Assembly (NCBI RefSeq): GCF_964355755.1
Contig: NC_092671.1
Location: 10,799,001-10,863,000 of the forward strand
Length of the DNA stretch: 64,000 nucleotides
From: Antedon mediterranea
Lineage: Eukaryota; Echinodermata; Crinoidea; Comatulida; Antedonidae
Direction of reading: 5' to 3'
Made by a program: the position numbers and the translations under genes
The notes under the pieces: generated by a model
Told to the model about the DNA's origin: nothing
Databases searched by the model: none
What the model saw: only the letters and a program-made list of their open reading frames with translations
Shown here: piece after piece, positions 1 to 64,000 of the stretch
Layout of the letters: each line of letters opens with the position of its first letter
Position numbering within the stretch: the stretch's first letter is position 1

Positions 1-472
1 AAGAGCAACAATAATAGTACAAGTATAAAAACAGAAAGAAAACGAAACAAAAAAACTTATCATGATTTTTAAATTAAAATTTATTTGCCAGTATTTATTT
101 CTTCGTACTTGCATGATTATACTATTATCATTACAATTTTAATTTTACATTGTTCCATCCACACTGTAGATGGACTCCACAGAGTTTTCAGCCCTCTATA
201 TAATTTTTGCTCTTTTGACGTTCCATAGAAACAAAAACATTGAACATGGCCCATGGGGTAGGCCTACTGTACTGTAGGCTAGTCATTTTGTGTGCGAGAA
301 AAACGTCTGTAAAATCATCAATTTAAAAATGTATTTGTTACTTTTTATGTGATTCTTTTTCATGAAAGTGCCAATTCTAAGGTGTGGTATTCAGAATAAA
401 TGTTGGGAGTTAAAATACAAGGCAGGTGCGAAAGATAAATATTTGTAATCTTAGGTGTTGGGTCTTAGATTG
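1..472. other. No gene recognised
   Basis: AT-rich sequence without a supported coding region or repeat that I could identify. It precedes the first decayed copy of the death-domain exon. Confidence 0.4.
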
Positions 473-566
473 TGGCGGGATCTTAAGAACTCGTTAATTT
501 ACAATTTACACACAAATTAAGTAATACACCTGGTAATTTTTACGTGGTATTATAAAATTGAGGCCT
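473..566 (+). pseudogene. Decayed copy of the C-terminal death-domain exon
   Basis: This stretch matches the 3' part of the intact exon at 5417-5703, for example the shared segment around 'GTGGCGGGATC', then 'AAGAACTCGTTAA', then the run through 'TTTTTACGTGGTATTATAAA' into the 3' flank. Relative to the intact copy it has lost about 30 bases in one place and about 20 in another, so the frame is destroyed. It is a relic of a duplicated gene end. The bases after it (600-800) also match the flank after 5703, so the duplication covered more than the exon. Confidence 0.65.
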
Positions 567-599
567 TAGACTAGTTACACAACAGTGCTGTAAATTATT

Positions 600-1630
600 T
601 TTCTTTTTATATAGCGACAACAGAGGGCGTTAAATTTATTCAGCTCAAGTAAGACACGCCATGTGTGCCAAAGTGATTTCTTTTTGACGAAATCTTTAGG
701 CCGAATTCGACGAACCTATTGTAGGGTCAATAGTTGTTTCTTTCTCCGATTCTCGAGTACGCCAAGTGAGGCCTACATCTGAATTTACATGGTATCATGA
801 ATTATAATTGTATGTGAAGTATTTCCGTCGTGTTTAATATAATCGATAAACAAAACCTTTTCGCGGAATTTCTAATTGCGCGATGGATTGAAAAAATTAT
901 AGTCAATAAATGTTATTCTTTTTACACTAAATAATTATTGATTTCTCGTTGTTTACTTCGTGTAATCATTCATACAGTGCGATCGCCTCCACATTTGTTT
1001 ACGAAATGTCACTATTATACAAGGCAGCCGCTCACGAATAATGGATCGACATATCCGACAATTAATGAGTCGTAACTTAGCAAAGGTAACATTGTTAGTG
1101 AATAAAATGCCAATAAATATGGTTCATGGTGCATTACTACGCATCACAAGTAAAGAACGATTAGAATGTAGTTTCAATTTCAAGTATTTGAGATCAGCAA
1201 CACAAACAAACATATCCCATGACATTTATATATTGAAGGTTCAACTCAAATTCTTTTGAACGATTACTTTAAACTTTAAACAACGCTTTTTTATCAGCGG
1301 CGCACGCTTATAAAACGGTGCGTAAATGTAATACAGTTACAAAAATAAATCACTCACTAAACGAGAGCTTACACACTTGTTTCTAAACTACGACAGGAGT
1401 TTTAAGCTGTGTTGCTATCATACCCTCTAGTAATTTTAATGTAATCTTATATTAGATGTTGAAATGTCGAGAAAGTCTCGACCTAACCGACTCAAAGGAT
1501 GAGGGGAAATAAATAAGAACAAGCGAGGCAGGATTCTATATAAGTCATGGTACATTATTAATGATCTACGAAAGTAGACCATGCTCAAATAATTCATCTG
1601 TAAAATAAAATAAAGAGCTTTATTGCTATA
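600..1630 (+). repeat. Segmental duplication, copy A (partner at 29695-30930)
   Basis: The block runs parallel to 29695-30930 over most of its length with scattered substitutions. Shared anchors include the 'ACAGAGGGCGTT' segment, the 'CATGTGTG' region, 'TTTTCGCGGAATTTCTAATT', 'GTTTACTTCGTGTAATCATT' and the stretch near 1275-1625. Its first ~250 bases also match 5720-5900. A small open frame at 1041-1259 lies inside but is broken in copy B, so I do not call it a gene. Copy A lacks the 306-bp insertion seen in copy B and so approximates the empty site. Confidence 0.75.
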
Positions 1631-1689
1631 AACAAACAATTCATAAATAAGTAAAAATATAAGGTCCATAATGGCGACGACCACAATAA

Positions 1690-1800
1690 CGTACCTGGTT
1701 TATAGATATATTTGAAATTCCGTCTAATTTTAATAAAAACAGTTTTCGTGAAAGTGTTATATGTATACGGGATACATTTTTTTAACTGTCTGTTAATGGT
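1690..1800 (+). pseudogene. Decayed copy of the exon at about 4015-4203
   Basis: From 'ACGTACCTGG' onward this segment resembles 4078-4160 (same order of the 'ATATTTGAAAT' and 'GGGATA' words) but carries many changes and no open frame. It is one of at least three related exon copies in the first 4.2 kb. Confidence 0.45.
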
Positions 1801-2147
1801 AACTGTCTTATGGGAATGACTAACTTGCATTATTTCATTATGATAACACTGTTTTTTAATTTAACGCCGTTTACAATAATGTTTTATTTCGAGTAACATG
1901 TTTTATACCAAGTTAGTAATTTTTATTGTTTCTTGATTACAGAAATCGAAAAAAAATAATTACATTATTACGAAAGTTACAAACTATTTTTGCTTTTTGC
2001 GGCTTTCAAACTCAATGCAACAGGACATATATTTATTTATATATTTCAACATTGACATTAATTAACCTGTCTATGTTGGCGAAGGAGGGGCGATATTACC
2101 GCATCAACATAGGCCTAGACCTAAACCAAAAATACTTTTACATATTC

Positions 2148-2790
2148 AAACTATATATACAAAGACCGTTGGTGCGGCTGCAAGTTATTCATTATCCTAA
2201 AATGCCCAGGCCAATACAAAGTCATAACAAGACAGCCGAGCTTGGTTCCAGTTGGTATTATTGTTATATATTATTTATTATTATGCTTTTTAATCATAGT
2301 TTTAGTAAATATTTATTTTACTGACGTAGGTTTCCGAGAAATCAGAACAATAGTTCTTTAGATTTAGTAATGATTCGTTGGTTTCTTTGATAGGTGGCGT
2401 TTTGGTAAATTAAAGAAATTGATTGGAATCATTGATGCAACTCAAAATCGATATAAATACAAACAACGTCGATTATGACGTACCTGGAGTTGACATATTT
2501 CAAACTATATACAAAGACCGTTGGTGCGGCTGCAAGTTATTCATTATCCTAAAATGCCCAGGCCAATAAAAAGTCATAACAAGACAGCCGAGCTTGGTTC
2601 CAGTTGGTATAATTGTTATATATTATTATTATGCTTTTTAATTATATTATATCACACAGATAAAACGAGTTTTAGTAAATATTTATTTTACTGACGTAGG
2701 TTCCGAGAAATCAGAACAATAGTTCTTTAGATTTAGTAATGATTCGTTGGTTTTTTTGATAGGTGGCGTTTGGTAAATTACAGAAAATAT
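2148..2790 (+). repeat. Tandem duplication, two ~280-bp units offset by about 355 bp
   Basis: The unit starting at 'ACTATATACAAAGACCGTTG' occurs at about 2148 and again at about 2503. Both copies continue through the 'GGTGCGGCTGCAAG', 'AAAATGCCCAGGCCAATA' and 'GACAGCCGAGCTTGGTT' words to the 'TGATAGGTGGCGTTT' end. Between them, at 2418-2490, sits a segment matching the exon at 4015-4110 ('GGAATCATTGATGCAACTC'). One frame reads KDRWCGCKLFIILKCPGQ in both, with a stop soon after in the second copy, so these look like duplicated exons now decaying. I do not recognise the protein. Confidence 0.65.
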
Positions 2791-2984
2791 GGTACGCTCG
2801 CGTACCATCTAGTTCGTGCCCACAGATGGTTCTCGAATACATAGTAATTTCAGCGTAAAAAAACTGGCGATTTCCAATGTACGTACGTCAGGACGATAAA
2901 ACATTGTCATTTACCTGAGAAACAAATAGATAGACACAATGATTTATGTAGTCAACCAAAATTAGCACCTAGAAACTTGTCACA

Positions 2985-3017
2985 AAATGAGTCCAAATTT
3001 TTTATTTGGACTCATTT
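2985..3017. repeat. Perfect hairpin, 14-bp stem
   Basis: The arms 'ATGAGTCCAAAT' and 'ATTTGGACTCAT' are exact reverse complements, separated by five T residues, with two more A-T pairs outside. No flanking gene or terminator role is evident. It could be the core of a small palindromic transposon. Confidence 0.6.
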
Positions 3018-3990
3018 AAACAAACCCAATTTGTGTTTTGTATCTAACATTAGAGTTGAGGGTTGGGAATGGGGATAGGTACAAAGAAGAACAATGTTTT
3101 AATATATTCTTTATATTAAATTATTCTTTATATTTCTTTATTATCCACTCAGTAATGAAATATTTTTTTATAGGCCTATAAATAATATACCACTAAATAG
3201 AGTAAAACATTTCCGATTTAATACTTTGTTAAAACTGTCACTGTCTCATAGTCGATTGAAATAGTAAAGTACATTTAAAGACCACTACTACGTTTATATT
3301 TTTGTAATTATTAATAAATACAAACGTTGAGAAGCAACTGTCAGTAATAAAGTATTATATTATTATGTGTTTATAATCTAAAAGTAGGGGCTACCCACAC
3401 TCACAGTAATAACGTTTGTATTTGTTTATATTCCAACACACTTCTGATTCAAATGGCGATCAAAAGTGGTTAATACCTATTTGCAGTATTGTTAGCATTA
3501 CAACTGTTTTTTTTATTCTCCAAGGGTCCATAAATTTACCTACTTGCGTTGAACCATGGAGGATGCAAGTATGGTTAAACCAAATCAATACATTTGTATA
3601 AACGTATATTAAATCTATCAAAATAGTATTTTTTAAAGAAAGTCTTCTTCAACATTATGATACTGTACTCGAGCTGTTCAACCGGTTTTCAGCCATTAAA
3701 AACAATTATCGTAGGAAGAGATAGGAAAATGCGAAGCATCCTCGTATTATTGTATGCGGGTATTTTTCACGATGGACATGCATTAGACAGTGTATACCAC
3801 GATCGGTAAACACCCCTATTTGGGGCAAATTGTTGAACCTAAATTCGTTGTAATTGTCAATAACTAATTATCTAACTCAATTTAATTAGTAAACAGGGTT
3901 ACATCAGGTGGTTAAAATCAGTTCCGAAAGTACGAACCAACTTTATATACCATCGAGTAAACATTCTAGAAGTAACGCGCGATTTACCGA
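3018..3990. other. No gene recognised
   Basis: AT-rich intergenic sequence. Short open frames exist but have no splice context, homology or repeat structure that I recognise. Confidence 0.4.
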
Positions 3991-4014
3991 ATTTTGCCCT
4001 TACGTAAATTTATA

Positions 4015-4203
4015 TATAGATTGATTGGAATCATTGATGCAACTCAAAATCGATATAGATACAAACAAGTCGATTATGACGTACCTGGAGTTAGCATATT
4101 TGAAATACCGCCGGTAACTTCTCATGGAAACGGGATATATTATTTGTTAATTTATCGTCGTGACGATAATATCGATTGGCAGAATGATGATGATGAACTA
4201 TAG
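4015..4203 (+). pseudogene. Unrecognised exon or exon relic ending in an acidic tail
   Basis: An open frame reads from about 4015 to a TAG at 4203. It contains IGIIDATQNRYRYKQ, then DYDVPGVSIFEIPP, then a short acidic C-terminus (DNIDWQNDDDEL). Parts recur at 2418-2490 and, more weakly, at 1690-1800, so this is the best-preserved member of a local set of duplicated exons. It lies on the same strand and 1.2 kb upstream of the death-domain exon, so both may have belonged to one gene, though no complete gene model can be built. The family is not recognised. Whether this copy is still used is open. Confidence 0.35.
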
Positions 4204-4770
4204 GACACATTTTAGGCCAATACACCATCCTATTGAAAGATACATGTAACCATTCTTTTATAAAATGATTGCTTTTATACTAGGTCGTATTGGTTACTAC
4301 CTCTTTAAAAAAAATAAGTGTAGGGGGGCCTATACATGCAAGTCTACTTAGGACAATTTTTTTTACAATTTACAACATAGATCGGCATGCTAAGTATATT
4401 AACTAAGTACGGTACTATAAGACCCAATTATATAATATTGATGCAGGTTTAATGTATGTGTTTTCTATGTACATCAAACATAGGCCTACCTAAGAAAGCA
4501 AGCCATACAAGACAAATAATTTAATTCCCCATAATTAAAATAGACTCTTCCATCACTTAGCAACGTGTCAACATTAAGACGCTTGCTTACCGAAGTACAA
4601 CTTAAAATGTCCATGACAAGAGCTCCTTCGTGTTACGATCCTGATGGTAAGATGTATATATTTTTAAAAATTGCTTAGTTAATCGACACAATAGAGGATG
4701 TATTTGCAAGTCACATGTTTGCTCTTTTTGAAAATATTTTCTTAATTAATTTATTCACTTATATTATTAT

Positions 4771-5334
4771 TACCTCCGCCAAGGAGGTTATATTTTCACC
4801 CCTGTATGTTTGGGTGAGTACGCGGGTGGTGTACACGTGTGTGTCTGTGAACAGCCTGGAGGCCACAGTTTTTATCCGATTCTCACCAAATTTGGCCACA
4901 ATGATCTATGGCCCAAAAGCTTGGAGGAGTTCGAAGGGAAAAGGTCATAGGTCAAGGTCACAACTAACAAAAAACTATTTTACTGCCTAGAGACCACAGT
5001 TTTTATCCGATTCTCACCAAACTTAGCCACAAAGACCAATGACTCATCATATAATTGTGGTTAAATTTTGAAGGGTCAGGGTCAAAGATCAAGGTAAAAA
5101 AAAAAAATAATAAAAAAAATCCTCAGCGGGACTTGAACCAACGATCTCAACTGTGAGAGGCTGGATATATAACCATTATACCAAACTCTCATCCACAACT
5201 TTGTAGTGTGCAGTTAGCCTATTTACACTTACAACTAATAAAAAAAAAATTTGTTTTAATATATATATTTTCCGGGGACATTTTATGGAAGGGAATTTTA
5301 CAGTAGGCGGAGGTTTGTACTCTCGGAGTACCCT
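4771..5334 (+). mobile_element. Non-autonomous repeat element with CCTCCGCC inverted ends
   Basis: The element opens with 'CCTCCGCCAAGGAGGTTATA' and closes with 'GGCGGAGGTTTGTACTCTCG', giving short inverted ends (CCTCCGCC/GGCGGAGG). Inside, the motif 'CCACAGTTTTTATCCGATTC' occurs twice about 130 bases apart, each followed by 'TCACCAAA' and a 'TCAAGGT' stretch. It encodes no protein. Similar 'cctccgccaaggaggtt' repeats are familiar from many marine invertebrate genomes (from memory, not checked). A tRNA-like segment lies in its right half. Confidence 0.6.
5119..5194 (-). repeat. tRNA-Glu-like segment (SINE head or tRNA relic)
   Basis: Read on the minus strand, this has an A-box-like 'TGGTATAATGGTTA', an anticodon-loop sequence CTCTCAC identical to that of tRNA-Glu(CTC), and a good B box 'GGTTCAAGTCC'. 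The anticodon stem is mostly mismatched, so it is not a working tRNA. On the plus strand the sequence is preceded by an A-rich run, as expected for the tail of a minus-strand SINE. It sits within the CCTCCGCC element. Confidence 0.55.
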
Positions 5335-5416
5335 CTACTGTAGTTTCTTTATATTATTGAGACATTTGGTGGTGTATCCTGTATATAAACTATATTTTTT
5401 GGTTCATCATTTTTAG

Positions 5417-5703
5417 GTATAATCAACGATCGAAAATTGATTTCTATCTCGACAATGATCGGTCATCAGTATCCATTGCTAGGTAGGCAGCTAGGCCTCT
5501 CGGAGAATCAAATAACTGACGCCAAGTTGAAGTTTCCAGACAATATGCAACACCAGATATTCTACATGCTAACTTTGTGGCGGGATCAATACCGGACATC
5601 AGCAACATTGACCGTTCTTAAGAACTCGTTAAAGCAACTTGGCTGGACTTCAGTTTATACACAAATAAGTAATACACCTGATAATTTTTACGTGGTATTA
5701 TAA
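5417..5703 (+). CDS. C-terminal death-domain exon (rest of gene not identified)
   Basis: After a good acceptor (TTTTTAG at 5411-5416) a phase-1 open frame runs to TAA at 5701-5703, encoding about 95 residues. The pattern is that of a death domain: LISISTMIGHQYPLLGRQLGLS, then a polar helix with NQITDAKLKF, then QIFYMLTLWRDQYRTSAT, then LKNSLKQLGW. The order of the six-helix fold and the W..........AT..L...L...G signature fit the family. Death domains mediate homotypic contacts in apoptosis and innate immune signalling. No convincing upstream exon was found; candidates such as 4015-4203 are decayed. A degenerate copy lies at 473-566. The domain call is fairly firm. Whether the exon belongs to a live gene is uncertain. 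Confidence 0.6.
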
Positions 5704-6239
5704 AATTGAGGCCTCAGACTTTCTTTTTATATAGCGACAACAGAGGGCGTTAAATTTATTCCAGATCAAGCATGACACGCCATGTGTGCCAAAGTGATTT
5801 ATTTTTGACGACATTTTTAGGCCGAATTCAACGAACATAATATGATATAGCAGGGTCTATTGTTGTTTATTTCCCCGATTCTCGAGTTCGCCAAGTGAGG
5901 CCTACATTTGATTTTAAATGGTATCAGAATTGTATGTGCAGTATTTACGTCGTGGAGAGACACTAGGGACTTTTCGGGGAGGACGACGGACATCTTGTGT
6001 TCGCTAGTGCGTAAAATCATATACAGTACAGTCGACATAGCCGTTTTATTAGTTACGTACCTTTGCGCGAAGACGGCGACGACCGGCAGTATCTCTCTCC
6101 CTCCCCTGTCTCGCGGCGCGGGGCTCTTCTGGATCGCTTGGCTCTGGTGATACAGCATAAGCCTTCCTATCTAGGGGCCTCGCATTCAAACGCCGCGCAA
6201 AATGTATTGCTTTTTACAAAGCCATTTTAACCCAATACA

Positions 6240-6720
6240 AATGAATTAATTACGTAGAACTTATTTCCTCAGTCGATAAATGGGAATTGGTTAAAATTAA
6301 AGTAAAAAATTTGCAATAAATTTTGCAAAATTAAAAAACAAAAATATTGATCTGGTAACCAGCCAAAATGATGAAAAAGTCGACTTAGAATTAAAAAGGA
6401 AAACACAAAAATTATAAAAAATATATACTTATGAAGTCAAAGGTGCTCAAATCCGGTCAAGAACAAAATGGATAGAAGAAGGAGAAACAAATAGATGAAC
6501 AGTCAAATGTAAAATTATGGAATGATTGAAAAAAATACGGTGTTCTAGGAGAATGACAAAAACATGCTCATTGGCGAAAGTTCAGAATTTGTTAGTTAAC
6601 ATAAAAGAGAGAAAAGACCTCAACTTGATCTATAATATTATTTTATTATATTATATAATAATGAATTATTGTAAACCAAAATATATTCACACATTAAGAA
6701 ATGAATAAAGATGGGAGAGA
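6240..6720 (+). mobile_element. Heavily decayed non-LTR retrotransposon fragment
   Basis: One frame near 6430-6500 reads KGAQIRSRTKWIEEGETNR, the motif that precedes the reverse transcriptase core in L1-like elements (G..IRSR..W.EEGE.N). Upstream, at about 6260-6310, another frame reads SSVDKWELVKIKVKNLQ, also like that region. Stops and frame changes break the rest. Only a short piece of the pre-RT region survives. Confidence 0.45.
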
Positions 6721-7987
6721 CCCATGAAAGATAAAAAAAAAAGTATACCGCTTTTCATCATATTATTTCTAGGCTTATTTAATTATTTTAGTTTTTAATT
6801 AACTGGACCACTTGTAAGTTATCTAAATCAAAAGACTAGACCTGGGCCCGCATTAGAAGCATACTAATTAATAATAATAATACTTATTAACGTGTTTCTC
6901 TTTTCTGTCCGTTACATTACTATTATAACTCACACAAAACTGTATTAAATAACAGCATAGCAGTTACCACAGCATACAAGCTAAACAATTCCACACCGGT
7001 ACGGATTTGGATAGAAAACAAAAAAATATATATTACATTATTACTCATCCATTTTTTCTTACAGTAACAACTTTCGCAACCAATCCAGGCTAAAATATCT
7101 GGAAAATGTTCTCTATAATTGTAGTTTTACTTGTAGGCCTATACTAAACGGTCTATTGAGTTAATATTTTGTGTTCTATGAAAAAATTCTACTGCATGGA
7201 AAGGAAAATTAAGATGTATTATGTAATTACAGTAACTGTGTAACAATGCAATATACAGCTTATAATAGTAAAATGTTATTTTCGTCAAAACAATAAAAAA
7301 CCTCAAACTAAACAATTATATTAATCAAAACCACATAGGGTTCATCCCAGTTATAGTACAGAATCGTCTCATTCCTTAAAGGCTGACGGCGTTTTCGCAG
7401 ACAAAATTTGATTTATTCGATAGAAAATTAATATTAATTAATATAATGTACATTTAACAGATGAAACTGTATAAACGTAAATCGGTGAATTCACTATCAA
7501 ATTATTGCGAGGTTAAATATTAACGTTTGACATCTTTGACTTAAAATTGAACGTCGTCACTTTGACAAACGCCGTGAAAGTGGAAATAGTACTTTAATTA
7601 CATTACTACCAATCTACATTTGACATTAATCTATCTGGGTTATATTATGGCTACGTGGTGTGTTCTTTCATTATTAATCTTTTTAATATCTTATGTATTC
7701 TCGGACCTGTAGAGAGGAAAAAACAAGCTATTAACAACATGACATAAAGATATATTGTATTTGTAATTGTTAATGTTTACAAGTTAACGATTAATTATTT
7801 TACAAATATTAAAGGAAAGTTCAATGTCATTTCAAGATATTTTTTAGGCCTAACCTATTACTGCAATTTCAAATTTGAATCACGATACATTTTTGATTCT
7901 GAGGATTAACTACTTGGTTGGGTAATCTGTAATGATATTACAGTATAAACAAATATCAACTATTATCATATGGATTATAAAGTATAC
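6721..7987. other. Intergenic, downstream of the minus-strand modular gene
   Basis: No coding region, RNA gene or repeat recognised. It would hold the 3' UTR of the gene that ends at 7988, but no clear polyadenylation signal was seen close to the stop. Confidence 0.4.
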
Positions 7988-10900
7988 TTACATGTTTATG
8001 GTAATGTTTTGAGAGTCAATGATACATAGACCTAGTGCACCGATTTGGAAGTTCGCGCGATGAGTTTCGATGGTTGTTGATTCTGCTGCTACTTGCTTGT
8101 CTTCTTCTTCTTCTTCTTCATCCGAATCGTCGCTTGCTTCGTCGCTTAGATGTTCATCTTTGTAACTGAACCAATCTACAAAATAATGTGTAACAACATC
8201 TTAAAAGAGTACATCAGACAAACAATCGACAACAATGTTGTACACAATTTGGTTAGGCCCTGTGGATTACCTGGAAGAGCTCTATGCTGTTGATTATCCC
8301 CCTCTGATATTATGTTTTGGCATATCTCCACCTGCCGTAAATATTCCTCTATCATTTGTGTAAAATCTTCATTTCCGCCAATTCCCGATAAATATAACGC
8401 GGCCAGATTGTAAACCGTCTTCTTGAGCTTTGCAGAGAAAATCGATGTATCAAGAGAGTTGAAGAGCTTAACAGAAGAGAGTAATATCCTCAGATCTCTG
8501 ACATTCTCGCTGCCATGACGAACACTCCAAATTGCCATGAATTTATTAATGAAGTCACAACAAAAATGTATGTAACTTTGCGAGATGCCCCTTCCACCAT
8601 CACCAAGATTGTTGATGTATGTTGCCACTTCTTCACTTATTTCCATCAGTGTGCACCAGTCGTTTGATCCATATTCAACGTGCTCAGCGTTAGGCTTACC
8701 GTTCTTGACCTAAAAACAAGTTTCGTATTAATTTAACTAATTTGTCGATACCATTGATATTGTAAGATTTAAAATCTAACATACCTGAAAAATTGTATCT
8801 ACCCATATCCGAATGATGTTACTGGTTCTTCCAAACCGACGCATTGCTTTCTTATGAATATCGGCTATACATTTCAAGACATTCCAGCAGTTAACTAGAA
8901 GAGTTTCAGTCTTCTCTTCTAATATGTTGTTATAATATCTCAAATACTGCTCGAGCCCACTAGAAATACGCGTGATCATTCGTAACCTCCAGTTATCAGT
9001 ACCACTGATTTTGTCCAATTCCGATAAAAAGTAGTTCATTCCTTTATAACACCCTGCTTCGTAGTATAGTACGGCAAGTGCAAACAGCAACCTCCGAAGT
9101 AGAATATTTGGTAAATCGAGCACATCTAAAAAGCGTATAATCAATCAATTTAAATGCGGTCGATAATACCGTGAAGGACAATTATGATTCAATTATAGAA
9201 ATTATTTTATTCACGTTCATAAACTCATCACTGTTGTTAAAAAATGAACGTCTAAAACTTACCTTTAATAGACCGCCGCACATGATCTTCTTGAAAATGA
9301 CTATGCTTTTTTACCTTGCTTTTTAGTCTCAGGAACCTCTTGCCATATGTATGAAATTGTTCATAATGCAGTATTTGATTATTACAAATAGCTGACGATG
9401 AAGTTGATACAATTGCTCCATAGACGCTTGCTTTAATATCTGCCCATGCATCGGATTTGACCAAATGACACAAAATGGGATGCACACCTGAATGTAAGGC
9501 AGAAGGCGACTTTGCTCGCTTGGAAGTAATCGGTTTCTTGTGGCTACAAAGTTGTGCAATATTCTTACGAAAAGTAAGATATGGGCTTTCGATACAGCTT
9601 GACCTGCTTCTGGAAGACTCTCAAAATATTGAATACACCGACGCGCTTGATTCATCAGGTTATTCCAAGCTTTGGTCTTAGGGCTCAGGTCAACACATTC
9701 GAATAGCATGTCCATAAGTGTGCGGAATTCCATATTACTATTTTGACCAATGTGTAGCATCATGTCATTATGGTCTTCAGCTAAAACCAAAAGTTGACGA
9801 TGAGTAGCAGTTTCTACAACCATTAAACCTTCCTTCTCAGGAATATTGTCGCTGTAGTCTACACAATAATTGAATTTATACGAAAGATTACCAGCAAACA
9901 CCAGCAAAATATTGCAAGATTGCTCAACTCGTATGGCGCCTGAAAGTGATGTAACCATCTTATCAAAATTCTTTGAATTATATTGATATATTGCAGTAAA
10001 TACAATCTTAGTGACTTCATGACCTTTTCCAATCACATTATCACCTTTATTTATCTCATGATCACCCGAAGTTTTTTTTCCGGCCCGCCTTGACTCTACA
10101 ACTGAAAAATAAATCGTAGTTTACAAAGAAATGAATGATGTTATTCGTTGACGAATCTGACATAACAGTGTAAGTAGTATAAACGATGTTGTCCAGCAGA
10201 AGATTTCGAATGATCATTGCGCGCTCGTAGCCTACAATCGATGTACATCAACCATACGACTGTGATGAAAATAATTGCTATCGATGCGGAAATTCATCTC
10301 CATTGTTATATTTTTATTTTAATAAATATTTCAGTACTAAAAGTATTTTTCGTTTTGTTAGTTACCGATTGTGAAATAGCATATGATTATTAATAATTAA
10401 TAGACAATAATATATAATTAAACAGTATACCTTCATGAAAACGTTGAAATTGCTGCCTGTCATTCGCATCTTCTACACTTATTGAAAGCCATTTGCATTC
10501 ATCTCTGTAACGGTGAAGTTCTTTTCTGTTGTCGTCATATTCCGAATATGCGGTCACTAACCCTTTTCCTATGCATGCAGCTAAACTGAGTACCTTCATC
10601 TCGTAAACTTGATATTTAAGTTTACAAAACCATTTAGATTTAAATAGATCTGAATGTATTAATGTTACATTGAAGTTTGCTAATTTGAGAAGGCGTTCTG
10701 GGTTAGAAGGGTCTAGATGATTGTGTGTTGTCCAAACTCTACGAATAAGTACTACAGCAAGATGTACATAAAGACTCAAAACACATCTGCCATCTTCGTC
10801 AAAACCAGGCAATGTATCTGAAACAGCTTCTTTGCTCCTTTTCAATAGTTTGGCCCATTGCTCACTTCCGACTACCAAATCATCACATTCAAGAACGCAG

Positions 10901-13900
10901 TAAATCCAATTTTCAAAACCCTTGCTGCTGAATTTTTTCATTTTGGTCATCAATGTACTGCTACAATCCTTCCCAAGTTTTTGCAACATTTCACAAAACT
11001 TCATCTGTAGTTTATTGACATCGTTCTCTGAATTAGCACTGTTATGAAAGTCAGCAATTTCAGAGAAAGTAGACGAAAATTTGCATGCAATACTGAGTTT
11101 GAAATCAACGTCTTGAAGTTCTTCTTCAGTCTCCTCCATAGAACGTCTCATAGAGGCGTATCGTCGGGAATGAAAATATTGGATGATTTTCGTGGCAATA
11201 TTGTGTAATAATTTTCTTTTGCGAAACTTTTTCTCGTATGCCGAATCAATGCTGGTTTCTTCTTTGTAAGCAGACTCCACTTCTGTTATTGAAAAAGGTT
11301 GAACAGGTATTGTAGAATGTTACGATCACTAACTTCTAACATATTTTTTTTATACATGCATACACTTATCATAATTATGTTTTGGTAAAACATTCAATTA
11401 CATTTAGATAAATTATTATATATTTCTAATATTAAAATTGTTTACAATACATTCATGCCTTTCCCGAAACAATATAAGAAAGCAAACAGAAAAATGTAAA
11501 ATTAATTTCATATAATTTACCTCTGGTATAACGGTCCAGTTTCATCTGGTCTGCTTCAGAACGTTCCTCAGCGGTTTTAAAATGTAAGCATTCAGCGTAT
11601 ATCTCTCCCAACTTTTGATTCAATTGATCAAACTCTGGTTTGAATTCTACAGCACTTAATTCGTAGTTTGATATTGTACACCCAAGACTAAGAACCATCA
11701 AGCCATATGCTCTTAATCTGATTTCGCCAAAGTATATAGATGAAATCAAATCAGATTCAGTTAGTGGTAACGCATACGAAGCAATACGCAGCAAGCCATA
11801 GAAATCCCATCCGCACACCATATTTCTAACAGACCACGTGTGTGCTATGGTATGCAGAATCATCATAATAATTGATTTGTTGACAGTTTGTATTGCACCA
11901 CCACTGGATCTAGAAAAGAAGTCGGTTAGTAGAGTTGTTTTGGTGATAATCTGTGTCCAATCAGATGACCCGTATTTCAGATTGGCATCAAGCTCAAAGA
12001 TCTCTCGCAATTGCTCCATCCATGCTGTGAGTGGGTCTATGGAAGAAGGCAAATTTAATTCATCCAGTAACTCTTTATAACCCAATGAGAGTTCCTTGAA
12101 TGCTTCCATAGCAACTTGATTTAAAACCAAGAAGTCGGTTACACTGTCATTGATTTTGTTGTGCAGAGTACTAAACGCCTGTAGTCGTGTAGTAAGGTTT
12201 GCCCCGAATAGAATTCTATGTCTAGATGATTTTGACCTTTTATCCAACTTCAATAAAGTTGCTTCTGCTTTCTGGTAATCACCTTGCATAAAGTATGTCT
12301 TGGCTAAGGTCGTTTCAATTGCATCCACAGATTCTTTGTCGACTGTTTGTAAATCTTTTTTCAATTTTCTTTCTTGATCTAAATCTAAAAATACATGTTA
12401 AAAGATTAGGATACAACTTTAGAGCTGCGTCCAATAATCATAATAAGGAAAACGATCTTAATATAAAATCAATACATCCTAGGTTTGTTATTATATATTA
12501 CAAATATCCTGGTGGATATGTTGATACACGTTTCATTTTGTAATCTAATACTGTATGCACAAATCTGTATAAATAGTTTAGTCCAATTTATAAATGCACT
12601 AAAGAGAAATCGAACAAAAGGTTTGTGTACTGTACATTCGAAATTACAAAATGCCAATCAATGGTAATCTATACATTGGGTTTCATTAAATTATTGTTAA
12701 TGTACTTTTAGCATCATGTAGGCGTATTAACGAATTAGTATTATAACCAAATTGGTCTTCATTGCAATGGAACTCAGATAAGATGGTTCAATTTCCACGG
12801 TGATTGAAAAAATACACAGTACGATGTGCTTCTACATAGTGTTCTGTGTTATAGTAGCTCACCATCGAATGAAACCGATTGAGAAGACGATGCGCCTCTT
12901 GCTTGGTTACATCACTGAACTTTTCCATCGACTCATTTTTTCTTGATTGTTTGTTCAGATCTCTTACGTCATTGCCTTTTCCCTTTCGCTCAGCATTAAT
13001 TACAATCATATCTTTAGTATCTAAGGTCAAGATTAATTGACATTGATTTTGAACATAATGTAATTTCATTTTGCATATGAAAACAACAACCTATTTAGAA
13101 CAGTATTTATTATTCAAATTAATGTACTGAACTGTGATTGTATAGTGTGAATAAATGGGTGAATGGAAAAAAACTTATTAAACAAAAATGGAAACAAATT
13201 TGAAACTCACCTGTGTTGGTGAATATACTCAACTTAATTTTAACTTCTTTTAAAAAGGATGTCTTTTAAAAATCTATATAGCCTACTTTTACACTTTTTG
13301 TAATTGTACCATATGTATATGAACTGCCAACCAACATTTCTCTCCTTTTACAAAGACAAATAAAGGTTCTTGTATTTTGTAAGATGTCAGATACACAATG
13401 TCACAAGGTCTATCTGATTAAATAAAATAATTGAATTACCATGAAGTGTTGATGTTCTTGTTGAAGTGCTTTCAGCAAAAATATCCTCTGGAATACGAAT
13501 ATATTCACATTATAACACACGTTTAAAGTTTTTTTTTTAAATTTTGTATATTATTACAGTATAATGTTCAGATGTTTATTTATTTAGTTTATTAGATCGG
13601 TTAACAATTGAAAGCAAAGATTAAATTAAAATAGTAATGAAAATAATTTAAGGTTGTGAATCTTCAAACAGACCAAACAAACATAATGCCTAATTAGTGA
13701 ATTCAAAGGCATGAACAATATCAGTGGCTGGTTCGGAATGGAAACAAATAAAATAAGCAACAAGTTATATAAAAACATACTTGTACAGCCAAAAAGAAAG
13801 CAAGTTATTATAAAGTGTTACTTATATGCTGTTTAGCTTACCTTCTTTACCACTATCTCTAAATTTCGATTTACTATGCGGCCAGTCTTGATCGAAGGTG

Positions 13901-14774
13901 CAGTTGTGAAAGAAAATACATATCATTTTTAAATAGTGTATTGAAAGGTAAAGAAAATATATGTGTTTTATTTGGTAATAAGCCTACAGTAATCTTTGTA
14001 TCGAGTTTACCAAAAATGGCCTAGATATAATCATGTAGCTATGCATAAAGTAATACCGTGAAGTGTTGATTTTCTTGATGTGCTTTCACCAAAAACTTCA
14101 TCTGGAATACGAACATAAGTAACGACAAATGAAAACATACGTCATTAAGTTCAAATAAAAAAGTTATTCACTTTGAATAATTACAGTTTGATATAGTGGG
14201 GGCTGTTATGGCTCAAATAGTTAGGCGTTTTGCAACAGCACCAACTTTTGTGTGTTGGTTCTCCACCCCGTACTCTTTCAATTTCTGTCGGGCGCCTACA
14301 GTAGAAACTTGACTTCAAAGGATCGCCTAATTTGAATAATTTAACATTTGTTACGCAAATGTCCTAATAATCTTTACAACCAATTGTCATAGAATGTTGT
14401 TTTTGGTCCAATACAGAATTTCCAAGATTTTGAACTAAAATATCTCTAACTAACCCCATTAATAGGGTTAACTTGATTAATTTACCATGCTCCCCAAACC
14501 GACGTGTTTCAACATTCAAACTTGGCTCTCTTCTTTCCGTCGGAGCTCCAAGTCCTCTCCATCTATTTCGGATAAGTTTCTTCAGAGTTAGACGTTCAGC
14601 CAAATTAAGATTTTGAATACTATCTAAACTGGCTTCATCAAGGTCTTGAAGTGAAGAGATGTTTCTAAAGCCGACATCTTCTAATATATAAATGGCTCGT
14701 TGTAGCAGACCACATCTTTTCAACTCACGTCGCATGGCATTTAAATCGGCCAATTCATCTTCATTAGACGCCAT
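7988..14774 (-). CDS. SAM-like N-terminus plus four ~280-residue TPR-like modules; unrecognised protein
   Basis: Read exons: 14486-14774, 14057-14101, 13842-13886, 13440-13487, 11521-12378, 10431-11282, 9263-10101, 8785-9125, 8271-8709, 7988-8175. Every junction is phase 1 except the phase-0 one inside module 4. The sum is about 1313 residues if a 2-base frameshift in the third large exon is discounted. Exon 1 holds a SAM-like helical domain (residues ~15-75, ending LAERLTLKKLIRNRW). Three micro-exons encode Ser/Thr-rich linkers. Four modules follow, each beginning with a TPR-like helix pair (TLAKTYFMQGDYQKAEATLL in the first) and carrying a central G/S-S-x-x-W motif (YGSSDW, VGSEQW, PKTKAW, YGSNDW) and a later V.W helix. 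The last exon has an acidic stretch (SDDSDEEEEEED) and stops at TAA 7988-7990, although an overlapping perfect GTAAGT donor leaves a further exon possible. I do not know the family; a scaffold or adaptor is only a guess. Confidence 0.65.
12788..13020 (-). pseudogene. Aborted extra module exon inside the modular gene
   Basis: After an acceptor (CTTAG, phase 1 like its neighbours) an open frame reads DTKDMIVINAERKGKG..., then a TPR-like pair (EAHRLLNRFHSMVSYYNTEHYV), and ends at TGA 12788-12790 without a convincing downstream donor. It parallels the first ~80 residues of the next module exon (11521-12378). A strong donor-like GTGAGC lies within it in the wrong phase. It is most simply a truncated duplicate module. 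Alternatively it is an alternative 3' exon that gives a short isoform. Confidence 0.45.
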
Positions 14775-15569
14775 ATTTCAAGGCCTATATAGAATTATAA
14801 TAGTTCACATATATTCATATATTATCACCATCATATTATCATTATTTATTAAAAGTGCTAATGTAATGGTGATTAAATACAATTTTCTGAGAGTTTCATA
14901 CAAGCATATATTGAAACTATTATATTGTGATTGAGATTTACAGAATTTGGACACAGCCAAGAATAGTTTTGCTTTTTTGTTTCTCCAGCTCAACCTACTT
15001 GTACACTTTTTAATCTATGGGGGTGATAGTCGGAAACCTAACACTTCTGTTCAAACTATTCAAACAAACTACAACAAATCCTTAAATCTTGATTCATTAT
15101 TTACATTCAATACTATTTTTATAATAGAATTTTCAAAAACGTTTATGTATACAGTGGTATTTAATCGATTCTTACACAAATATAACCTCATAGACGTACG
15201 CATAAACCCGTCTGTGCTTGTGGTAGATGTATTGTATATGACAACAATTGTAGTTTCAGAGAAATCTTAACCTGGATTCCAAAGTACAATAATGCAATTG
15301 GTTGTCTCCGTTTAATAAATAGATAGAGATAATTATAAATATAAATATTAAATACATAATATTGTTACCAACAAAAGACAGAAAAGACATGACAAACATT
15401 ATGTGCTCAAATTTTATCAAACAACTTATGAATATAATGTTAATTTATAAAAAACGTATCACGATAATAATTTGATTAATTTTTGGCCCTAAAAATATTT
15501 CTGACAGACAAAAATGTATTGATTAACTTCATTTCTTATGCATTGACATTTTCATTCCAGGATAAAACA
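14775..15569. other. Upstream region of the modular gene
   Basis: AT-rich, with no gene recognised. The open frame at 14947-15270 has no supporting signals. The promoter of the minus-strand gene should lie here, but no clear TATA box or initiator is visible. Confidence 0.35.
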
Positions 15570-16288
15570 AATATATAGCAAATATTTATCTATAACACTT
15601 AAAAAAAGGCCTGTGCTCTTCAATTATAATCTGAGTGGACATGATCTTGAGATGGTTTATGTATGGAAAGATTTAGGTATTTTTATTGATAGTAAATTAA
15701 ATTTTTGTTCACATATTAATCATGTGTTGTCAAAAGCTAATAGAATGATGGGCTTAATATGGAGAAATTGTAGGTTAATGAACGACGGCAGGGCACTTTT
15801 ATCTTTATACAAATCTATTATACGTCCTCACCTTGAATATTGTTCCGCAATTTTCAATTCAATTTCTCCATGTCAGGCCCGTCGAATCGACACTGTTCAA
15901 CGGAAGTTTGTTCGATTCCTGTCTTATAACTGTGTTAATTTTGCCTTTTCCATTGATTCTGTCAGCAATCGTCGAACGATATCTGATATGGTTTTTTTAT
16001 ATAATATTTTAAATTCTAAATATGACTGTTCATTAATTTCACTATTTAGTTTAAATGTTCCTGGTCGTACACGAAATAGACATTTATTGCATATTCCTTT
16101 TAGCCGTGTCGACTGTACTAAGAGGGGACTTTTTCATAGACTACCTTATACATTTAATAATCTAAATAGCAATCATATCGATATTTCTAATGATAGACTT
16201 GGTTATTTTAAGAGGACGATTATGTGTTCACTTCTTGAACAGCCTGCATAACCTGTTTTAATTGAAATTGTTTATGGCATGCCAATCT

Positions 16289-16321
<33 letters not shown>

Positions 16322-16442
16322 TTTATCTGTATTTTATTGTTAACCGTTTTTGATGTTGTATTGTTTTATGTTTCAAACCTGTTAGTGGCGGTATTTATCG
16401 CTGTTGGTTTTTATTGAATAAAATAAAATAAAATAAAATACC
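15570..16442 (+). mobile_element. 5'-truncated non-LTR retrotransposon, C-terminal RT end
   Basis: The frame 15613-16251 (212 residues) carries the post-RT region typical of CR1/Jockey-group elements: WKDLGIFIDSKLNF, then IINHV-like helices with ANRMMGLI, then LYKSIIRPHLEYCSAIF, then QRKFVRFL. The polymerase core and endonuclease are missing, so it is truncated at the 5' end near 15570, where the frame opens with KKRPVLFNYNLSG. After the stop come a (TA)n run (16297-16322) and a 3' tail of repeated AAATA units (about 16415-16442). The protein frame is intact, suggesting a fairly recent insertion. Confidence 0.85.
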
Positions 16443-16764
16443 TAAATGTTAAACCTTCCAGTAAGGAAATGGCCTACTAATACACTTCCTTTAACATATA
16501 TGCCCGTCCAGAAAAATAATGGAACATTTAAAACGCAAATGTTGTTTGAGTTGGGTATATGAATCGATACTCTGATTGGCTGAAAATTTATGGACAACCA
16601 TATCAAAAATAACATCATTTAACGGTAGAACAAGCTATTTTTGTACTAGATATTTAATGTTGACACGTTGCTTGGTGATGGAAGGGTCGATTTTCATTAT
16701 GGGGGAATAAAATGAAGACGCTTGCTTTAGCCATGATGGAGGAAATATATATATATACCTTCAC

Positions 16765-17272
16765 TTGCACTGATGAAGGGCTAGTGTTGCCCGAAAGCTC
16801 TGATAACTTTCCTGGCTCTTTTACTTTATCGTTTTGATTTAGCTTTTTTTTTTTTTTTTATGTATCTACATTGAGATCCAGCCACTGATACCCACAGCAT
16901 TGTCATTTTTTCAGTAATTTGCCTTTGGATTTATATATATGAAGGGCTAGTGTTGCCCGAAAGCTCTGCTAACTTTTCTGGCTGTTTTACTTCTCGTTTT
17001 GATTTAGCTTTTCGCTTTTTTTTTGTATCTCCATTGACATCCAGCCACTGATACCCACAGCATTGTCATTTTTTCAGTAATTTGCCTTTGGATTTATATA
17101 TATGAAGGGCTAGTGTTGCCCGAAAGCTCTGCTAACTTTTCTGGCTGTTTTACTTCTCGTTTTGATTTAGCTTTTCGCTTTTATTTTGTATCTCCATTGA
17201 GATCCAGCCACTGATACCCACAGCATTGTCATTTTTTTCAGTAATTTGCCTTTGGATTTATATATAATAATA
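16765..17272 (+). repeat. Three tandem ~165-bp units with a hammerhead-like core
   Basis: The units start at 16774, 16940 and 17103 (spacing 166 and 163) at the motif 'TGAAGGGCTAGTGTTGCCCG'. They share 'AAAGCTCTG', 'TTTTGATTTAGCTTTT', 'ATCCAGCCACTGATACCCAC' and 'AGCATTGTCATTTTTT'. In the first unit the motif is preceded by CTGA, giving CTGATGA, a GGGC/GCCC stem, then GAAA, which is the order of the conserved hammerhead ribozyme core. Units 2 and 3 have ATATGA instead. A further inverted copy lies at 51270-51455. The repeat is non-coding. Such units are known from Penelope-like element LTRs and animal retrozymes, and this may be a relic of one of these. Confidence 0.6.
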
Positions 17273-17571
17273 CATAGAAATATTTCTTACAAAAAACGCC
17301 ACTCGACGTTTTAAATTTTTGTTCTTTCTTTATTAAATGATGTTTTTGTTATTGATATTCTACTTTTTTATTTTATTTTATTTTATTCAATTTCCAGGTA
17401 ACATACAAAAATCATAAACAAGGTACGGCATCATTCAACAAAACAGAACAAAAGTACTATCAGCACCTGCTGGTAACCAAAAGTGGATCAGTTCAAAAGA
17501 ACTGCACTGTCGAGTGGCTTTCCCAACTAATAGTACGAAAAACGCAATAGACATAAAAACACAGTGATAGT

Positions 17572-19382
17572 CTAGATGAATTCGATATCAGTAATACATT
17601 TTTTCAAATCCCTTCTAAACCCCCCAAAGTTAAACAGGACTTTGTTACGAACTTCATGCGGGATACATTCCCATATTCGAGGGAAATTAACAAACAGGGA
17701 GTATTTAAATGCATTAGTTCTAGCATACATGTGTTTAAAGGTGAGGGACTCTGGATACCGAGAATTAATTGTAAGGTATTCAAATATATCAAAATCAATT
17801 AAATTATGCAAACACTTAACTACAAAAATTATACTATGAAATTTCATTCTTTGAACCATATCTGGTAAATTTAGTATCTTAAGCCTGTCAGTGAAATCGC
17901 CTTCAGCACACAATTTAGTAACCCGTCTTAATGACTTGTTAATAGCTATATTATGTTGTTTTTGATGTGGATCCCACACAGGAGCACCATATTCAATAAC
18001 AGGTCGACATAGTGCATTAAAAAGTCGCAGTAAAATTTCGGTGTCATTGAAACCTACAAACCGTTTGATAAACCCAAGCATTCTCATAGATTTCATCGAT
18101 ACATCATTAACGTGAGCAGACCATGTTAAATCACGTGAGAAGTTAATACCAAGATATTTATGTGAATTAACAGCTTCAAGGGGATTGGATTCGATTGTAT
18201 AAATAAAATGAGGGATATAATTACGTTTCCTAGTTATGTGCATGACTTTACACTTCTTTGCATTTAATTTCATTTTACTATCCTCACACCATTTGGAAAT
18301 TTTACAAAGATCCTTTTGTAAGGTAAGTGCATCATGACGACTGAATACAGGTTTATAAATTACTGTATCGTCTGCATACTGCTTCATAACAGAAGAGGTA
18401 TTTAGAGGTAGGTCATAAACAAAGAGATTAAATAGAAGCGGGCCTAACACTGATCCCTGAGGAACACCCGAGCCCACTCTATCCCAATCAGAATGCTCCT
18501 TATTAAGAACAACACGTTGGAATCTGTCACTGAGAAAGGAGTGAAGACACTTTAGGAGAGATCCACATACTCCCATGTTGTGCAGTTTCTTGATTACTAA
18601 ATCATGGGGAACACGGTCAAAGGCCTTCTCCCAATCAAGGAATATTGCATCAATTACAGGAGGTTGTCTAACATCCATTGTTTGTGACCAATCATGATAT
18701 AACGCTGAGGCCTGTGTAATACACGATCTACCTGGATAAAACCCGTGTTGCGTGGGACTTATAAATCCAAAAAATTGAAGATGAAAAAGAATGTTATCTG
18801 CTATAATACGTTCAAAAACCTTACCTATAATAGAACATAGCGATATGGGCCGATAATTATTAACATCGTTACGATTACCTGACTTAAAAATAGGAGTGAC
18901 ATTCGCGAGTTTCGAATCTTTTGGTACAAAGCCATCCGTTAAGAACTTGTTAAACATTTTGCACAACACTGGGGCAATAATTGGAGCTGACATGGATAAC
19001 ATTTTAGGTGTAATCCCGTCTGGTCCAGGGGATTTGTTGGGTTTCAATGACAATAGAGCCTCGAAAATAGTTTTTTCAGTAATATTAATGTTATTAAGGG
19101 GAACAATATCTGGGTGAACACAATTACAGATCTCATGGTTAACATTGAAATTACGATTAGGTTCGTTAAAGTTTGACGCAAAGAATGTGGAAAATGCATT
19201 TACCGCATCGATATCGGAAACCAAGGGTATACCGTTAAAAACAAAGTTTTTGACTTGTCCAGTCTTACGCCTAGTCTTAACATAACTAAAAAAACGTTTG
19301 GAGTCACCATTTACACAGGCGACACTTAATTTCCTAATATATTGTAAATGAGCTTTTTTTGTTAGGTTTCTTAAATTTTATT
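17572..19382 (-). pseudogene. Reverse transcriptase of the CR1-like element
   Basis: The open frame from 19224 to 17572 encodes 550 residues, and the same frame extends upstream to about 19382 (RKLSVACVNGDSKRFFSYV). RT landmarks with residues counted from 19224: SPGPDGITPKML (~65-75), ANVTPIFKSG (107-116), NNYRPISL (122-129), DWEKAFDRVPH (197-207), GSGVPQGSVLGPLLF (251-265) and the catalytic YADD (283-286). The thumb-like post-RT region HKYLGINFSRDLTW follows, then a C-terminal FGGFRRDLKKCI. All core residues are present. The product cannot be joined to the endonuclease because of the upstream frame change, so the copy is probably dead. Confidence 0.85.
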
Positions 19383-20914
19383 ACTAAACTTTCTATATTT
19401 GTCCATCTTACTTGGGTTATGAGGATGACGATAAGCCTCTTTTAGCATTCGTTTCTTTTTACGAGCCATGATAACCATTTCTTGAGTTATCCAAGCTGGC
19501 CTGTTTCTTTTTTTACTTTTGACTTTAGGGATACACTCGTTGATAGTGGCGAGAAAGAGGTCTTTAAAATTTTCCCACATTTCCTCACAGTCTGATTGTT
19601 CCAGGCACAGTCCCCAAGGAACCGCCCCCAACGTTGTAAAAAGATCGTCATGGTCACATTTACTATATTGATAAAAATATCTATCTACAGGTTTAACTTT
19701 ACTGCATCTAGCGTTAATATTAAAATAAACCCCAAGGTGGTCACTTGTACTGAGACCGGGATGACTTCTGAAATTACATACAATGTCAGGGTTATTGCAC
19801 AAGACCAGATCAATAATGCTACTTTTGGTGTTAGAAACACGAGTACAAAAATCAACAAATTGTATAGTATCAAGTGGAGCAATAGTTTCTTTAAATTTCT
19901 TATAAACTAAGGGACTATCAACACCGTAATCATAATTAAAATCACCAGTTAAAATTATACCACAGTACTTATGTAAAATAGATAGGATAAAATCAACGAC
20001 ATCGTGGAATTGATTGAGCCAATCGTCATTTGAACTCGGTGGCCTATAAACAGCACATATTAAAACTTAAAAATTTTGACCTCAATGTTAGTAGGAAAGT
20101 CAACAATAGAGGATTTAAATGCGTTCTTCAAAGCTAACAGAACACCACCACCGTGTCTTGAACGGTCCTTTCTGTACACAACGAATGAGTCTGGAAACAG
20201 TTCCATAGGCCTACTATCAATAGAGGAGTCCAGCCACGTTTCTGTGACAATCAAGATGTCCAATTCATCAATTGCGATACGCGCATGGAATTCTTCGATC
20301 TTATTCACCACACTTCTGGCGTTAAATAAAGCAACTTGAATAAGGTTAGTTTCAAAGATGGAAGAATCAGTTGATGTATTGCTGGATGCAAGTGACAATA
20401 TACTGTTGTTGTTCAATGAGTTGTAAAAAAATGAGTCCGATAGTTGTGGTAGGGAGCAGATGTTACACGCCCATGGATTATCTTGATAAAACACATAACT
20501 ATCGCTGCTCATAGGTATGCACTTGATATGAAATATGTGATGACATTCACAGCAAATCAGACATTTTTGATTGCGTCTCGTCGTTTTAGCGCAAGATTCA
20601 CATGTATTCTTCGTACTATTACCGTTTCCAATATGCTGGCTCTCACTAACCAACAAACATAGGTTAAAAGTCGAATAATGATTGGCGTAATATCTCACAG
20701 GCCTACTTATATATCGTTTTCTTGTGGTGTTATTAATGCTAGCACATGTATGCAAAAAAAGAGAACATGACTCACCGACACGGATGTTATAATGAACATT
20801 TTCGTTATGATAGCTGAGTTGACGAACCAGACAATCAAATGAACCTGGTTGAAATATGATTGATCTCAGAAATAATGTGCAGAGTAATGTCATCAAACAA
20901 CTAAATAGAGCCAT
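19371..20914 (-). pseudogene. PHD finger and endonuclease region of the CR1-like element, frameshifted
   Basis: The frame 20914-20060 (284 residues) starts with a hydrophobic segment. A PHD-type finger at residues ~105-153 has CESC, then CLICCECHHIFHIKC, then WACNIC. The start of an endonuclease domain follows (VALFNARSVVNKIEEF, LDILIVTETWLDSSI, YRKDRSRHGGGVLLAL). Near 20065 a one-base change ends this frame. The endonuclease continues in another frame with ICAVYRPPSS, GIILTGDFNYD and LSTSDHLGV (conserved SDH) through 19371. PHD fingers in this position are known in CR1/L2-group elements. Confidence 0.8.
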
Positions 20915-20940
20915 TATGTTGTTAAATAAGTCAATTCAAA

Positions 20941-21690
20941 TAGGTCCAGATATGTGTTTGTTGTACCGGTACAGCTAATCAACTAGCGAGCCAGTGTACT
21001 ACACTGTACTACAGCAGCTGGTTTGGCGCGAAATGCAAATCACGGCGTGATCCGGAATTCCTTAGTTCCGATGGCACAAATACATCAAAAAACATCTAAA
21101 ATTCACGAAATTGGACCACAGAACAAACATAAATACCATCAAGAATGTTCACAAGTGAAATGATAACGACTGGAAACATCCAAAACACCAAAGAAAAGTC
21201 AAATTCACTAGGAAAAACTTAATTCCAAACACACTGAGGAGCACGATTAAAAACACGTCCGTGTCGTTCGAGTGGTATTTACAGACTTAATATTGTTTAA
21301 AATAAAATTTAATTGAACCATCATGGGAACTATTTTCAAGAACAAATGAGTAAAATTAACAACTAAATAAAATAAAATACAAAGCACCAAAGGGTGTCAG
21401 GAAATACTTAAACAATTAGTAACAAAGAAAGCATAAAAAGGTAGGCTCCTCTCGTTAATTATTTTGCTTTGATCATGGAGGAAATATAGATTCCTCCTTG
21501 CGTTGATTGAGTCTTTTTTTTTGTCAAGTGAGGGTCTTAACTCTTTCCAAAGCATTTCATTAATTGCACATATATAATACTTTAAAATAATTGATTGTAT
21601 CAGTAGAACTGATATCATGATTTCTTAGATGTTCTCCTATGATACCTTTGTTGTGTTCGTTAATGCGTTGATAAAGGTGCCGACAAGTGT
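20941..21690. other. Flank between two retroelements
   Basis: No gene recognised. The part up to about 21300 may be 5' UTR of the CR1-like element (GC-richer words such as TTGGCGCGAAATG). The remainder is AT-rich. Confidence 0.35.
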
Positions 21691-21985
21691 ATACGAGATA
21701 ACAAAACAAGAAGAATGGAGTAAAAGAATTAAACGAAGGAGACTAAAATGGTATGGACACATAATTAGATTACCGGATGATACCCCAATCAAACAAACAA
21801 TGAAGGAAACTAACAGGAAAGTAAAACGACCCGTAGGAAGACCAAGAAATAACTGGATGAATCAAATAAAGAAAGACTTACAAGGACAAGTAGACACTAA
21901 CACAATAACAAACCATCCTGCCATAAACAGACAAAAATGGAAACAAATTGTGGAAAGCGTAATGTCGGAAGACGGAAAACGTTAA
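21690..21985 (+). mobile_element. C-terminal fragment of an RTE-type retrotransposon
   Basis: The frame ending at TAA 21983-21985 reads RIKRRRLKWYGHIIRLPDD, then KRPVGRPRNNWMNQIKKDL, then NRQKWKQIVESVMSEDG. This is the signature C-terminus of RTE/BovB-like reverse transcriptases (RRLRW.GH..RM..., RP.GRP...W.D.I..DL, DR..WR..V). Only the last ~95 residues remain. The 7.1-kb satellite-capped element begins 17 bases downstream. Confidence 0.85.
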
Positions 21986-22019
21986 CAACAAACAAAACAA
22001 TACACAGCAAAATTTGAAA

Positions 22020-23560
22020 TTCTAAGCAAGAAAAAAAAATCTTGTTTTAAGAAAAAATTCTTAAAATAAGTATTTTTTTTCTTGTCAAGATTTAAAATTA
22101 CTTAAAACAAGAAATAATTTTCTAGAAAAGACACATTTTCTTAAATTAAGTTTTGCAATATTCTTGAAAATGCTTATTACAAGAAATATTTTACTTAAAA
22201 TAAGAAGTCAATATCATTCTCTTCTTATTAAGAATAGTTTTGCTTAAAACAAGATTTGAAAATACTTAATTTGAAAAGTATTTTACTTAAAATAAGAAAT
22301 CTATATTATATTTATCCCTATCAAGAATAATTTTTCTTAAATCAAGATTGATGAATTATAAAAATTACTTAAAACAATAAATATTTTTCTAGGTAAGACA
22401 AAGTTTCTTAAATTAGGTTTCGCAATAGTCTTGAAAATACTTGTTTTGAGAAATATTTTACTTAAAATAAGAAGTCAATTTCACACTACCCTTATCAAGA
22501 TTATTTTTACTTGAATCAAGATTCGCAATATTCTTGAAAATGCTTATTACAAGAAATATTTTACTTAAAATAAGAAGTCAATATCATTCTCTTCTTATTA
22601 AGAATAGTTTTGCTTAAAACAAGATTTGAAAATACTTAATTTGAAAAGTATTTTACTTAAAATAAGAAATCAATATTATATTTATCCCTATCAAGAATAA
22701 TTTTTCTTAAATCAAGATTGATGAATTCTTAAAATTACTTAAAACAATAAATATTTTTCTAGGTAAGACAAAGTTTCTTAAATTAGGTTTCGCAATATTC
22801 TTAAAAACACTTATTTTGAGAAATGTTTTACTTAAAATAAGAAGTCAATATCATACTATCTTATCAAGACTATTTTTGCTTAAATTGAGATTCGCAATAT
22901 TTTAAAAAATACTTATTTTGAGAAATGTTTTACTTAAAATAAGAAGACAATATCATACTATCTTATCAAGACTATTTTTACTTGAATCAAGATTCGCAAT
23001 ATTCTTAAAAATACTTATTTCGAGAAATGTTTTACTTAAAATAAGAAGTCAATATCATACTATCTTATCAAGACTATTTTTGCTTAAATTGAGATTCGCA
23101 ATATTTTTAAAATACTTATTTTGAAAAATGTTTTACTTAAAATAAGAAGTCAATATCATACTATCCTATCAAGACTATTTTTGCTTGAATTCAGATTCGC
23201 AATATTCTGATTTTGAGAAATGTTTTACTTAAAATAAGAAGTCAATATCATACTATCTTATCAAGACTATTTTTACTTGAATCAAGATTCGCAATATTCT
23301 TTAAAATACTTATTTTGAGAAATGTTTTACTTAAAATAAGAAGTCAATATCATACTATCTTATCAAGACTATTTTTGCTTAAATTGAGATTCGCAATATT
23401 TTTAAAAATACTTATTTTGAGAAATGTTTTACTTAAGATAAGAAGTCAATATCATACTATATCCTATCAAGACTATTTTTGCTTGAATTGAAGTCAATTC
23501 TATTTTAATATTCTTAAAAATACTTATTTTGAGAAATGTTTTACTTAAAATAGATTGTCA
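22020..23560. repeat. Left satellite array
   Basis: The inner part repeats about every 102 bases from 22820 to 23530, with the word GAAATGTTTTACTTAAAATA recurring at about 22819, 22921, 23023, 23214, 23316 and onwards, each followed by a GTCAATATCATACTAT segment. The outer part has a longer ~360-bp duplication (22157 against 22517). Most of the array consists of CTTAAAATAAG-type palindromes. The open frames here (22918-23124, 23213-23491) follow from repeat periodicity. Confidence 0.8.
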
Positions 23561-23564
23561 ATAT

Positions 23565-24132
23565 CCTTATATTCACACAACGGTAGAGCAGTTAGCACTT
23601 CAGTTTCAACTGATGAAAGAATCTGGGTAATCAAACTGTTTGTGCTTTGAATAATCGATTGCACTGCAACCTAAAGAAAATAATATTGATTTAATATTTT
23701 TTATATTCAAGTTTTAATATGTTTAAAAACTAAGTTGTGCTTTAGTTGGAGAGCTATGCAGCCTAACAAAAAAAATGTTATTTGTAACAATGAAATTGGT
23801 CACAAAAAAAATGCAACATAAACTTAGAGTGTATAATGCCTAGGCCTAGGCCTAGTACCCAAGTCCTATAGTTACTATAGCTAATAGTCCTGTATAATAA
23901 CAGTACCAGCAGGGCCTAGGAAATAGACGTATTTCTCTAATAAAAAATAGTTTAAAATGCATAATTGTTGTAATTTTAAAGCAAAATGGCTTACCTGTGG
24001 AATCTTGTTTCTCTCCTTTAATTTTAGTAGAAGGAAATCAGCATTTTTTATACTATTATCTGCTTGTTCATCCTCTACAGTAGTTAGTAGGCCTTCTTGC
24101 TGAGCATCAACAAGATCATTAATATTAAACAA
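23565..24132 (-). pseudogene. Two-exon coding relic inside the satellite-capped element
   Basis: The first exon (about 24132-24000) reads FNINDLVDAQQEGLL, then KNADFLLLKLKERNKIPQ, and ends at a good donor (CAG/GTAAGC). After an acceptor (TTTCTTTAG at about 23672) the frame continues VAVQSIIQSTNSLITQILSS and VETEVLTALPL. The join is in frame and hydrophobic/helical in character. An acidic Ser/Asp-rich stretch in another frame upstream (24140-24240) looks like the same protein, frameshifted. I believe this is a transposon-borne protein but cannot name its family. Confidence 0.5.
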
Positions 24133-24893
24133 TCATTAACAGTATAACAATACTAGAATTATCACTACTACTATCGTCAGTTGATAAATCATCCCCGTTA
24201 TAATAGTTTTTTTCTTCATTAACTTCGTCAGTCTCCTAGTCTAGGCCTAGTTCTACTTCATCCTCAATTGGCATCCTCGTTTTCTCCAGGCATACTTATA
24301 TACTGATGTTTCCATCGTCAACTGCAGGAGGTTGCCGATTGTTATACTCGTCCTTAAAATGGCGTCTTATGACATGCTTGTAAAACGAATTGTAAATTCC
24401 AAAGCTTGCCGGGCAGCGAACCACCAATTCCACATGTTACTCGAAAATTCGGAGTATTTCCATGAATTGAATTATAATGCCTTAGCAAATAGGGTAGCAA
24501 ATACTGTACCTACTTCAGTTTACTGGCACCAACTTATCGCTTTTTTTCGGACTGCAACAAACATGTGTCATTATTATTGTCTGTCGTATTACTGTTGGTC
24601 CAGACGTTTTATAGATTTGCTTTAACCACCATGGAGGTTTATACCTCCATGCTTTAACGTTGAGCAGTATAATGACCTTATACATTCTGGGTAAAAGGCC
24701 AGCGATAAATTTTTGGTTATAGTTGAAAAACAACACTGTGTGTGGTCGATGACCTAGCTCCCGGCGGGATCATGGCCAACGGTTTTTTAAAGTAATCATT
24801 CAAAATCTAGAGTTTGTAAGTAAAAGACACCTTTCATCGCAATTTATATATTAAATGCTTCAATAGGCCTAGTAAGATTAGTCTAATATAATG

Positions 24894-26124
24894 TCGAAGG
24901 AAGACGCTTTGTTGAAGATCCGAGAAATAGATGAAGAAGTGGCCAACATTTTAACAGGTTCGTAGGCCTAATAATTATATTTTAATCTGCCAGCAGTCTA
25001 GGCCTAGGCTCCTTCCTAGTTAGTAATACTGTAGGCCTGGAACTAGTAGGTCTAGGCTAGCCTACTATGCCTGTACTGACGGACAGGTGTATAGGTTTAG
25101 CTTAGCATTTTAGTTCAGACATTGACAGAGGGGACAAATATTGTCGGACCTATTTCAGCTAGGTATAAGGAAGGCCTAATAATAGATAATACAATTATAA
25201 TTGTAACAGTTATTTTGTAATGTAGCCATGAAATATCTACGAAGGATTATATTATATACACATATTCCAATGAGAAATATAATGACATTTAAAAACATTT
25301 CTTTATATTTAATTAATTGTACACACTAAGTAATCCCCGAAGTGATCACATCGATATTGAAACTTAATGTTTTTAACTCTAAATTTAAAAAAAACATACT
25401 AAAAAAACAAACAAAAAACATACGTACTGCATAACTAAAATTGTTATATTAAATTTCTTTTTAAAAAACTGTGTTATTTACAATATCTTAAATTATTTGT
25501 TAGGTAATTGAAGAAGTTCGAAGGATACTAATTATTACTAGGCAAAGAGGAATGAAATACAAAAGAAAGCTTTTTAAAAAAGTGCTTAGCAAATTTTTCC
25601 AAAGAAGAGAATAATATAGTTTATTTTGGTATTTTAAAGAGAAACACCAGTCCTCCATCTGGTAAGTACAGTGTATGTTTTTGTACTTTTATCTATTCAT
25701 AAATAGTTTTATAATGGACCAATGGTAGTGAGGAAAATACGTGTACATATTGTGTACGTATTTTTAACAGCTTGGTTCGACTCAAGCTAGTGTCATGCAC
25801 TCCTCCCTTTGACAACTAAAATTAAATAAATGACTTATGAATATTAATTTTTGACATATTAATGCTCTCCTGGCCAGCCCACCCTTTCCCCTTCCTTTTA
25901 CATTGACCACCTACAAAACTGTAGGCTACATTATTAAAAATTTGAGCTACAGTATATCAAGTTTATGTCCATACATTATTCCACTCATTTAAATAAATTT
26001 ATATAATATAATGTTTTCAATTTGTTATTTTTGGTTAGGTTCAAAGATAACCCATATGTTGTCAAATCTGTCAAACATATTTGTTGGGAAAAACTCATCA
26101 AAAAAAGTCTGCCGACCTTGAAGG
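24894..26124 (+). pseudogene. Plus-strand coding relic(s) inside the satellite-capped element
   Basis: An ATG at 24894 opens a short exon (MSKEDALLKIREIDEEVANI) that could end at a donor near 24960. A second good exon candidate lies at about 26037-26124: acceptor TTGGTTAG, frame FKDNPYVVKSVKHICWEKLI, donor AAG/GTATTT. These may be remains of a second gene, perhaps the transposase, transcribed away from the minus-strand relic. The joins are not proven, and the middle (25.0-26.0 kb) shows no clear coding sequence. Confidence 0.35.
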
Positions 26125-27169
26125 TATTTAGTGTTTTTTTAAATTTAAAATACAAGTAACATTATGTACATTAAAAAAAAATATCTTAAAGTGTTTTTTT
26201 AAAATCAAATTTATCTTAGCTTAAAATTCAAGGTATATACTATGTTTACAATAATTTATTAAAATCAAACAATTGTTATTATAAACATTGATACGGAATA
26301 AAAACATCAATCAGGATTGAGCACCGTTTTGCGTATTGTCTTCCTAAATAGTAATATTAAAAATAAATTTAGACCCTAATAATTTAACTAAAAATAATAG
26401 ATACAGCCAGGCCTGTCTTTGGGATCGGTATAAACAGGGCAAAGTTTGTGATTAAAAAGTTCAAATGCATATTCCACCCACCCTTATTTCTTATAATGTA
26501 AAATTATTCTTACCACCGTTCTAATATTGCGTCATGTTTTTGTGTTTACCGCCCCAGATATAGGACTCTAAAACCACACCGTACCCAATTAGTTGATGAT
26601 GTTACACATATTTTAAATACAGTAATAACTAAAACTATATTAATCTCTTTTCATGTTTAGGAACATGAATAAAGATCCGATCCGACCGATCAGGTAATAT
26701 GCCGGTATTGCTTTTGGACACAGAAATGGCCTACATTAAAGTTTAGCAAACAATTTTAACTACAAAGAAAGCAAAATTAGATGAGGCTCTAGTTACTCTC
26801 CTCTCCACTTTTTACCTTCTGGATTTTGATTATCCAAAATGAAAAGAAGTAGGCCTCACTATCCTTTAACAGTTAGTGATTTGTGATGAAAACACACCTG
26901 TACACTTTACAAAGGCTGTTGAATCATCATTAGTATACATTAATAAATTTAAAGACACCTAATAGTTTAAAGCTCAGGTGCGGGAGAAGAATTTTACGAA
27001 ATTTGTATTTTACCATTTTAATGTTTTTAAGTTTTCTTTTGATGGCATTTTATTATTAATAAAAACAAGTTTGTTTTAAAGAAGTTGTATATATTATTGT
27101 ACCTAATGTCATGTAAATTGTAGTTCTTAATGAAAATAACAGTATTGTTAATATTATGTTTTATAACAT

Positions 27170-29100
27170 TCTTGAATTTATTTGTTTAAGTAAAATATTA
27201 CTTAAAATGAGTATTCATTTATCGTTCTTAAAATAAATTTTTAATGATTTATATTTTATAGAATTCTTGTTTCAAGCAATTTTTTTCCCAATATAAGTAA
27301 GAATTTACGAATTTTAATTTGATAGAATTCTTGTTTCAAGCAATACTTTTCTTAAAATAAGTAAACATTTACTGGTTTTTATTTGATAGACTTCTTGTTT
27401 ACTTATTTAAAAAAAAGTTTTGCTTGAAACAAGAATTCTACAAATAAAAATCGGAATATTCTTACTTATTTTAAGAAATATATTGCTTGAAACAAGAAAA
27501 CTAAAAATATAAATCGGAATATTCTTACTTATTTTAAGAAAAATATTGCTTAAAACAAGAATTCTAAAAAATACAAACCGGAATATTCTTACATATTTTA
27601 AGAAAAATATTGCTTGAAACAAGAATTCTACAAATAAAAATCGGAATATTCTTACTTATTTTAAGAAATATATTGCTTGAAACAAGAATTCAAAAAATAC
27701 AAATCGGAATATTCTTACTTATTTTAAGAAAAATATTGCTTGAAACAAGAATTCAAAAAATACAAATCGGAATATTCTTACTTATTTTAAGAAAAATATT
27801 GCTTGAAACAAGAATTCAAAAAATACAAATCGGAATATTCTTACTTATTTTAAGAAATATATTGCTTGAAACAAGAATTCAAAAAATACAAATCGGAATA
27901 TTCTTACTTATTTTAAGAAAAATATTGCTTGAAACAAGAATTCAAAAAATACAAATCGGAATATTCTTACTTATTTTAAGAAAAATATTGCTTGAAACAA
28001 GAATTCAAAAAATACAAATCGGAATATTCTTACTTATTTTAAGAAATATATTGCTTGAAGCAAGAATATTAAAATTAAAAATCGGAATATTCTTACTTAT
28101 TTTAAGAAAAATATTGCTTAAAACAAGAATTCTAAAAAATACAAATCGGAATATTCTTACTTATTTTAAGAAAAATATTGCTTGAAACAAGAATTCTACA
28201 AATAAAAATCGGCATATTCTTACTTATTTTAAGAAATATTTTGCTTGAAACAAGAATTCAAAAAATACAAATCGGAATATTCTTACTTATTTTAAGAAAA
28301 AAATTGCTTGAAACAAGAATTCAAAAAATACAAATCGGAATATTCTTTCTTATTTTAAGAAAAATATTGCTTGAAACAAGAATTCAAAAAATACAAATCG
28401 GAATATTCTTACTTATTTTAAGAAAAATATTGCTTGAAACAAGAATTCAAAAAATAAAAATCGGAATATTCTTACTTATTTTAAGAAATATCTTGCTTGA
28501 AACAAGAATTCAAAAAAATACAAATCGGAATATTCTTACTTATTTTAAGAAATATATTGCTTGAAACAAGAATTCTATAAAATACAAATCGGAATATTCT
28601 TACTTATTTTAAGAAATATCTTGCTTGAAACAAGAATTCAAAAAAATACAAATCGGAATATTCTTACTTATTTTAAGAAATATATTGCTTGAAACAAGAA
28701 TTCTATAAAATACAAGTCGGAATATTCTTACTTATTTTAAGAAATATATTGCTTGAAACAAGAATTCAAAAAAATACAAATCGGAATATTCTTACTTATT
28801 TTAAGAAAAATATTGCTTGAAACAAGAATTCTATTTTAAAAAATTGATAAATTGTTACTTATTTTAAGGCAGATACTGCTTAAAACAAGAATGAAAAAAG
28901 CAATTAAATTCTTGGTAAGAATATTGTTCTTAAAGTATTATTTCTTGGTAAGAATAATTTTCTTGATAAGAATTTGTGTGATTCTTGTTAAGAATTTTAC
29001 GATTCTTGGTAAGCCAAAAAGTATTGAAATACGGACAAGTCAAAATTTACTTGTTTCAAGAAATATTTTGCTTGAAACAAGTTTTTTTTTTCTTAAAACA
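27170..29100. repeat. Right satellite array with 63-bp units
   Basis: The core (about 27410-28830) is a tandem array of 63-bp units built from ATATTGCTTGAAACAAGAATT, an A-rich spacer, AATCGGAATATTC and TTACTTATTTTAAG. Because 63 is divisible by three, long open frames (27610-28185 and 28178-28564) encode a repeating LLETRIQKIQIGIFLLILRK-type peptide. These are repeat artefacts and not genes. Shorter, more diverged units occupy both edges. Confidence 0.85.
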
Positions 29101-29167
29101 AGAATCAGAATTTTGCTGTGTAAGCATTGTATAGACACGATTTTCTGATGTTTAACATCAACAAGAG

Positions 29168-29480
29168 CGAGTCATATGGCTGAGCGGTTAAGGCAGGGGC
29201 GCCGTTTATCGTACCTAAAGAGCCAACAACAACATCGGCAAGGGTTCGAGGCCGACTCGCTCCTAGTTCTGGTGGTGGAACAAGTCTTCTCGGATAAGGA
29301 CTATAAACCGTAGGTCCAGTGTACACAGTTATAACCTGTGTGTACGTAAAAGAACCCAGTTCAATTCATTATTCGAAAAAGAGTAGGGGGTTACCCCGGT
29401 GAACTGGTTCACACAATAGCCTCTGTATCAGGGGGATTACCACCTATCTGATAGGACAGTGATTAATTCACTATTGGTAA
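29168..29480 (+). mobile_element. tRNA-derived SINE, serine/leucine-type head
   Basis: The head starts GAGCGAGTC and 90 bases later has GACTCGCTC, a perfect 9-bp pairing that resembles an intact acceptor stem. Between them are an A box (TGGCTGAGCGGTTAAGG) of the long-variable-arm tRNA class and a B box (GGGTTCGAGGCC). The body follows with TCTCGGATAAGGACTATAAA, CCAGTGTACACAG and ACGTAAAAGAACCCAG, words resembling conserved SINE bodies of marine deuterostomes (from memory). The 3' end is not sharply defined. It lies 48 bases outside the satellite-capped element. Confidence 0.7.
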
Positions 29481-29694
29481 CTTCCAGAGTAAAGTCAATT
29501 GCAGCGTGCGTGCGTTATTTAGTGTGTCCAGAAACATGTATGCATCATTCTGACTGGGCATGAACACATCAGTGTCGTCAACATATCTTCGATATAAAGA
29601 TAACATCTTGTAAGACGACTGTAAGGTTTTTCAACGTTGCACATAAATATTTTGGCCATTAGTGGACTTTATTATCACATGGCTCTGATTTTTC

Positions 29695-30930
29695 TTTTTA
29701 CGTAGCGCCACCAGAGGGCGTTTTCAATTAATTCTAGTATATGTATGACACACCATGTGTGGCAAAGTTATTTCTTTTTAACGAAATTGTTAGGCCAAAT
29801 AAGCCGAACCTATAGCAGGGTATATTGTTGTTTATTTCATTACATGTTATCATTAATTATAATTGTATGTGAAGTATTTCCGTCGTGGAGCAGCAGTTGT
29901 TAATATAATCGATAAACAAAACCTTTTCGCGGAATTTCTAATTGCGTGATGAACTGCACAAATTGTAGTTAATAAATGTTATTCTTTTTACACTAAATAA
30001 TTATTGATTTCACGTTGTTTACTTCGTGTAATCATTCATACAGTGCCTCCACATTTGTTTACAAAATGTCACTATTGTACAAGGCAGCCGCACACGAATA
30101 ATGGATCGACATATCCGACAATTAATGTGTCTAACTTAGCAAAGGTAACATGGTTAGTGAATAAAATGCCGATAAATATGGTTCATGGTGCAAAATTAAA
30201 GCGATTAGAATCTAGTTTCAATTTCAAGTATTTGAGATCAGCACCAAAACCATAACGACATGTCCCATAAAATATTGTAAGGCTAAGACTCAAATTCTTT
30301 TTAACCATTACTTAGCCTAAAGATGTATTGTCCCTCTGAAAAAAAATGTTGTTGAATATGTCATTTTAATATCACATAACAGTTATTCACTTTGATAAAA
30401 AATTGATCGAAAAAAAAGCATTTATCTGAATAACTGTAATCTAAAGCAAAAAATAGTCAACGTGGCTGCCAGCCAATTGGTTTTTGGTTGAATTTGACCA
30501 TTTATTTTGTCATTTTAAATGTGAAAACATTATATTTTTCGGTTTTTTTTTACGGAAGGGATTAACTTCATTAAAACTACAAAATAACCTATTCAAAGTC
30601 ATGTTTCCGGGGGACAATACATCTTTAAACAACGCTTTGAGATCAAAGGCGCACGATTATAAAACGGTGCGTAAATTTGTTACAAACTTGTTTATAAAAT
30701 ACTAGACGTTTAAGCTGTGTTGATCATACCCTTCTAGTAATTTTAATTTAACCTTAAAAAGGTGCCATAGTTTGCAATGTCAACCTAATCGACTCAAAGA
30801 ATAGAGTGGGGAAAGAAATAAGAGGCACTGAGGATTCAATCATGGCACAAGTTCTTGATTACGAAAGCAGACCATGCTCAGTTAAGTCATCTGTAAATTT
30901 TAATAAAGAGGTATAGCAGCCGCTCCCATT
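29695..30930 (+). repeat. Segmental duplication, copy B (partner at 600-1630)
   Basis: This block aligns in order with 600-1630, interrupted only by the MITE at 30320-30625. The region around 29880 has a short extra segment (GTGGAGCAGCAGTTG) that is missing from copy A. The small open frame at 30004-30255 overlaps the one at 1041-1259 only partly and is in a disturbed frame. Function unknown. Confidence 0.75.
30320..30625. mobile_element. 306-bp MITE with 15-bp perfect TIRs and TA duplication
   Basis: The left end AAGATGTATTGTCCC and the right end GGGACAATACATCTT are exact inverted repeats, each flanked by TA (30318-30319 and 30626-30627). The insert is absent from the paralogous block near 1268, where the flanks join as '...ACTTTAAACAACGC'. 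The interior is AT-rich and non-coding (the open frame 30484-30705 runs out of it). TIR size and TA duplication suit a Tc1/mariner-derived MITE. Confidence 0.85.
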
Positions 30931-31053
30931 AGGTCTACATTTACATCTACACACATAAAACAAATTTTAAAATGTAACTTGAAACACACAACCATTGCTA
31001 AACAAAACATGAGTGAAGTAAGTAAATACCATAATACATGCTCTTAATTATTA

Positions 31054-32242
31054 TTACATTTGGTATTTTGTAAGGAGAAAGTCAATTCTATTTACTATAT
31101 CTGATAATTTTGGCAGTAGACTTAACACCCCTTTATAAGAGTTCATTTCCTGTTCAGTTTCAAAAAATATTAAATATTCTCCAACACTAGCATGTTCCAA
31201 TCTGGAGAGATCGTGGTCTACATTCACTAACGTGCACCACGTGTTCAGGAGTACCTCTATCTCTCCCCTACTTCGCCTCTGTGCAGCATTTTCTAAGTCC
31301 TGGGGCTGTTTTTTTAACCTCATGTAAATCTCCATTTTCACTTGTTGTCGCAAGAGGCGAAAGTTTTTCACGTTTATTAGGAATGATTCGAGGGCGTATG
31401 TCCAACTGTTAGCCTCACCATACTCGTGTTGGCAAGATTGTAGTCCAGCCTCTACCATACTCAACGAGATGATACATTGTGAATCTTGAGGTTTGACACT
31501 TCGTAACGCCTGGATGAAGTATTTGATAGATTTGGTGAACTTGTTCATCGCGACAAGACACGAGCGAAGTTGGCTTTGGAAGTGTAGTTGCAGTCGTTCA
31601 ACGAGTTTGATAAATTCAGCTGCAGTATTTTGATTACCTGAAACAGAAGGCCTATAACATGTAGTTATTGCATAATTATATGCGTCGTCGATGTGTATGC
31701 ATTGAATGATTATGATTACCATTATTATAATGAATCGTCGCCATTTGATCATTTCTTGATCATCTTTAAACCACTTTTGGCATTTCTATCTGAACATCAA
31801 CACTATCAATGATTTTTCCATTACAAAGGTAATCTCACCTTACTTTATCGGTACTCATAATACACAAGAATATCTACCCTTAGTTTTCATTTAAGAAACA
31901 ATACCACTAATCTTAGGCCTAATTCAATTCTATATAATCAAATCAAATAAATGACAATTAGACACACCTACGTAATACTATTTTGAATTACTACATCGGA
32001 AAACGTTAAAAACATTAATATAAAGCGTTAATGTACATATAAGTTTGTGTAGTACCGAATACCTATATATATATATATATATGTATATATATAATAAAAA
32101 TATAATACAAATCAATAACAATTTAAATTAAACACAAATTAGAAAGATAATACCAACCCTTGTTTGAATTGTTCTGAAATCCTTCATTGACTTTTCTAGT
32201 CAGTGGATGTAGCTGTGACCGGAGAGACGACGAACTTTCCAT
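31054..32242 (-). CDS. Two-exon, single-module relative of the modular gene
   Basis: Exon 1 is 32158-32242 (MESSSSLRSQLHPLTRKVNE...) and exon 2 is 31054-31637. The phase-1 junction restores ...NSNK-GNQNTAAEF; the donor AAGG/GTTGGT and the acceptor TTTCAG are acceptable. The product is about 222 residues, all helical, without signal peptide or membrane segment. The segment HEYGEANSWTYALESFLINVKN aligns with the module motif of the large gene at 8-15 kb (for example EYGSNDWCTLMEISEEVATYINN), and the following helices are similar in spacing. It lacks the SAM-like N-terminus and the additional modules. Function unknown. It is probably a paralogue carrying one module, and homology is inferred from a short motif. 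Confidence 0.6.
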
Positions 32243-33600
32243 CACGGTGAATGAAATCGTAAACAAAATGTCAACTGTGTTTCAACAACGACATCATTAC
32301 AACTTTTGTTCTAAATGCCTATGTTCTTTCGTCTTTTTTCCTTAGTTTTATAGTTGAAATGACTCCATGGATTTGAGAATACACACCAACCGTTTCTGCT
32401 TAATTCCGTACGAAAGAATTATCTTAAACACTTTTTTGTTTTACGGACATCAATCCCCTTTGAAGGTTAAATCCAAATGGGTATTCTTCGCAGCTATTGT
32501 AAACCTATAACACCACAATTACCTTCTTACAGAATCAGTAGATAAAGAGACAGAGTAAACATACAAAGCTTCCTTTTGTTGACAATGTTGAGTAATCCTC
32601 AACAATAATAAAATAAATATTTCCTCTCTTCTTAGCAAATGGTTTATTCTTGCTCAATGGTTAAATTGTTTATAAAAAACAATTCTCTGACTTACTAAAT
32701 TCAATATCGAATGCAAAAACAGATTAGTGTTTAAACAGTGTGTTTACCGTCATTAGGCAAGGATAACCGTATTTGAACAGAACCGCGAGCAAAGAGAAAC
32801 ACCTAGGTCTGTACAAACATCTTACTCCCATCGGTAAATATATTAGTAGAAAGGTAATGTTTAACGACCATTCTAAAGAAATCTGCAGTGTTTTATATTT
32901 CCTTAATTCTACATCTGCGCTTTTCTATTCAAAATCACGTGACGATCGAGAAATCTACTATTGAAGATGATACCCGCAGGGATAACTTCAGATTAAAAGA
33001 GACATTCAATTAATATAGATGAAACACCGGAAAAACGACAATTATGAGAGTGATTATATTACTTCAAAAATTTGATTTCAATGAAGGAAAGCAGGTGAGG
33101 TGATTTTATTTCGATAAATCGCAGTTTATATGAATAGAAAATTAAATATAGAAGTTTGCATCAATTTGTATGATATCCTACTAGATTTCCGTAAATAAAG
33201 CTATTAAATTGAGTGATGTCCTTTGTACTTTTAGGTATTCATTGAGGCCTAGAATTACGATAGAAGAAGCGTACACGTCTCCGTAATTGCAACAGTAGAT
33301 GATTCTTCGTCAATCAAGAGAAAGGAGTATTATTTTTATTAATGCTATCGTGTACATACCCTCCTAATGCCTTTTTCCTAGCAGAGAGGTGAGAGGTCTC
33401 CCCTTTAGGTAAATAAAATATAAGGGGACTTTATAAAACACGACCAAACACTAGAGGGCAGTATCATGTTCAAAATTACATGAAAGCATAGAGGGCGCTA
33501 TATTGGGTGTCAGTATTTCATACTAAACACTTTCCAAAACGTAGAATATGCGAATATCCCGATTGAAACGGGAGACCGGATCACTCAAAATATCGGAAAA
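32243..33600. other. Intergenic
   Basis: No supported gene. The open frame at 32773-32964 lacks support. The upstream flank of the minus-strand gene shows no evident core promoter. Confidence 0.35.
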
Positions 33601-33617
33601 CTAGTTAATTTAAAAAA

Positions 33618-33790
33618 TTATTCATTCATTCTTTATTTAGCCTTCAAAATCGAAATACATTTAAACATAGGTAACAAAAACAAGACAGGTGGAAATCTTA
33701 GGAGGCAAGGATTAGCAAAAGCATTTCAAATCGCTGTAGCTCGCAGGCTTGTTTATCCATCCTTAGACATGCAGTACATAGATAAATAAA
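33618..33790 (-). mobile_element. Possible retroelement 3' end with GAAT-repeat tail
   Basis: On the minus strand the sequence ends ...AAGGCTAAATAAAGAATGAATGAAT, resembling the 3' UTR and short tandem tail of a non-LTR element or SINE. No protein similarity is visible in the preceding ~150 bases, so the type cannot be decided. Confidence 0.3.
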
Positions 33791-34677
33791 ATACACATTT
33801 ACTATTCAAATATAAATAAGTATAATTAAGTATCAAAGTATAGCCTACACAGTTTACGTATGTATATGCAAAATATTAAAATAAATAAATAAATATGAAA
33901 CAAATTACTATATGGTAAACGATAATTATAAAAATATTACTACTGTAGCAAATCATATTTAATTTAGTAAAATTGTAAAGATCCAAATTAAGTACTAAAA
34001 ATCAAACCATCAGGAAAACAGAAAAACATGATGTAGTCTTAATAAATTATTGAAATAAACTACAGTACTCAGTTAATATAAAAGATGATTGTTGAAAAAC
34101 ATGTAATTATAGTACAAAAAATTGCAGTAGGCCTACCCAAGGAATTTAATATTGATAACACATAGTAGTAGTAGTAGTAGTGCTGATTATTGACTTGCTG
34201 TTAGGTTCACTACACAAGCTAACTGAACCATACTACTCATCAACAAGTCACACGATATTTATCTTATCTTATTATTTGTATTGTATTTGTATATGTTTTT
34301 ATTTTGATTATGGAATAAAAATGTCGATGAAAAAAAAAATTGAATTATAATTGTAGTTTAACTATTATTATCTGATTCTGATTAGATCAGTTAAGGTATA
34401 AGGTCTCGTAGTATGTACGACATATTGGTAATTCCCACAGAATAATCGATGCGAGTGTAATAGAGTGTAATCGACTGTGAAATACAAAGACAAAAAAAGG
34501 AAAATAAACCCGTATACATATGTAGATTTTTACAGTTTTGAAGTGAATATTGAACAATGATGATCAATAAATCAAACTATAATACAAATGTTAAACTCTA
34601 CCAAAATCACTTGTTACAGTGATTTGGAACGTCAGGGTTTTAGACATTTCTGTCTGTCGTTGTACCAGATTAATTTA

Positions 34678-36198
34678 ATGCATACACTTAAGTTTCGGAT
34701 CTTCATATGTTTTGTACTTATAGTACTAGCATCAACACTATGTTTTCAAGGTAGGGTATGATTAAACAAAGGGATTAGTCGGCCCTATGTTCTTATTGGT
34801 TTTTGTATTGGTTTTAGGCTTATTTCATAATATATCATTATTAAAGTAAATCCAAGACTAGATATTATACACACTGTTTCCGTCACAGTAAACGGAAATA
34901 TACTATGAGTTGACGCATTACAGACTTATTGACGTAATGTACATTCTCGTGGACTAATCTGTTATTTGCAATATTTTACTCCAGCTTAAAAATTAGACTT
35001 TATTGATGAAATTGGAATTAACACTGATCAAAATCTTCATTATATTTGTGTATTTTGCATCGGCTATTTCTTTTTATTATAATGTGTTTTTTTTGTTTCA
35101 GTTGGAAATATTCACACTAGTTACCCAATAATGCGTCAACCAACACCGAATACAGGAATGTTTGGAAATATTACCCTACTTGCCAACATCGAGAGGGCGT
35201 TAAAACATATATGGACAGTTAAGCAAAGTAAAAAACCAGACTATAAAAGTTTTGGCACCAAGCCAAATGTTGTCATCATCTTATCTTGTAAAAGGTCTGG
35301 AACTTCTTTCTTCGGAGAACTGTTCAATCAGAATCCAGACGTGTTCTATGTGTTTGAGCCTCTAATGTATTTCACATATATGGCTTTAAACCATGAGATA
35401 TCAAACGACAAATTTGATACGTTGTCATTAAAAATGATAGAAAGTATTTCAACTTGTGATATCCACCATATTCCTTACTTATCGAAGTGGTGGGAAAAGG
35501 GTTACAATCGTCGTTTATCTATCAATTTCAAAGGTTTATCAATGGAATCTGGAATTAAAAAGATTAGTGAGCGTTGCAATGTGTCCAAACTAATAGCCAT
35601 AAAAACTATCCGCGTGGCTGATATTGCGTTGTTGCGTGATTTTATTGAAAGCGAAAAAGCAAATGTAAAAGTGTTACATCTAGTTCGTGATCCTAGAGCC
35701 GTTATGAATTCCAGGTGGAAATTAAAAGAACCGAATTCAGATTTTCTTCGAAAACGTAGAAATGGAAATGCAACTGACGAGGTTGTCGATTTGTGTCAAC
35801 ATACTACAAGAAATATAGAATACGTTTCGTCGAAACCTGATTGGCTTAGAGGAAAGTACAAACTACTAAGATACGAGGACGTGGCTAGTTTTCCAATTGA
35901 AAGCTCTATTGAGATATATAATTTTTTAGGTATTGATTACCCATCTGCTTTAACTGATTGGTTAAATAACAATACCAACAAACAGAGTGGTAATCCATAT
36001 GGTACATCTAGGGTCTCTTATCAAATCATTAACAATTGGAGAAAAGAGATTGCTTTAAATAAATTAAATGAGATACAAGAAAAATGTAAACATACGATGA
36101 CGTCATTAGGTTATGAAGTATTAAATGGCGAAAAACAACTTTTGGACATAGACGGCAAAATAGCGTATAAAGCATTTACCAAACCAGAATTCACTTAA
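34678..36198 (+). CDS. Carbohydrate sulfotransferase (Gal/GalNAc/GlcNAc 6-O type)
   Basis: Exon 1 (34678-34750) encodes MHTLKFRIFICFVLIVLAST, a short cytoplasmic tail plus signal-anchor helix. It joins in phase 1 to exon 2 (35102-36198), giving 389 residues, a usual length for this family. The enzyme transfers sulfate from PAPS to sugar hydroxyls in the Golgi lumen. The 5'-phosphosulfate-binding loop is CKRSGTSFFGELF (residues ~87-99) and the 3'-phosphate-binding motif is LVRDPRAVMNSR (~218-229). A later LLRYEDVASFP matches the conserved RYEDL region. The type II topology fits. The exact sugar substrate cannot be read from the sequence. A MITE-like segment starts at the stop codon, so the 3' UTR is at least partly transposon-derived. 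Confidence 0.88.
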
Positions 36199-36319
36199 GT
36201 TCTGTCTACACTACGGTATCAACATAATATATGGATATGATGATGTCATAGCACTACCATATTTGGGAATATCACTACCATTGTTTGGGCACATCACACT
36301 TATTTTATCAAAATAGTGT
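36197..36319 (+). mobile_element. Diverged copy of the TCTGTCTACACTA hairpin MITE
   Basis: It begins with TTCTGTCTACACTA at the stop codon of the sulfotransferase and contains ATGATGATGTCATA and GGGCACATCAC, the internal words of the copies at 40490 and 47443. The right arm is degenerate. Confidence 0.55.
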
Positions 36320-37400
36320 ATTCAAATGCTTGCTTGCGCCTTCCTTTGATCTCTTTTGTATGCAGTGATTTCATAGAAGGAATAGATTTTATTTTGAACT
36401 TGCAGTTATTGTAGGCCTACATTAATTTCCCTCCCAACATTCTTGTTTATGTTAAATATACTATATGATGGGCTTAGGCCTAGGCCTTTATATAGTATTG
36501 ATCTTATGAATAAGTTGAAGCAAGAACAAAATTACGAACATACTGATAATAATTGGTTGTATAATGTGTAATGACTTACATCTAAAAATAATTTTACAAA
36601 ATGAATATATTGTTAAAACGTTACAGATGTTGGTGGTGTACCAGTATTTTATAATGATAACGTGTTGATAAAAAATTAAACAGCGCCATCATTTTAACCA
36701 ATACTCGCGTCAATTTGAAACAAATTGTTTTGTTATAGTATTTAGCATAGTAGAATGACAGTTTTGCTACACACGTCATGTTTAATATTTATTTTACGGC
36801 ACAAGTGTCGTAGAAGGCCGACAATTAATGCCTAGGCCTAAAATCAAGAACGTAATTGTTATGGCTTCCGTGATAACGCCAAATTCCAAAATTTAATGTT
36901 ATAAGTAAAATTGTATTTAGTTGATTGATTTGATACCCATATATGAATATTTAAACAAAAAGGCAAAATGAACACGTTCTTTCTTTTTAAATAATTCTAG
37001 AAAACTATATATGAAATGCATTTCCAAAAAGAAAGGAATCAATTACATCGACTTAAAATTGGAGCACAATTTACTCTTTCGAAGAAAAAAAACACAACCC
37101 CGAAACACGTTTCTTTATGTCATTTTCGCACAATGCATCGCGAGCACCAACCATAATCTATCAATGCCAAGAGTATGATACGCTTACAGGCATCTCGCCT
37201 ATTTATTGAAATTACTAAATGCAGGTAAGTGTGTAAACACATTGTCTTAATAGATATCTGACATTCACAATGGATGATAGTAAGAATTGGTGAACGTGAT
37301 AAGCCAAGATTTTGTTCAGACGCCCCAAATTACCGATGACGTACGCGCTATAAAACTCTTAACCGGTCTATCATTGCGCCATCATTGGTTATTGACGGAC
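36320..37400. other. Intergenic
   Basis: AT-rich and without a recognised gene or repeat. Confidence 0.35.
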
Positions 37401-37418
37401 GGTAATTTCATCCCACGG

Positions 37419-37740
37419 GTATAAAGATCGACACTGCGTTGTAGTTTTTAATGTTTAAATGTCAATGTACGAATCCTCCTGTGCTCAAGTCAGTACTGAT
37501 CCCATCGACGCGAAGAGAGTGTAACTCGCAAATTATATGCCTAAACAGAACTATAATATTATCAATGGTGTTTGGCATATAATAGACTTAATAACAATCG
37601 CTTATTCTGATTCGTTGAACGCGTCGATACGACACACGTAATTGGAAGCAGCATATTTCTCAAAATTGTAATATAACTTTTCAGAAAGCCTTTATTCTAC
37701 AACAATATCCCGAGGAATTTTGAAGTTTGATAGTATCACG
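37419..37740 (+). promoter_or_regulatory. Candidate promoter and 5' non-coding exon of the Ly6-like gene
   Basis: GGGTATAAAGATC (TATA-like, near 37419) is followed by about 300 bases ending in a strong donor (ATCACG/GTAAGT at 37740/37741). The next acceptor on this strand that fits is the one just before 41641, which leads to the ATG at 41696. This would make a non-coding first exon with a 3.9-kb intron. It is an inference from signals only. Confidence 0.3.
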
Positions 37741-40489
37741 GTAAGTACAACAGTTGCATACCATATTTTTGATAGGCTAATCACAGTTACCAGATACTAA
37801 TTTGTGTAATGGATTTATTTTTGGTAGATGGACTATATTAGATATTAGTTTAAAAAACAACAACAACATTTTTGGTGGATACACCACTGTTTGTCCGAAT
37901 AATTCATTTGGAAAGAATGTTCTAGTAATAATAATAATTGTATTTTTTGGAACTGGATCTCGTCTGATCGACCGACATGTGTTGATGTTATATTAGCTAC
38001 TAATTTAATATAGGCCTATAGACGTTAACTTACATTTTTTCAATATTGAAGTCTCGTAACAGTGTCTGTATCACGAAAGAACATTCATTCTAAACCGCCC
38101 GGGGATATACTTAAATTTATATATTATATATTAATAATTATAAACATTAATTGTATTAGTTATTTGTTTGATAAGAAGAGATGCTACTTAATAATGATTG
38201 TTTTTTATTTTCATTAAATCAAAAAATAAATGAAAAAAAAAAAACTAAACAGATAATTAATCTTTTATACAATGAAGTAATCAAACACGATTCCAAGGCT
38301 GTTAAATAATAACTAAATTTATCTGGTTACTGATGATTCTAAAAGAAGTCTTTGTTCTAAAGTGTAGAAACATCAATCTTTTCCAGTGGTTTTAAGAATG
38401 CATACGAAATAATTACTTTAATTGTGACATTTATAACAATTACATTTAATAAGGCTTTATTTAATTCACCGAGTTACTACAACGCACTACTAGCAAGCAC
38501 TATCAAATCCAATTTCCAACAACAATTAGGGCATGTTGTCCTTTCACATGATGTGAATTATTATGTATTTTAGCGGTTAGGAATGGTTAAAATGGTAAAT
38601 ACGTTTATCTACGTCTTTCACTTCTGTTTTATATTGTTGTTGTATTTTATTAAAATGTCTTTTGTTTCATGTGAAGGTAAAAATCAATTTCCTACCTATA
38701 TACTTATACTGTAGAACTCCTCCTTCAGGGGACACGTCATTAAGGGGGCACCTCTATTGGGTGGACACTTTGCTGTGAAACGAATAAAAGGCAATACATT
38801 TTAACCAGGCGATTTCGCGCACTGTGTCTATAGACAAGAACATTGTCTCTAGACATGTGCAGTATCGAGTTCTTTAACGCGACCGTCCCTCCTGTGGATA
38901 CTTCGTAGGTCTAAAGGTTTCCTGTTAGTGAGGGGTTCGATTGTTTAAGTCTGAATATTATTATTAAATAGGCCTACAGTTATTAAATAAACTATTATAC
39001 ATATAGTGTTCAGAAAGTTTATTATCACGTTACCGAATACCAGCTTACGTATACGACGTATGATAACATATATAAATACAGCAACTTTTACTTTGAAATG
39101 ACTGTTAGACTTATATTTATCACAATAAATTCTGTGAACCAACCAGAGGTGGAAAGTTTGGTTTTACACAAACTAGCTAAATGGATTATTTACTTACAAT
39201 CTACAAGCGTATAATATATCCTAAAGGATTGAAGTGAATTATATAAGAATTATTGTAGTGTTAATAGCCAGAGGTCGATGTTACGTATGGTCATTTATAC
39301 TGTTTTGACAGAAATAAAATACAATAAAGTATATTTTTAAATCCGATAATGAGATGGATGAACATTACTAGTCACAATAAAAAAAAAATGATTTATTGAG
39401 TGTCAGTTTGGTGTTCCTGAATAGAGGTTGACCGAAATGTCACATTGTCCAATATCCGTTTCACAAAAAAAATGTCCCCTAATATTATAGGGATTTCCCC
39501 TGAGTATGTGTCCGAAAAGAGAGGTTCTAGTGTATTCAACTATACGAATACGCATGCGCAATACTAAATGCTTTCGATTCGTGCAAGTTAATTTACCTAA
39601 TGGTAAACAGGGTCCAAGCATGGTATAAGCAGCCAAACTCACGTTAATAAATAAATAATTATGATTTATATAAAAACATGTTTTTAGACTTCAAACAAAT
39701 TAATCAGTTACAAAATTCAAATACGGTTAAGATGAAACAGAACGTCAATCAAAACGTAAATGTCAAAATAATCCTTTTAGGCAATAATAAGCAAATGAAT
39801 CTGGTTCGAAAGAATGATTTATAGGCCTACATCATTGAATTAACTTAAATTATAGCGTATTAGCTCTCAAAAACATAAGTAACATACACATTCTGAATGA
39901 ATACATTCGTGTCATCTGCTACATCGAATTACATGAAATAGATGTTACTTAAAATTGTGAGCGAAACATCACAGGTATTGAACAGAATTCTGACATTTAG
40001 CACAACGAAGGTAATAAAACGTATCATCCATTTTCGTAATAAATTGGCTTACTAGGATTCAACTTAGACTAATGTGGCACTTTTATCATCGGTTAATAGA
40101 GCTAAATTACACCGTAGTTTATTGAAACAAAATTGAAGAAACCCGTCTTATGGGTAAGCTTGAATTCGGTTAACGACCAGTTGCAGATTAATATCTACTT
40201 ATGTCGACTATAAGCTAGTAACATTTACAATAATCCACTAAAGCTTAAGTATGATCGTGAGTAATTATTAATTAGACGTATAGTTACAAACTACTAGTGA
40301 AGAGAAGTAAGTGGATTTGATTGCAGTTATGCTAATCTCAGAATGTTCGTGTGTCAAGTTCAGTAATTAATGCCAGAGGTGAGGTGTGTACCAAGTTATT
40401 AGTCTGATTTGTGTTTGATGAGAAATATGGGTTAAAAAAAAGTTGGCGAAGTGATGGGAATGCTGGAAAGTAAATACCGGAGGTGCGCT
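37741..40489. other. Non-coding, probably intronic
   Basis: No coding region recognised. It contains only simple A/T-rich sequence and short unsupported open frames. Confidence 0.35.
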
Positions 40490-40629
40490 AAAGCTTTATC
40501 TACACTATCAAACTTTATGTGACAAAAACGTGATGTGACCATATATGGACATGATTATGTCATATCAATACCATATTTAGGCACATCGCATTTGTTGTCA
40601 CATAAAGTATGATAGTGCAGACAGAGCCT
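40490..40629. mobile_element. Palindromic hairpin MITE, about 140 bp
   Basis: The left arm (TATCTACACTATCAAACTTT, then ATGTGACA) pairs with the right arm (TGTCACATAAAG, then ATAGTGCAGACAGAGC) along nearly the full length, so the element could fold into one long hairpin. The centre carries CCATATATGGACATGATTAT. Flanking TA on each side suggests the duplication. Related copies: 36197-36319, 41466-41591, 47443-47581. Confidence 0.75.
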
Positions 40630-41465
40630 AAAACGAATGTGTTATCAACTAATAGGACACGACTAACGGTGACATATTCAATAGGCCGTTTGTCATCATA
40701 GGAATTGCTTCGTCCTTCTCTCACCATCCATCATTTTTGTCTTCATCTTTTGTCGTTCTTCTCAACACCATCACCTCATCCATTAACATTATCATCATTG
40801 TTGCCATTATCAATGGTTTGTTACCCGAGTATGATGTATTATGTAGGGTGAATGAATACAGAGACTTAACCACGATTACCAAGGCACGTGGCATACATCG
40901 TACTTAACATGTTTAGATAACAACCCACGCTTACATCACATCAGTCACTTTTAAACATAACACTAAAGTGTATGCCCTCGATGTTATCTGTTTAATAATA
41001 AGCACTCAGCTAGAGATTTAGTAAGGTTTGATTATGAAGAAATTTACTTCAATGGTTTTCTGCTACAGAACCTATATTATGGGGACACTTGTTGGGTCTC
41101 AAGGTGTCATATGAATATGTGTTAGTAGTGTTCAAACTTATATTTCCCCTCGTTTGTTTTACAGGAGTGTCTCTTACAAGGGTGTTCTCTGTCAATGGTT
41201 AAGGAAGAGAACGTTTTACCGTGTTTACAAAATACGAAAGTTAAATATTATAAAGCAGCAACAATCACAACAAATAAGATGCTTGATGGACAGAAACACT
41301 AATTTGATGTGATTCAATATGTGTATATTTGTATCCCTCTCTGCAGGGGAAATCATCCATTATATTGAGGGGGTACTTTCCAGTGACGAGCAATATGATT
41401 AGGTTTTGTAAATGTCTATCTGTCCATAAACTATACTATAAACATTTGTAATGAACACAAATTGT

Positions 41466-41591
41466 TTGACAAAATAAAAATGGTGATGTTCCCAAATATG
41501 GTAGTTATATGTTTAAATAAGGTAGTGATATGACATCATCATGTCCATATATGGGCACATCACATTTTTTTGTTGTCAAATAAAGTTTGAT
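41466..41591. mobile_element. Hairpin MITE copy, opposite orientation
   Basis: It holds TTTGACAAAATA at the left, ATATGACATCATCATGTCC in the middle and TGTTGTCAAATAAAGTTTGA at the right, the reverse-complement order of the 47443 copy. The outermost TCTGTC ends are missing. Confidence 0.65.
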
Positions 41592-41695
41592 TTTTTTTTA
41601 TTACAAGTGTGATAAATACTGTACTTCCTTATATTTCAGTATCATTGCAAGCAGAGGTAACAGCAGTCCGGAATAAGAACTTCCACAAAATAAAT

Positions 41696-44656
41696 ATGAA
41701 TATATTATCTTCTGTTATTAAGTGTTTGTTCGGTTTGGTAGTTGTATTTTTGGGTAAGTTTTAAAATTATCGGATATGCATTCAAGGGAGTATTCCACTG
41801 GTTTATCTATATCCACAGCGAAAATGAATTGTAATACGGTTTATTTGATACACATGCCTTTGTAAAAATCCCTTTCTGACCCCCATATACACATCCTATT
41901 CGAAATCATTAACACAGCTGTACCAACCAACCAGATAGTACCAAGGAAATAATTTTGTTTACAGGATTTTATACTGTTATCTCTCTATATTTTGCCAAGT
42001 TATTCATTAATTCATTTATTCATGAATAATCAGATATTTTTCATGAATTTGAGCTCTGTTAACACTTCTGTAAAATAATAATAACACTGACATTTAAGAG
42101 CTAAAATTCACATTTTTGTTGCCCGAGTTTTCATTTTGCTTGGCTCAGCTTTTAAATGGGCAAAAGCAACACTAATATAGTGTTAAATATCAGAAACTTA
42201 CAAGACGTTGTTCAGTGATGAAACGTCTCATATTATTGCAAGTTTTCTTTGATTTGTCTGACTGCCGGTGCACACAATCTAAAATAAGGTAGGCCTACAC
42301 TCGAGTTACACGCGATATATTGATACGTTTCGATAATAATACTGATATATATAAATATTATATGTTTAAACCATATGTTATAAACCTTTACAGGAACGTG
42401 CAACGCCATTAAATGCCACCAGTGTTATCGTCTAGGCCTACATGGTATTGTTATTGAAAACGACAGAAAGGAATGCCAGGACCCTTTTACTGGAGATGGT
42501 GTCCACACGATTGAATGTGATACAGGCTGTATCGTAAGTGTGTAAAGCCTTCACAATATAAGCATGTTTCGTTTTGATGACGTCATCATGTTGACAATTA
42601 GAATAAAAGGTGGGTCCCTTAATTTCACCTATGCTACACTGTATGTAGTATTCATACAGTATAATACTGTGTTATAATATAAGACACAAAATAGACAGAA
42701 TTTAGTACTAACAACATATCTGGTCGTAATGGCGTAATCTTTTTTCTGTCTGCATAACGTAGGCTACGTTCACGTTTTTGTGCGGATAACTAACTAACAA
42801 ATCTACAGTAGTGCTTATTTGATTTTGCGTAACTACATAACCGGAGAGGAGAGTCTTACATCACCATGTCTTGAAAATTGTATATTTGTAGTGACAATTA
42901 AAACTGATGTTTTAATATTAAACATAAAAAATGGGGATGATTTTGTTTTTATTTAAAATCAGAATTATTCATCTATGTAATGATTTATCGACTTCGAAAA
43001 TCACAGTGCTCGATGTTAAAACACTAGCGTATAGCCTTGAGAATATCCGCAAGGCATCTTTGGCTAAAAAAAATCTTTTAAAAGGCGCATTCTATAAGCT
43101 GTTTGTAATTATGATCTTTTAAAACCCCTTTGTCTGTAAATATTACTAGAATATGTTGCGAGTAACATTTCAAAATTACGAGAACAAACTGCTCCATAAA
43201 ACATTAATAATGCACATGGTGGCCGTTGCATGCCCCTTTGAGTCTTTGGGAATATGTAATTTCGTTGCTGTCAATGGTGCGGCTTTTTTGATAACATGTG
43301 ATGCAGCGGAATGTATGCATAATCTTACGATAATAACGGCATTTTATGTGTTTTAAAATTTATCAATAACTTCTCTTATTGCTCGTAAAACAACATTACA
43401 GATTACACTCAACAGTGCCTTAAATAAATAATGCAGGCCTGTTACAACGGTCCTACGCATGGTAGATCTACTACATGTCGGGTAACGATTATACATTAAA
43501 GTATTACAATATTTATATATCAATTATATTATATAGGTATATAATATAGGTCTAATAATAATAACGATGATTTTTAAGATAATGACGATATACACTGCAG
43601 TATAATGGATATGTGGATGAGGAATAGGTTGATAAATGACGACGATGAAAATACAAAATATTAATAAAAAATTGTATACTGTATTAAATACATTTTAAAA
43701 GACAATAGTATACGGTAATCAATACATAGAACCATGACTTTTAGTGTAGGCTACAAATACAAAATACATCGACAATTGTCTATAATAATAACCAACTAAT
43801 GGTATATTGTTGACTAATGACGGGGATAAAACACTACACCGTTTGGCGCATAATTAATCTGTGTGTGTCGAGAACATAAGATTTTAATCTATGAATCTAT
43901 AGAGTCTTTTACTACTATATTTTTGAATTATTAATGTTCAAGTCGAACATCTATAATGCTTGCTTTCTATGGTCAATAAGACTATAAGTTTGCATATTGA
44001 CCGACTACCGTGACTAGATACCGTTATTACTACACTGACATAACACAAGTAATATCCAACATTACTCCCCTGCCACCCAACCCCCGCTATCTTCCATAGC
44101 CCCTAGCCCCTGCTCCGACAGACAGGAACGTATTAACCTCTGCTGGAAAAAGATCTAAAAGTACTAAATAAAAATCTCGAGGTCTTGGGTTAGAGTGCTT
44201 TATCTTCTGTATTTGTTTTTACAACCAAACTATAACGCATGAATTATTAATTTAACAATACTATAATTTTACTATCTGAAAGCGAAAGAAGACGTGCAGC
44301 CAAGAACGGTAAAGACAATTTCCGTTAGTCATCAAGTCGCCACGACCGAGACTCGAAGCATTTCTTATACATTTATGTTATGAAAATATCAGTATGCATA
44401 TTAAATAAATATTTTTGTTTCATCTATATAGAAAGACGAAACGATCTTTGCTAATGAAACAAGCATAGTGAACAGACGAGGGTGTAAAGACATAGCTACA
44501 AAATGTGAATGTGAAGAGAAAGACAATGGAGAAGACCGATCATGTTGTTTACTGTGTGACGATCGTGATCTTTGTAACACATCAAGTTTTTTACAAAGTA
44601 ACATGATGGCTATACTTTGGTCATTGCCGCTAATTCGTTTAGTTCTCAACTGGTAA
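41696..44656 (+). CDS. Ly6/uPAR (quiver-like) GPI-anchored three-finger protein
   Basis: Three exons: 41696-41753 (MNILSSVIKCLFGLVVVFL, signal peptide), 42394-42533 and 44432-44656; junctions are phase 1 then phase 0, with GTAAGT donors. The total is 140 residues. The mature region begins CNAIKCHQCY and has 13 cysteines, including KECQDPF, the CC pair in RSCCLLC and a terminal CN (DRDLCNTS), the hallmark of the Ly6/three-finger fold. The CxxC plus C.DPF pattern is that of the quiver/sleepless branch. NET and NTS are N-glycosylation sequons. A hydrophobic tail after Ser/Asn residues (MMAILWSLPLIRLVL) is a GPI signal. Such proteins act at the cell surface, often as channel or receptor modulators; the partner here is unknown. 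The 1.9-kb second intron has no coding content I recognise. Confidence 0.82.
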
Positions 44657-47442
44657 ACGAATCACATAAACTTTTTGTCGTACTTTTCACCAAATTCTCT
44701 GTACTAGATCTCCAAATATGGCGTTCGTTTAGTTCTTAACTGATAAAAAAATCACATAAACTTTGTGTCGTATAGAAACTTTTCACCATTCTGTACTATT
44801 ATACAAACTTTTCACCTAATTCTCTATCTCCAAAATATGGCTTTCGTTTATTTCTTACCTGATGAAAGAATCACGTAAACTTTTCTCCTTACAAACAGGC
44901 GTCACATGTGATACGTAAATGCCACTGTATTAGTGCCGTGATACAGGACAAATTACGATTACAATAATCGACCTTTGTAGGAACACTAAACTAAAATTGT
45001 TAAAACAAAGAACAAATTTAGTTATATTAAAAATATAGTCTTCAACAAAGTTCAACATTAAAAAAAATTAAAGTTTCATTAACAGAAAGAGATTTTTCCT
45101 GATAAAAGAAAAACCACAAACAGTTAAAGTAACGTCATATACGATATTACACACATTATACAGTTGTCTAGGTTACAGACAGAGATTTGACTTAATATTA
45201 GTAAAAAGATAAATATTTTGGCAAATATGGCGTTTCATATGTATACTACTTTTAGACAAACTTTGGAAAGCCTCGAAATTTACAGGGGCATGTCTAACAG
45301 TAAAACAATCTTTTTCTGATATTATCATCCAAAATATAAAAAAAAGATTACTTTTGGTGGATTACGGACAAAATGCAAGTTATTTCTTGCCAACTATTGT
45401 TTATTAGCTGACATGTTATTAGTGCAATATTGCGCAATGCATCAGCGGCACTTTTGAATAAAAACATCGGATAATATAACTGCATTATCGCTGATTAGAC
45501 AATTGGTTTTTGGAATTACCTGAAACATATTTTCAATTTATGTATTAGTATAAGTTATAAATAAATGTAGATTGTTACGTAAAGTCACGGTTTGTTGTAA
45601 ATATTACTGCTTTAAATCGATAGGTTATTTCCAGATATGACTTACACATTTAATAGCAGATTTATACATTTATACGTACTTAACTCGTAAAACTGGAAGT
45701 TGTCGATAATATATATATATAAAAAAGTATAAAACCTATATTTGTAATATACTTAATAAACATTTTTATTTTGATACAATCATATAAAAACGTGTAAAAT
45801 TATTTTGTATGTACCTTCGTATAATAATGTCTAAAAATGTCACTATTCTTCAATTAATATATTGATACTGCTTTTAACAATTGAGTAGGATTCTTTGCGA
45901 TGTATAAGTAATTGAAATAATGCTTCATACGTGACGTCACGAAAAAAACAAGTGCGCGTACAAATTGTGTTGAGTGTTGAATATGTACCCCCAAATGACT
46001 GTTGCGTTCCCACAATTTGTGACTCATTTGTATCGTTCATGTGTGTAATGTTAATCAATGTGTGTTAGAAAAAACAAGATATAATAGGCCTATTTTTAAT
46101 GAACGCTAAATTGGTTTAGTATAGGTTTGAGAGCAAGTTTTCTGAAAGAGTTTATGAAATGAATAATTATTACATATTTTACTTAAGATAATATTTATGT
46201 TAATTATTTAAGTGTATTTCATTTCAAAATATCACATTGTGTATTTTTGCATTCTTATATATAAATAATCGTAAGACATAGGTCTATTTATTTAAAATTT
46301 AAACTTAATTCTGTATATAGGCCTATTTATAGAATATTAGTTATATTTGTATTTCTAATCTATGTTATTGCGTGGTAATTTATTTAGTAAAGCGTTTAAA
46401 AAAAGATTATATAATATTACATGTAGAAAATAATTGTATTATTAGCCTAATAGTGGAACAAGAATTATGATATTGTATTTTTATGAATTATGTTTGTGAA
46501 GTTGGACAATAAATTATTTTGTGTTAATTAAAAAGGGGGATTGATCAAATTCCCTCTTACACAATAAGCATGTACCTCGTATTGCTTCTACAGTACAGGA
46601 TACGTTGGAGAATAACAAGAAGGCCAAATCATCCTTTTACATCGAGATCACCCGAACCACTATGTACCCTTATCCTAACTGTAAATGTTAATACAGCTGA
46701 GACTGTTGTCTGAGATGATAGCCAAAACTGTATACAAGCTGATTTTAGTCAAATGTTTTCTTGTGTAGTCAAATATATTCAATTTTATGTCTTTAATATG
46801 TTGTTATGAGACATCTAGTGATGAAGTATAATACCTGCGGCATCATTTTAAAAATATATTTCAATTTCGAACAATCGTACAAATCCCTGTTCGTTGTACA
46901 AACCTGAGATGAGATCTACCCATTAATATCACCTTCGTAATTAAAACCTATACTATGTATACGTCCACAACATACGTCGTATTTGTCCACAACAAATGAA
47001 ATATAATATCATTTGGACATATGACAATACAACTGGAAATTACCATTCAGTGACACAATACACCTTAAATAATGATGTTCTTTTAATCAAAACTTTAAAA
47101 GATAGTAACTTGTATTCATTTATTTAATATTTATCACTTTGTATTATCTAATGATCTATACTGAGGTACAAAAAATTGTAAGATTTTGACAATAAAGTAG
47201 ACTTATCTTGTATCTTAAAATTTAAGCAATGTATAGACATGCATACATTTTGAAACTAAATAATACATGATTGAAATAAAAATCTTAACATTTTCTGTAC
47301 AACAAAATATAGAAATTAGTGCGTGCTTTCTTCGTTGAATACCGACAAAGAAAGATAATGATGAGAATCGACGGGATGATCAGGCTTAAGACAGAAGACC
47401 AACTTTACATATTACAATTCTTTTCTCTGTGTTGAATGACTA
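44657..47442. other. Intergenic
   Basis: The first ~250 bases contain three loose repeats of the sequence around the gene's stop codon (CGTTTAGTTCTTAACTGATAA-like words near 44730 and 44850), a local tandem triplication of the 3' end. Otherwise there is no recognised gene or element. Confidence 0.4.
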
Positions 47443-47581
47443 AAGCTCTGTCTAACACAATCAAACTGTATGTGATAAAAAAAATGTGATGTGCCCATAT
47501 ATGGAAATGATGATGTCATATCACTACCATTATTTAAGCATATCGTATTTGGGCACTAGTTTGATAGTGTAGACAGAGGTT
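47443..47581. mobile_element. Hairpin MITE copy
   Basis: It begins AAGCTCTGTCTAACACAATC and ends TTTGATAGTGTAGACAGAGG, inverted arms of the family also seen at 40490-40629. The centre reads GATGTGCCCATATATGG. Confidence 0.75.
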
Positions 47582-48781
47582 TAGTTTGGTTTAAAAAAAA
47601 ACGTTTAAATCACAACAATTATGGGGTTTATTTTAGATCGTGTTGCACCTTCGAGATCAATACAGATTTAACAAAACGTTCTAACAGACTAATATTAATA
47701 CTGTTAAACCACTTAAAACATTAGTAAATTTGACATGGATGACCAAGTATACCAATATAATACATCTTCCACACCACTATTTAATATAGAAATATTTTTA
47801 ATCTGAAAACTAAAACTAACCTTTTAAAACAAAGCTCAAAAAGGTTACATCTTTAAATGAGAGATTAAATACAATGAAAAACATCAACGATTAAAAAAGA
47901 TACTTGTAAATGTCGATGACCCGAAAAACGCAGTCCGATATATTGCATTAGCATTTTGATAATTTAAAAATAGATTTCGTTAAGGCGATAATAGCTGTCA
48001 CGGCGGCACGGTCTCGTCTCTCATATAGAATTAAGCGTACATAATACACACAAAACACATCTGTCAGTGTCCAGTCTCCACTTTCAGTGGATCTTAATTC
48101 GGACTCTACTTTTGAAGGAAATAGGCAATAAGGAATGATGGCAATTGCCAACCAGAAAAAAGAACAGAATGTATTACATTTGATTTATTTGAATTCAGAA
48201 CACGATTTCTCTGTTAGTGGAGATACAGTATGCTATTTATTGTTATAAAGTAGCAATTAATATGCTTTTAATCAGATAATTAATCATATAAAAGAGTTGC
48301 TTAATTCCATGAAAATGTGTATGATTGTTTCCTAACTGAATAACAAGGTTACAAACGTACTATTTAGGCTGCAGAAGAAATAGAGTACAAATACGACTGA
48401 TAGTTACGACTTTATTTTCTGAAAAGGTAATTCCTGATTTTTTTTTAATCAACTAAAATATGGACTAAAATAATACCAATAGGCACATCTTATCATTATT
48501 ATAATAATCCAATTATCGATTCCATCCGATTCTGCAGCTGTCATTAGTTATCACCTAACTGACTATCGCAAGTTACTGAGATACAAGCATAGTAATAATT
48601 TCAAAACATTATCTTTGTCACTAGGTCGTGTCTACAGAAAAAATATAATTGTTTAATACACGTTATTACCCAATGCACTGGGTGGAATTTTAGAAAAGTT
48701 TCTTTAAGATCTATACATAGTGAAATTTACACTTTTCTTCTATAATTTTATAGTTTTTTGTAGTATAATAATGATGTAATA
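47582..48781. other. Intergenic, includes 3' flank of the TRIM gene
   Basis: No gene supported. The minus-strand open frame 47948-48151 has no recognised similarity. A minus-strand AATAAA lies near 48411, about 370 bases past the TRIM stop, and could serve as its polyadenylation signal. Confidence 0.35.
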
Positions 48782-50755
48782 TTACGGACTATCTTTCCTA
48801 CTAAAAACACTTACAAAATGCTTTTCTACGACAACCATTTTGTCATCATTAGTACAGGTGATGCCCAGAGGATATTCTAACCCAGTTATTACACACATGA
48901 CGTATTGGTATGTGCCATCCGCAGAGTTATTCAACATATGAACAACTTTCATCGTCCAGTCTAAAATGTACAAGTTATCATGTTTGTCAAAACATATGCC
49001 TGTAAGGTCCATGTCTGTATTTTCTGTCTTTGTGGACGGTATTGTTACCTCATGGATGTCCTGGCCATCTTCATTAATAAGCTTCACTTTGCTCTGCGTG
49101 TGCAAACTTACGTTAAATGCTACCGCTAGTTGGTGTTTTGAGTTTATAGCAATGCTCCATGGGCTAGGACATGTGATCTTCCAAATTAAAGACCCATCTG
49201 CATAGTAAAAACGTAGCGTATCGTTCTGCCAGTTTCCAATCGCTACTCTGCCATCCCGACCAACAGCAAGACAGGGACCAGTTGATTCATTTGACGCTAC
49301 AAATGCGAGTTTATTAAGAAGGTTGCCTTTCATGTTATATGACGTCATATCGGTACATTCTTCTTGAACGATCAGTATTCGTCCATCAGGAGTAATTGCA
49401 ACGTCCAAAGGGCCTTGTTTAGCATTAAGTGGTTCTTTCGCCACATTGATTGTCAGTTTAAGTTCTCCGGTTGCAGTATACATCTGTACCTTACAATTAT
49501 TTGTATCTGTAATCACGATATCACCATGTTTGGTTACTGCTGCCCGCCGGGCATATCCGAATTCTTTAAGACCTGTGCCTTGTTTCCCAAATTTTGAAAT
49601 ACAAGAAAGCGATGTCGTAAAGAATGAATCACCCCTAGAACTGCTTCCGCTTCTGTTTAGACCAGATCCTTTCTTTTCTAGCCTAGGGCGTGGAGCCGGC
49701 TTTGGCTTGTCACTAGACAACACTCCAACATCTTTGGGAAGCTTTAAGTTATCATCAATTTTACAATCTGTGAACAACCTTGACGCAGTGCTTTCAATTT
49801 CTGTTCGAATACTTACTACGTCACGATCGCTGCCTAAATTTAAAATTTCATTCAAAAAGTCGACATTTGTTTGTAAGAACTTTAATTTATTTTCAATTAA
49901 AGATTTTTTATTTTCTATTTTACCAAACTTTTTATCCACCTGACTTTCAATCCTAGTTAACTGTTTTGCTTCCTCTTGTTTGATTAATTTTATTTTCTCT
50001 TCACTAGAACTAACGACGTCTGATTTCATTTTACTGGCTTTCTGTGATATGCTGTTTTCAATTGTTTGAATTTCGTCAATTGCATCATGGAAACATCCTT
50101 TCTTCTTCTTTAGGTCATTCATTTTATCTATAACTTTATTTCGACATTTTGACGCTGCATCTCGGACATCCACATAATTATGCACTGGTCTAGGATGATC
50201 AACAACCGTGCATTCACGGCAAATAGTAACGTCACAACTTTGGCAAAAGTACCTTTGATTTTCTTCTTCGTGACGTGGGCATTTGCTTACTTTACGTGAT
50301 TTTTTGTAAAGTGTTCGTAAACTCGTGGTTTTTAGTTCCTCCAGTGAGTTCACGACATGTTCTTGAAACATCTTGATTCTCTGATGAGATTCCACACATT
50401 TTGCGCAGAGAAACTCGTCACATTCAAAACATCGGCCAGTTGCAACTTCACGGGAATCACACAGCGTACAGACAATAGGTTCGCTTGGATTCTTGATCAA
50501 TTGATGGATTTTATTAAAATTCTGCAGATTTAAGATCAAAGAATTCACCTTTAAAGCGGCTAATCCATCTTTATCTAAAACGGTTTTAAAATCACATTTT
50601 GGACAAGCGATCCTACTTCTCATCGGTTCAATGTGCTTAGTAAGGCAATCTTTACAGAAGCTATGTAGACAATGTAACACTCGTGGATTACTATAGTTCT
50701 TAAGACAAACCGAGCACTCAAGAAATTCTTCTATCAAATGTAGTTTTGCAGCCAT
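48782..50755 (-). CDS. TRIM-NHL protein (RING, two B-boxes, coiled coil, NHL propeller)
   Basis: A single uninterrupted frame encodes 657 residues starting MAAKLHLIEEFLECSVCL. RING finger at ~14-54 (C14, C17, C29, H31, C34, C37, then ACPKC). B-box 1 at ~95-124 (CTLC...CFECDEFLCAKC..SH). B-box 2 at ~158-192 (CPRHEEE...YFCQSCDVTICRECTVVDH). Coiled coil at ~200-320. A linker rich in Pro and Ser (KPAPRPR, SGSSSRG) takes the position where related proteins may have a filamin domain. NHL repeats from ~385 to the end (FGKQGTGLKEFGYARRAAVT, GPLDVAITPDGRILIV, LTGICFDKHDNLYILD, YPLGITCTNDDKMVVV). It is expected to be an E3 ubiquitin ligase with a protein- or RNA-binding propeller, of the TRIM2/3/71-like class. 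Lack of introns suggests retroposition or an intronless lineage. The exact orthologue is undecided. Confidence 0.9.
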   Translation of the reverse strand: MAAKLHLIEEFLECSVCLKNYSNPRVLHCLHSFCKDCLTKHIEPMRSRIACPKCDFKTVLDKDGLAALKVNSLILNLQNFNKIHQLIKNPSEPIVCTLCDSREVATGRCFECDEFLCAKCVESHQRIKMFQEHVVNSLEELKTTSLRTLYKKSRKVSKCPRHEEENQRYFCQSCDVTICRECTVVDHPRPVHNYVDVRDAASKCRNKVIDKMNDLKKKKGCFHDAIDEIQTIENSISQKASKMKSDVVSSSEEKIKLIKQEEAKQLTRIESQVDKKFGKIENKKSLIENKLKFLQTNVDFLNEILNLGSDRDVVSIRTEIESTASRLFTDCKIDDNLKLPKDVGVLSSDKPKPAPRPRLEKKGSGLNRSGSSSRGDSFFTTSLSCISKFGKQGTGLKEFGYARRAAVTKHGDIVITDTNNCKVQMYTATGELKLTINVAKEPLNAKQGPLDVAITPDGRILIVQEECTDMTSYNMKGNLLNKLAFVASNESTGPCLAVGRDGRVAIGNWQNDTLRFYYADGSLIWKITCPSPWSIAINSKHQLAVAFNVSLHTQSKVKLINEDGQDIHEVTIPSTKTENTDMDLTGICFDKHDNLYILDWTMKVVHMLNNSADGTYQYVMCVITGLEYPLGITCTNDDKMVVVEKHFVSVFSRKDSP

Positions 50756-51269
50756 GTTTCTCTGCTACTAAAATCACATATAAAGGTTCTCAAAATCAGC
50801 AACGAACAAATAAAAATTGTTAATATGTCCTCTGTTTAAAAACATTCTCCATTCTCGTAAATGTCCGCACACTAATTTTATAGCAAGCCCATCATTGTTT
50901 CATTTAATACAATACACTTAATGTGTTGCTGCGTTTTGAATGAGTAATACAACGTAGCGTATAGTTCTTCCTCATCGGATGCTACGTGGAAGTCTAATTT
51001 AAAACTTCCGCCATTGATGTCACTCGAGTTTGTTTGTCGTTTGAGGTGCCAGAAATACATACATAGATGTTGTATATTGTATTGCGTACGTCTTTGCCAG
51101 ATCACGATAAAACTAACCTAATTATAATTGTAATGAGTTAATTTGAATAATAGTGCGGTTTATTAGTAACGCTTAACGTGAATTATCGTTGAAAAAGAGA
51201 CCCGATAGCAAAGAATCGTTGTTATTTATGCCTCTGTTTTGTATACTATAAGTTATTTATTATCTTAGT
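50756..51269. other. Upstream flank of the TRIM gene
   Basis: No supported coding region (the minus-strand open frame 50878-51105 has no recognised similarity) and no clear core promoter. Confidence 0.3.
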
Positions 51270-51455
51270 GTATACAAATCCAAAGGCAAAATGACAATGC
51301 TGTGGGTATCAGTGGCTGGATCGCTGCAATGGAGATACAATAACAAGAGCGAAAAGCTAAATCAAAACGATAAAGTAAAACAGCAAGAAAAGTTAGCAGC
51401 GAGCTTTCGGTCAACACTAGCCCTTCATCGGTGCAAGTGTATGTATATGTATATA
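51270..51455 (-). repeat. Inverted single copy of the ~165-bp hammerhead-like unit
   Basis: On the minus strand the order of words matches the units at 16765-17272: ACCGATGAAGGGCTAGTGTT, AAAGCTCG, TTTTGATTTAGCTTTT, ATCCAGCCACTGATACCCAC, AGCATTGTCATTTTGC. The plus-strand open frame 51291-51491 across it is an artefact. Confidence 0.7.
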
Positions 51456-52737
51456 GATTTTTTTTTTTACTTTTTTAAATGGTGGCTATGACTCACATAT
51501 TGTTTTGCTTTTTATAGGATATTTCATTTCTTGCACTTCTACTATGTAATGTGTGTGGTAAAAAAAAATATATACTATTCGCATTCCCAATTATAGGCTA
51601 AATGTTAAAAAAAGACAGAAAAAAAACCCCCCAAAACAAGTCAATTAAAGGAAGGTGTAATGAAAGCTAGAGAGGGAACATGATATATTAATAATCAATC
51701 GGTTATATTTTAAGTTGATGAAGAATTGTATAGTCAGTTAAAATCCCAGTCAACAAACCTAGGCAATCAGCAAAAATGGGCATTTATAACTGGGCCATGT
51801 GAAGTGATATCACTTTCTTTTATTCAATACGTTTTACTGATTATTGTCTTTTCCACTGTCTAATGAAGATCTATTGTAGAAAATCAATTTTCTCTTTGGA
51901 GACTGAAATCTAATCTTCGCATACGTGTGCTACACTAATATTACTACATACAATCGTCATGCTTTCGATTCATTAGGCAGAGAAGAAGTTGTCATAATTG
52001 GTTGTATTTGTAATAGTGCAATCAGAAAATGTAGGCTTATAAGTAAATGATATGGGTTCCATCTTCAATTATAATCTGTCTCTGAATCTTCTATACTGCT
52101 CCTAAAATACTAGACCTACTAACTAGCAGAAAGATACCAATAAAACTGAAGCATGACTAAAGCACAAAATATTAAAAAAAATAAGTGCTAAGGCATAAAC
52201 AAATCATCATTTTAAAAAAATGTCTTTACTCGGGTGAGGAGTAAGCCTGACGTAGGCCACGTGATACTCAACGTTTTAATATAAATTAGTATAGTATTAC
52301 CGTAACAACTCGAATAGGCCCACTATGATGTAATTATAGGCCTAGTATTCTACTTCTAGCCTATTTTGCCGTGACCGCCGTTTAATAATTCATGACCATG
52401 TACATTAAATTACACAGGCCTAGTTACTAATAATAATTGAATCAATAATGCATTAATTAATAATTTAACTGCAGCGGAAAATAAGTAATTGAAGGCCGCT
52501 TTACTACGGTAAATTTCAATCAGCTTCATGTTAACAACAATCTTAAAAAAGGTTGACAATAAAACAAAAATGTTTTCTACATCGTCGAAAGCATGGTGCG
52601 CGAGTATATTAATATTCATTTCATGACGTCGTGAAAAAAAAGCGCAACCAATCAGAACTCATGAATGTTCGAATTTCATTCGCTACTGGTAATATCTGTC
52701 ACTGGTGGTGGAAACAGGCTTTATAAAATCGTATCGC
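51456..52737. other. Intergenic
   Basis: No gene or element recognised. Confidence 0.35.
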
Positions 52738-53130
52738 TAATAATATTATATTAAATAATAATAATAATATTACACTTTTATAAAGCGCTAATTACTGATG
52801 TCTCAGCGCTAAAATATCAACAAGAATTATTGAAAAAGGCGATATTTTAGAAGTGACTTGAATTGCTTAGGAGATTTACATTGACGGATATGGAGTGGAA
52901 GCTGGTTCCAAACTAGTAGCGCTTGTGCAAAAAAACCCCACTTGGGGTAAAATTTAAGGTGTGATTTTGGAGTAGATAAAATAATTATTTTTATGTTATA
53001 AATATGTTTATGATAACTCATGTGAATGTGAGAATTTTTCATGGATATGAAGACATTTCTCTCCGTGGTGTGAGTAAGACTGAAGAGGGCGCTAAGCACG
53101 AGCTTACGACATACCATGGCATAAAACAAG
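52738..53130 (-). mobile_element. 3' fragment of a CR1/L2-like retrotransposon
   Basis: The minus-strand frame ending at 52827 finishes GFFAQALLVWNQLPLHIRQC and KSPKQFKSLLKYRLF, the characteristic end of L2/CR1-group RT proteins (A...WN.LP..IR...S...FK..LK..LF). A short 3' UTR (AGCGCTTTATAAAAGTG) and an ATT-repeat tail (52755-52775) follow. Everything upstream is missing, as usual for 5'-truncated insertions. Confidence 0.8.
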
Positions 53131-53284
53131 AACATTGGAATTGGAACCCGTTTGTTTGTTTGTTTACGTTTGGGTGATTTCCGTTTATTTACGTGTTAAT
53201 AAGTTAAGCCACAACTCCCTGCAAAAAAAAAGATATATGAATAGTGTGTTTTCTTATACAGTATATAGTACGCCAAATTGAATA

Positions 53285-54006
53285 ATGTTATCGTTTGTGT
53301 ACGGTACCCTGAAACGAGGCCAGCCTAACCACCACCTCTTGCAGAATCCCTCTAATGGCAAAGGAAAGTACCTTGGCACGGCCAAAACGTATGAAAAGTG
53401 GCCTTTGGTCGTAGGTTCTCGACACAATATACCTTACATTTTGGATTGTCCAGGAAAGGGACATGTAAGTACTGTATTGCTATAGTATACAGTAGTATAA
53501 GGTATGGAGGTATAAATATATATACCTCATGAGTATAGCAACGTGTAAATTGGTATTTTCTATAGGCACGGTTTGGTTATTGCCATGCGTCTAGTATCTG
53601 TTTTTAATCAGCATGGTTGTAAACTAATGCAATAGCCAAGTGATGAGATGTTTTTTTTTAAATAGAAATTAATTTATTTCATTTATTCACAAAATGCTTT
53701 TAGAATGTTATGGGTGAAGTATTTGAGATTGACAATACAATGTTAGCAGCTTTAGATCGGCTCGAGGGTCACCCAATCTATTACCAACGTACAGACATCA
53801 AAGTAACATTAGTACAAGACGCTGACGGCAATCCTCTCCAGAATCAAACTCCTATAACCTGTATGTTTTATGTCTTGAGGAACTTTAAAGATCACATGAT
53901 GGAACTTCCATTTATAGAAGAATACAAAAATGGAATCCCTCTGAAATATAATCCACACAGTGATAGGGATGAAGATGATCACAGAGTTGATGTAATGCAT
54001 ATTTGA
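53285..54006 (+). CDS. GGACT: Gamma-glutamylaminecyclotransferase
   Basis: Two exons, 53285-53464 and 53704-54006, joined in phase 0 (GGACAT/GTAAGT ... TTTTAG/AATGTT), encode 160 residues; the vertebrate enzyme has about 150. The substrate-loop motif FVYGTLKRGQPNHHLL (residues 4-19) and HNIPYIL are almost identical to the known family. LDRLEGHPIYYQRT (78-90) carries the catalytic glutamate (E81) in the expected place. LKYNP near the C-terminus is also conserved. The enzyme releases 5-oxoproline and free lysine from gamma-glutamyl-epsilon-lysine, clearing transglutaminase cross-link products in the cytosol. An AATAAA lies at 54193-54198, a suitable polyadenylation signal. The neighbouring CDV3 gene points toward it (convergent). 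Confidence 0.92.
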
Positions 54007-55420
54007 ACAATTTTATTATATAAACTGATTGTATTTTTACTTCTTTTAAAGAAGGCTTCTTAAAATCAAAAGTACTGTTGTACGTCACTTTAAAGATATA
54101 TTATTGATTACTTTGAGAATACAAATTTGAAAATAACAGTCACTATCTATATCATTTTTGTCACACTATATCTATATAATAATGGTCATCTTAATAAATG
54201 TTATCAGGCTGGGGATGGTTAGCGTAGTATTATAAATTATCAGTATATATGTCATAGCTTATGGAAAGTAGTTATGGTAACGTTTTCCTATGAAGACAAA
54301 AAATGAATAGTGGCAGATATAATAAGCATTATTTTAAACCAAAGTGTGTTTAAAACCTGCTGCCATGTTAAACCGGATACATAAAATATGCCACCACACA
54401 TTTTTGTTTTACATTTAGTATGTATTTAATATTTTGTATAGATACGACTTTAGTTCACATAATGTTGTCTTGCTTTTGAAACCGACATGCTATACTCCCT
54501 AAAGATACAGTTTATATATAATATACTATTTTAGTTTCTGAGATTTATGATGCAATAATATTAAAATTACTGTTCCAATAATAGTCCTTATATCATTCAA
54601 TATTACAGAAAATATATCCATTAACATTTTAATAGTAACAGAAAAATATTCAAATGACAAAAATATATTTAATTCACATTAGGTTATTTTGATATTAAAC
54701 AATACAGGAAAAATAATTATAACAGATGCTGTACTTCATTTCTATTTCAATAGAGGAATTCAAAGTCAATTGATACCATGAAATATATTAAGAGATATTC
54801 TTCAGTCAACTGCTATTCCATAGGGGGCGTTCGATTTGCGATGACCTACTATATACGCATACTGTGCTGTTGGTCGTTGTGTCGGGGAATCGAGCAAGGA
54901 GGCAATGATCCTGCATACACACATTGAATTAACATGACGTAATGAGTTTCTAGATTGTCGCAAATCAAATGATTTCTAATTACTACACAGATGAGAATAG
55001 AAAATATTATACTGTAGTGTAATTATAAACTTAGATCAATTCAATGTACATGAACCCTCTAACTGATCGAGATATATTTCTACCATGGAGGAGTACTCCA
55101 GGATTTTACCGAAATGCCCAATATTAACATATTGTAAACCTTAAATGGAGAAACAAAATCAACCGTATTGTGTACAAATTGAGATTTGAAGAGACAAACA
55201 TAGTCACTGAGTTGGCATCAACTTTTATGAATATTGCAACACAAATATGAAAACATGCCTCAAGAACATAGATAACAATCATTTCCCTTGCCTGCAAACA
55301 CAATACGGAGTAATAAAAACAATAAACGAAGCCCTTAGCCACAATACTCGGAAAGCTTGTTGTGTAGATCTATTTGTCCAGGTAAATCTTGTCGATAATT
55401 CCTAAATGTAAAGGTTAACA
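54007..55420. other. Intergenic between convergent genes
   Basis: It contains the 3' UTR and polyadenylation signal of GGACT near 54193. No further gene or element recognised. Confidence 0.4.
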
Positions 55421-58225
55421 TCAATTCTGCTGGAGAGCCGAGTATTTATTCTGAGTTTCTATCTGATTATTTTTTTTGGACGGGTCTTCAGCTGAACCGC
55501 GGCTGCTTCCTTTCGTAACTGTTTCAAAATCTCGTTCACTTTCTTTTGTTCTGGAAAATAATACAATTAAACATTTTTTTAAAACTAGTAATGTCATGTC
55601 GGATCAATTCAATGTAAACAGGTCACAAGTATATGGTAGACTAGATACGCCTATACCCTCCTAGGGAATGTCATTTTTTTAAATATTATTTTGGTATAAA
55701 AATATAATACAAAAAGCAGAAAAAGTTTTGTGATCATATGAATACAAAATATCAGATTTGTATTATTTACTGTCAATCTCTTAAAAATCGCTTATAAAAA
55801 ATATGAAAAAAAAAATTAGAAGCTTTTTGGTGCAGGTTTGAATTTTTGGCATTACTATTACAAGTATATTGACACTTACTTATATTTTGCAATGTCTATA
55901 CTAGCAGATAAAGATGGAAAGTCCGATTCACTGGTAATTTCTGGAGCTGTCATTTTTTTTCTTCTTCTCAGTCTGTCATTAGAAGGTGTCATTGATTGTT
56001 CTGTCACAGTAGCTCCAGCTCTTTTTGCTGGTGGGACATACTTGTTGGACTTGGGAGCCTCTGGTTCCGGTGCTGGTGGTGGTTGGGCGACCGGTTCTGG
56101 TGCAGGTTTTTCAACTACTTCAGCTACATTGCAAAGAAACAGAAATTACATTCTAACTGTTTTGGCGCTAATACACTTATGTACCTACAGTAGGTCGATG
56201 GGTTAAAGTAGGTTCAGATTTTACCACTGAATAATATTACCTGAATCTAAAACTAAAAATTAACTCAGTGGGTGTGAAAATGCATAAGTGATGTTACATG
56301 TTGTCTCTCATATAAAATATCAGGCTCCACGATTAAAAAGAAATGACTCTAATGCCTCCTTATCACTAAGGTAAGATAAGATAGTAATTGATTGTATGCC
56401 AAATATATATAATATGTTTGTAACCACACTAACCCCACTTATTTTGTGATTCAATTGTGATTGAATGTTGCAGTAAATAAAGACAGGCTGTTAACAATTT
56501 CAAACTATAGTCAAGTGAATCTAGTGATATTTAAAGGTATAAACACATCACAAATTCACTTGAACAATGCTCCATTTAATCTTAATACAAGAATTATTTA
56601 CTTTCAAGATATGATGAACGTTAAATATCTATTTCATAAGACCAGTTAAGATTGGGTAAAGTGGATTAAATAGAATTTGTAGCTTTGTTTCCTTGTATTT
56701 ATTATTAGTTTATATGTATATATATTTTTTCTTTTCAGATTTCATGTTATATATCTTGGGGTGGGTCAAACTTCAGAGTCTTTTTGACTTATATGACTCT
56801 CCCCCCCACATGATTACTTACACTATTTATTAACCTGTATGTTGTTATATTGTGGAAATAATTGAAATTGAAAAATTAGAGAGCATATTTTATTATTATT
56901 ACCTGCAGATGATTCTGTTACTTGCTGTTTATTCCAAGGACCTGATGTACCATCAGATTTTACAAGCTCTCCATTTTCATCAAATTCATCACCTTCTTGA
57001 ATTTGTTCATCAGCATCGTTTCCTGTTCTGTAAGTGTACGTACAATAATAATAATGTTAGGAATTAACAGTTGTTTATCCGAAATTAAGGTATTTGTATT
57101 TGTAAATAAGAGTTATTTATTAATTGTAAGAAATTTGACCCGTTTTATAACAATAAAAAAAGATAAAACAGATTTTATTCAACCTGTACTTGACTGATTA
57201 GCTACCTTTCATTTTCATGATGCGGCACTATACTACATGCATATTTAGTCAAATAGTAATTCTGTGCATTCCCAGAAACATATTCATGATCATGCATATA
57301 GTAGAATTACTGTTGGACTCAATAGCTGGATAGTTTCTTGCGGCATTGTGAAAACAACAGATCGGTATTCAGAGAATTTAGTAAGAAAAGAAAAAAGTAA
57401 TCAACGAATCACTACTGTACCCAATTTGTAATGATTGTATCCTAAGTCCGCTGTAGTCTTTGGTAGATGGGTCATCAAAATCTTTCCATTCATCATCTCC
57501 CTAAAAAAAATGCAGGGAAACATGTTAATTATGAAAAAAGAGGAAAAATAGAGCTAGGCAGTCGTATCACTGTTCGAGTTTAATCGCAAACACTAATATA
57601 AAAATTAATATAAAAAAAGTGTTTAGTTGTTGGAATTTTTAGTGGTGGTCTGTGCTTGTTGTATTTGGCCTAGGCCTAGAACCCATATAATACTTTAAAT
57701 AGTTAATACTAAAATAGATGCCAGGGCAGAAATAAAAAGTAAAACAAGCTTCTTTCTAGGCTTACTAGGTAGTATACTGTCTAGTCTGGGCTAGGCCTAA
57801 CCTGCCTCATAATCAACACATTAGCGGCTGGCTCGACTCTGCTCGCCTGCCTAAAAAAGTTTTATTTGGGCCTAGGTAGGCTAGGCCCTGGCTAGCTAGG
57901 TAGCCGAGGCCTAAAATAAATAAGTATTGTTAATAACGGAAGGTCGAAGGAAGAGGAAATATTAGCTTACTTGTGGAATTTCATTTGCTGGCTTTGTTAC
58001 AATATCGTCGCCAGTTTCATCAGTCACTACTGGAAAAACTTGGTTCTGTTTCTTCTCCTTCTTTTCTTTTTTCTCACCATCTGCTGCACTGCTGGCAGTC
58101 GTGCCTGTCGAGAGGGTTTTCGCGATTTGGTCCGAGGTAGTAAATTTACTTTTATTAGCCTTAGATTTCGACCTTTTACTCTTGTCTTTTTTAGCAAAAA
58201 AGTCTTCAACTGATTTATCGGTCAT
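55421..58225 (-). CDS. CDV3: CDV3 homologue
   Basis: Five exons: 57971-58225, 57421-57500, 56903-57027, 55880-56123, 55421-55550. Phases 0, 2, 1, 2 all match across junctions, giving 277 residues. The start MTDKSVEDFFAKKDKSKR fits the family N-terminus (SLDNFFAKRDKKKK-like), preferred over an in-frame ATG 30 bases upstream that would precede it. Later exons carry GDDEWKDFDDPSTKDYSGLR, SGPWNKQQ, KYVPPAKR and PEITSESDFPSLS, all in the order known for CDV3. The last exon ends NKYSALQQN. The protein is hydrophilic, Lys-rich at the start and Pro/Glu-rich in the middle, without membrane segments; CDV3 is a cytoplasmic protein of poorly understood function. The identification is firm. Confidence 0.9.
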
Positions 58226-59830
58226 ATTTAATGATATAATTTGTTCATAAAACAAAAGAAAATTATTTTAAATACTAGATTTGACACATTTCCTGATGAC
58301 AAACAACGATCTTCCTCGGGAAAAATGTGGCGAGTTGACCGGCGGTCTGCTTAGATTGTTTTTACAAATAGCGAAACTAAGCGGACCACCAACAACAGTA
58401 ACAAAAATATAGCTGATTTTAAAGATTAGTGCATTGCAAATAATTTGTTTAGATGTAATAATACATATGATTTTAAAAATATAACACAGAATTTGTAATA
58501 AAAAAAGCCAAAATTGTATTTGATCATTTGTTGTCTGTGATTTATATACATTGATGTCGTCACGTCAGTTCGCAAATTTCATTATGTAAGTACTTAGTTT
58601 AAGCCTAGTGCATTTTGCCTATGTGTATTTAAGAAATTCAATTGTACCATTGAATAACACAATACAGCCTTATGCTAAATGTGTTTATTGTATTAAATTA
58701 AAATATTGTTTTAACTTTGTTACTTAATAATAGAAAAAACTGATCTGATTTATTTCACTAACGTTAAGGTAAATAAGATTATACAATCACTATAATCAAA
58801 ATGGAATATTCCAATGACCTGGCCTATCGCGAATAAATCTGAATAATTTAGGGGATTCCCCGATCAAAACCAAAACATTAATTTTAGTAGTTAAGTTCTA
58901 AATGAAGAAAGAAGAAATAAAAATTAATAACCTTTTAACAAATGGAATCTTTCCTAGATTGATAGTGCACTGAAGACCGGATAGACGTTATCAAGGTAGG
59001 TATAGGGATTTTCATGCATAATACTAATTATATTCTACAGCCTGCTGCAGTAAATAATGACACTATACAATACAACGAAGGGAGAGGGCTTTTTTTATGC
59101 ATTTTCATGGCGGGTTCTGCTCTTCTTGTGGCCCACTCAGTAATTTGTTCAATTGGTCATATAACATTATAACTGATTATTAACTGATTCCAAGATGTGA
59201 CAGTTGTCGATTTTTATCATTATCCGGGTGTTAATTTTATATATTGAATATTATACTAGGCCTAGGCCTAATTGAAGCATGCAGGGAATTGAACAATAGG
59301 CTCCCTGTTTAAAGGATATAAGACAGAGCGGGGTTTTCCCGCACGGACAGGTGAATTAAATTATTATATTTCGTCACATCTTGATACATAGTATATAAAA
59401 CAATTTGTTTTTCAGCAGAGAGACAAGAAGAAATCTTAATCAAGTTATGAAACTAAAGTAGGCCTACCATAAGACTACAATACTGTGCCTTGACATAATG
59501 ACATGAATGTATAGGCCTACAGTTAGGGTGGAGGGGGCGGTTTGGCAACATGTTTCCTTCTTTCTAGGATTTTTATCAGATAATCTACGACTACTCTTGT
59601 AACATGACCACAGTGCTGATTTTGCCATTTTCCCTTTAACTTTATAGGCACACGGATGGCTTGAATTGTCACTATTGCCCTTTTTGCCAGTGATAGGCCT
59701 ACCACTAGCAAAAAAAAGCAGTATTCATGGTTATAGCATTGCACAGTGCATAATCCCATCAAGTGTACAAATCAAATCACCTGACATATTATTATTTATA
59801 AACTAATATTAACCCCACCTTTTTCAACAG
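58226..59830. other. Intergenic or 5' intronic region of the GTPase gene
   Basis: No coding exon found. A TATA-like AAGGATATAAGACAG (59312-59326) followed by a kappaB-like GGGGTTTTCC (59330-59339) may mark the start of the downstream gene. A conspicuous pyrimidine-rich acceptor closes the region (TTTTTCAACAG, ending 59830). Confidence 0.35.
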
Positions 59831-62686
59831 ATTTATGAGATAATCCCTACAAAAAACGCAAGCATGCGTGACCGTCACAGAAAAATAAAAAATGGGGATT
59901 TTTTTGGAAAACGACGTATAATAGTTCTTGGAGAAACTGGCGTTGGAAAAACGTCTCTGATAAATAATCTAACAGATTATTTGGACGACTGTGACACCGT
60001 TCCAACCGATAGTATAGGAATTACACATTGTTACCTGACAAGTGACTCTTCGAGGTTATCACTTCCATCATGTCTTCACCTAGATATATCTCCTGAACTT
60101 GAATCAGAAAGTGGACGAATTTCACCTACGATATCTCAAAAAGTTGAATCAGAAATTGAACAAAGTTTACCAACAATATCCCCTGAACCAGAAATTGGAA
60201 AATGTATACAACATACAATATCTCCTGAAAGTGAATCAGAAATTTCACGCCGTACATCTACGATATCCCACAAAGTTCAATCAGAAATTTTACACAGTCG
60301 GGCACACAGTACCTCTACGTATCCTGATGTTGAATCAGAAGTTGAAAAAGGTAAACCTACAATATCTATGAGTCAAGTCAAATCAGACATTGAAAAAAGT
60401 ACAGATACATGTATTCCGCCTCCAACGGTATCATCATACCAAACTACATATTTGGAAGATGCTCAAGATACCTGTATATCAGTTTTTCTTGCAACAGTTT
60501 ATCTATTAATTGTTGAACTTCCATATTATGGTCTTGGGGCATTGTTTTTGTCAGTATTATGCACGTTTCAAATAATCAAACTTATTCTCACTGGTAAATT
60601 GTCTTTCCAGTCAGTCCCTCGGGTTTTTGATGTTACGCTGTTTCTAACTTTGATTACTCTATTAATTGGATTAATGCGACTAGACATTTCTGATGCGACT
60701 GAATTAAATCGAAAGTTTGCTTTAAGATGTCTTATGTTTCTTGCATGTATCACTGCCACTAAATTCAAATGTCGTATTGGAATTATTTTAGCTCTGAACT
60801 TCTTCCAATTTCCAGAAGGTTGTATTCACCATGCCACTTCAGAACTCATTTCATGGGATGTGAAGTATAAACACGTGATATTTATTTTTATTATTTATTT
60901 GTCGATAGGCTTACTCATGCTATTGGATTGCTTTACACTTCTTACTAGAAATAATTGCACGGTGGTTGCTGGAATTCTTTTAGCTGTTCTGGTTTTAGTT
61001 TCATATTTGATATATCCATCTACGTCGTTTGTTTTCATCGTAACAAGCATTACTATACATCTTATTCCATGTTGTTACGGTACAAATTTGCATACTGTAG
61101 TTGGTCCAAAATTACAATGTATCGCTATTATAACGTGTGTCATCTTAACATGCGTATTTGGTTTAGAAAGTGTTTCACCGAATTCTACATCTTCAGTTTA
61201 TATTGAGGTTATCTTAAATTGTGGTTTGATTGTAGTGCTTTGGCGGTGTTCAAGTATACAAAAAATGATTGAACATAAACAGGTTGAAAATACTTCTAGT
61301 TTTTTTAAGGAAGGGTACAAAACTACAGTAGCGCCACTAACTATTTCAATTCAGTCGGTCATTTCGGCCAAAACTAGTGAGATAAATGTTGATTATTTTT
61401 CACTTAAGTTATTGGAGTTTGCTGGAACCGTTCAGTTTGAAAACCTTTACCACGAGTTCATCACACATGCGGACGTTTACATATATGTTTTCAAATTAAA
61501 ACGAAACATTGCTCCTGAAACGCAAGGGAATATCTTATTAAAGCGATTGCATGCCTTGAAAAGTAAAGGAATTCTTAAATCTTCATTTCTACTACTTGTT
61601 GGCACACATAAATCGGATGTCACGCAGACTTACATTGATTCTCTGCTGAAACAAATTGACATGGAAGAATGGCGTAAACTATGTTGTAGAAACAATGATG
61701 AGCAGATGCTTTATACTGTGGATAACGATAAAAAAGATAACAAACAGTTTGATGACATTGTCCACGGTGTTTGGGAAAGATTGATTTCTCAAGAACGAGC
61801 ACGAGACATCCCAATGGAATATGTCAATTTACAGGGAAAGACTATTCACTTAAAAGAAAAACATGATGGAAAAATACACATTCCACAAACACTGTATGAA
61901 CAATCGAGTACTGACATTTCAACATCGAGTTCAGAAATTGACGATACAGACAATTTGTTAGAGGTTATAGTTCGTCTGTTTACAGATAGAATTGATAAAG
62001 TTGAATGGATTAAAGAAGGTAAACTGCGTGACATCTGCAATTCCACATCGAATAACTTAGTTAACGTTTTACAAGAATTGGATTTGGTTTCTTTCAAAGA
62101 TAGGCCTACAGATAAACTCTGTTTGGTACCTTCATTGCTGCCAACATGTCAAAGTTGTTCGATTAGACGCCAGACGAACGAGGACGCTGTGTTCTATGTT
62201 GACTTTCCCATGTTTCATGGAGCAGTCTTTTATCTGATTGTACTTTATATTTTAGAAAAATATAACAACATACAAGTGCATCATGTTTGCAAGACCACTG
62301 CAGATCTCCGAATCGCAAATGAACTTGAGCTTTTATTGGGTATGATTCAAGTCACAGAAACGCACAGTGTAATCTGTATTTCAATACGGACATTATCAAA
62401 TAGTCACCATTATATGAACATGTTGCATAATATACTAACTCTTGTCAACACAACATGCGAACAGAAGTTTAGAAATTTGAAATATAGTTTTGGTTTGAAG
62501 TGTCCTGAGGCTAAGTCACAAGACCCAAGTAAAGCTGGTTTTCATATCTTAACGTTGGCATCACGTGATACAAAGTTACCGGACGATTTGAATGCAACCA
62601 TTAGTGTTGATTGTTGTAACAAGACGCACGTATGGTCTGCGAACGACAACAAGGTAAATAAGTTTAATGATACAGAAGTAATTTAA
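59831..62686 (+). CDS. Roc-COR-like GTPase with a multi-pass membrane insertion
   Basis: The open frame from the ATG at 59864 encodes 940 residues. The same frame is open back to an acceptor at 59830, so an upstream exon is possible. Residues 17-58: P-loop GETGVGKTS (23-31) and a switch-I-like TVPTDSIGITH. Residues ~75-180: six degenerate ~20-residue repeats around ISPE.ESE and VESEIE. Residues ~204-465: 8-10 hydrophobic helices. Then the Roc fold resumes: FSLKLLEFAG (G3-like, 512-521), FITHADVYIYVFKL, and LLLVGTHKSD (G4-like, 576-585). A COR-like region follows (~690-900) with LVNVLQELDLVSF, LCLVPSLLP, and FYVDFPMFHGAVFYLIVLYI. Two usual residues differ: Glu replaces the G3 Asp and THKSD replaces NKxD. 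It ends TAA 62684-62686; an in-frame AAG/GTAAAT donor leaves an extra 3' exon possible. It is probably a membrane-anchored ROCO-type signalling protein. The function is not known. Confidence 0.75.
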   Translation: MYEIIPTKNASMRDRHRKIKNGDFFGKRRIIVLGETGVGKTSLINNLTDYLDDCDTVPTDSIGITHCYLTSDSSRLSLPSCLHLDISPELESESGRISPTISQKVESEIEQSLPTISPEPEIGKCIQHTISPESESEISRRTSTISHKVQSEILHSRAHSTSTYPDVESEVEKGKPTISMSQVKSDIEKSTDTCIPPPTVSSYQTTYLEDAQDTCISVFLATVYLLIVELPYYGLGALFLSVLCTFQIIKLILTGKLSFQSVPRVFDVTLFLTLITLLIGLMRLDISDATELNRKFALRCLMFLACITATKFKCRIGIILALNFFQFPEGCIHHATSELISWDVKYKHVIFIFIIYLSIGLLMLLDCFTLLTRNNCTVVAGILLAVLVLVSYLIYPSTSFVFIVTSITIHLIPCCYGTNLHTVVGPKLQCIAIITCVILTCVFGLESVSPNSTSSVYIEVILNCGLIVVLWRCSSIQKMIEHKQVENTSSFFKEGYKTTVAPLTISIQSVISAKTSEINVDYFSLKLLEFAGTVQFENLYHEFITHADVYIYVFKLKRNIAPETQGNILLKRLHALKSKGILKSSFLLLVGTHKSDVTQTYIDSLLKQIDMEEWRKLCCRNNDEQMLYTVDNDKKDNKQFDDIVHGVWERLISQERARDIPMEYVNLQGKTIHLKEKHDGKIHIPQTLYEQSSTDISTSSSEIDDTDNLLEVIVRLFTDRIDKVEWIKEGKLRDICNSTSNNLVNVLQELDLVSFKDRPTDKLCLVPSLLPTCQSCSIRRQTNEDAVFYVDFPMFHGAVFYLIVLYILEKYNNIQVHHVCKTTADLRIANELELLLGMIQVTETHSVICISIRTLSNSHHYMNMLHNILTLVNTTCEQKFRNLKYSFGLKCPEAKSQDPSKAGFHILTLASRDTKLPDDLNATISVDCCNKTHVWSANDNKVNKFNDTEVI

Positions 62687-63048
62687 TTGTATTATTGTTG
62701 GCCTTTATAAGGGGTAAAACGTTCATAATCGCTTCATGCAATAATAATAGTAGGCATACAGCAATTATTATTAACAATCAGATACATGTTGGTAATTCGG
62801 ATACGGTATGCCACCGATTAAGTTAAAAATATACATAATTAATATGCACAAACTTTTTTTCAATATAACCCTTTATTGCGGAAATACATTGTACAAACAC
62901 AATGAAACAAAAAATGATATAAATATTATCCTAAACTTAATTTTGTATGCACTTGACAAAAAAGGTGCGCGAACGCACGTACCACCTAAACCAGACACAG
63001 TATCATGATACACAAGAACTGACGTGTTCTGAGTAAACTAGTAATAGT
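62687..63048. other. 3' flank of the GTPase gene
   Basis: No further exon, such as a death domain, was recognised. The open frame 62808-63008 has no support. Confidence 0.35.
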
Positions 63049-63124
63049 ATCTCCTGTTGTGGTCTAATTGTTGTTTTACTCGCCCTGTGAATGATACATT
63101 GGATGTTCGAATCCCGGCAGAGAT
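63049..63124 (+). repeat. tRNA-like relic
   Basis: It begins ATCTC and ends GAGAT (an acceptor-like pairing), with an A-box-like GTGGTCTAATTGTTG, a loop CTGTGAA that would give a His-type anticodon, and a clear B box GTTCGAATCCC. The anticodon stem does not pair, so it is a decayed tRNA or SINE head and not a functional tRNA. Confidence 0.45.
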
Positions 63125-64000
63125 ATTTTTTTATCATAACAAATCTCAGTGATAGTCTTTTAATTGTTCATTAACTAGATACAGTACCTCGAATGGCGCA
63201 CACAAATTAATAACGTGTATCATTTCCGTTGATATTGTTGTTGAACTCCTCGATAACAATCAAGTGGTTTTACAAGAATACTAAAATAATTCCCAGGCCA
63301 GTGGATCTTCACTGAGATTATGTAGACCTACATCTTTCCAGGGAAAAGCGAGTGTTCTGTTCTTGCAAGTAACAACAGCGAGGTTGTTACTTGCAATCAA
63401 TTTTGATTGGTTTCACTGTCAATTGGAAATGGCTGAGCGACGCGCACGCTCGAGATACTTGCGTACTGTAGTCGTGCTTATTTGAATACAATTGGTAGAG
63501 TGTTAACACTTAATACAGGTACATATAATATCAATATATAACCATTCATGGTCTCAGCAATGATGTTACATTAATTCAACCAACAAAATCCTATAAAACA
63601 AAACCACTCCATCCGCAGCGCCAGACTGATATAAAAAATGCCTGGACAGAAAATCTGAAATGCATTTACCATCATATAATGATATGATGATATAATATCA
63701 GTATCACTATTAATTCAGAAATCATAACAAAGGTACATTACTAGGCTTTAGAGAGTATAGAAGTCTAGGAAATACCACAATGCGTGCACTAAACCTAGAA
63801 ATGATTTTTAAAAATTAAATCGTCAAAATCCCAAAAAGTCTTCTTTCACCCCTTTTAAAAGAAATATCTCAGGTTAAATTAATACCGATAAGTCCAATTA
63901 GAAGTCATAATCATATATTTAAATATAGCAATCAGCAATATAGCCTAGAGAAAAAAGAAACATGCATTGTAAGCGTGCATCCACAATGAGGTATTTTTCG
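63125..64000. other. Intergenic
   Basis: No gene recognised. It contains the perfect hairpin at 63363-63396. Confidence 0.35.
63363..63396. repeat. Perfect hairpin, 14-bp stem
   Basis: The arms TTGCAAGTAACAAC and GTTGTTACTTGCAA are exact reverse complements around the six bases AGCGAG. No associated gene or transposon ends were recognised. Confidence 0.7.

Follow-up and report, generated by a model that had tools for sequence, protein, structure and literature searches.

Membrane helices and a G domain occur together in one chain in FeoB, in SRP receptor beta and in the GIMAP-type GTPases, where the helices precede or follow the G domain and are not known to occur inside it. An interruption of a Roc domain has been described among the ROCO proteins, a group that includes LRRK2, MFHAS1 and the bacterial CtRoco (PF08477); in these proteins the Roc domain normally spans about 180 residues without a break and is followed directly by COR, and leucine-rich repeats or similar units upstream are common, though not universal. 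According to the excerpted text of a study of brown-algal ROCO genes, their ROC domains range from 77 to 467 amino acids, and in one gene a non-conserved sequence is inserted inside the ROC domain (PMC11378527). In the excerpts of this and a further study of the brown-algal genes, the intra-ROC inserts are not described as membrane helices, leucine-rich repeats are placed at the N-terminus, and similarity to membrane proteins is found on the C-terminal side (PMC11378527; PMC4104024). That a G domain can be opened in a nearby place came from cpRAS, a circularly permuted RAS domain that occurs in a sea urchin and in a lancelet, the chain of which is broken between beta-2 and beta-3. The excerpted report states that its authors think the GTPase function is retained, and that others argued a break in the beta-2/beta-3 turn should impair folding (PMC2430557).

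Here, we have analysed a 64,000-nucleotide stretch of the genome of the crinoid Antedon mediterranea (the window) and describe a single open frame in which two complementary Roc/Ras matches flank a hydrophobic insert (Table 1). The arrangement is real and unusual. Like the ROCO proteins, the encoded protein has a Roc match above the Pfam cut-off and a C-terminal region after the G domain; unlike them, its Roc is split by ~420 residues that include predicted membrane helices, no leucine-rich repeats were found, the Pfam COR profile does not match, and ExxG stands at G3. It shares with the brown-algal gene an insert inside ROC, as far as that gene is described in the excerpt (PMC11378527). It resembles cpRAS, in which the G domain is opened at the beta-2/beta-3 turn, near the break found here, and differs from it in the order of the motifs, which the excerpt gives as G3-G4-G5-G1-G2 (PMC2430557) and which is the normal one here, namely G1, G2, insert, G3 and G4. 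In FeoB, SRP receptor beta and the GIMAP-type GTPases, unlike here, the helices are known only from outside the G domain.

Table 1. Features of the split-Roc gene and its upstream neighbours, in window coordinates.
Feature	Residues	Position	Strand	Basis
GGACT gene		53.29-53.89 kb	+
CDV3 gene, 5' neighbour		55500..58255	-	Pfam CDV3; outer limits presumed from similarity
Last, perhaps only, coding exon (probable)		59831..62686	+	3' acceptor 59829-59830, frame to stop TAA
940-aa ORF, probable full-length protein		59864..62686	+	ATG at 59864; A at -3
N-terminal G-domain part (putative)	18-58	59915..60037	+	Pfam Roc profile, motifs
P-loop/G1, GETGVGKT	23-30	59930-59953	+	motif
Switch-I-like, PTDSIGI	from 47	60002-60022	+	motif
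Ser/Glu-rich repeat tract	61-200	60044..60463	+	TRF, composition, repeat positions
Membrane region (predicted)	203-462	60470..61249	+	Kyte-Doolittle, Hessa-type energies, positive-inside topology search
C-terminal G-domain part (putative)	480-640	61301..61783	+	Pfam Ras and Roc profiles, motifs
G3-like, LLEFAGT	from 516	61409-61429	+	motif
G4, GTHKSD	from 580	61601-61618	+	motif
G5-like, YTVDNDK		61712-61732	+	motif
C-terminal region	641-940	61784..62683	+	presumed COR resemblance
LVPSLLP		62123-62143	+	presumed COR resemblance

The initial annotation had read all parts of this protein as lying in one frame without stops, and this is borne out. The frame is open from 59813 to 62683 with no stop inside, and the chance that its 940 codons stay open, computed from the background stop frequency of the window (6.7% per codon), is ~10^-28, so that an open frame by chance is excluded. 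The bases 5' of 59831 are pyrimidine-rich and end in ...AACAG, as in a splice acceptor. Splice sites were scored with a generic matrix and ranked against the GT and AG sites of the window itself; the acceptor at 59830 falls at the 99.4th percentile among the AG sites of the plus strand, and the frame is therefore probably the last, perhaps the only, coding exon. A coding model trained on five frames of the window, three of which have no Pfam family above the cut-off, serves as a rough guide: among the three forward frames, frame 0 looked most like coding sequence, both over its whole length and in each of five segments (6/6). The membrane segment scored slightly below zero (-0.052 per codon) yet above the other two forward frames, and its odd amino acid make-up may be the cause.

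The split of the GTPase domain is evident from the profile matches. Against the whole protein, the Pfam Roc profile scores 31.9 bits, above its cut-off of 27 for a Roc-type G domain, and does so in two separate stretches, the best of which covers residues 18-42 (profile 1-25). Pfam Ras scores 28.5 bits (cut-off 21.6), with its best stretch at residues 480-632 (profile 19-156). The Roc domain is thus not contiguous: residues ~480-633 match the remainder of Roc and Ras, and more than 400 residues separate them from residues 18-42. Either half alone scores below the curated cut-offs. Residues 1-60 reach 20.8 bits with Roc (profile 1-28) and match 35 Pfam families, with RsgA slightly above Roc among the 25 listed; because so many families match, the N-terminal half taken alone reads as a generic P-loop. 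Residues 480-680 score 21.0 bits with Ras and 18.0 bits with Roc (profile 25-92, at residues 482-549), and match two of the 24,736 Pfam families at E up to 10, both small GTPases, a search that is not exhaustive at this threshold since the HMMER filters discard most matches above ~0.1. As profile positions 1-28 and 25-92 of Roc fit together, the matches support the suggestion that both outer segments belong to a single Roc/Ras-type G domain, to which they contribute complementary parts.

Joining the two segments in silico gave consistent results. The joins made with 10 cut pairs were compared against Pfam, and 9/10 gave one Roc stretch covering profile positions 1-92 at 35.4-42.5 bits; the remaining join (60/480) was matched in two stretches, at 36.5 bits. 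When the 52/492 join was compared with PDB sequences, the Roc domains of LRRK2 came out best (E 1.7e-4) and chains of Ypt6, Di-Ras and Rab proteins came next, whereas with the uncut protein LRRK2 Roc was found at E 0.28, behind a match to Ebony at 0.11.

That the N-terminal half is so generic would also be expected if the frame were made of two unrelated pieces, in which a P-loop remnant has been joined, by chance fusion or misassembly, to a membrane protein with a degenerate small-GTPase-like tail, and the halves never meet. We regard this as quite improbable, as the profile positions of the two halves complement each other and rejoin to one domain, and no stop interrupts the frame. Synonymous codon usage points the same way, with a correlation of 0.83 between insert and flanks, though that between insert and plain background is as high (0.89).

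The motifs of the G domain that had been listed for this frame, a P-loop, a switch-I-like segment, LLEFAG and THKSD, are all present in one frame and in their places. Residues 18-58 hold beta-1, the P-loop, alpha-1 and the switch-I-like PTDSIGI. Set against the usual forms of G1, G3, G4 and G5, G1 and G4 are canonical, and YTVDNDK lies at the place expected for G5. At G3, DxxG is replaced by ExxG, with Thr as the next residue; the substitution of Glu for Asp noted initially is therefore correct, EFAG occupying residues 518-521.

Where the G domain is interrupted can be bounded from the joins. Segments that resemble switch I/beta-2 are found on both sides of the insert, PTDSIGITHCYL (from residue 47) and KTTVAPLTISIQSV (from about residue 486), the C-side segment spanning about residues 480-500. 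Joins that keep the first segment (60/505, 39.6 bits), the second (44/480, 40.1 bits) or a mix of the two (52/492, 42.5 bits) score alike with Roc, and the break is therefore only bounded, between residues ~45 and ~510. The insert would fall before beta-3, within either switch I or beta-2, with the exact break uncertain. According to the excerpt of a review of ROCO proteins, the G2 loop shows large variability in length and composition (PMC6337361). cpRAS provides a precedent, as the opening of its G domain at the beta-2/beta-3 turn, described in the excerpted report, supports the reading of a split domain (PMC2430557).

The Glu at G3 and the Thr after it, together with two competing switch-I-like segments that the joins do not separate, could also be explained by a membrane-anchored pseudo-GTPase. 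The halves would then pack without cycling, and the protein would act as a scaffold or decoy, in which the C-terminal region does the work. We consider this explanation unlikely: the P-loop and G4 motifs are canonical, and a Roc match above the curated cut-off would not be expected after long drift.

The insert begins with the Ser/Glu-rich tract that had been noted from the translation, which contains 21% Ser and 12% Glu over residues 61-200. It is built of repeats of about 13-15 amino acids that often end in (P/S)TIS, and within it the DNA itself forms a tandem repeat of 39 bp (13 codons) with 2.1 copies at 60145-60229 (TRF). Since part of the tract is a DNA tandem repeat, the length of this putative tether may vary between alleles or species.

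Hydrophobic helices between the two halves of the G domain, 8-10 in the first reading, do fill residues 203-462. Eight are predicted, at residues 203-220, 224-241, 254-273, 284-301, 337-354, 367-384, 417-434 and 445-462, with a possible extra helix at 387-404. The number of helices, eight or nine with ten as a runner-up, depends on the scale. With Hessa-type energies, eight helices with both termini inside were best in 3/3 weights, with a small lead over the next model, eight against seven helices (0.29, 0.84 and 0.42 units); with Kyte-Doolittle, nine helices with the N-terminus outside and the C-terminus inside were best in 3/3 weights. The C-terminal side is inside in 6/6 of the best models. 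The proposal that the two halves of the G domain meet on the same side of the membrane is thus favoured, by small margins, on the Hessa scale and not on that of Kyte-Doolittle, and the nine-helix topology, which would put them on opposite sides, favours the reading of two unrelated pieces. The protein has nine glycosylation sequons. N364 and N440 lie in outside loops of the eight-helix model, but near helix ends, and others such as N35 and N476 fall in parts that this model puts inside; with sequons on both sides, they decide no topology. No Pfam family matches the insert above the cut-off; the best one for the membrane region, DUF7144, reaches E 0.025 and stays below its own cut-off. Compared with PDB sequences at E up to 10, the membrane region matched only a monobody (E 0.75), and no credible relative.

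If the insert were spliced out, the GTPase would not be split in the mature protein. The tract and membrane parts comprise ~410 codons, for which the chance of staying open is ~10^-12, and the insert is therefore coding sequence whatever the splicing. We scored 8 donors (codons 40-85) against 13 acceptors (codons 455-520), and 33 of the 104 pairs were in frame; in none of these did donor and acceptor both exceed the 75th percentile. Because no in-frame pair has two good sites, the sequence does not suggest a clean splice that removes the insert, and the objection that the initial annotation had raised against itself finds no clean splice in its favour. There are nonetheless two good sites, the donor at 60042 (95th percentile), which has four in-frame acceptors, and the acceptor at 61309 (95th percentile), and the insert could conceivably be an exitron or an alternatively spliced segment, removed in some or most transcripts to leave an ordinary compact Roc protein, with the membrane isoform as a minor or retained-intron product. 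This explanation appears rather improbable, as all four acceptors available to the good donor are at or below the 74th percentile, the good acceptor pairs in frame only with a donor at the 12th percentile, and the long open frame argues against it.

For the C-terminal region, the segments initially called COR-like have no support from Pfam, and what is left of the claim is LVPSLLP, which we take to resemble COR. Residues 680-940 have no Pfam match at E up to 10, and the whole protein has no COR match in Pfam. The missing match is weak evidence, because a COR profile is found in only 18/111 of the brown-algal genes, as counted in the excerpted study (PMC11378527). Residues 694-752 matched an Ebony chain (6dym) with E values of 0.11 for the whole protein, 0.018 for the tail alone and 0.051 for residues 480-940, and we take this match as chance.

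The 5' neighbour of the gene encodes CDV3, which Pfam matches in two frames, one scoring 47.3 bits with its best stretch at 57420-57497 and the other 27.1 bits at 55903-56112. Its first exon is presumably near 58.2 kb, so that CDV3 apparently stands head-to-head with the split-Roc gene and is transcribed away from it. The gap from CDV3 to the acceptor is roughly 1.6 kb and therefore leaves little room for upstream exons with leucine-rich repeats. No such repeats were found in the ORF or in the three plus-strand frames of 50.9-59.9 kb, in a scan at E up to 1 that short exons could escape; these frames gave only GGACT and an overlapping AIG2_2 match below the cut-off. The protein probably starts with its P-loop domain. 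A tblastn search (E 0.1) found no further copies in the window.

The window is AT-rich, with animal-type genes such as CDV3 and TRIM and with frequent GGCCTA words. Its TRIM gene is in a single frame on the minus strand (48785-50764) and has a RING, B-boxes and an NHL repeat, and a sulfotransferase gene occupies one frame on the plus strand (35131-36195; Pfam Sulfotransfer_1, 48.5 bits). A non-LTR retrotransposon was identified by eye on the minus strand (17575-20935), where a reverse transcriptase frame of 601 amino acids is adjoined by endonuclease-like and zinc-finger-like frames, with slight overlaps, in three frames. At 27399-28899 a 63-bp unit is tandemly arrayed in 23.7 copies with 92% matches, and the AT-rich arrays at 22086-23565 look similar to it. 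Open frames of exon size, 122-314 amino acids long, lie in a row on the minus strand at 8179-12397. Those at 9332, 10393 and 11456 have a repeated domain in common (E about 1e-8, 20-23% identity), and no Pfam family scored above the cut-off in the four frames of the row that were searched (8779 and 9255 left out).

Viral contigs and prokaryote genome contigs were searched for relatives of the split-Roc protein by pattern, which reaches close relatives only. One stretch matched among the viral contigs and 48 among the prokaryote genome contigs, and none was confirmed (0 in each set); phage records held no relative, and NCBIfam gave nothing above its curated cut-offs. Structures predicted by AlphaFold2 from the single sequence were uninformative, with a mean pLDDT of 37.6 for the whole protein and of 35.3 for residues 475-940. 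Among the listed titles and abstract starts of the open-licence PMC literature, there was no G domain interrupted by membrane helices, which is not proof that none has been described.

Since a contiguous Roc and DxxG are lacking and COR is unproven, we do not claim that the protein is a member of the ROCO family proper. We argue instead, with confidence and doubt about evenly balanced, for a multi-pass membrane protein in which one Roc/Ras-type G domain is interrupted by a membrane bundle, with halves that close and are coupled to it. The repeats (~140 residues) and an eight-helix bundle would interrupt the G domain in switch I/beta-2, before beta-3, with both halves in the cytosol. A flexible tether of ~140 amino acids on the N-side and one of ~20-50 on the C-side would allow the halves to meet and the fold to close, and the domain may bind nucleotide. 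As the bundle would be attached between the two switches, movement driven by GTP could push or pull it; alternatively, the bundle could sense a ligand or lipid and control the nucleotide state. The output would pass through the C-terminal COR-like region. That the protein works like a Roc GTPase is our best guess.

More tentatively, and with doubt outweighing confidence, the protein may stand for a new class of membrane switch, in which the segment of a Roc GTPase that runs from switch I to switch II has taken up a polytopic bundle. If this is true, the bundle would be a receptor, a channel or a lipid-handling unit, and nucleotide state and bundle conformation would form one mechanical unit, taking the interswitch movement of Arf proteins to an extreme. 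G domains tolerate inserts, and the switch region is their moving part; a G domain that closes round a membrane bundle would put the limits to which this fold can be opened to a strong test. If the halves do fold together, the protein would join a membrane sensor covalently to a GTPase switch.
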